Made by a program: the position numbers and the translations under genes. From Acholeplasmataceae bacterium (GTDB lineage: Bacteria; Bacillota_I; Bacilli_A; Acholeplasmatales; Acholeplasmataceae), in contig JAUVXD010000015.1 in assembly GCA_030603805.1 (NCBI GenBank), positions 1 through 33,081 of the forward strand: 33,081 bases of DNA, given 5' to 3'. The notes under the pieces were generated by a model. That model searched no databases and was not told where the DNA came from. It was given only the letters and a program-made list of their open reading frames with translations. Positions 1-33,081 of the stretch are shown here, in pieces. Numbering within the stretch: position 1 is the stretch's first letter; each line of letters begins with the position of its first letter.

Positions 1-3000
1 ACTGCAATCACACAAAACTTTGGCTCTGCTGTAACTGCACCAACTGCACCTACAAGAGAAGGTTACACATTTGATGGATGGTATTCGAATACAGAACTTA
101 CAACAGCTTATGCATTCACAACCATGCCTGCACAAAACATCACACTCTATGCGAAGTGGGAAGTCCTTGTTACATATGATTTGATTTCAGATATCCTTTT
201 AGAAAATCCAACGCACGTAAAGGTACGTGGTGTGATTTACTATAAATATCCTCTACCCATGAATCCAGGCTTCTATATTTATGATGGAACAGGATATATT
301 TATGTTTTATCGAGCACAGAGTTCGCAGTTGGGCAAGGTGTTGAATTTGAGGCTGACTTTAGTTATTTTGAATACACACCACAACTCACCAATGTAACCA
401 ATCTTGCAGCAAACTCATCCTTTACAACCATGCCTACCTATGAAAACATGGATTTAATTGATATTGCACATTCTGCACCAAACACATTAGCACTTAATGG
501 CAAACCAGTGATTGTTGATGGTGTTGTTCAACAGTTTGGTATGCAATATGTACTCCTACCTAACTTCACAGATGCCATGGTTTTCATTAACTTTAAATCC
601 TATCAAGGACTTGCAGATCCATTCTTCCCTAAAGTAGGTACAAGAATCCAAATCCATGCAGTTGTTCAAGGATTTAGTCCAATGCAAGACAGTTGGCATA
701 TCCTTTATCAACCCTCATCACCAATTGTTGATATTGTCTTAACAGATCAAGAAAAAGTAGCTGAAATTCTTGCTAAAGGTATCGAAGAACTTGATGGAAA
801 GATTTTCTATAGTGGGGCAACCTTGAATTTACCAAATACAGATCCATACTATAGTTCAACCATCCTATTTGAACCCATGGGAGATAACGCAAGCTTCTTA
901 AATACTTCAACAGGACAGTTTTCAACCACAGAAATTGAAAGAGCAATTACCTTAAGAATTACTGTCACCATTGGTTTAGTCACAAATTATGTCGATGTCA
1001 CAATCCATTTACATCCCATTTCAACCATCTCTATACAAGACTTCAAAGCTTTATCCGATATGAGCTATGGTGTTGTATCTGGTGTTGTTATTTTTGCATC
1101 ATCTGATATGAAAATTATAATCATTGCAGATGAAACAGGAACTCTTGCTGTAATGTGTAATAGCTCACCTCAATATGGAGATCTTGTGATTGTTGGTGGC
1201 TATAGAGCAGCTATGGACGGCTTAGTCATTATGGCTGATGAATCTGGAAACACACTTAAAGAAATCTTATCTAATAATCAAGAGATTCCGATTGATCCAT
1301 TATCATTATCGGTAGACGATTTTAACTCACTTGATCCATCTTTACCAACCAACTGGATTATCTATGTTGAAATCACAGGTTCAGTTTATTTTGATGATAT
1401 GACTCATAATTTTTACCTTGATGATGTCAATGGCGATTTGATGATTCTTGCAATGACCACTGAAGGTAGAAACCTACTGAGCAATTATTTTGGGTTCAAA
1501 GTTAAAATAAAAGGTTTAATCTTTCCTAACTTTGATGAAGGCGCAAATCAACTTATGTTTGTATTTGGAGGACATCCAAATGATATTGAAATGGCTTTAT
1601 CAGATGAAGAACTCATCATTGAAATGTCTTTAATGCTTAAAGGATACCTTGAAGGACAAACCTATTATCCAGGACAAACCATTGAATTACCTTTAGAACA
1701 TCCTTATGTACCTATAACCGTGAGCTATCAAACATCGACACCAGCACTCATTAATTTACTGACAAATCAAATCTCTGAAGACATATCTGAACCAATGCAA
1801 ATTGTTCTAGAGGCAACCTTAACCTTAGGCATCTATCAAGAAATAGTACTTATCACTTTAACAGTTGAACCTCTAGAGATATTATCTGTTCAAGATTTTA
1901 TTGCTACTAACGGTGAAGTTTCAGCTTATGTAGTAGGTGTTGTGATTTTCAAAGTCCAAGAATTTAATACATTCTACTTAATTGCTGATGAAACAGGTAT
2001 TCTCTTTGTTCCATCTCTTTGGAACCTAGAAATCGGCACTAAAGTCCTTGTTTACGGAGAATATTTCAATCAAGACAACATGCCATTTATTAGACCTGTA
2101 ATCTCTCCAGATCCAGTGGTTGAGATTATAGCTTTTGATCAACCGATGCCAATGGCTCCTATTGTGTTATCATTGACAGAGTTTATTGCTTTAGGTATTA
2201 GTAATCCATATGACATGTTTAAGTATTATCAGTTAGAAGGTGTTTTATCTAAACTTGGATTTGACAACATGTATATGCTTGATGACGGTATTGCTCAGGT
2301 TGCAGTATTTGCACCTCTTCCTGAACTTCAAGCAACACTTGATCACTATTTGGGTATTCATGTGCTCATTTCTGGTCTAGGATTACCTATGGGTGATGAA
2401 CCTCAAATGATGATTGTTTTCCTTGGACTTCCTAATGATATTTCACTAGGTGGAGATCCAGAGGAAATCTACACAATGATTTCAAATGATATACTTAACT
2501 ACTACGCAAGTAAAACATTTATTCAAGGGGTCTATCATCAACTACCTCAAAGTCTTCCTGGTATTTATGAATTAGAGTATAACAAAGGTATCAATGGTCT
2601 TTATTATAATCTGGAAACTGGATGGATTTCAGAAGATATTTCATCAGAAATGTATATCGAAATTCATGTGACATTAACGGTTGGAGATTATTTTGATACC
2701 TTCGATATATTAATCCATGTCGTCCCAGTTGAAGCATTGACTATAAGTCAGTTTAAAGCTGGAGACCTAGACACTTTATATCTTGTTCGTGGCGTTGTTG
2801 TTTACAGCATGTTCTATGGCTCTGAAGGGGGATTCTTTATTCTTGCAGATCATACAGGGTATTTGATTGTCCCCTTTGATTTGGAGCTAAGTATTGGTAC
2901 TGAATGCCTCATAGAAGCAATGGTTGATACAGTGATGGGTGTAAAAACGATGAAAGAGGGTACCATCACTGTTTATAGTGAACTTGGATTTGGTGTTGCT

Positions 3001-4587
3001 AATCCACTCGTGTTTACACCTAAGTTGATGGAAGAAATCGTTGGACTAAATCCAGAAGATTCATCATTATGGGGAAGACCTATCGAGTTGATTGGTTATA
3101 TCATACACGACGAATTTGAAGGCATCTATTTTACAGATAGTTTAGAGAGTAATTATCAAGTTAAAATCAACACACTAGATTATGATTTATATTTTGACCT
3201 CATGATGTATTCGATGCTTGAAATTAAGCTTAAAGGGTATTTAATGCCAAACATGAATGAGCTTGGTATCGATGGCTTTATGCTCTTTGTAGGTGTGGAT
3301 GAAACTCCCGTTTTGCTATATGAAACAGATCAAGAAAAGATGGATGCACTTATTACATTAGGTGAATATGCAATTCAAGGGCCGATTGTTGCTAAAGTTT
3401 ATCTTGAACTCCCAGATGAAATTGATGTCCTAGGTGCAACACTCTATTGGACTCAAGTTGGCGGACCAATGATATTTGATCCAACCACAAAATATGTTTC
3501 TAACGTACCTTCGAGTACTGTCATTACCTTAAGAGCTACAGTCACGATTGGATCACTGACTCAAATGCATGATTTCATGCTCGAAGTATTACCTTTTGTT
3601 GTTTTAAATATTCCAAATTATGAGCATACAGCTATTGATGGATTATTCCCAGGACTCATAGTATATAAGGCAGATTATCGCCCAGATTATTTGTTTGGAG
3701 GTACATACTTTGGTGTCGATCTCGTTTTCCCATACCCAGAATCCATAGGTGCAAGCCACTTTATTTTACAATATTACGATGTTGTTGAAGAGATGTGGAA
3801 AGATGTGATTTATCAAGGGGAACCCTTAAGTACTTACTACTATAACACTTGGGAAGAAGCTTGGATGAATGCTAACAACTTTAGTCTACCTCTTGCTGGA
3901 AACACAACCTATCGATTGAGAGCGGTTGGAACACCAGAAGCGATGTATTCCAATGAAGTATATGTTATGGGTACAACATTAGATACTCAGTTTACAGGAT
4001 GGAACATGGATGGCTCTATGTATTTGACAGGCGTGATGATGCCACAATATGGTCATGGTCTACAGGTGAGTGCAACCGTCTATAACAACGAAACCTATGA
4101 ACTCATTGAAAATGCAGTGATTTATGAATGGTATCGTGTGAATCCATACACCTTTGAAATGACACTGATTTTGGGTGCAGATGATGATTTTTATGTAACA
4201 ACGTTTGAAGATATTGGATATTTGATTATGGCACGCATCAAAGGTGATGGTATTTCAGCAGGAGGATACATCCAAATCATGAGTTGGGAGACTGTTAAAA
4301 TCTTTAATCCAACGCGATTGATTTCATATGATTCGACTGGATTTACTTTAGAGTTCTCTCATCTATTTAATCCATCTGATTTATGGGATATGATTGTCTA
4401 TGATGAGGCATATCAAGTTTTAGAGATTACGGATATCAATCCAACAATGGATCCACTCGTTTTTGAGTTTGTCGTTGATTTATCAGATACAGCACATGTT
4501 TCACTTGAACTTTGGACCTACACTTGGTTCATGGGTAAATCTGGTTTTCATGAGTATCATTGGGGTTATATTGAGTTTGATCTTTAG
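1..4587 (+). CDS. Giant surface protein, InlB repeat then (OB-like, OB-like, Ig-like) x4, 5' partial
   Basis: The frame is open from base 1, so the true start lies upstream; the ATG at 124 falls inside a Listeria-Bacteroides (InlB B) repeat ending in LYAKWE and is not a start. After it, two kinds of module alternate. OB-fold-like units carry a V.GVV core and an ADETG-like turn, near nt 170-430, 455-735, 1030-1290, 1310-1590, 1885-2150, 2170-2450, 2735-2990 and 3010-3315. Atrophied bacterial Ig-like units end in a T.T.G....F...V pattern, near 739-1017, 1600-1875, 2455-2725 and 3322-3595. The C-terminal 330 residues look like more beta-rich Ig/Fn3-type domains, with no LPXTG motif and no membrane helix. 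Such mosaics are known surface or secreted proteins of Acholeplasma-like bacteria; ligand unknown. The architecture was read by eye. No enzyme motif was seen. Confidence 0.8.
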   Translation, partial: TAITQNFGSAVTAPTAPTREGYTFDGWYSNTELTTAYAFTTMPAQNITLYAKWEVLVTYDLISDILLENPTHVKVRGVIYYKYPLPMNPGFYIYDGTGYIYVLSSTEFAVGQGVEFEADFSYFEYTPQLTNVTNLAANSSFTTMPTYENMDLIDIAHSAPNTLALNGKPVIVDGVVQQFGMQYVLLPNFTDAMVFINFKSYQGLADPFFPKVGTRIQIHAVVQGFSPMQDSWHILYQPSSPIVDIVLTDQEKVAEILAKGIEELDGKIFYSGATLNLPNTDPYYSSTILFEPMGDNASFLNTSTGQFSTTEIERAITLRITVTIGLVTNYVDVTIHLHPISTISIQDFKALSDMSYGVVSGVVIFASSDMKIIIIADETGTLAVMCNSSPQYGDLVIVGGYRAAMDGLVIMADESGNTLKEILSNNQEIPIDPLSLSVDDFNSLDPSLPTNWIIYVEITGSVYFDDMTHNFYLDDVNGDLMILAMTTEGRNLLSNYFGFKVKIKGLIFPNFDEGANQLMFVFGGHPNDIEMALSDEELIIEMSLMLKGYLEGQTYYPGQTIELPLEHPYVPITVSYQTSTPALINLLTNQISEDISEPMQIVLEATLTLGIYQEIVLITLTVEPLEILSVQDFIATNGEVSAYVVGVVIFKVQEFNTFYLIADETGILFVPSLWNLEIGTKVLVYGEYFNQDNMPFIRPVISPDPVVEIIAFDQPMPMAPIVLSLTEFIALGISNPYDMFKYYQLEGVLSKLGFDNMYMLDDGIAQVAVFAPLPELQATLDHYLGIHVLISGLGLPMGDEPQMMIVFLGLPNDISLGGDPEEIYTMISNDILNYYASKTFIQGVYHQLPQSLPGIYELEYNKGINGLYYNLETGWISEDISSEMYIEIHVTLTVGDYFDTFDILIHVVPVEALTISQFKAGDLDTLYLVRGVVVYSMFYGSEGGFFILADHTGYLIVPFDLELSIGTECLIEAMVDTVMGVKTMKEGTITVYSELGFGVANPLVFTPKLMEEIVGLNPEDSSLWGRPIELIGYIIHDEFEGIYFTDSLESNYQVKINTLDYDLYFDLMMYSMLEIKLKGYLMPNMNELGIDGFMLFVGVDETPVLLYETDQEKMDALITLGEYAIQGPIVAKVYLELPDEIDVLGATLYWTQVGGPMIFDPTTKYVSNVPSSTVITLRATVTIGSLTQMHDFMLEVLPFVVLNIPNYEHTAIDGLFPGLIVYKADYRPDYLFGGTYFGVDLVFPYPESIGASHFILQYYDVVEEMWKDVIYQGEPLSTYYYNTWEEAWMNANNFSLPLAGNTTYRLRAVGTPEAMYSNEVYVMGTTLDTQFTGWNMDGSMYLTGVMMPQYGHGLQVSATVYNNETYELIENAVIYEWYRVNPYTFEMTLILGADDDFYVTTFEDIGYLIMARIKGDGISAGGYIQIMSWETVKIFNPTRLISYDSTGFTLEFSHLFNPSDLWDMIVYDEAYQVLEITDINPTMDPLVFEFVVDLSDTAHVSLELWTYTWFMGKSGFHEYHWGYIEFDL

Positions 4588-4612
4588 TAGTCTAGTTTTA
4601 AAAAATACCAAA

Positions 4613-4646
4613 AAAAAGAGGGGTTATTGAGTAAATCCCTCTTTTT
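4613..4646 (+). terminator. Rho-independent terminator after the giant surface protein
   Basis: Ten-base arms AAAAAGAGGG (4613-4622) and CCCTCTTTTT (4637-4646) are perfectly complementary around a 14-base loop, and the right arm ends in a T run. It lies 25 bases after the stop codon. Confidence 0.85.
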
Positions 4647-4709
4647 CATGTAAAAATAACATAAAAATGTGCAATAATTGTTATGAAATTCGAATTAGAG
4701 TTTATTTTT

Positions 4710-4738
4710 TTGACATGTCCATGCTATATTAATAATGG
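4710..4738 (+). promoter_or_regulatory. Candidate promoter for the diguanylate cyclase gene
   Basis: A perfect TTGACA lies at 4710-4715. The downstream AT-rich stretch TATTAATAAT (4727-4736) could hold the -10, but no hexamer fits both consensus and a 17-base spacer well. It lies just before a GGGAGAAAGG ribosome site (4737-4746). Confidence 0.45.
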
Positions 4739-4758
4739 GAGAAAGGTTGGGTTTTTGA

Positions 4759-5898
4759 GTGTTTGAAACGATACAAACAAATATCATTTGCATCACGATT
4801 CTTTTAGTTGTTTTTATGAACTTTAAAAAACAGTCTAGAGCACTAAGAAATCGGCACCGTTATTTTTTCTTAATGTTGTGGCTCAATGTAATCATTTTAA
4901 CCATCCAAATCCTTAGAAGTATGACAGAAGGCTATCAGACTGGGTTGTTCAGGGACCTATTTACCATCTTGAATATTTTTTATTTTATTGTGTTTAGTTT
5001 GATTATTGCGATTTGGTGCTTATATGTCAATGATTACATTCATGAGCATCGAAAGCATTTTAAGATTATCATGGCTGTTTTGTTACCTTTTGTCCTAACG
5101 AATACGTTTCTTGCACTGATCAGTCCAAATATGGGTATCCTCTTTTCAGTGGATGAACAAGGGTACTATCAACGAGGATCAGAATACACGACCATTTTTG
5201 CTTTGAGCTATATCATTATGTTTTTATCGATCCTCTACATAGTAGGACACCGCATGCTTATTCCTGAAAATGATGCACGTGCCCTCCTGCTTTTTACAGT
5301 GCCTCCCATGTTTGCAGCTATCATTCAAGTGATTTATCCAGAAATAAGCATTTTATGGCCATCCATGACAATTTCTGTCTTGATTGTCTATGTCTCGATT
5401 CAGTCACAATTAACCTCAACAGATCCACTAACTGGTGTATATAACAGAAGAGAATTTGAACGCTATATTAAACTTTTGCCGAGTAAAACAGCACGGAAAG
5501 TCGTGAGTGCTGTGATGATTGATATTAATGATTTTAAGCAAATCAATGATGAACTGAGTCATCAAATGGGTGATTTAGCTCTTCGTGAGATTGGTGACAT
5601 TTTAAAACGAAGTATTCGGAAAAATGATTTCGTAGCACGTATTGGTGGCGATGAGTTTTGTATCATTATCGAATCCGATCATGATCAAGTGCTTTTTGAT
5701 ATCGTGAAACGAATTGATGAAAACATTAGATCTTATAATCGTATGAAAGATGATGAGTTTCCAATAACACTTTCAATGGGTTATGGTATTTATGACGACA
5801 AGTATCATCAAACGTTTGATAATTTCTTTGAAAAATTGGACCGAAAAATGTATTTAGATAAACAAGATTTCAAACAAGGAAAGAGTGAATTTGCTTAA
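4759..5898 (+). CDS. Membrane-bound diguanylate cyclase (GGDEF)
   Basis: Predicted to make cyclic di-GMP from two GTP at the inner face of the membrane. Roughly residues 1-215 form six or seven hydrophobic helices with no recognised sensor family. The linker leads into a DPLTGVYNRR motif, the usual start of a GGDEF domain. The catalytic GGDEF is intact at residues 296-300. An RxxD product-inhibition site (RKND, 287-290) lies exactly five residues before it, as in feedback-regulated cyclases. Start is GTG at 4759, preceded by GGGAGAAAGG at 12 bases. The gene stands alone between two terminators; no EAL, HD-GYP or PilZ gene is visible in the window, so the output is unknown. The N-terminal region probably senses a membrane or extracellular signal (inference). 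Confidence 0.9.
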   Translation: MFETIQTNIICITILLVVFMNFKKQSRALRNRHRYFFLMLWLNVIILTIQILRSMTEGYQTGLFRDLFTILNIFYFIVFSLIIAIWCLYVNDYIHEHRKHFKIIMAVLLPFVLTNTFLALISPNMGILFSVDEQGYYQRGSEYTTIFALSYIIMFLSILYIVGHRMLIPENDARALLLFTVPPMFAAIIQVIYPEISILWPSMTISVLIVYVSIQSQLTSTDPLTGVYNRREFERYIKLLPSKTARKVVSAVMIDINDFKQINDELSHQMGDLALREIGDILKRSIRKNDFVARIGGDEFCIIIESDHDQVLFDIVKRIDENIRSYNRMKDDEFPITLSMGYGIYDDKYHQTFDNFFEKLDRKMYLDKQDFKQGKSEFA

Positions 5899-5922
5899 CA
5901 GGCGCAAGCCTGTTTTCTTTTT
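5897..5922 (+). terminator. Terminator overlapping the GGDEF gene stop codon
   Basis: AACAGGC (5897-5903) pairs with GCCTGTT (5908-5914) around a GCAA tetraloop, followed by a T-rich run to 5922. The left arm begins inside the TAA stop. Confidence 0.85.
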
Positions 5923-5954
5923 ATAATGCTATTTAGAATGTCTTATAGATTCGT

Positions 5955-5982
5955 TTGACTTCAATCGTTAAATCGCTATAAT
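5955..5982 (+). promoter_or_regulatory. Promoter of the feoAB operon
   Basis: TTGACT (5955-5960), a 16-base spacer and a perfect TATAAT (5977-5982). The TSS should fall near 5990, about 35 bases before feoA. The downstream stretch has ATAAT and ATTAT ends in loose dyad, which might serve an iron regulator, but it is too degenerate to call a Fur or DtxR box. Confidence 0.7.
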
Positions 5983-6025
5983 GAAAGTGATTGATACGAT
6001 TATTTTCTAAGAGGACATCAAATAT

Positions 6026-6289
6026 ATGCTAAAAGAAAAAATACGTACCGGGACAATCACGGTACTTTCTAAACTGAGAAAAAACCAAAAAGCAAAAGTT
6101 GTTTTTCTTCATACTGAAGATAAAGCACTTAAAAGAAGAATGTTAGATATGGGTATTACGGAAGGCGTTCAAGTTAAGATTAAAAAAATCGCACCTCTTG
6201 GCGATCCAGTTGATATTGAACTTAGAGGTTATGAACTCTGTTTGAGAAAATCTGATTTAGCCTTGATTGATGTTGAGGTGATTTCATGA
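6026..6289 (+). CDS. feoA: Ferrous iron transport accessory protein FeoA
   Basis: A small SH3-like cytoplasmic protein of 87 residues that assists the FeoB ferrous-iron channel. The family pattern is visible: a KVVFLHTED strand, the conserved KRRMLDMGITEG turn, then PLGDPVDIELRGYELCLRKSD, matching the GDP.....G..L.LR core of FeoA. Its N-terminal 15 residues are slightly longer than typical 75-80 residue homologues. Start ATG is preceded by AAGAGGA at 6009-6015. The stop overlaps the feoB start by four bases (ATGA), so translation is probably coupled. Confidence 0.93.
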   Translation: MLKEKIRTGTITVLSKLRKNQKAKVVFLHTEDKALKRRMLDMGITEGVQVKIKKIAPLGDPVDIELRGYELCLRKSDLALIDVEVIS

Positions 6290-8268
6290 GAATTGCCTTA
6301 ATTGGGAATCAAAACTCTGGGAAAACAACACTGTTTAATCTCTTAACGGGATCGAATCAAAAAGTTGGTAATTGGCCTGGTGTAACCATTGAACGCAAAG
6401 TTGGGTTTATTCGAAGTACAGATTTTGAACTTGTAGACCTTCCTGGCATTTATTCTTTATCGCCCTATACATTAGAAGAAACTATCTCTAGAAACTTCTT
6501 GCTTAATGATCATGTAGATCTTATTTTAAATGTGATTGATTCAACGTCGATTGAGCGTAGTCTATATTTAACTACACAACTTCTTGAACTCGGCATTCCG
6601 ATGTTGATTGCGTTAAATATGAGTGATATTGCAGATAAAAGAGGCATCAAAATTGATCTTCGAACCTTAGAAGAAAAACTAGATACCACCATCGTCTCTA
6701 TCTCTGCACTTAAAAAGACTAATATATTTAACTTGATTCAATATATCAAAATGGGGGACTATCGAAAAAATAGATATATCCATATTTATGATCATATCTT
6801 AGAAGACGCTATTTCAAAGATTGAAGAAACATTAAGTCGACATCAAAGATTTATGGCTGTTAAGCTCATTGAAGAAGATCCGCTTGTTGAAGCATATCAA
6901 ACAGATGAAACGAAAAAGATTATTTCTACACTAAAACCAAACTACAAAAGAGATATGGAACAAGTCATCGCCGATGAAAGGTATCGATATATCGAACTCA
7001 TTAGAGATGAAGCTGTTGATCAAAAACGATTGAACAAAACATGGACGGATAAGCTTGATGACATTTTCTTAAATAGGTTTTTAGCAATTCCTATTTTTAT
7101 GATGGTTATGTTTAGTGTGTATTATCTTGCAGCTGGACCTATAGGAAGTTTAACTGTTGATTTAGTTGCAGATTTAATCGATAGCTTAGGGGGACGATTA
7201 GACATCTTTTTAAGTGCAATAGGCGCATCCGATTGGTCAAAAAGTTTAGTCATCGATGGGATGCTTGCAGGTGTTGGTGCGATTCTATCCTTTTTACCAC
7301 AACTCATCATTTTATTTGTCTTAATTTCAATTTTAGAGACGACAGGATATATGGCACGTATTGCATTTTTCTTAGATCGAATCTTTCAAAAGGTTGGATT
7401 ATCAGGTAAGTCCTTGATTCCCTTTATTATTGGTAGTGGGTGTTCTGTACCAGCGATTATGTCTGCACGAACCATCAATGATGAAACTGAAAAGAAAATG
7501 ACGATTATGTTAACCCCCTTTATTCCATGTAGTGCAAAACTGCCGATCATTACACTGTTTGCAGGTTATTTTTTTGAAGATTATTCTGGATTTATTTCAG
7601 CATCCTTATACTTCCTAGCTATTATCGTGATATTAACATCAGCTTATTTGATGAAGAAAGTTTTATTTAGAGGAAAAACCTCAAGTTTTATTTTAGAACT
7701 ACCTGAATATAAAGTGCCTAGTTTTAGATATGTGTTTTACGATGTCACATCAAAAGCTTGGTCATTTATCCAAAGAGCAGGATCGATTATTTTACTCGCA
7801 TCGATTGTGATATGGTTTCTCATCAGCTTTTCTTGGAACATGACTTATGGCGTTGATCCAGAAGATAGCATACTCGCATTTTTAGGCAATCTCTTAGCAT
7901 GGATATTTTATCCCATGCTTGGAACATGGAGCTGGGCAGCGACAGTTTCTGCCATTCAAGGATTAGTTGCTAAAGAACAAGTGGTTGCATCTATGGCCAT
8001 AATTGCAGGATACTCGGAAACAACTGAAGAAGGTCTCTTGATTTTTAGAAGTGGTGTGTTTTCATTCTTTACAGCAGCATCCGCATATGCTTTTATGGTG
8101 TTTAATTTATTTAGTGCACCTTGTTTTGGGGCAATTGGTGCGATGAGAGAAGAACTTGGGACAACCAAACGTATGTGGAAAGCTGTATTTTTTCAAACAG
8201 GGCTTGCCTGGATACTTGCAGTCTTCATCTTCCAACTTGGTCGACTCATTGAAGTGATTTTAACATGA
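6286..8268 (+). CDS. feoB: Ferrous iron transporter FeoB
   Basis: GTP-dependent Fe(II) uptake protein of the cytoplasmic membrane. The N-terminal G domain has G1 GNQNSGKTT (from residue 8), the G2 threonine in WPGVTIERK, G3 DLPG (51-54) and G4 NMSD (111-114). A helical linker follows, then a polytopic membrane part from about residue 265 with two Gate-type repeats and the conserved Cys segments GSGCSVPA and PCSAKLPI. At 660 residues it is shorter than the 770-residue enterobacterial form, as is common in Gram-positive relatives. It overlaps feoA by four bases, and its stop overlaps the next small gene. It supplies ferrous iron under reducing conditions, which fits a fermentative or microaerobic life. 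Confidence 0.95.
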   Translation: MRIALIGNQNSGKTTLFNLLTGSNQKVGNWPGVTIERKVGFIRSTDFELVDLPGIYSLSPYTLEETISRNFLLNDHVDLILNVIDSTSIERSLYLTTQLLELGIPMLIALNMSDIADKRGIKIDLRTLEEKLDTTIVSISALKKTNIFNLIQYIKMGDYRKNRYIHIYDHILEDAISKIEETLSRHQRFMAVKLIEEDPLVEAYQTDETKKIISTLKPNYKRDMEQVIADERYRYIELIRDEAVDQKRLNKTWTDKLDDIFLNRFLAIPIFMMVMFSVYYLAAGPIGSLTVDLVADLIDSLGGRLDIFLSAIGASDWSKSLVIDGMLAGVGAILSFLPQLIILFVLISILETTGYMARIAFFLDRIFQKVGLSGKSLIPFIIGSGCSVPAIMSARTINDETEKKMTIMLTPFIPCSAKLPIITLFAGYFFEDYSGFISASLYFLAIIVILTSAYLMKKVLFRGKTSSFILELPEYKVPSFRYVFYDVTSKAWSFIQRAGSIILLASIVIWFLISFSWNMTYGVDPEDSILAFLGNLLAWIFYPMLGTWSWAATVSAIQGLVAKEQVVASMAIIAGYSETTEEGLLIFRSGVFSFFTAASAYAFMVFNLFSAPCFGAIGAMREELGTTKRMWKAVFFQTGLAWILAVFIFQLGRLIEVILT

Positions 8269-8426
8269 CACTTGCAGATATTTTGATTTTAACCTTTACG
8301 GTGACAATTGTAGGTTTCATTATTTATCGCATGATAAAGCATAAAGATGATCATGCATGCTCTAAATGCGCTTATGCTAAAAACTGTGTCGATGATTCAT
8401 TCATTAACAAAAAGACGATGTCCTAA
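8265..8426 (+). CDS. FeoB-associated Cys-rich membrane peptide
   Basis: A 53-residue ORF starts at the ATG that overlaps the feoB stop (ATGA), the same coupling used between feoA and feoB. It has one N-terminal transmembrane helix (residues 5-21), a short basic stretch, then a cysteine cluster C32-x2-C35-x5-C41, and a polar tail. This is the layout of the FeoB-associated Cys-rich membrane proteins found behind feoB in many Bacillota. Its role is not firmly established; metal handling next to FeoB is the usual suggestion. The gene is easily missed for its size, but position, coupling and the Cys motif together make it convincing. Confidence 0.85.
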   Translation: MTLADILILTFTVTIVGFIIYRMIKHKDDHACSKCAYAKNCVDDSFINKKTMS

Positions 8427-8448
8427 GGGAATCATCGTCTCTTTTTTT
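8413..8448. terminator. Two-way terminator between feo operon and mscS
   Basis: AGACGATG (8413-8420) and CATCGTCT (8433-8440) form a perfect eight-pair stem with a 12-base loop. T7 follows on the plus strand (8442-8448); on the minus strand the stem is followed by TTTTTG. It therefore serves both convergent genes. The left arm lies inside the last codons of the Cys-rich peptide gene. Confidence 0.85.
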
Positions 8449-9538
8449 AGTTCTTATTTTCGATATCTACTTCTTTTTTAGGCTTTGGTTTTCTTGCTGT
8501 CGGTTGGTTAACTACAACTTGTGGGAATGGAATTTCAATACCATTCGCATCTAAAATCAGTTTAATGCGTTTTCTCATTTCTCTTTCAACTGCGTAATGT
8601 TGTTCATTAAGAGTTTTGCAAATTGCACGCATATCCACAGAAGAGCTATTTAAATTAATAACACCTAATACTTTCGGATCTTCGACAATCTCTGGGAAAT
8701 CAACACGCATTTTAGGAAGCTCTAAATTGAGTAAATCAATGGTGGTTTGAATATCTTCTTGATAAGCGATACCAAATTCAACAGCAGCTGTTGATATTTC
8801 TTTAGAAAACTGGATAAGACTCGAGACTTCACCATTGGCAAGTATTAAAATCTCCCCTTTCCAATTTCTAATTTTCGTTGTTTTTAATCCGATATCAATG
8901 ACCTCACCTTTGAACCCTCTGACTTCAATTTTATCACCGACATCAAAGTGATGCTCAAAGATGATGAAGAATCCAGCAATTAAGTCATTAATAAAGCGTT
9001 GTGCGCCAAGACCAATGACTAAACCTAAAATCCCAAGACCAGCAAGTGCTGGAGCAATGTTGACACCCCAAACTGCTAAAATAGATAAGATACACGTAAT
9101 CCAAACCACGTATTTCGTAATACTTCTTGTCACTCTAGCAATCGTTCTTTTACGTCTTTGATTTGGACTAGGCTTCATGCCAATACGTTTGGTTGTAATT
9201 TTGGATATCCGAAGAATCAGAAGTGCAATAAATAAAATGACTGTGCTGCTGACAAATCTTCCTATGGAAGCTGTCATAATCTCCCCAAGTGAAACAATGA
9301 CATCTGATAAGTATCCAGAAACATCAAATCCCCAAATGAGTAGAACTCCAATCACACCTGCAAAAAGTAAAATAAAGGACAATGTATAAATGCCAATAAT
9401 CACTAATTTTTTTAAATTTTCCTCATGTTTCTTTAGAATATGGTGTTCAAAGATAAACATGAAAATAAGAAAGAATACAATGCCTCCGGTGAGTAATCCA
9501 TTAATCACAGGTGAGGCAAAAAAAATAGATAAGTTCAT
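8447..9538 (-). CDS. MscS-family small-conductance mechanosensitive channel
   Basis: Membrane channel of 363 residues that should open under membrane tension to release solutes during hypo-osmotic shock. There are four hydrophobic stretches in the N-terminal 190 residues. The pore-lining helix carries the Gly/Ala-rich GVNIAPALAGLGILGLVIGLGAQ-type pattern, here around residues 155-178. It is followed by the family signature FI.FEHHFDVGDKIEVRGFKGEVIDIGLKTT, split here between residues about 190 and 220, which starts the beta domain of MscS. The C-terminal cytoplasmic part is short and ends in a Lys/Pro-rich tail. Start ATG has an AAGGGG ribosome site six bases away. Such channels matter in cells lacking a rigid wall. 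It is the only minus-strand gene besides the IS91-like region. Confidence 0.92.
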   Translation of the reverse strand: MNLSIFFASPVINGLLTGGIVFFLIFMFIFEHHILKKHEENLKKLVIIGIYTLSFILLFAGVIGVLLIWGFDVSGYLSDVIVSLGEIMTASIGRFVSSTVILFIALLILRISKITTKRIGMKPSPNQRRKRTIARVTRSITKYVVWITCILSILAVWGVNIAPALAGLGILGLVIGLGAQRFINDLIAGFFIIFEHHFDVGDKIEVRGFKGEVIDIGLKTTKIRNWKGEILILANGEVSSLIQFSKEISTAAVEFGIAYQEDIQTTIDLLNLELPKMRVDFPEIVEDPKVLGVINLNSSSVDMRAICKTLNEQHYAVEREMRKRIKLILDANGIEIPFPQVVVNQPTARKPKPKKEVDIENKN

Positions 9539-9563
9539 AGGAATCCCCTTTCGCTTTTCCTAT

Positions 9564-9590
9564 AGTATAACATTTTTTGACATATTCTTA
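9564..9590 (-). promoter_or_regulatory. Candidate mscS promoter
   Basis: On the minus strand, TATACT (plus positions 9564-9569) has a TTAAGA-like -35 sixteen bases upstream. The -10 is good and the -35 weak. It lies about 25 bases before the mscS start. Confidence 0.4.
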
Positions 9591-9650
9591 AAGTTATGGG
9601 AATTACAAGGTTGTTGATGAATAATTATGGGTTAAATCAGTAAAAACATT

Positions 9651-9678
9651 TTTAAAAAGTTTTAAAAAGTGTTAAAAT
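9651..9678 (+). promoter_or_regulatory. speA upstream region: tandem 10-mer and -10 box
   Basis: TTTAAAAAGT occurs twice head to tail (9651-9670), directly followed by GTTAAAATAG, which contains a -10-like TAAAAT (9673-9678). The phased A/T tracts could bend DNA or act as an UP-like or -35 substitute. No good -35 hexamer is seen. Confidence 0.4.
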
Positions 9679-9707
9679 AGATATGCATTTTGAAAGGTGG
9701 GTCATAC

Positions 9708-11198
9708 ATGGACAAAGATCATCGTCTCACACCGTTTTATACCAAATTAAAAGAATATGCAGAAAGTGGAACTATCCAGCATGATGTACCTGGACACAAA
9801 CTTGGCCAAGTACCTAATGACTTAAAAGACTATGCTGGAATTACGATGTTTAAACTGGATGCGAACGCGCCACGTGGTTTAGATAACTTAAATCGACCTA
9901 CGGGTGTTATTAAAGAAGCAGCTGAACTGATGGCAGATGCTTTTTTAGCAGAAAAAGCGTATTTTTTAACCGGTGGAACGACCATGGGAATACTTGCGAT
10001 GATTATGTCGACCTGTCGTGCCAAAGAAAAAATTATACTTCCTAGAAATGTTCATAAATCAGCAATTAATGCCCTTATTTTAAGTGGTGCAGTACCTGTG
10101 TTTGTTAAACCTTATATTGATGAAGAACTTGGTATTGCCAATCATATGAATTATGATGAAGTTGAAGAAGCAATTTTAGAAAATCCAGATGCGAAAGCTG
10201 TCTTTGTCATTAATCCAACCTATTTTGGAGTGACATCCAATTTGAAGAAGATCGTTGAACTTGCTCATGAAAAAGAAATGATGGTTTTGGTGGATGAAGC
10301 GCACGGCTCACATTTACCCTTTTCAGACATGCTTCCTTTAAGTTCTATGGAATGTGGTGCAGATATGAGCTCATGTTCACTCCATAAAACCGTAGGCTCT
10401 CTTACCCAAAGTTCGATTTTAATTACACAAGGTCCAAGAGTCGATCACATCAGATTACGTTCAACCATTAATATGATTCAAAGCACTTCACCATCTAGCT
10501 TACTTTTATCAAGCTTAGATGTTGCAAGAAAAAATATCTATTTTGAAGGTCCAATTCAAATTCCAAAACTGATTGAAATGGCAAGAAAAACAAGAGCAGA
10601 AATTAATCAAATTCCAGGACTCATGGCTTGTGATGATCAATATTTTTTGGACCGTCATGCTGATGATTATGATGAAACTAAAATTATTATTAAAGTTTCA
10701 GGTATGGGTTTATCTGGTTTTGATGTGTATAAAGAGTTATTTGATGAACATAAAATTCAATTAGAACTTGCAGAAACACAGTTAATTTTAGCTGTCTTAT
10801 CGATTGGAACTCAGCAAAAAGATTTAGATGCTTTAGTTGTTGCACTTAAAGCATTATCAGATAAATATATGCCGATGCATCTACCTGCATTACAACCTAA
10901 GATTAAATATAGTTATCCAGAAGCACTCACTCGTCCGAGAGAAGCTTATCATGCACCAAAGAAATACGTGCCGATGAACCAGGCAGTTGATGAGATTGCA
11001 GCGGAATCGATTATGATTTATCCACCAGGGATTCCAATCGTAATTCCAGGTGAAATCATCAGTCAAGAAATTTTAGATGACTTAGATTTTTATCAACGTA
11101 GTGGATCTGTCATCCTAAGTGATACTGAAGGCGGCTATATCAAAATAATTGATAAAGAATATTGGGAAAAATGGAGCGAATTATATGAAAATGAATAA
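9708..11198 (+). CDS. speA: Arginine decarboxylase, Orn/Lys/Arg decarboxylase family (short form)
   Basis: A PLP enzyme, predicted to turn arginine into agmatine and CO2. The N-terminus LTPFYTKLKEYAESG and HDVPGHK are hallmarks of the short Gram-positive Orn/Lys/Arg decarboxylases (B. subtilis SpeA/YaaO type). The PLP-binding lysine is K227 in SLHKTVGS, preceded by VDEAHGSH. Length 496 residues fits. Arginine rather than lysine is chosen because the next, overlapping gene is an agmatinase; sequence alone does not settle the substrate. The start is ATG 9708 because AAAGGTGGG lies just before it; an upstream TTG at 9690 precedes that ribosome site. The last 14 bases overlap speB. Confidence 0.85.
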   Translation: MDKDHRLTPFYTKLKEYAESGTIQHDVPGHKLGQVPNDLKDYAGITMFKLDANAPRGLDNLNRPTGVIKEAAELMADAFLAEKAYFLTGGTTMGILAMIMSTCRAKEKIILPRNVHKSAINALILSGAVPVFVKPYIDEELGIANHMNYDEVEEAILENPDAKAVFVINPTYFGVTSNLKKIVELAHEKEMMVLVDEAHGSHLPFSDMLPLSSMECGADMSSCSLHKTVGSLTQSSILITQGPRVDHIRLRSTINMIQSTSPSSLLLSSLDVARKNIYFEGPIQIPKLIEMARKTRAEINQIPGLMACDDQYFLDRHADDYDETKIIIKVSGMGLSGFDVYKELFDEHKIQLELAETQLILAVLSIGTQQKDLDALVVALKALSDKYMPMHLPALQPKIKYSYPEALTRPREAYHAPKKYVPMNQAVDEIAAESIMIYPPGIPIVIPGEIISQEILDDLDFYQRSGSVILSDTEGGYIKIIDKEYWEKWSELYENE

Positions 11199-12057
11199 AG
11201 TGGATTTATCCTTCCAAAGTTGCACTGCAACCTATGATGAAGCAGATGTGGTGATTTTCTCTGTACCGATGGACAATACGGCATCCTTTAGACCAGGTAC
11301 ACGGTTTGCAGGTCACGCTATACGTGTCGATTCTTTTGGTGTTGAATGGTATTCACCCTATCGTGATATGGATTTAAAAGAGCATAAGACATGTGATATT
11401 GGTGATCTTGAACTTCCTTTTGGAGATATTGAAGAACAACTTAGAATTGTCTATGAAACAACCAAACAAATCATTAAAGATGGTAAAGTACCCATGATGG
11501 TTGGTGGTGAACACTTAGCAAGTTATGCAACCATTAAAGCAGTCTTTGAAAAATATCCGAACCTTCATATCATTCAGCTTGACGCACATACAGATTTAAG
11601 AGAGTCGTTTTTTGGAAGAGAATTATCGCATGCAACATTCTTAAGACATGTACACAAGTTTGTAGGTGATGGAAAAATTTTCCAATTCGGCATTAGAAGT
11701 GGTGAAAAGCCAGAATTCGAATGGGCTAAATCCGGACATACGCACCTTAGAAAGTTCGATTTTGAAGGACTTGATCAGGTTTGTCAAAAACTTAAGGATG
11801 TTCCAGTTTATGTCACTATTGATATTGACGTTTTAGACCCAGCTGTTGTCCCAGGTACTGGAACGCCAGAACCAGGCGGCATGCAATATAAAGATCTCTT
11901 ATGGGCATTTGATCAGTTCGATCAGCTCAATCATTTGGTTGCTGCTGACTTTGTTGAGTTATCACCTATGCTTGATCCAAGTGGAGCATCAACAGCAGTT
12001 GCAGCGAAATCTTTAAGAGAACTAGTTCTGTTACTTCACAAGAAATTAAGTAAATAA
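11185..12057 (+). CDS. speB: Agmatinase (ureohydrolase family)
   Basis: Hydrolyses agmatine to putrescine and urea using a two-manganese centre. All metal-ligand motifs are visible: H110 in GGEH, D133-H135-D137 in DAHTD, and D213/D215 in DIDVLDP. The PGTGTPEPGG segment that follows is typical of agmatinase/arginase folds. Length is 290 residues. Start ATG 11185 has GGAG at 11173-11176; the upstream in-frame TTG at 11149 lies deep in speA without a ribosome site. The overlap with speA suggests one transcript and coupled translation. Together they form the arginine-agmatine-putrescine route; spermidine synthase, which often sits between them in Bacillus-type clusters, is absent here. Confidence 0.9.
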   Translation: MKMNKVDLSFQSCTATYDEADVVIFSVPMDNTASFRPGTRFAGHAIRVDSFGVEWYSPYRDMDLKEHKTCDIGDLELPFGDIEEQLRIVYETTKQIIKDGKVPMMVGGEHLASYATIKAVFEKYPNLHIIQLDAHTDLRESFFGRELSHATFLRHVHKFVGDGKIFQFGIRSGEKPEFEWAKSGHTHLRKFDFEGLDQVCQKLKDVPVYVTIDIDVLDPAVVPGTGTPEPGGMQYKDLLWAFDQFDQLNHLVAADFVELSPMLDPSGASTAVAAKSLRELVLLLHKKLSK

Positions 12058-12065
12058 ATTGATGC

Positions 12066-12092
12066 ATTGGCCAACACATGTTGGTCAATTTT
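12066..12092 (+). terminator. Terminator after speAB
   Basis: A stem of TTGGCCAACA against TGTTGGTCAA (one G-T pair) with a tiny loop, followed by a short TTTT. The weak T run makes it a moderate terminator. Confidence 0.6.
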
Positions 12093-12158
12093 GCTCATGA
12101 GCACCTCACTTGATGACATCGTGGTTTACTGTTAAACTTGATCCAAAGGAGGAAGGTT

Positions 12159-12527
12159 ATGAAAGACTTTAATGACTACATTGAAAAAATTGAAAATCCT
12201 ACACAAAAGATAAGAATGAAAGAGATTTTGGACTGGATTTCAAGCAAGTATCCTTTTTTGGAGAAAAAAATTGCATGGAACCAACCCCATTTTGTTCACG
12301 AGGGAACATTTATTTTAGGTTTAAGTTACTCTAGAGCACACGTCGCAATCGCACCAGAACATGTGACGTTAATCAAGTTTAAAGAGCTTGCTGAAAAAAA
12401 CCATTACGAGACAACAGATAACATTATCAAAATCAAGTGGAATCAAACTGTAGATTATGATTATTTAGCTCAAATGATAGACTTTAACTTAAACGACAAA
12501 CTTGGATATAAAACATATTGGAGATAA
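12159..12527 (+). CDS. DUF1801/YdhG-like protein, possible frataxin-like iron chaperone
   Basis: A 122-residue soluble protein. The pattern of an N-terminal helix (DFNDYIEKIENPTQK), an IAWNQPHFVHEGTFILGLS core and a late IKIKWNQ strand resembles the DUF1801 family, whose B. subtilis member YdhG (Fra) is described as a frataxin-like iron chaperone. The function here is inferred from that family only. The start is ATG 12159 because AAAGGAGGAAGG (12145-12156) lies just before it; an in-frame TTG at 12138 precedes this ribosome site. The next gene begins two bases after its stop, so they share a transcript. Confidence 0.7.
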   Translation: MKDFNDYIEKIENPTQKIRMKEILDWISSKYPFLEKKIAWNQPHFVHEGTFILGLSYSRAHVAIAPEHVTLIKFKELAEKNHYETTDNIIKIKWNQTVDYDYLAQMIDFNLNDKLGYKTYWR

Positions 12528-12529
12528 AC

Positions 12530-12823
12530 ATGACATCAAAAACTAAGAAAAAGATGATATGTGAGAGAGGACATGTGTTTTATAAATCAAGTGATTGCCT
12601 TTCTTGTCCTATATGTCTTAAGTTAGATAAGCCAAAAACAGGATTTTTGTCTTTACTGAGTAGTCCTGCACGAAGCGCACTTCTTAATCAAGGTATAGAA
12701 ACTCTTGAACAACTTTCTGCCTACTCAGAAAAGCAAATCTTAAAACTTCATGGTATAGGACCTTCTACGATACCCATACTAAGAAAAGCTTTACTAGAAA
12801 AAGGGCTAACATTTTTACCTTAA
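12530..12823 (+). CDS. Zinc-ribbon plus RpoA-CTD-like helix-hairpin-helix protein
   Basis: A 97-residue protein with two parts. Residues 9-31 hold a C..GH.F....C..CP.C pattern, a likely zinc ribbon. Residues about 45-90 (SPARSALLNQGIETLEQL through KLHGIGPSTIPILRKAL) closely resemble the C-terminal domain of RNA polymerase alpha, including the helix-hairpin-helix LHGIGPST that contacts DNA in that family. This suggests nucleic acid binding. Homologues are annotated as RpoA C-terminal-domain-containing proteins with no known role. Start ATG 12530 has GGAG at 12520-12523, lying inside the end of the upstream gene. Not alpha itself: the dimerisation domain is missing. Confidence 0.75.
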   Translation: MTSKTKKKMICERGHVFYKSSDCLSCPICLKLDKPKTGFLSLLSSPARSALLNQGIETLEQLSAYSEKQILKLHGIGPSTIPILRKALLEKGLTFLP

Positions 12824-12888
12824 GAATCGTTTGATGTATTAGAATTTTTAAGGTTCTTAAATGGGATTTTAATCGACTAAGTCAACAG

Positions 12889-12917
12889 TACCAGATTTTT
12901 AAGTCTGGTATTTTTTT
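12889..12917 (+). terminator. Terminator after the zinc-ribbon gene
   Basis: TACCAGA (12889-12895) pairs with TCTGGTA (12904-12910), loop of eight bases, then T7. A looser TTAAGAA/TTCTTAA pair lies upstream near the stop codon. Confidence 0.85.
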
Positions 12918-12993
12918 ATCTATTCCAATTCATTTTTATGATCAGATACTTCACATTTTTAGCCTAATTAAGCCACAAAATGACACAAAGTTC

Positions 12994-13019
12994 TCATGAA
13001 AACGTTTCATCTTTCATGA
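12994..13019. promoter_or_regulatory. Operator-like inverted repeat upstream of pdhA
   Basis: TCATGAAA (12994-13001) and TTTCATGA (13012-13019) are a perfect eight-base inverted repeat with a ten-base centre. Overlapping its left part, ATGAAAACGTTTCAT (12996-13010) looks like a LacI/CcpA-family site one base short of the usual spacing. It lies about 25 bases upstream of the -35 box. It could bind a regulator of pyruvate metabolism; which one is not known. Confidence 0.45.
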
Positions 13020-13042
13020 TTATTTCGCTGTAAGCAAAGCTT

Positions 13043-13071
13043 TTGAATAAAACACCCCCGTCAAGTATAAT
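13043..13071 (+). promoter_or_regulatory. pdh operon promoter
   Basis: TTGAAT (13043-13048), an exact 17-base spacer and TATAAT (13066-13071), followed by AAGGAGGAA before the pdhA ATG. No other promoter is evident within the operon. Confidence 0.8.
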
Positions 13072-13100
13072 AAGAGTGCAAAACAAGGAGGAATTGAATC

Positions 13101-14186
13101 ATGCTATTTAAAGACTATGATCCATTAAAAAAGAAGCAGCTCCAAATTTTAGATCCAAAGGGCAAAATCGTAAGCCCTGAGCTCGAACCTAAAATATCAA
13201 AAGAAGAACTGCTCAAAATGTACAAAACTATGGCACTCGGGCGTGTTGCAGACATCAAGGCATTACAATATCAACGTCAAGGCCGCTTATTGACTTATCC
13301 ACCTAATAGAGGTCAAGAAGCAACTCAAGTCGGTACGATTGCCGCTTTTGAACCCAAAGACTGGGTATCTCCAGCATTCAGAGAACTTAATATTATGCTT
13401 TATCGCGGTGTGCCATTACACAATATTTATCTCTACTGGTTTGGTAATGAATGGGGCAACCACATGCCACTAGAAACCAAAGTTTTACCTGTCAATGTCA
13501 TTATTGGTTCCCAAGTGACACATGCTGCAGGTTTAGCTTATGCATCTAAGATTTTAAAGAAAGGTGAAGTTGCTCTAGCAACCATTGGTGATGGTGGTAC
13601 ATCACACGGTGAGTTCTATGAAGGTTTAAACTTTGCAGCTTCTTATAATGCACCACTTGTTGTTGTGATCCAAAATAACCAATATGCGATTTCAACACCA
13701 AGAAAGAAGGCAACCAAAGCTGAAACACTTGCTCAAAAGGCGGTTGCTTTTGGTATACCTGGTATTCAAGTTGATGGCAATGACATCTTAGCGATGTATG
13801 TTGCAGCAAAAGAAGCTGCAGATTATGCAAGAAAAGGTAATGGTCCTGTCTTAATTGAAGCAGTCACATACCGTTTAGGTGCACATACGACATCTGATGA
13901 CCCAACCATTTATCGTAGTGATGATGAAGTTAAAGAATGGGAAAAGAAAGATCCGATGATTCGTTTCAAGAAATACTTAATTGATAAGGGCTATTGGAGC
14001 GAAAAAGAAGATCAAAAGCTTGAAGAAGAAAATAATACCTATGTGGGTGAAACATTTAAGGGTGTTGAAGCGACTGGTAATGCAGAATTACTCGATATCT
14101 TCAAGTATACTTATAAAGAAATGACCCCACAATTAGAAGAACAATATCAATATATGAAGAAATTTTTAGAAGAGGGAGGTAAATAA
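13101..14186 (+). CDS. pdhA: Pyruvate dehydrogenase E1 component, alpha subunit
   Basis: With PdhB it decarboxylates pyruvate using thiamine diphosphate and passes the acetyl group to the lipoyl arm of E2. The thiamine-diphosphate motif is intact: GDG at residues 163-165 and NN at 192-193, with SHGEFYEGLNFA between. The NRGQEATQVG and SPAFRELN segments are usual for the alpha subunit. Length 361 is typical. Preceded by a strong AAGGAGGAA ribosome site; pdhB starts two bases after its stop. A branched-chain keto-acid dehydrogenase E1 would look similar. PDH is preferred because this four-gene operon is the standard pyruvate complex in mollicutes and Bacillus. Confidence 0.92.
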   Translation: MLFKDYDPLKKKQLQILDPKGKIVSPELEPKISKEELLKMYKTMALGRVADIKALQYQRQGRLLTYPPNRGQEATQVGTIAAFEPKDWVSPAFRELNIMLYRGVPLHNIYLYWFGNEWGNHMPLETKVLPVNVIIGSQVTHAAGLAYASKILKKGEVALATIGDGGTSHGEFYEGLNFAASYNAPLVVVIQNNQYAISTPRKKATKAETLAQKAVAFGIPGIQVDGNDILAMYVAAKEAADYARKGNGPVLIEAVTYRLGAHTTSDDPTIYRSDDEVKEWEKKDPMIRFKKYLIDKGYWSEKEDQKLEEENNTYVGETFKGVEATGNAELLDIFKYTYKEMTPQLEEQYQYMKKFLEEGGK

Positions 14187-14188
14187 TC

Positions 14189-15166
14189 ATGGCAGTGTTA
14201 ACCTTATTAGATGCAATCAATCAAGCATTAGATCAAAAAATGGCTGAAGATAACCGAGTTGTTGTTTTTGGTGAAGACACTGGTTTTGAAGGCGGCGTGT
14301 TTAGAGTAACTGCAGGCTTACAAAAGAAATATGGTGAAGATCGTGTATTTGATACACCGATTGCTGAAGCAGCGATTGCTGGTAGTGCGATTGGCATGGC
14401 GATTAATGGATTATTACCTGTAGCAGAAATCCAATTCGATGGATTTGTGTTCCCCGCAATGACTGAAATCGTGACACATATGGCAAGATTTAGAAATAGA
14501 ACAAGAGGCGCTTATGGCTTACCTATCGTTGTTCGTTTTCCAGTGGGCGGCGGTATTAGAGCGCTAGAACACCACTCAGAATCCTTAGAAACATTACTTG
14601 GTCATATACCAGGGATTAAAGTTGTCATGCCTTCGACACCATACGATGCGAAAGGCTTATTAATCTCTGCAATTGAAGATCCAGATCCAGTCATTTATAT
14701 GGAACCTAAGAGAATTTATCGTTCTGGTAAACAAGAAGTACCTGAAGAAATGTATCGTATTCCCATTGGAAAAGCGAAAGTTGTCAAAGAAGGTAAAGAC
14801 ATGACGGTTGTTGCTTGGGGTCCCATTGTGAGAGAAGTTGAAAAAGCAATGAAACTCTTAGAAAATGATAACATTGATATAGAACTCATTGACTTAAGAA
14901 CCATTAACCCAATTGATGAAGAGACCATTATTAATTCAGTGAAAAAGACAGGACGTTTCTTAGTTGTCCAAGAAGCGGTTAAGACATATGGTCCTGGCGC
15001 AGAACTCATTTCATTAGTGAATGAAAAAGCATTTTTATATCTTGAAGCAGCACCCGCACGTGTCACCGGTTGGGATATCACTGTGCCGCTTGCTAAAGGC
15101 GAAAACTATCATTTTGTAACCCCAGAACGTATCGCTTTAGAAATCAAGAAAACAGCGAAATTCTAA
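14189..15166 (+). CDS. pdhB: Pyruvate dehydrogenase E1 component, beta subunit
   Basis: Partner of PdhA in the alpha2-beta2 E1 enzyme. Visible family features are VVFGEDTGFEGGVFRVT near residue 25, DTPIAEAAIAGSAIGMA around 53-70, and EIQFDGFVFPA with a long RFPVGGG segment. The C-terminal half carries the transketolase-like VVAWGPIVREV and DLRTINPIDEETI. Length 325 is normal. Ribosome site GAGGGAGG lies in the end of pdhA. The gap to pdhC is 13 bases and holds AAGGAGGA. No odd features. Confidence 0.93.
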   Translation: MAVLTLLDAINQALDQKMAEDNRVVVFGEDTGFEGGVFRVTAGLQKKYGEDRVFDTPIAEAAIAGSAIGMAINGLLPVAEIQFDGFVFPAMTEIVTHMARFRNRTRGAYGLPIVVRFPVGGGIRALEHHSESLETLLGHIPGIKVVMPSTPYDAKGLLISAIEDPDPVIYMEPKRIYRSGKQEVPEEMYRIPIGKAKVVKEGKDMTVVAWGPIVREVEKAMKLLENDNIDIELIDLRTINPIDEETIINSVKKTGRFLVVQEAVKTYGPGAELISLVNEKAFLYLEAAPARVTGWDITVPLAKGENYHFVTPERIALEIKKTAKF

Positions 15167-15179
15167 GGAGGAACAAAAC

Positions 15180-16481
15180 ATGTATGATTTTAAATTTGCC
15201 GATATCGGTGAAGGTATTCATGAAGGTAAAATCTTAAAATGGCATTTTAAGGTTGGAGATAAAGTTAAAGAAGGCGAAACTTTAGTTGTTGTTGAAACAG
15301 ATAAAGTCAATGCTGAACTCCCATCACCAGTCGATGGCACAATTGTGAAATTAGGTCGTGCTGTGGGTGAAATCATTTTTGTTGGCGAAACAGTGGTCAT
15401 CATTGATGATGGCACAGGTGGTGAAGCACCAAAAGCAGAAGTTAAAGCAGAAGCGAAAGCTGAAGAATCTGCTAAAGCTCCAGTTTCTGAAGGTAAAGCT
15501 GCACCTGGTGTTATTGGTGAAATCGAAGTCTCTGAAGTTGTCATGGCATCTTCAACTGAACATAGTACAAAGGCTAAAGAAGTATCCAATGAAAAAGTAT
15601 TAGCAACTCCAGTTGCAAGACAATTAGCTAAAGACTTAGGCGTTGACATCAAGACCATTAAGGGCACTGGTGAAAATGGTAGAGTCATGAAAGAAGATAT
15701 TCAAAAAGCGGCCCAAGGAAGCCAAAGTCAGGCATCTTCATATACAGCTCCTCAAGCACCTAAAGTCAGCATTTCTGCTCAAGGTGAAGTGGAATATGTC
15801 CCAATTACTAAGCTTAGAAAAGCGATTGTTAAATCGATGACATTAGCCAAACAAATCATTCCTCATACCACACTCATGGATGAAATTGTTGTTGATAAAT
15901 TGGTAGAACTTAGAGCGAAAGTTAAAGATCAAGCTGCTGCACAAAATATTAAACTCACCTACATGGCATTTGTCATGAAGGCTGCGATTATCGCACTTAA
16001 GAAATTCCCACATTTTAATGCAAGCTTCGATCAAGAAAATGATCGCATGGTCATTAAAAAATACATCAACTTAGGCATGGCTGTGGATACGCCAGATGGA
16101 CTCATTGTCCCTAATATTAAAGATGCAGATAAGAAGAGTATTTTAGAACTTGCAAAAGAACTCAGAGAAGTTGCAGATCAAACCATTGAAAGAAAAGTTC
16201 AATTATCACAACTCCAAAATACAACATTCTCTATCACAAATTTTGGTGCAGCCGATGTTGCATTTGGTACACCCATTATCAATCATCCTGAAGTTGCGAT
16301 TTTAGGTATTGGTAAAATTACTCAAAAAGCCGTTGTTGAAAATGGCGCATTAAAAGTTGCTTATACGCTCCCATTGTCACTGTCTGTTGACCATAGAGTC
16401 ATCGATGGTGCTGAAGCTGGAAGATTTTTAGGTGTGATTAAGTCTTTATTAAGTGAACCAATGATGTTATTATTATCTTGA
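15180..16481 (+). CDS. pdhC: Dihydrolipoamide acetyltransferase (PDH E2)
   Basis: Core of the complex: carries the swinging lipoyl arm and transfers acetyl to CoA. One N-terminal lipoyl domain (1-78) has the modified lysine K42 in ETDKVNAELP. An Ala/Lys/Glu-rich linker follows (about 80-135). Next comes the peripheral subunit-binding domain around residues 141-176 (ATPVARQLAKDLGVD, GTGENGRVMKEDI). The catalytic domain ends with DHRVIDG, with H405 and D409. At 433 residues it has one lipoyl domain, like Bacillus and most mollicutes and unlike the three of E. coli. Stop is TGA, and the pdhD ribosome site overlaps it. Confidence 0.93.
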   Translation: MYDFKFADIGEGIHEGKILKWHFKVGDKVKEGETLVVVETDKVNAELPSPVDGTIVKLGRAVGEIIFVGETVVIIDDGTGGEAPKAEVKAEAKAEESAKAPVSEGKAAPGVIGEIEVSEVVMASSTEHSTKAKEVSNEKVLATPVARQLAKDLGVDIKTIKGTGENGRVMKEDIQKAAQGSQSQASSYTAPQAPKVSISAQGEVEYVPITKLRKAIVKSMTLAKQIIPHTTLMDEIVVDKLVELRAKVKDQAAAQNIKLTYMAFVMKAAIIALKKFPHFNASFDQENDRMVIKKYINLGMAVDTPDGLIVPNIKDADKKSILELAKELREVADQTIERKVQLSQLQNTTFSITNFGAADVAFGTPIINHPEVAILGIGKITQKAVVENGALKVAYTLPLSLSVDHRVIDGAEAGRFLGVIKSLLSEPMMLLLS

Positions 16482-16491
16482 GGTGAACTTG

Positions 16492-17865
16492 ATGAAATCT
16501 TATGAAATTATTGTTCTAGGTGGCGGACCTGGTGGTTATGTTGCTGCCATAAAGGCTGCTCAGCTTGGTGCAAAAGTCGCACTGATTGAAAAAGAAGTCG
16601 TTGGTGGTATTTGCTTAAATCACGGCTGTATCCCAACAAAGACACTTTTAAAGAATGCGAAAGTCTACAAGACAATTAAACATGCATCAGATTATGGTGT
16701 TCTTCTTGGTGGCGATGTTTCTTTCGATTGGTCTTTAATGCTTAAGAGAAAAGATTCGGTCGTTAAAAAACTCACCATGGGTGTTTCGGGATTATTAAAG
16801 AAAAATGGTGTTGATGTTATTTCTGGCTTTGGCAAAGTGCTTGCACCTGACAAAGTTGAAGTCAATGGTGAAATTTATCAAGCAAATAACTTAATTATTG
16901 CAACCGGTGCATCCCCCATTATGCCACCCATTCCTGGACTTAAAGAATCTTATGAACAAGGTATTGCTGTAACATCTAGAGAACTTTTACAAATTAAAGA
17001 TGCACCAAAAAACTTAGTCGTCATCGGCGGTGGTGTTATTGGCGTTGAATTTGCAACCATTTTCTCATCACTGGGTTCAAAAGTAACGATCATCGAAAAA
17101 CTTGATGGTATCGTGCCCATGATGGATGATGACATTAGAACCCAATACGCTAAAATCTTAAAAAGAGAAGGCATTGAAATTTTTGTGAATGCTGAAGTTA
17201 AAGCAGTGAATAAAAACGAAGTGACTTATCAGTTTGAAGGTAAAGATCATAAAATAACGGCAGATACGATATTAGTTTCTGTTGGCATGCGTGCCAATTC
17301 CCAAGGACTTGAAGTTTTAAATCTCAAGATGGATCGTGCCAATATCGTCACAGATGAACATTTAAGAACGAGTGTTCCTAATGTCTATGCGATTGGTGAT
17401 GTCAATGGAAAGTATATGCTTGCGCATGTTGCATCTGCTGAAGGATTAGTTGCCGTAGAATACATTTTGGGAAATAAAAAAGCACATTTAAATTATGATA
17501 GAGTGCCTAATGCAGTCTATGGTTCGCCAGAAATTGCATCAGTTGGCTTAACTGAAAAAGAAGCGAAAGCTAAAGGACTCAAATATAAAGTTTCAACCTT
17601 CCCGCTTGCTGCAAGTGGAAAAGCAATGGCAGATAATGAAAAAGATGGTTTTGTTAAACTGATTGTGTCAGAACAATATAAAGAAATCATTGGCGCACAT
17701 ATTCTTTCATACAATGCATCTGATTTAATCGCGGAAATCGGCGTGACCCTTGAACTTGAAGGCACAGCGCATGAAATTGCTCATACCATTCATCCGCATC
17801 CAACATTATCTGAAATCATCATGGAAGCAGCCCATGGTGCAGTCGATAAACCCATTCATATGTAA
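16492..17865 (+). CDS. pdhD: Dihydrolipoamide dehydrogenase (PDH E3)
   Basis: Flavoprotein that reoxidises the lipoyl arm of E2 with NAD+. The FAD site GGGPGGYVAA is near the N-terminus, the redox disulfide is C41-C46 in CLNHGC followed by IPTK, and the NAD-binding VVIGGGVIGVEFA is near residue 180. The C-terminal catalytic pair is H436 and E441 in HPHPTLSE. Length 457 is the plain form: the extra N-terminal lipoyl domain found in some mycoplasma PdhD proteins is missing. The start is ATG 16492 because GAGGTGA (16480-16486) lies five bases before it; an in-frame GTG at 16483 is inside that ribosome site. Confidence 0.93.
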   Translation: MKSYEIIVLGGGPGGYVAAIKAAQLGAKVALIEKEVVGGICLNHGCIPTKTLLKNAKVYKTIKHASDYGVLLGGDVSFDWSLMLKRKDSVVKKLTMGVSGLLKKNGVDVISGFGKVLAPDKVEVNGEIYQANNLIIATGASPIMPPIPGLKESYEQGIAVTSRELLQIKDAPKNLVVIGGGVIGVEFATIFSSLGSKVTIIEKLDGIVPMMDDDIRTQYAKILKREGIEIFVNAEVKAVNKNEVTYQFEGKDHKITADTILVSVGMRANSQGLEVLNLKMDRANIVTDEHLRTSVPNVYAIGDVNGKYMLAHVASAEGLVAVEYILGNKKAHLNYDRVPNAVYGSPEIASVGLTEKEAKAKGLKYKVSTFPLAASGKAMADNEKDGFVKLIVSEQYKEIIGAHILSYNASDLIAEIGVTLELEGTAHEIAHTIHPHPTLSEIIMEAAHGAVDKPIHM

Positions 17866-17870
17866 GCTTA

Positions 17871-17900
17871 AATGCCACTCAACTTTGGGTGGCATTTTTT
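17871..17900 (+). terminator. pdh operon terminator
   Basis: AATGCCAC (17871-17878) pairs with GTGGCATT (17889-17896), and T6 (17895-17900) follows the stem. It lies five bases after the pdhD stop. Confidence 0.9.
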
Positions 17901-17985
17901 CTTTCATCATAAGTATTAAATAAATGAATCATTTAAACAACGTATGTTTTTTTGAAGCAAATCCCTACCTTCTAAGCTTTTAGAT

Positions 17986-18015
17986 ATGATAACGTTTTTA
18001 TGTAAGCGTTGACAT
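17986..18015 (+). promoter_or_regulatory. Two overlapping cre-like (CcpA) operators
   Basis: ATGATAACGTTTTTAT (17986-18001) and ATGTAAGCGTTGACAT (18000-18015) each match 15 of 16 positions of the published cre consensus WTGNNARCGNWWWCAW. Their central CG pairs are 14 bases apart. The second contains the -35 hexamer of the downstream promoter, so a bound CcpA-type repressor would block RNA polymerase. A local LacI-family regulator is an alternative; none is encoded in the window. Confidence 0.65.
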
Positions 18016-18038
18016 GCAACTATATCTTATGATATAAT
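18009..18038 (+). promoter_or_regulatory. Promoter of the pectate-utilisation operon
   Basis: Perfect TTGACA (18009-18014), an 18-base spacer and perfect TATAAT (18033-18038). It gives a leader of about 40 bases before the first gene. It is the best promoter seen between 17900 and 31600. Confidence 0.8.
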
Positions 18039-18084
18039 AGTAATTGTAAACACCGTCCGTATATATAGACAGATGGAGACAGAC

Positions 18085-19524
18085 ATGAAACGACTGATTT
18101 TTCTGATTTTACTGGCTTTTGTAGGCATCATCATGGCGGGATGCCAAGCCATAGACAACATAGATACGGTAGTTCCTTCCGACCCCACAGATGAGCAACC
18201 AAATGAGACACCTCAAGTAGATTTCAGATTATTCGAGCACTCATTTGGCTTTTCTTCGCTTATAGTGACCTCAAGAAGAGAGATAACTGAAGGTGTTTAT
18301 GAGGTTAATAGCGAAATCGAGTTTTTAGATGCACTCATGGCACCTGATGCAAAAATCATTGAAATTAAAAGTGATTTAAATCTTGGATCGATTGAAGTTG
18401 AAACCATGCTTTCTCAAGCAGGTAAAACTTTAAATGATTATCGAAATGTCTACAGAAGACATTCTAGACAGCCACTCATGCATCCGATTTTAAAAGAAAC
18501 AGGTGTAGGGATTGTTAGAATCGTTTTGAGAAATAACTTGATGATTTATTCAAAAACAGGGCACCAAATCAAACACACTGCATTTTTAATTGATGGATCC
18601 ACAAATATCGTAATTCGTAATCTACATTTCTCAGAACTTTGGGAATGGGATGAAATAACTGCTGGAAATTATGACCGCAATGATTGGGATTACTTCACAG
18701 TCGAAAAATCCAATGGTGTATGGTTTGATCATCTTACTTTTGATCAAGCTTATGATGGCATTATTGATGTTAAAGAAGACGGTAGAAATTTAACCCTATC
18801 TTGGTCGAAACTAAACTTTAAACCGAACGCATTCATTGAGGCACAAATCGACTATTTAGAAGAAAATATCTGGAAATATCCTTATTATCAAAGTTTTAAA
18901 GATTTAGACATTTCTAGAGAAGATATGATTCTTTACTCAAGTTTTCAAAAGAAGGGCTTCAATTTAGGCAATTCTACAGATGGTGAGGGCTTTGAATCTA
19001 TCACATTTACGTTTCATCACCTTGAAATCTACAATCTGATGGACCGAATGCCTAGACTTAGAAAAGGCGATGTCCATGTTTATCACATTATCTTGGATAA
19101 CTCAGACATTCACAATCTCAGATTAAAGCATAACACCAATTTAAGGATTACCAATCAAGGCATTGTCTCAACAGAAGATGGTGCAGTCTTGATGGAAAAT
19201 AGTCTTTATATATTAGTAACAACACCCATTCGAAATCACCAAGACTCAAGAATAGATTCAAAATATACAGGCAAATATAAAGTCATCAATAGCGAAATGG
19301 TCTTATCAAATCGAACATATTTTGGATCATCCGATGATCAAAATTCACTTTGGGTACATAGTAATACACATGAGCTTATACCTTTCGCATTTAGAAACCA
19401 TGAAACACTGCCTTATTCGTATCAACTTCAAGATGTGTTTTATTTAAGAGAAACATTCGTAACTTATCCAACGGGTCATCAAACGATTGATGACTTTAAC
19501 TGGTTAAAGATAAATGAAAATTAA
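18085..19524 (+). CDS. Surface lipoprotein pectate lyase, polysaccharide lyase family 1-like
   Basis: Predicted to cleave polygalacturonate by calcium-dependent beta-elimination at the outer face of the membrane. A lipoprotein signal ends in the lipobox IMAGC, with lipidated C20. The body is a right-handed beta-helix with PL1 landmarks: NIVIRNLHF, then DHLTFDQAYDGIIDVKE followed by LSWSKL, giving acidic candidates for calcium binding at D215, D224 and D228. RMPRLRKGDVHVYH (from R321) matches the PL1 catalytic Arg region. Length 479 is slightly larger than many PL1 enzymes. Start is ATG 18085 with GGAG six bases away; the ATG at 18073 precedes that site. It is first in an eight-gene operon. 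Pectin rather than pectate as substrate cannot be excluded. Confidence 0.8.
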   Translation: MKRLIFLILLAFVGIIMAGCQAIDNIDTVVPSDPTDEQPNETPQVDFRLFEHSFGFSSLIVTSRREITEGVYEVNSEIEFLDALMAPDAKIIEIKSDLNLGSIEVETMLSQAGKTLNDYRNVYRRHSRQPLMHPILKETGVGIVRIVLRNNLMIYSKTGHQIKHTAFLIDGSTNIVIRNLHFSELWEWDEITAGNYDRNDWDYFTVEKSNGVWFDHLTFDQAYDGIIDVKEDGRNLTLSWSKLNFKPNAFIEAQIDYLEENIWKYPYYQSFKDLDISREDMILYSSFQKKGFNLGNSTDGEGFESITFTFHHLEIYNLMDRMPRLRKGDVHVYHIILDNSDIHNLRLKHNTNLRITNQGIVSTEDGAVLMENSLYILVTTPIRNHQDSRIDSKYTGKYKVINSEMVLSNRTYFGSSDDQNSLWVHSNTHELIPFAFRNHETLPYSYQLQDVFYLRETFVTYPTGHQTIDDFNWLKINEN

Positions 19525-19549
19525 ACCTATATTAAAGGAGCAAAAACCT

Positions 19550-20890
19550 ATGAAAAAAATCATATTACTGATGGCGATACTCTTCACATCACTTGTTTTA
19601 GTTGCATGTGGTAGCAACAGAAATGATGATTCTGTCATCACATTTGCATGGTGGGGAACATCGGATCGAAATATCGCAACCTATCGCGCTATCGAATTAT
19701 TTGAAGCGAAATATCCGCAATATAAAGTTCAAGCTGACCAATCCCCATGGTCTGGTTATCAAACCACTTTAAATAACAGACTGAATCGTGGTACAGAAGC
19801 AGATGTCTTCCAAGTTAACTATAATTGGATTTATTCCATGTATGGTGAAGACTATTTTATGGACATTACTGAATTAGGATTAGATTTATCGAACTATCCA
19901 GCTAATGAACATACACCACTCACTGTGAACGGAAAAATCTTAGGATTATCTGTTTCAGAAACAGGATATATCTTTTATTTAAATAGAAGCTTATACGAAG
20001 CTGCAGGCTATGATTTTTCAGACCCAAATAACTTCCCCATTAAGACTTGGGATGATCTCATGGATGCTGGACAAGCGATTCAAGCTGTAGATCCAAATGC
20101 ATACGCCATTGGTAGATTGGATCCTCAACAAGTTGCGATGCTCATGTTTACATATCTTGCACAAACTACAGGTAAAGCATTAATTAATTCAAATAATCAA
20201 CTGAACTTTACACAAGCTGAACTGGTTGATGCGTTTAATTTCATCTCAGATTTAAGAAGTACAGGTGTCTTAATTGCATCGAACTCCATTGATACCCATA
20301 ATGATGGACCTACAAATCCCAACTGGGTAGCAGGAAGATACGGTGGTGTCATGACATGGAATACAGCCATTTCTGAATATCAAAATACACTACCCCCAAC
20401 AACATCTTTAGTCACAGCAGGTATGTTCCAACAAACTGCTGATGAAGAAGAAAACTTTGGGATGTATAAAAAAGTTTCTATGGCTTATGCAGTTTCAAAA
20501 CGTGTTGAACAATCAGATGCAAAGAAAGAAGCAGTTAAGACTTTCCTTGAATTTATGACCACAGATCCAGAAGCAGTTGCGATTTTAGGTGTTGACCGTG
20601 GTGTTTCAAATAATAGCATCACACAAAACATCTTAACAGCAGTCACAACCACTGACTTTACTCAAACTTTAGAATGGCAAGGTCATGAATTTGTACAACG
20701 TACCTATGCCGCACAAGTTTCAAATGGCATTAACTTATACATTCACCCTTATTATGAGCATGCAACCTTTAGAGCGATTTATGAGGCACCGATTGAAAAC
20801 TTCCTATTAGGTCGTTCTACAGCAACGGTAGCTGCAACCAATATTGTTAATCGTTTTAATACGGAGCTTGCTAGAGTTATCGGAGGATAA
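19550..20890 (+). CDS. Sugar ABC transporter solute-binding lipoprotein (family 1)
   Basis: Membrane-anchored binding protein that should capture the oligosaccharide released by the lyases and pass it to the two permeases encoded next. The signal ends in LVACG, lipidated C20. The mature N-terminus ITFAWWGTSDRN and the later TEADVFQVNYNW and ETGYIFYLNRSLYEAAG are standard for extracellular solute-binding protein family 1. The tail EAVKTFLEFMTTDPEAVAILG is the usual helix before the hinge. Length 446. Start is ATG 19550 with AAAGGAG; an ATG at 19514 overlapping the previous gene would spoil the signal peptide. The two-base gap to the permease gene fits co-expression. The oligogalacturonate ligand is inferred from neighbours. 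Confidence 0.9.
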   Translation: MKKIILLMAILFTSLVLVACGSNRNDDSVITFAWWGTSDRNIATYRAIELFEAKYPQYKVQADQSPWSGYQTTLNNRLNRGTEADVFQVNYNWIYSMYGEDYFMDITELGLDLSNYPANEHTPLTVNGKILGLSVSETGYIFYLNRSLYEAAGYDFSDPNNFPIKTWDDLMDAGQAIQAVDPNAYAIGRLDPQQVAMLMFTYLAQTTGKALINSNNQLNFTQAELVDAFNFISDLRSTGVLIASNSIDTHNDGPTNPNWVAGRYGGVMTWNTAISEYQNTLPPTTSLVTAGMFQQTADEEENFGMYKKVSMAYAVSKRVEQSDAKKEAVKTFLEFMTTDPEAVAILGVDRGVSNNSITQNILTAVTTTDFTQTLEWQGHEFVQRTYAAQVSNGINLYIHPYYEHATFRAIYEAPIENFLLGRSTATVAATNIVNRFNTELARVIGG

Positions 20891-20892
20891 GC

Positions 20893-21774
20893 ATGGTCGG
20901 AGAGAAAAAGTGGGTACCCTACGTCCTTTTAGGACCATGGATTATTGGGTTTCTACTCTTTAAACTATATCCTTTCATCAGCTCGTTTTTCATGAGCTTA
21001 TATGAGACCAGAGGTAGAAATTCTACCTTTGTTGGTCTTGCTAACTATGCACAGCTATTTGATACGAGCCAATTTATTGGTGAGCAGTTTATGAATTCAC
21101 TCAAAGTGACATTCATTTATGTATTCTTTACCGTACCACTCATTTTAATTGTAAGCTTACTGATTGCCTACGTATTAGCTCTTAAACTCAAAGGTGTTGG
21201 ATTCTTTAGAACCGCATTTTACATGCCAACCGTTTTAGGAACTAACGTTGCGATTATCGTCTTATGGAGATTTATTTTTAGAGATGACGGATTAATCAAT
21301 CAGTTCATCATGATTTTTGGATTATCTCCTGTTTCATGGCTTGGAACATCAGGTGGCGCAATGGCCAGTCTGGTGACCTTGCGTGTTTGGCAGTTTGGTT
21401 CTACCATGCTCATTTTCTTAAATGCTTTAAAAAATGTGCCTGAATCCTTATATGAAGCAGCAACGATCGATGGTGCAGGTAAATTTAGACAATTTTTCTC
21501 AATTACCATTCCCATGATTACACCGATTATCTTATTTAATGCCGTTATGCGTTTGGTTGAAACATTTCAGGTCTTTAATGGCCCAGCTCTGATTACACAA
21601 GGTGGACCTGCAAATTCAACGAGAGTTTTAAACTTACTTATCTATCAAATTGCCTTTGATGGCGGTAACTTGAATTTAGGTGCAGCCATGTCATGGATTT
21701 TATTCTTAATCATTATGGTATTTACCGTCCTCATATTTAGATCGTCTAAATATTGGGTTCATTACCAGGACTAA
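20893..21774 (+). CDS. Sugar ABC transporter permease 1 (MalF/UgpA-like)
   Basis: Inner-membrane half of a CUT1-type carbohydrate importer, 293 residues with about six hydrophobic helices. The start PYVLLGPWIIGFLLFKLYPFISSF is a common opening for this family. The cytoplasmic EAA loop, the docking site for the ATPase, is EAATIDGAGKFRQFF from residue 188. GGAGG lies in the end of the preceding gene and the ATG follows. The matching ATPase is not encoded here; many Gram-positive CUT1 systems share one MsmX-type ATPase encoded elsewhere, and that is the likely arrangement. Confidence 0.92.
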   Translation: MVGEKKWVPYVLLGPWIIGFLLFKLYPFISSFFMSLYETRGRNSTFVGLANYAQLFDTSQFIGEQFMNSLKVTFIYVFFTVPLILIVSLLIAYVLALKLKGVGFFRTAFYMPTVLGTNVAIIVLWRFIFRDDGLINQFIMIFGLSPVSWLGTSGGAMASLVTLRVWQFGSTMLIFLNALKNVPESLYEAATIDGAGKFRQFFSITIPMITPIILFNAVMRLVETFQVFNGPALITQGGPANSTRVLNLLIYQIAFDGGNLNLGAAMSWILFLIIMVFTVLIFRSSKYWVHYQD

Positions 21775-21785
21775 GGAGGACCTAT

Positions 21786-22694
21786 ATGACAAACGCACAA
21801 TTAAGAATTCAAAAACATCGTATTAAAAAGACTTCAATTGAAGTTATTAAGTATTCAATCATTATTGTTGCAGCACTTGTGATGCTTTATCCCTTAGTTT
21901 GGATTATTGGTGCATCCTTTGATGCAAGTCAAACCTTCTCATTTGGGTTTTTGCCAAGAGAATTTACTTTGATTGGCTGGAAGGAATCGCTCTCCGCACC
22001 GGGTTGGGGTAGTGCACAAGGATATTCTCTACTTAGAGCGCTATGGAATACGTTACAGTTTACGATTCCGGAAGTCCTCTTTGGCACATTTTCTTGTCTG
22101 ATTTCAGCTTATGTCATTACACGCATGCATTTTAAAGGAAAGAAACTTATCTTCTCACTCGTGATTGGAACACTCCTCATGCCATCGACCATCTTTAGAA
22201 TTCCAATGTATGCATTTTGGACCAGTCCAACGCTTGCACCACTCTGGGAAGGATCAACTGCACCCTTTATGCCATATCTCCCCTTATGGGCAGGTTCGAT
22301 GTTTGCGATTAATTCATTTTCAATCTTTATGTTCATTCAATTTTTTAGAACTATCCCAAGAGATTTAGATGAAGCAGCATATATGGATGGTGCTAATAAA
22401 TTTCAAGTCTTATTTTATGTACTCATGCCAATCTTAAAACCGATTGTCATGACAGTGGCACTTTTGATGTTCATTTCAGCATTTAATGATTATCAAGGAC
22501 CACTTATTTATCGAGGGGCAGTATCGACATATCCATTATCGTTAGTTTTACCATCTTTAGGTTTGGATTCAACCAATACATATGCCCATGTTTATGCAAG
22601 ATCGATTGTCTCAGTATCACTCTTAATCATCATTTTCTTCTCAGCTCAAAAATATTTTGTGGGCAATGATGCTGATTCAGCCATTAAAGGATAG
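21786..22694 (+). CDS. Sugar ABC transporter permease 2 (MalG/UgpE-like)
   Basis: Second membrane subunit of the importer, 302 residues, six predicted helices. It opens with a basic cytoplasmic tail, then a YPLVWIIGASF helix usual for MalG-like proteins. The EAA motif is EAAYMDGANKFQVLFYVLMP from residue 196. Start is ATG 21786 with AAGGAGGA at the stop of permease 1; an in-frame upstream codon at 21753 lies inside permease 1 without a ribosome site. It pairs with the preceding binding protein and permease. It ends 14 bases before the next lipoprotein gene. Confidence 0.92.
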   Translation: MTNAQLRIQKHRIKKTSIEVIKYSIIIVAALVMLYPLVWIIGASFDASQTFSFGFLPREFTLIGWKESLSAPGWGSAQGYSLLRALWNTLQFTIPEVLFGTFSCLISAYVITRMHFKGKKLIFSLVIGTLLMPSTIFRIPMYAFWTSPTLAPLWEGSTAPFMPYLPLWAGSMFAINSFSIFMFIQFFRTIPRDLDEAAYMDGANKFQVLFYVLMPILKPIVMTVALLMFISAFNDYQGPLIYRGAVSTYPLSLVLPSLGLDSTNTYAHVYARSIVSVSLLIIIFFSAQKYFVGNDADSAIKG

Positions 22695-22708
22695 AAAAGA
22701 GGTACGTT

Positions 22709-23575
22709 ATGAAAAGAAAATTAACAGCACTCATCTTAATTCTAGGACTTATTTTAAGTGCTTGCACAGAAGCGAAAACACCAAATACACCTGTCAATCT
22801 TGAAGATTATGGATGTAAGGATACACCGCTTGCAGAAGGATGCTTTGTCCCATCTGAGGATTTAGACTTTATCTCTGCAACACCAGAAGAATACTTAATC
22901 AATGAGACATTTGATACTGAACGTGTTGGATCAAATCCAAGAAACTGGTTACTCTATAGAAACCAAGAGTATGCGGTAGACGGTGTTAGAACTGTTATTG
23001 CAGAAGAAGCGGGTGGCAATCGTTTTGTCAGAATGTTTTCTGATGGACTTAGAGCACCGATGTATCCACAATCTGCACCAACACCAACGTTTATTTTCAC
23101 GACCAAGTTTAATTTAGACCAAGATCGTAAAGGTGTTGCGTACGCAAACATCATGATTCCAACTGACGTACAAGCAAACGCAGTCACAGTTGGGGTTGCT
23201 ACTGGCGCAGTCAACACCATTGGTGTAACCATTGGTCAAGATCAAAAGTTATCAGTAAGAGTTGGTGGACCATTCTTCTATTATTCAGGTTCAGGTGACG
23301 GTGGAGAAACTATATCAACCAATGTCACCATTACTAAAGGTAGTTGGTATACCTTTAAGTTTGAATGGGATGCATCAACCAACGTGATTGCAGCTTACCT
23401 CATTCAAGGAGAAATGGCAACACTTCTTTATTCAGGACCATTTCATATTAGTAGCAGATTTAATGCAACTGCAAATGGTTTCATTTTAGTCCCTAACGTC
23501 ATTCGTGTCACAATGCCAAGATACAGTTCTGGTTGGGCATATTTAGATAACGTTATTGTGGAAAGAAAGGGGTAA
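22709..23575 (+). CDS. Jelly-roll (LamG/ConA-like) lipoprotein, putative glycan-binding
   Basis: A 288-residue lipoprotein with lipidated C19 (ILSAC). A short N-terminal spacer carries a Cys pair (YGCKDTPLAEGC) that may form a disulfide. From LINETFDTERVG to YLDNVIVER the protein reads as one beta-sandwich: the closing DNV.VE and the ITKGSWYTFKFEWDASTN segment are typical of concanavalin/LamG-like lectin folds. The same order of motifs recurs in residues about 191-401 of the giant lipoprotein four genes of this operon later (LINETF, then NQWYRLRAEID, then YITNIVANRVE). No catalytic residues were recognised. Best guess is a surface glycan-binding protein for pectin; a weak enzyme or structural role is possible. 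Confidence 0.65.
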   Translation: MKRKLTALILILGLILSACTEAKTPNTPVNLEDYGCKDTPLAEGCFVPSEDLDFISATPEEYLINETFDTERVGSNPRNWLLYRNQEYAVDGVRTVIAEEAGGNRFVRMFSDGLRAPMYPQSAPTPTFIFTTKFNLDQDRKGVAYANIMIPTDVQANAVTVGVATGAVNTIGVTIGQDQKLSVRVGGPFFYYSGSGDGGETISTNVTITKGSWYTFKFEWDASTNVIAAYLIQGEMATLLYSGPFHISSRFNATANGFILVPNVIRVTMPRYSSGWAYLDNVIVERKG

Positions 23576-23579
23576 ACCT

Positions 23580-25355
23580 ATGAAAAAAATCATTTTAACC
23601 CTCATTTTCATCGCAACCATTCTTTTTGTTCCATCTATCAGATTAGAAGCGGCTGACCAGAAGATTGTTTATACCGAGTCCGATTATCAAAGATTACACG
23701 CAGTCATTCAGCATGTTGAAAATATTTTAAAGTATGGTGGCGATTATAATCCAAATACAGCTTTATTACCGGATGCCATTAATACACTCACAGGCGAACC
23801 AGCAAGATGGACATTTCCTAATCGTGCACAAGTGCCTTACGCAAATTTAGCGAATCAACAAAACTTCTTTAGAACTTTAGTTGCATTAACCAATGTGACA
23901 GGGTCTCCTAAGTATAAAAATGCAGCTGTTGATATATTAACTGAGTTTATGAGAGATTACCAAAATGTCAATGGACTCTTTCATTGGGGTGGACATCGTG
24001 CGATCAATTTAGATAATATGGAAGTTCAATCCTTTGAAGGACCTAATGGACCTCATGAACTTAAAAACATGATGCCTTATTACGAACTCATGCTTGAAGT
24101 TAATGAACAAGCGACTTTAAGATTTATGAAGCAACTTTGGACAGCACATTTCTACTGGTCATCAACCGATATGAATCGACACGGTTCATATTCAACCGCA
24201 TTTGACACCAACGTTTTTGGACAAACCATTCCAGAGCATGTCATACAGTTTGATAACCAAGGCATGCCAATTATTCCCGCAGATTCCCCAGGATTACTCC
24301 CATTCGTTAACTCTGCAACAGATTTAGCTTATGCAGCGTATACCTTATCACATCATACTGGAGATCCAATTCCAGCCGATTGGGCATTTTATTTGATGAG
24401 TCAATACAACCGAGCATCTCATCCCATTACTGGTATGACGGTTTATCAATATAAATCAACAGCAGTGACTAGATCACCACTCGAATGTGCAGATCCTGCT
24501 TATACCAATTCAGGATGTGGTGACCGTGTTGCAAGACAATTTAGAGATTTTGGTCCTATAGCTAGAGAATCGAATGTGGCATGGAAAAACACACAAGCTG
24601 TTTATGTCGATAACATTCTCATGCTACTAGAAGCAGCAGATAAATATGGTGTCACAGATTTTGTCGATTGGGCAAGAACCTATCTTGAAGGCTATCTAGA
24701 ATATGCCTATATTAGAATTGATGGACAAAATAAGATTATCCCGATGTTTATTGATGGCACAGTTACTTATGGATATGTCGTACCTGAAGTGGGTTATTTT
24801 GGACCTTCTAATATGAGATTAGATTATGTCAGTATGCCAACAACTTACTTATTACCGATTTTAAGAACCATTTTGCAGACACCAAATCCTGAAAACAGAG
24901 TGAAACTTTGGACCTATTTTAGAGATATTGTCTATTCTTACGGCTTAGGTGATATTGGAGAACTTGGTGGTGCTAAACCAAACTTAAACATTGATACAGC
25001 TATTGATGATCCGTTCGCACTTATGACCATGGTTGAACTTTATGATTACACCAAGAATATTGCCTATCTTGAAGTAGCAAGAACGATTGGAAATAATATC
25101 GTTCGTGAAAAATTCCATCGCGGATTCTTCGTAGATAGTGAAATTATGCTTTATAGCAGATTAGACCAACCAGATACACTCGCACTCTTAACATTAGATG
25201 CCGTGATTCGTGGTATTCCCATGAATCAAATGCCATTCTATTTAGCAGATTCAGGGTATATTCATGGTTATTTATTAGCAGATGATGGTGTCGTAGAAGA
25301 TCGAAGCTATACACAAAATATGATCTACACCAAAACAATTTTTGATTGGGAGTGA
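23580..25355 (+). CDS. Secreted exo-pectate lyase, polysaccharide lyase family 2-like
   Basis: A 591-residue protein with a Sec signal (residues 1-26) and no lipobox, so probably released or loosely held. The sequence resembles PL2 pectate lyases, which have an alpha-barrel fold and trim polygalacturonate from the end, giving unsaturated digalacturonate. The metal-site pattern known for PL2 is present in order and nearly the right spacing: H139 in HWGGHRAIN, E160 in PHELKN, and R200-H201 in MNRHGSY (catalytic Arg then metal His). C303 and C313 could form a disulfide. Start is ATG 23580 with GAAAGGGG in the end of the previous gene. Known PL2 enzymes are mostly from Gram-negative plant and gut bacteria. 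Family assigned from motifs by eye; other alpha/alpha-barrel lyases are the alternative. Confidence 0.7.
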   Translation: MKKIILTLIFIATILFVPSIRLEAADQKIVYTESDYQRLHAVIQHVENILKYGGDYNPNTALLPDAINTLTGEPARWTFPNRAQVPYANLANQQNFFRTLVALTNVTGSPKYKNAAVDILTEFMRDYQNVNGLFHWGGHRAINLDNMEVQSFEGPNGPHELKNMMPYYELMLEVNEQATLRFMKQLWTAHFYWSSTDMNRHGSYSTAFDTNVFGQTIPEHVIQFDNQGMPIIPADSPGLLPFVNSATDLAYAAYTLSHHTGDPIPADWAFYLMSQYNRASHPITGMTVYQYKSTAVTRSPLECADPAYTNSGCGDRVARQFRDFGPIARESNVAWKNTQAVYVDNILMLLEAADKYGVTDFVDWARTYLEGYLEYAYIRIDGQNKIIPMFIDGTVTYGYVVPEVGYFGPSNMRLDYVSMPTTYLLPILRTILQTPNPENRVKLWTYFRDIVYSYGLGDIGELGGAKPNLNIDTAIDDPFALMTMVELYDYTKNIAYLEVARTIGNNIVREKFHRGFFVDSEIMLYSRLDQPDTLALLTLDAVIRGIPMNQMPFYLADSGYIHGYLLADDGVVEDRSYTQNMIYTKTIFDWE

Positions 25356-25359
25356 TGAC

Positions 25360-25821
25360 ATGAAAAAAATATTATTCCTATTAACATTATTATTTTCTGG
25401 ACTCATTTTAATGGGTTGTCAAGAGGGTGAGCCATCTGATGAAACGATTGCTATCGATCAAACATTTAGATTACTTATGGAAGCCGAAGATTTATCAGGT
25501 ATGGCCGATAAGACAAAAACAGTCATTAGAACCGCTGGAAGCTTAGGTTTACCAACCTCATATCAAGGGGTTCAAATTACTTATAGTTCTAGAAATAAAG
25601 ACATCATTAATGATCAAGGTGTGGTCACACTACCTACGGAATGTTGGATTGAATCTAGAGATCAACAAGGTGTTTCAAGAAGTCAGTTTAATAATTTAAA
25701 TGATAATTGGCCTGTTGTTGTTGATGTGACCTTAACATACCAAGGTCAAACCAGAACTGCCAAATTGTTATTCGTTGTAGCTCCTATTGAGGGGTTTACA
25801 TGCAATAAATATTTAGGATAA
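25360..25821 (+). CDS. Small lipoprotein, single atrophied Ig-like domain
   Basis: A 153-residue lipoprotein with lipidated C20 (ILMGC). The mature part is one atrophied bacterial Ig-like domain: AIDQTFRLLMEAEDLSGM start, a YQGVQITYSSRNKDIINDQGVVTLP core, and a VDVTLTYQGQTRTAKLLFVVAP end. The same domain occurs directly after the first InlB repeat of the next gene (AVDTTFDWLSIGDLS start). Two extra Cys, one in TECWIE and one near the C-terminus, may pair. Start ATG 25360 has GGGAG across the previous stop. Not recognised as a known family beyond the fold; it may be a spacer, partner or substrate-binding accessory of the giant lipoprotein. Confidence 0.6.
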   Translation: MKKILFLLTLLFSGLILMGCQEGEPSDETIAIDQTFRLLMEAEDLSGMADKTKTVIRTAGSLGLPTSYQGVQITYSSRNKDIINDQGVVTLPTECWIESRDQQGVSRSQFNNLNDNWPVVVDVTLTYQGQTRTAKLLFVVAPIEGFTCNKYLG

Positions 25822-25831
25822 GGGAGGATTT

Positions 25832-28800
25832 ATGAGAAAAGTACTAAGTTTAATCACGATTTTACTTGTCGGATTTGTACTCGTCGCGTGTGGCAGAGAT
25901 ACCTATACGGTCACGTTTGAGTCCAATGGCGGCACAGCAGTCACTGCTTTAACAAATGTCGCAAAAGATGCAACAATTACTGCACCTACTGCGCCAACAA
26001 GAGCAGGATTTGTTTTTGTGGGTTGGTTTAAGGAAAGTACCTTAGTCAACCAGTGGAATTTTGCAACAGATAAAGTGAATTCAAACATTACACTTTATGC
26101 CAAGTGGGATACTGCAGGTCCAACGGACCAACAGGCTGTTGATACGACATTTGATTGGCTATCGATCGGTGACCTTTCAGCACTGACCAATCAATCGCCA
26201 CGTCTGATTTTACCCACAGTTTATCAAGCACAAGGTGTTAATATTTCTTGGGTGATTGATAAACTTGCCTTTATTGCAGCCAATGGTGTGATTACACAAC
26301 CAACACATGAACAAGGCACTCAAACAGTCACACTCACCGCAACACTGACTAAAGGATCAGTGACTAGAACTAAAGTATTTACGGCAACTGTTTTAGCGTT
26401 GCCTCCAATTTCTGAGACGATTCCTTTAATTAATGAGACCTTTAATTATGCGAATGGTGATATCTTAACCCAATCGACCATTTGGGGTCCTGTTTCTGGT
26501 AAGACTGGGTCATCACTTTTTACAGTGGTTGACACAGCACCACAAGCGATTCCAGGTGGATCTAAAGCTTTAAAGATTGAAGCATTTACAGAACTACAAA
26601 TTGAAGCACCTATTGCACACACTTACGATTTAGTTGTGATTGAAGTTGATGTGATGCAAACTGCAACTACAAATGCATCTTCAATTCATATTCAATCATC
26701 ATCCTCATCTCCCGTTGTGGCTTTCGGATTAAATGGAAGAAACTTATACTATAGAGTAGATAATGGTGCTCAAATTGGCATTCCAATTGAAGTAAATCAA
26801 TGGTATAGATTAAGAGCGGAAATTGATCTTGTTTCAAAAACACTTCAAGTTTTTTACTATGATAATTCAAATAATCAGCTTATTCAGATTACACCAGCAC
26901 CTGTTCCGTTCACTGGATCAACAAACTACCAGAGCATATTTATTAGATCTGGCTCTTCAGATACTGATACATTGCGACCACCTGCATATATAACAAATAT
27001 TGTGGCTAATCGAGTTGAAGCTTTACCCAGACCAACAGAACTTGTAGCACTAGGTGAAGTGACTGGGATTAGACCATCTGTAACTTTTGAAGCAGGTAGT
27101 GAATTTATCGTTGATTCACCGATTGTTAAAAATATTTATGGAACTCAAAGAGTATTAGTAAAAGATACTGATTATACCCTTTTAGTGACAAATCCTGTTG
27201 ATATTAACAATCCAGGAACTTACACAGTTACTTATACCCTTACAAGCATTTCCAATCCAAATAATACAAAGGTTGTAACGCAAGAAGTTGTTGTTTACTC
27301 TGTCGGAGAGCCTAATGAAATTACAGCATCAACTACATCAATTGTGGGTTATTTAGATGGTACAACGGATGTCACGATTACATCAATTCAACCTTCAGGT
27401 ATTCTATATTATCTACTAAGTTCAAATGAAGTTGAAACTGCTGAAGCGATTCTTTTAGGAGATTCAGTTGAAATCACATCTAATATTACTTCGATTAATG
27501 ATATTGTTGTGGGTAATGCAACACATATTCACTTCATGATTGTTTTAAATGGCAATTCAAATATTGTTTCAAGAGCTATTACGCTTGAGACTGTTCAGCA
27601 AATCACTACTAGAGAACAGTTTCATCAAATGGCAACAACTGAAAATAGCAACTCATATATATTGATGTCAGATTTAGACTTCTCTGGTTTTAATTGGGTT
27701 ACATCTAGTTCTGTATTTAGAGGCAAACTCTATGGAAATTCGCATATCGTATCTAATATAACAATAACTAGTACAGCTCAATATGGTGGTATATTCTCTA
27801 GAGCAAATGGAGCTTATATTGAGAATTTAATACTTGATAATATCACAATTGTATCAAGTTCAAGAACCGGTGCAATTATTGGCAGAGCAGAAAATAACCC
27901 CACAACTTTAAAAAACGTTGTTCTAATGAGTTCTAGCATAACAGGTGCTGGAGGAGATGGTGTTGGAGGAGTTATCGGTCAAGTTGCAACGCCAGTTTAT
28001 ATCAGCAATCTTGCCGTCATTGACACGAACGTTTTTAGTTCGGATGCAAGAAGTATTGGGGGAGTAGTTGGTAGAATTGCAACGGGAACACCCACTGTTG
28101 GTAAACTCTTCTTGAGTGATATATATTTAAATGGTGTCACAGTAACTACTGAAACAGCAAATACTGATATGGGCGCTTCTTTACTCGTCGGAAGAACAAG
28201 TGATGTTGATGGTATTATCATTGAAGGACAAAGAATAATTATTGTTAACTCAAGTGTACAGGGTATATATGGTGGTGCATTAGTTGGAAGAATACAACAT
28301 CCAACAAATGTTTCTATTGGTTATGGTGTAACTCTTATAGATGTATATGTTAACGTCACATTCATAGGTACATTAAGAAGTGGTTTAGTTGGTAGAATAG
28401 AAAGCGAACTTTATTTGATAAATGAGGATACCATCTTTGGCAACTTAGAAAACTCAATTGATCATCCAACTACACAACCGTTAACAAAACAGTCTATTCC
28501 AGAAAATCAAGCATGGTGGAGCACAAATCTTCCAGCATTCGTTTCTAACCCACTTTGGGTATTCGATGATAATGCGACATTTGCTTTAGTGATTTATAAA
28601 GATTCAAGCAGACCAATGTTTGATGTCACATTAGATTACAATGTGGATATGCCAAATGAAGTGATTCAAGTTCGTGAAGGCAATGTATTTGGATATGGTG
28701 CACCTATTGTTGAAGGGTATAACTTTGTTGGATGGTTCCTAGATGCTACCATGACCAATGCACTTCCAGAAGGTTATACTGTAACTGAAGCAGTGACACT

Positions 28801-31531
28801 ATATGGTAAATATGAAGCACTGCCTACCTATACGGTATCATTTGAAACAAGTGGTGGTTCAGCAGTTGCTGATATCACTGGTGTTTTTGAAAATGCATTA
28901 ATTACTGCTCCATCAAATCCAACGAGAGATGGTTATACTTTCGAAGGCTGGTATAAAGAAGCAGAACTTGTTAATTTATGGAATTTTGCAACGGATGCAG
29001 TTACAGCCAATACAACACTTTATGCAAAATGGGAAGAAATTCCTGCAGTAAAATTTACTGTAACATTCGAATCTAATGGCGGAACTATGATTGATCCAGT
29101 GGTGATTGGTGAAGGTTTAGTCATTCCTGAACCAGCTACTCCAGTAAAAGATGGTTTCGTATTTGTAGGTTGGTTTAAAGAAGTAGAACTCACAAATCTT
29201 TGGGATTTTGATGTTGATATAGTCACGGCAAACATCACACTTTATGCGAAGTGGGATGAAATTCTTCCAACTGAAATTCATACCGCTCAAGAATTCTATG
29301 ATATGACAATCAGTGGTTCTGATGGCATCTTCTTACTGATGAATGATATTGATTTTTCAGGATTTACATGGACACCAACAGCAACCACCCCACCAGCATT
29401 CAAGGGAACACTTGAAGGTAATGGATTTATAATTAGCAATATCAATATTCAAATTCCAAGTCCAGTGACTGATCAATTTGGAGGTATTTTCTCTAGAGTT
29501 GATGGGGCTGTGATTAGAGATTTATTCATTTATAATATTACAGTGAACACTACACAAAGAGCAGGCGGACTCATTGGACGTATCATGGGTGAAGGTGCAT
29601 TAATTGAGAATATTGTTGTCAGTAACGCAACCATATCCGGCGCTGATGGCAATGGTGTTGGTGGACTAGTTGGTTTAGTTTCAGCATATACAGAGATTTA
29701 TAATGTTGCAATTATCAATTCAAGCATCGTTAACAGTCAAAGAAATGTTGCAGCATTTGTAGGTCGTGTCGATTCAGCACCGCTTTATGCTGATGACATC
29801 TTCATTAAAAATACAACTGTAGAATCTACATTTACAACATCATCTAGTGATACTGGTGCAGGTGCAGTTGTCGGTTATATTAGAGACCATGCATCAAGTT
29901 TATTTAGTGGTATACGCATTGTTGTGCTTCAAACAACAGTGACTGGACCATCAACAGGTTTACTTGCTGGATATGTAAGATTCCCAGGCACCATGGATGT
30001 TATGGATGTTTATCTACAAGGATCCAATGTTGGTTCAAGAACTGGCCTTGTGGGTTATTGGAGAGATCAAGTCGTTGCACTTGATCAATCAACGGTATTT
30101 GTTACACTTGGAACAAATACACCACATTCACAAACGCTACAACCAGCTAACATTGTCACAGTACCTTCAGATCTTGCATGGTGGAATACCAATCTTTCAG
30201 CATTTGTATTATCAGATTTATGGACTGTTAAAGCTGATGGTTCTATTGAACTTGCATTATTAACACCACAAGGTGAAGAACCAGTTGACCCCGTGACTTT
30301 CACGGTGACATTTAATTCAAATGGCGGTTCAACAGTTACTGAAGCAATCATTGAAGAAGGTGGGTTAATAACAGCTCCAGCTATACCAACTAAAGAAGGT
30401 TATTCATTTGATGGTTGGTATAAAGAAGCAGAACTAACAAATCTTTGGGTATTTGAATCTGATGTAGTAACTTCAGATATAACACTATATGCTAAATGGG
30501 ATGAAGTCATTGTTGATCCAACTCCAGTAGGTACTGCAATTACATCAGTTCAAGAATTTTATAATATGGCAACTGGTCATTCAGAGTGGCCACTTAGCGG
30601 AACATATTATCTTGCAAATGATCTTGATTTTACAGGGTTTACATGGATTTGGGTTAATAACACTGTATTCACAGGTGTACTTAACGGTAACAACAAAACC
30701 ATTAGTAATTTAACCATTGTTTCATCACAGGATCGTGCAGGAATATTCTATGGATTTAGAGGCACCATGAAAAACATTAAGTTTGATTCTGTGTCTATTT
30801 CATCATCAATAAATGCACGAGCAGGACTCATAGCTGGTGAAGTAACCACAGTTGCAGTTGTTTTAGAAAATATCTCAGTTAAAGGTTTAACACTATCAGG
30901 AAATAACTCAAATGGTGTTGGTGGGTTGATTGGGTATCTAAATAATGCTGCAACTGTAAGTAATATTTCTATGACAAACTCAACCATAACTAATGGGACT
31001 ACAGCGACTGGTGGACTATTCGGTAGAGTTGGTGATTCAAATGCTGCATTTAACATTTCCATTCATGATGTTTACATGAATCAAGTTACTGTTCAAGGTA
31101 CAAATCGTGTGGGTAGTATTTTAGGCGAAAGCAATGGTTCTTCTGGATATATTGTTGTCACTTCTGCTCGTGTTGTTTTATCAAACATGACGATTAATGC
31201 ATCATCAGGCAATGCAGCTGGTTTCTCTGGCCGTCATCAGTCTAATCCATCCGGGCTAGGAGTTCTCAATGATATTTACTTCCAAGGAACAATCACAGGA
31301 ACATCAGTTAATCATGTGACTACTGATCGGAAATATCAATCTATTACTAATTTCTGGTTCTTTGGTACACTTACAGGCACTCTTAATACAAATGGAGAAG
31401 GAACTTCAAATATTCTTACTGAAGCTCAAAACACTGCATGGTGGGATACGCATTTTGCATCTTTAGAAGCATCTTCTTTATGGGTATTTAATGAAACACT
31501 CAATGTTTATAGATTGATTAATGCACAATAA
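25832..31531 (+). CDS. Giant lipoprotein, InlB repeats and three GLUG-type beta-solenoid modules
   Basis: A 1899-residue surface lipoprotein, lipidated C20 (VLVACG). By nt: InlB (Listeria-Bacteroides) repeat 25900-26110; atrophied Ig-like domain 26125-26400; jelly-roll domain 26405-27035, alike to the lipoprotein gene at 22709; Ig-like 27040-27320; GLUG-type module A 27590-28600; three InlB repeats 28617-29265; GLUG module B 29270-30270; InlB repeat 30298-30505; GLUG module C 30530-31531. Each GLUG module opens with T..EF..M and a DLDFSGF-like strand, runs through repeats such as GGLIGRI and GGVIGQV, and closes with AWW.T.L.AF...LW.F. No enzyme motif was found. Modules like these occur in adhesins and cell-surface glycan-binding proteins. 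Operon position suggests binding plant cell wall or pectin (inference). InlB and GLUG copies could recombine in frame. Confidence 0.8.
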   Translation: MRKVLSLITILLVGFVLVACGRDTYTVTFESNGGTAVTALTNVAKDATITAPTAPTRAGFVFVGWFKESTLVNQWNFATDKVNSNITLYAKWDTAGPTDQQAVDTTFDWLSIGDLSALTNQSPRLILPTVYQAQGVNISWVIDKLAFIAANGVITQPTHEQGTQTVTLTATLTKGSVTRTKVFTATVLALPPISETIPLINETFNYANGDILTQSTIWGPVSGKTGSSLFTVVDTAPQAIPGGSKALKIEAFTELQIEAPIAHTYDLVVIEVDVMQTATTNASSIHIQSSSSSPVVAFGLNGRNLYYRVDNGAQIGIPIEVNQWYRLRAEIDLVSKTLQVFYYDNSNNQLIQITPAPVPFTGSTNYQSIFIRSGSSDTDTLRPPAYITNIVANRVEALPRPTELVALGEVTGIRPSVTFEAGSEFIVDSPIVKNIYGTQRVLVKDTDYTLLVTNPVDINNPGTYTVTYTLTSISNPNNTKVVTQEVVVYSVGEPNEITASTTSIVGYLDGTTDVTITSIQPSGILYYLLSSNEVETAEAILLGDSVEITSNITSINDIVVGNATHIHFMIVLNGNSNIVSRAITLETVQQITTREQFHQMATTENSNSYILMSDLDFSGFNWVTSSSVFRGKLYGNSHIVSNITITSTAQYGGIFSRANGAYIENLILDNITIVSSSRTGAIIGRAENNPTTLKNVVLMSSSITGAGGDGVGGVIGQVATPVYISNLAVIDTNVFSSDARSIGGVVGRIATGTPTVGKLFLSDIYLNGVTVTTETANTDMGASLLVGRTSDVDGIIIEGQRIIIVNSSVQGIYGGALVGRIQHPTNVSIGYGVTLIDVYVNVTFIGTLRSGLVGRIESELYLINEDTIFGNLENSIDHPTTQPLTKQSIPENQAWWSTNLPAFVSNPLWVFDDNATFALVIYKDSSRPMFDVTLDYNVDMPNEVIQVREGNVFGYGAPIVEGYNFVGWFLDATMTNALPEGYTVTEAVTLYGKYEALPTYTVSFETSGGSAVADITGVFENALITAPSNPTRDGYTFEGWYKEAELVNLWNFATDAVTANTTLYAKWEEIPAVKFTVTFESNGGTMIDPVVIGEGLVIPEPATPVKDGFVFVGWFKEVELTNLWDFDVDIVTANITLYAKWDEILPTEIHTAQEFYDMTISGSDGIFLLMNDIDFSGFTWTPTATTPPAFKGTLEGNGFIISNINIQIPSPVTDQFGGIFSRVDGAVIRDLFIYNITVNTTQRAGGLIGRIMGEGALIENIVVSNATISGADGNGVGGLVGLVSAYTEIYNVAIINSSIVNSQRNVAAFVGRVDSAPLYADDIFIKNTTVESTFTTSSSDTGAGAVVGYIRDHASSLFSGIRIVVLQTTVTGPSTGLLAGYVRFPGTMDVMDVYLQGSNVGSRTGLVGYWRDQVVALDQSTVFVTLGTNTPHSQTLQPANIVTVPSDLAWWNTNLSAFVLSDLWTVKADGSIELALLTPQGEEPVDPVTFTVTFNSNGGSTVTEAIIEEGGLITAPAIPTKEGYSFDGWYKEAELTNLWVFESDVVTSDITLYAKWDEVIVDPTPVGTAITSVQEFYNMATGHSEWPLSGTYYLANDLDFTGFTWIWVNNTVFTGVLNGNNKTISNLTIVSSQDRAGIFYGFRGTMKNIKFDSVSISSSINARAGLIAGEVTTVAVVLENISVKGLTLSGNNSNGVGGLIGYLNNAATVSNISMTNSTITNGTTATGGLFGRVGDSNAAFNISIHDVYMNQVTVQGTNRVGSILGESNGSSGYIVVTSARVVLSNMTINASSGNAAGFSGRHQSNPSGLGVLNDIYFQGTITGTSVNHVTTDRKYQSITNFWFFGTLTGTLNTNGEGTSNILTEAQNTAWWDTHFASLEASSLWVFNETLNVYRLINAQ

Positions 31532-31559
31532 AGATAAAATAAAGATTGACTAGATTTCT

Positions 31560-31600
31560 AATAAGAGTTGCGATTGATTTCGCAACTCTTATTTCTTTTA
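31560..31600 (+). terminator. Terminator of the pectate-utilisation operon
   Basis: A perfect 14-base stem, AATAAGAGTTGCGA (31560-31573) with its complement at 31580-31593, loop TTGATT, then a T-rich tail. It is the only strong plus-strand terminator found from 18085 to 31600, which supports one transcript. Confidence 0.9.
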
Positions 31601-31649
31601 CTTAATAGGGATTTCTATTTTTCTAGCCCAAAGTCACAAAAGACAAAAG

Positions 31650-31667
31650 ACCCACAGCGGTGTGGGT
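31650..31667 (-). terminator. Hairpin downstream of the zinc-ribbon ORF
   Basis: ACCCACA (31650-31656) and TGTGGGT (31661-31667) form a seven-pair stem with a GCGG loop. On the minus strand it is followed by CTTTTGTCTTTTG, so it reads as a terminator. As a hairpin near the 3' end of an IS91-like element it could instead be part of the replication origin (oriIS). Confidence 0.5.
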
Positions 31668-31689
31668 GAATCTAAAGTTGATAAAAAAA

Positions 31690-32022
31690 CTATTTAAAAA
31701 CCTTCAAGGTTTGTTTATGGTAAACATCAATGGGGACAGATTTTTCTTTTCCGCAGTGATCACAATACAGCACGGGATAATCAGAGAGGGATTCATCCCA
31801 CATTTCTTCAAGGATATCGTATTCGATATCACTATCTGAGCCACACGAAAGGCACTTGAAGCGAACGGACTCATCGAAGATATCTCTTTTCATAAAGTCA
31901 TCGATATCGACAGAAGGTCCAAAGTAAAAACCGTTTTTTAATGCATACTTATAATCTTCTAGACGTTGTTTTTTCTCTTCATCAGAGATTTTAATTTTGA
32001 TGGTATTGAAGTGTTTGGGCAT
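31690..32022 (-). CDS. Zinc-ribbon protein, possible IS91 passenger or accessory
   Basis: A 110-residue protein, lysine-rich and acidic by turns, with no membrane helix. Two CxxC pairs, CLSCGS in the middle and CDHCGK near the C-terminus, about 32 residues apart, suggest one zinc-ribbon. The N-terminal half is helical with KIKISDEEKKQRLEDYKYAL. It starts three bases after the transposase stop and its GGAGG ribosome site lies in the last transposase codons, so the two are translationally coupled. The family was not recognised. Coupling suggests it travels with the element, possibly as a DNA-binding partner of the transposase, but no function is known. Confidence 0.6.
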   Translation of the reverse strand: MPKHFNTIKIKISDEEKKQRLEDYKYALKNGFYFGPSVDIDDFMKRDIFDESVRFKCLSCGSDSDIEYDILEEMWDESLSDYPVLYCDHCGKEKSVPIDVYHKQTLKVFK

Positions 32023-32025
32023 GGG

Positions 32026-33081
32026 TTAACCTCCGGGATCTCTTAAGAAAGAGTAGTCTAAGTTGAGTCTCATGGTGTGGCCGCATGAGCACAAGATAGG
32101 GTGGTACGTATAGATTGATTTTAACATAAAGCGCCAGTTCATGCGCGAGCGCTTGAGCTTAATGTGGGCAGCGGAAAGCATTTTTTTAAACGCGGAAACA
32201 ACCTTCTTCGATTTGTTGGCGTAGAAACCGAAGTAGCGAATGGTGTGAAAGTTTTGATCGGGGATGTGAACGACGAGCCTAGCGATGAAGCGAAAGACGT
32301 GCTCGGTGACCACCTGTCTACCGAGATAGGAGGGGTCATCCTTGGATTTATGGTCGTCCTCATGAGGATCATAGCACCAGGTGAGCTGATGAGTTAAAGG
32401 GTCAAGCGATAGTATTCTCTCCTCAGAAATCGCGGGGCGAGAGGCGTAGCGCGTGATATAATCAGAGACTTTTTTGGCCGAGTTGAGGAGGCCGTAGTCC
32501 TTCAGCTGAGGGCCGTGGGCATAGAAGCCTTTCTTATACTTAGCGGTGAGAAAGTTTCTCAAGCGGTTGAAGCGATGATAGGTGTCTTTGGGGGCATGAT
32601 CTTTCAAATGATTTGAGATATTTCTAAGGAGAGCAAGCTGGAAATAAAGTCTGAGCTTCTCAAAATGAAAGTAAGAAAACTTTCGCAAGGTTTCATGAAT
32701 ATCGAGCGTCCTTTCGGCAACGAGGACGTGGATGTGAGGGTTGAACTTGAGGTCGCGACCGAACGTATGTAGAAAGGCGATGAGACCTAAGCGACGATCC
32801 TCCTTCACAGCAACTTTGGATGAGAAAACAAGTGATTGTAAGGCTTCGTTGACAGAGGAGAAAAGAACATCAAAGAGACCTCGGTAAAGCCTGAAGTAAT
32901 CCCTGAGTTCCTTAGCGATGGAAAAGACGAAATGGCGATGAGGTACATCTAAAAGTTTTGACTGAACAGCGAGGGTACGCCTCTCTCTGTAGCGCTGGTT
33001 GCAGGAGACACAAAACCTCGAGTGGCAGGAGAGACCTTGAAGATGAAACTGATCGCACGAAGGGCATTCGAAAAAGAGATA
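32026..33081 (-). CDS. IS91-family transposase (Zn-binding N-terminus, HUH/Y2 nuclease), 5' partial
   Basis: The frame stays open to base 33081, so at least 91 more codons precede the internal Met at 32808, and the start lies beyond the window. Near the window end the frame shows a CPSC and then CHSRFCVSCNQRY, the zinc-binding domain usual for IS91/IS801 transposases. Next are DVPHRHFVFSIAKELR and HTFGRDLKFNPHIHVLV, with the metal-binding HUH motif as HIH. The two catalytic tyrosines appear in YITRY (32446-32460), equal to the YxxxY of IS91. Stop is TAA at 32026. All expected catalytic parts are present in the visible portion. It should mediate rolling-circle transposition. The gene is GC-richer than its surroundings, suggesting recent transfer. 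Confidence 0.9.
   Translation of the reverse strand, partial: YLFFECPSCDQFHLQGLSCHSRFCVSCNQRYRERRTLAVQSKLLDVPHRHFVFSIAKELRDYFRLYRGLFDVLFSSVNEALQSLVFSSKVAVKEDRRLGLIAFLHTFGRDLKFNPHIHVLVAERTLDIHETLRKFSYFHFEKLRLYFQLALLRNISNHLKDHAPKDTYHRFNRLRNFLTAKYKKGFYAHGPQLKDYGLLNSAKKVSDYITRYASRPAISEERILSLDPLTHQLTWCYDPHEDDHKSKDDPSYLGRQVVTEHVFRFIARLVVHIPDQNFHTIRYFGFYANKSKKVVSAFKKMLSAAHIKLKRSRMNWRFMLKSIYTYHPILCSCGHTMRLNLDYSFLRDPGG

Follow-up and report, generated by a model that had tools for sequence, protein, structure and literature searches.

A pectate utilization operon in wall-less Acholeplasmatales with candidate lipid-anchored capture modules

How a cell that has neither a wall nor a periplasm keeps its secreted enzymes, and the products that these enzymes release, is a general question raised by a locus of an Acholeplasmataceae bacterium, in which lyase and importer genes for pectate stand together with those of three accessory lipoproteins. 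To our knowledge, polysaccharide degradation is rarely associated with free-living Mollicutes. Literature searches turned up no relevant work on the use of pectin by Mollicutes, and the description of Peloplasma aerotolerans makes no mention of pectin. The window analyzed here (the whole stretch of 33,081 nucleotides of contig JAUVXD010000015.1, assembly GCA_030603805.1) comes from a genome within the genus-level group of this species. The genome of P. aerotolerans (G027, locus L053) holds the whole operon, which provides a testable prediction on its diet.

Eight genes on the plus strand (18073 to 31531) form one transcription unit (18009 to 31593), as indicated by a consensus promoter and by terminators at both borders. 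The promoter (18009 to 18038, plus strand) is a perfect sigma-70-type consensus of the form TTGACA-18-TATAAT with an extended TG, the sole 12/12 match in the region, and lies ca. 35 bases 5' of the first gene, just past the terminator (17870 to 17897) of the preceding pyruvate dehydrogenase (PDH) operon. A strong intrinsic terminator with a 14-pair stem and a T-rich tail (31560 to 31593, plus strand) closes the unit. The first gene encodes a pectate lyase lipoprotein (Pectate_lyase_4, 18073 to 19524; nearest solved structure 5gt5, E 3e-78), followed by an ABC importer with a substrate-binding lipoprotein (19514 to 20890, the start being probably at 19550) and two permeases (20893 to 21774 and 21753 to 22694); there is no ATPase gene within the operon. 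The nearest solved relatives of the binding protein are 2uvg/2uvh (E 6e-34), which we take to be the oligogalacturonide-binding TogB of Yersinia. The second half comprises a lipoprotein of 288 aa named here JR (22709 to 23575), a PL2-family pectate lyase (23580 to 25355), a small lipoprotein with a stand-alone aBig_2 domain (25360 to 25821), and a giant lipoprotein of 1,899 aa (25832 to 31531, lipobox C20). JR has its lipobox at C19, a conserved cysteine pair (C36/C45), and a β-sandwich domain at residues 60 to 288 (22886 to 23572). The giant contains five List_Bact repeats, an aBig_2 domain (residues 96 to 192; 26117 to 26407), a concanavalin A (ConA)-like domain named here GD (residues 197 to 396; 26420 to 27019), an Ig-like domain, and repeated blocks matching Peptidase_M26_N.

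As to the setting, an IS91-type transposase (Y2_Tnp plus a zinc-binding domain; 32026 to 33081, minus strand), cut by the contig end, lies just 3' of the operon. Another very large protein (1 to 4587, plus strand), is open at the contig start, and a single List_Bact repeat, N-terminally placed, is its only convincing Pfam match. At L055, a TetR-type regulator (3523 to 4158) precedes the operon, and open reading frames of similar size (ca. 205 to 210 aa) are found ahead of it in G043, G032, G044, and L056; in the window, the interval from the PDH genes to the operon contains no such gene.

The pectin context that had been suspected for this locus is supported. The PL2 protein belongs to its family (PF06917, E 1e-158, 529.5 bits, 490 of 491 positions covered), and its nearest solved structure is the exopolygalacturonate lyase 5a29 (E 3.5e-106), with which the RHGSYS motif is aligned and kept. 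The same genome encodes two GH88-family proteins as well as KduI and KDPG aldolase, the genes of the last two being ca. 4 kb apart on one contig.

The order JR-PL2-aBig-giant was kept wherever the contig is long enough to show it, among 19 loci from the Acholeplasmatales and other orders of the class; L057 lacks the first lyase gene next to the operon. Within a class-wide sample of 395 genomes, JR was present in nine, all of which also carry PL2, while PL2 was found above the cutoff in 12. The contig of one of the three genomes without JR starts within PL2, which is followed by aBig and the giant. The other two, G303 and G356, have a divergent PL2 (37 to 39% identity), and as JR is absent from the DNA available for them, JR does not accompany every PL2 of the class. 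These divergent enzymes (L076 and L078) look like lipoproteins and have neither JR nor aBig as neighbors. Outside the clade, a phylum-wide profile search for JR returned one chance-level match only (G606, E 0.007). The aBig and GD domains of the giant are generally better conserved than its repeat blocks, with the exception of GD in G041 (38%). The length of the giant varies among relatives from ca. 1,200 to 1,990 aa, by loss or gain of List_Bact/GLUG-like blocks on the C-terminal side.

The initial annotation had proposed, from a shared order of motifs, that JR and nucleotides 26405 to 27035 of the giant gene (residues 192 to 401 of the protein) carry the same domain. The gene coordinates were correct and the motifs exist in both proteins: the LINETF opening, the W-centered strand (GSWYTFKFEWD in JR and NQWYRLRAEID in GD), and the closing strand (AYLDNVIVERK and AYITNIVANRV), which sit on equivalent first, central, and last strands. 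Pairwise BLASTP between JR and the giant matched only the signal-peptide region (E 0.06). The relationship emerged from profile-profile comparison: with the first alignments of 15 JR orthologues (A1) and 13 GD sequences (A2), hhalign gave an E value of 2.4e-4, and with the enlarged sets (19 and 17 sequences) a score of 37.8 and a P value of 5.6e-5. As controls, reversed profiles and those of other operon parts reached at best a P value of 0.031, and the maximum score of 400 column-shuffled GD profiles was 27.5, versus 37.8 for the real one. The global alignment covers both domains end to end with 17% identity and follows the same path from the LI.ETF opening through the W-centered strand to the closing Y..N...R strand. 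In hhalign tests, kinship of JR with the GLUG-like or Ig-like parts, or with any other part of the operon, was rejected.

The structural comparison agreed with the profiles. The AlphaFold model of GD had a mean pLDDT of 92.8, while that of JR was only moderately confident (pLDDT 73.3, pTM 0.79). Both predicted models have the same fold, with the topology of the ConA-like lectin/glucanase superfamily over the full domain according to Foldseek and VIA-align, and the best match of each in VIA-align was residues 413 to 614 of BT_1020 (5mqr), with Z 17.1, rmsd 3.0, and 174 aligned residues for GD and Z 16.5, rmsd 3.0, and 178 aligned residues for JR. The claim of one shared domain is thus borne out by profiles and by the shared best structural match, and the relationship is not trivial by sequence. 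The proposal of a new family does not extend to a new fold, since both domains are, according to the models, ordinary ConA-like β-sandwiches. By sequence, neither domain found a significant match in the PDB, as single sequence or as profile, and no CBM family was matched above the cutoff by either. The JR and stand-alone aBig families are unnamed above the cutoffs in Pfam or NCBIfam, the latter offering no usable family for either of them.

The ConA-like fold is common to hundreds of chains, and the remaining VIA-align rows at Z 14 to 15 included GH131, GH16, CBM66, calreticulin, legume lectins, GH43 accessory domains, and alginate lyases, a diversity of neighbors from which the fold alone cannot name a function. 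The likeness between JR and GD could therefore be generic to this huge superfamily, silent about a joint role or a recent common origin within the operon, to which we would give slightly less than even odds. Such a reading gains from the comparison with a weak GD relative at L029 (genome G003), a protein cut by the contig start, the C-terminal domain of which is assigned by Pfam to PF22585 (E 8e-8): hhalign related GD to this domain with a P value of 4.4e-8 and JR with only 0.003. It loses from the best solved match that JR and GD share over their full length and from their co-occurrence in the same conserved operon. Identity among orthologues is ca. 40 to 83% for JR and for GD, versus ca. 17% between the two. 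By these profiles, a CBM-type accessory module from a different system is a closer relative of GD than JR is, which argues that the two are old, deeply diverged members of one superfamily rather than copies made within the operon or spare copies of one new family. The generic reading is probably largely true for their history, concerns history more than function, and fits a common role in pectate use. The L029 protein adjoins a GH115 gene, and the region (L029:3-2673), with its PKD and Sialidase-like CBM domains beside the GH115-family protein, is another glycan system with ConA-like modules in the family Acholeplasmataceae.

The link between the small lipoprotein at 25360 and the Ig-like domain of the giant, also advanced in the initial annotation, proved to be stronger than that of JR with GD. 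BLASTP between the small lipoprotein and the giant gave an E value of 9e-5, and hhalign against residues 96 to 192 a P value of 1.3e-8 (probability 95.5%, 38% identity). The giant belongs to aBig_2 (PF20578) with 59 bits at residues 123 to 189 (E 4e-16 for the domain), while the small lipoprotein scored 20.8 bits, under the cutoff of 27. The latter has a conserved insert (CWIESRDQQG...LNDNWP) and a cysteine pair, C95 and C148, present in all orthologues but one; both cysteines are lost together in G147, which suggests a disulfide. Of the initial annotation, the shared fold, the shared Ig-like domain, and the single operon are thus supported. The broader idea that the operon encodes the front domains of the giant also as separate parts is not supported in that form, as JR and GD are ca. 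17% identical, GD is nearer to the PF22585-type module, and the insert and cysteine pair of the stand-alone aBig are absent from the copy in the giant.

What do these accessory proteins do? All three, together with the binding protein, have lipoboxes, and should thus be exposed on the outside of the single membrane, as far as can be predicted from sequence. In nearly all loci the PL2 lyase starts with an ordinary signal peptide and shows no clear lipobox; being unanchored, it would be lost from a wall-less cell unless held, and this favors a capture layer. In the account that we prefer, at a probability of roughly 60%, the operon lets an Acholeplasmatales cell, which lacks a wall, use pectate at its surface. 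The lipid-anchored pectate lyase and the secreted PL2 lyase would cut polygalacturonate, the TogB-like protein and the two permeases would bring the oligogalacturonides in, and GH88-type hydrolases, KduI, and KDPG aldolase would complete the breakdown in the cytoplasm. JR, the aBig lipoprotein, and the aBig-ConA front of the giant, close to the membrane, would be noncatalytic modules anchored beside the importer, with the repeats of the giant extending outward. They may capture pectate and its fragments, perhaps also the unanchored PL2 enzyme, and products would thereby be kept from diffusing off a cell without wall or periplasm. Pectate capture at the cell surface is the most likely role of these three parts, and we infer glycan binding from context, as well as the ligand, the topology, and the retention of PL2 by the capture layer. 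JR, an uncharacterized but well-conserved family, and the stand-alone aBig are hence candidate pectin-binding modules. It seems less likely than not to us that a membrane-bound capture layer, made of stand-alone ConA-like and Ig-like lipoproteins and of these two domain types in the giant, takes the place of the periplasm or wall of other pectin feeders and holds both the polymer and the unanchored lyase beside the importer, with JR as the founder of a new pectin-binding family.

Several features sit less well with this account. All JR and GD sequences are acidic (pI 4.1 to 6.2), which is not expected of, and counts against, simple polyanion binding. Lyases and glucanases, too, adopt the ConA-like fold; some of them rank high among the matches of JR and count against a role restricted to binding. 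The lack of a CBM family match above the cutoff for JR or GD and the moderate confidence of the JR model also weigh against it. JR might be an enzyme, a ConA-like lyase or hydrolase with a pectin side chain or oligouronides as its substrate, and only GD a binder. Its top Foldseek matches include the glucuronan lyase 2zzj, the β-glucanase 7eo3, and PL7 alginate lyases; Aly36B scores Z 15, and ca. 60 of 229 positions are invariant in 15 orthologues, including Y, H, K, N, and D residues and the GGPFFYYSGSGD region. ConA-like lyases (PL7, PL20, and PL36) are structural neighbors of the predicted JR model, yet JR has no sequence match above the cutoff to any lyase or hydrolase family. The top structural lists are filled by lectins, GH16, GH131, and PL7, and the best match in VIA-align is the inner domain of BT_1020, with similar scores for many lectins and binding modules. 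We regard a catalytic JR as unlikely.

We would assign a similarly low chance to JR and the aBig lipoprotein acting mainly as protein-protein scaffolds, by which PL2 and the giant would be docked at the importer, with glycan binding secondary or absent. The mostly lipobox-free PL2 is always encoded between JR and aBig, while the divergent enzymes of relatives without these neighbors carry a lipobox instead, and the insert of the stand-alone aBig is strongly conserved, with a cysteine pair that is lost jointly in one relative. Gene order alone, however, does not demonstrate contact between proteins, and pectate capture at the surface remains our preferred reading.

Among known families and systems, Pfam aBig_2 (PF20578) is the family closest to the small lipoprotein and the second domain of the giant, of which the stand-alone version has the conserved insert and cysteine pair that the copy in the giant lacks. 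PF22585 (Sialidase-like, CBM) is connected to GD through the profile relationship with the L029 domain, but neither JR nor GD matches it above the curated cutoff in Pfam scans, and there is no match to it in the genome. The inner ConA-like domain of BT_1020 is the full-length best structural match of both, at 8 to 13% identity. In BT_1020 this domain belongs to a large enzyme, whereas here JR is a stand-alone lipoprotein and GD a domain of a giant repeat lipoprotein. YeCBM32 of Yersinia, a stand-alone polygalacturonate binder suggested to retain the polymer for depolymerization (PMC5651945, PMC7843439), is a functional analogue as an exported single-module binder, but it belongs to CBM32 and is periplasmic and not lipid anchored, whereas the predicted fold of JR is ConA-like and its sequence does not match YeCBM32. 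Lastly, pectate utilization loci with PL2 and TogB share with the operon the PL2 lyase, the TogB-like binding protein, and the KduI/KDPG pathway. The difference is that the locus here belongs to wall-less bacteria and is one operon with three accessory lipoproteins; the fold of the modules was already known, and the arrangement is a fresh version of a familiar type, a pectate utilization operon adapted to a wall-less cell.
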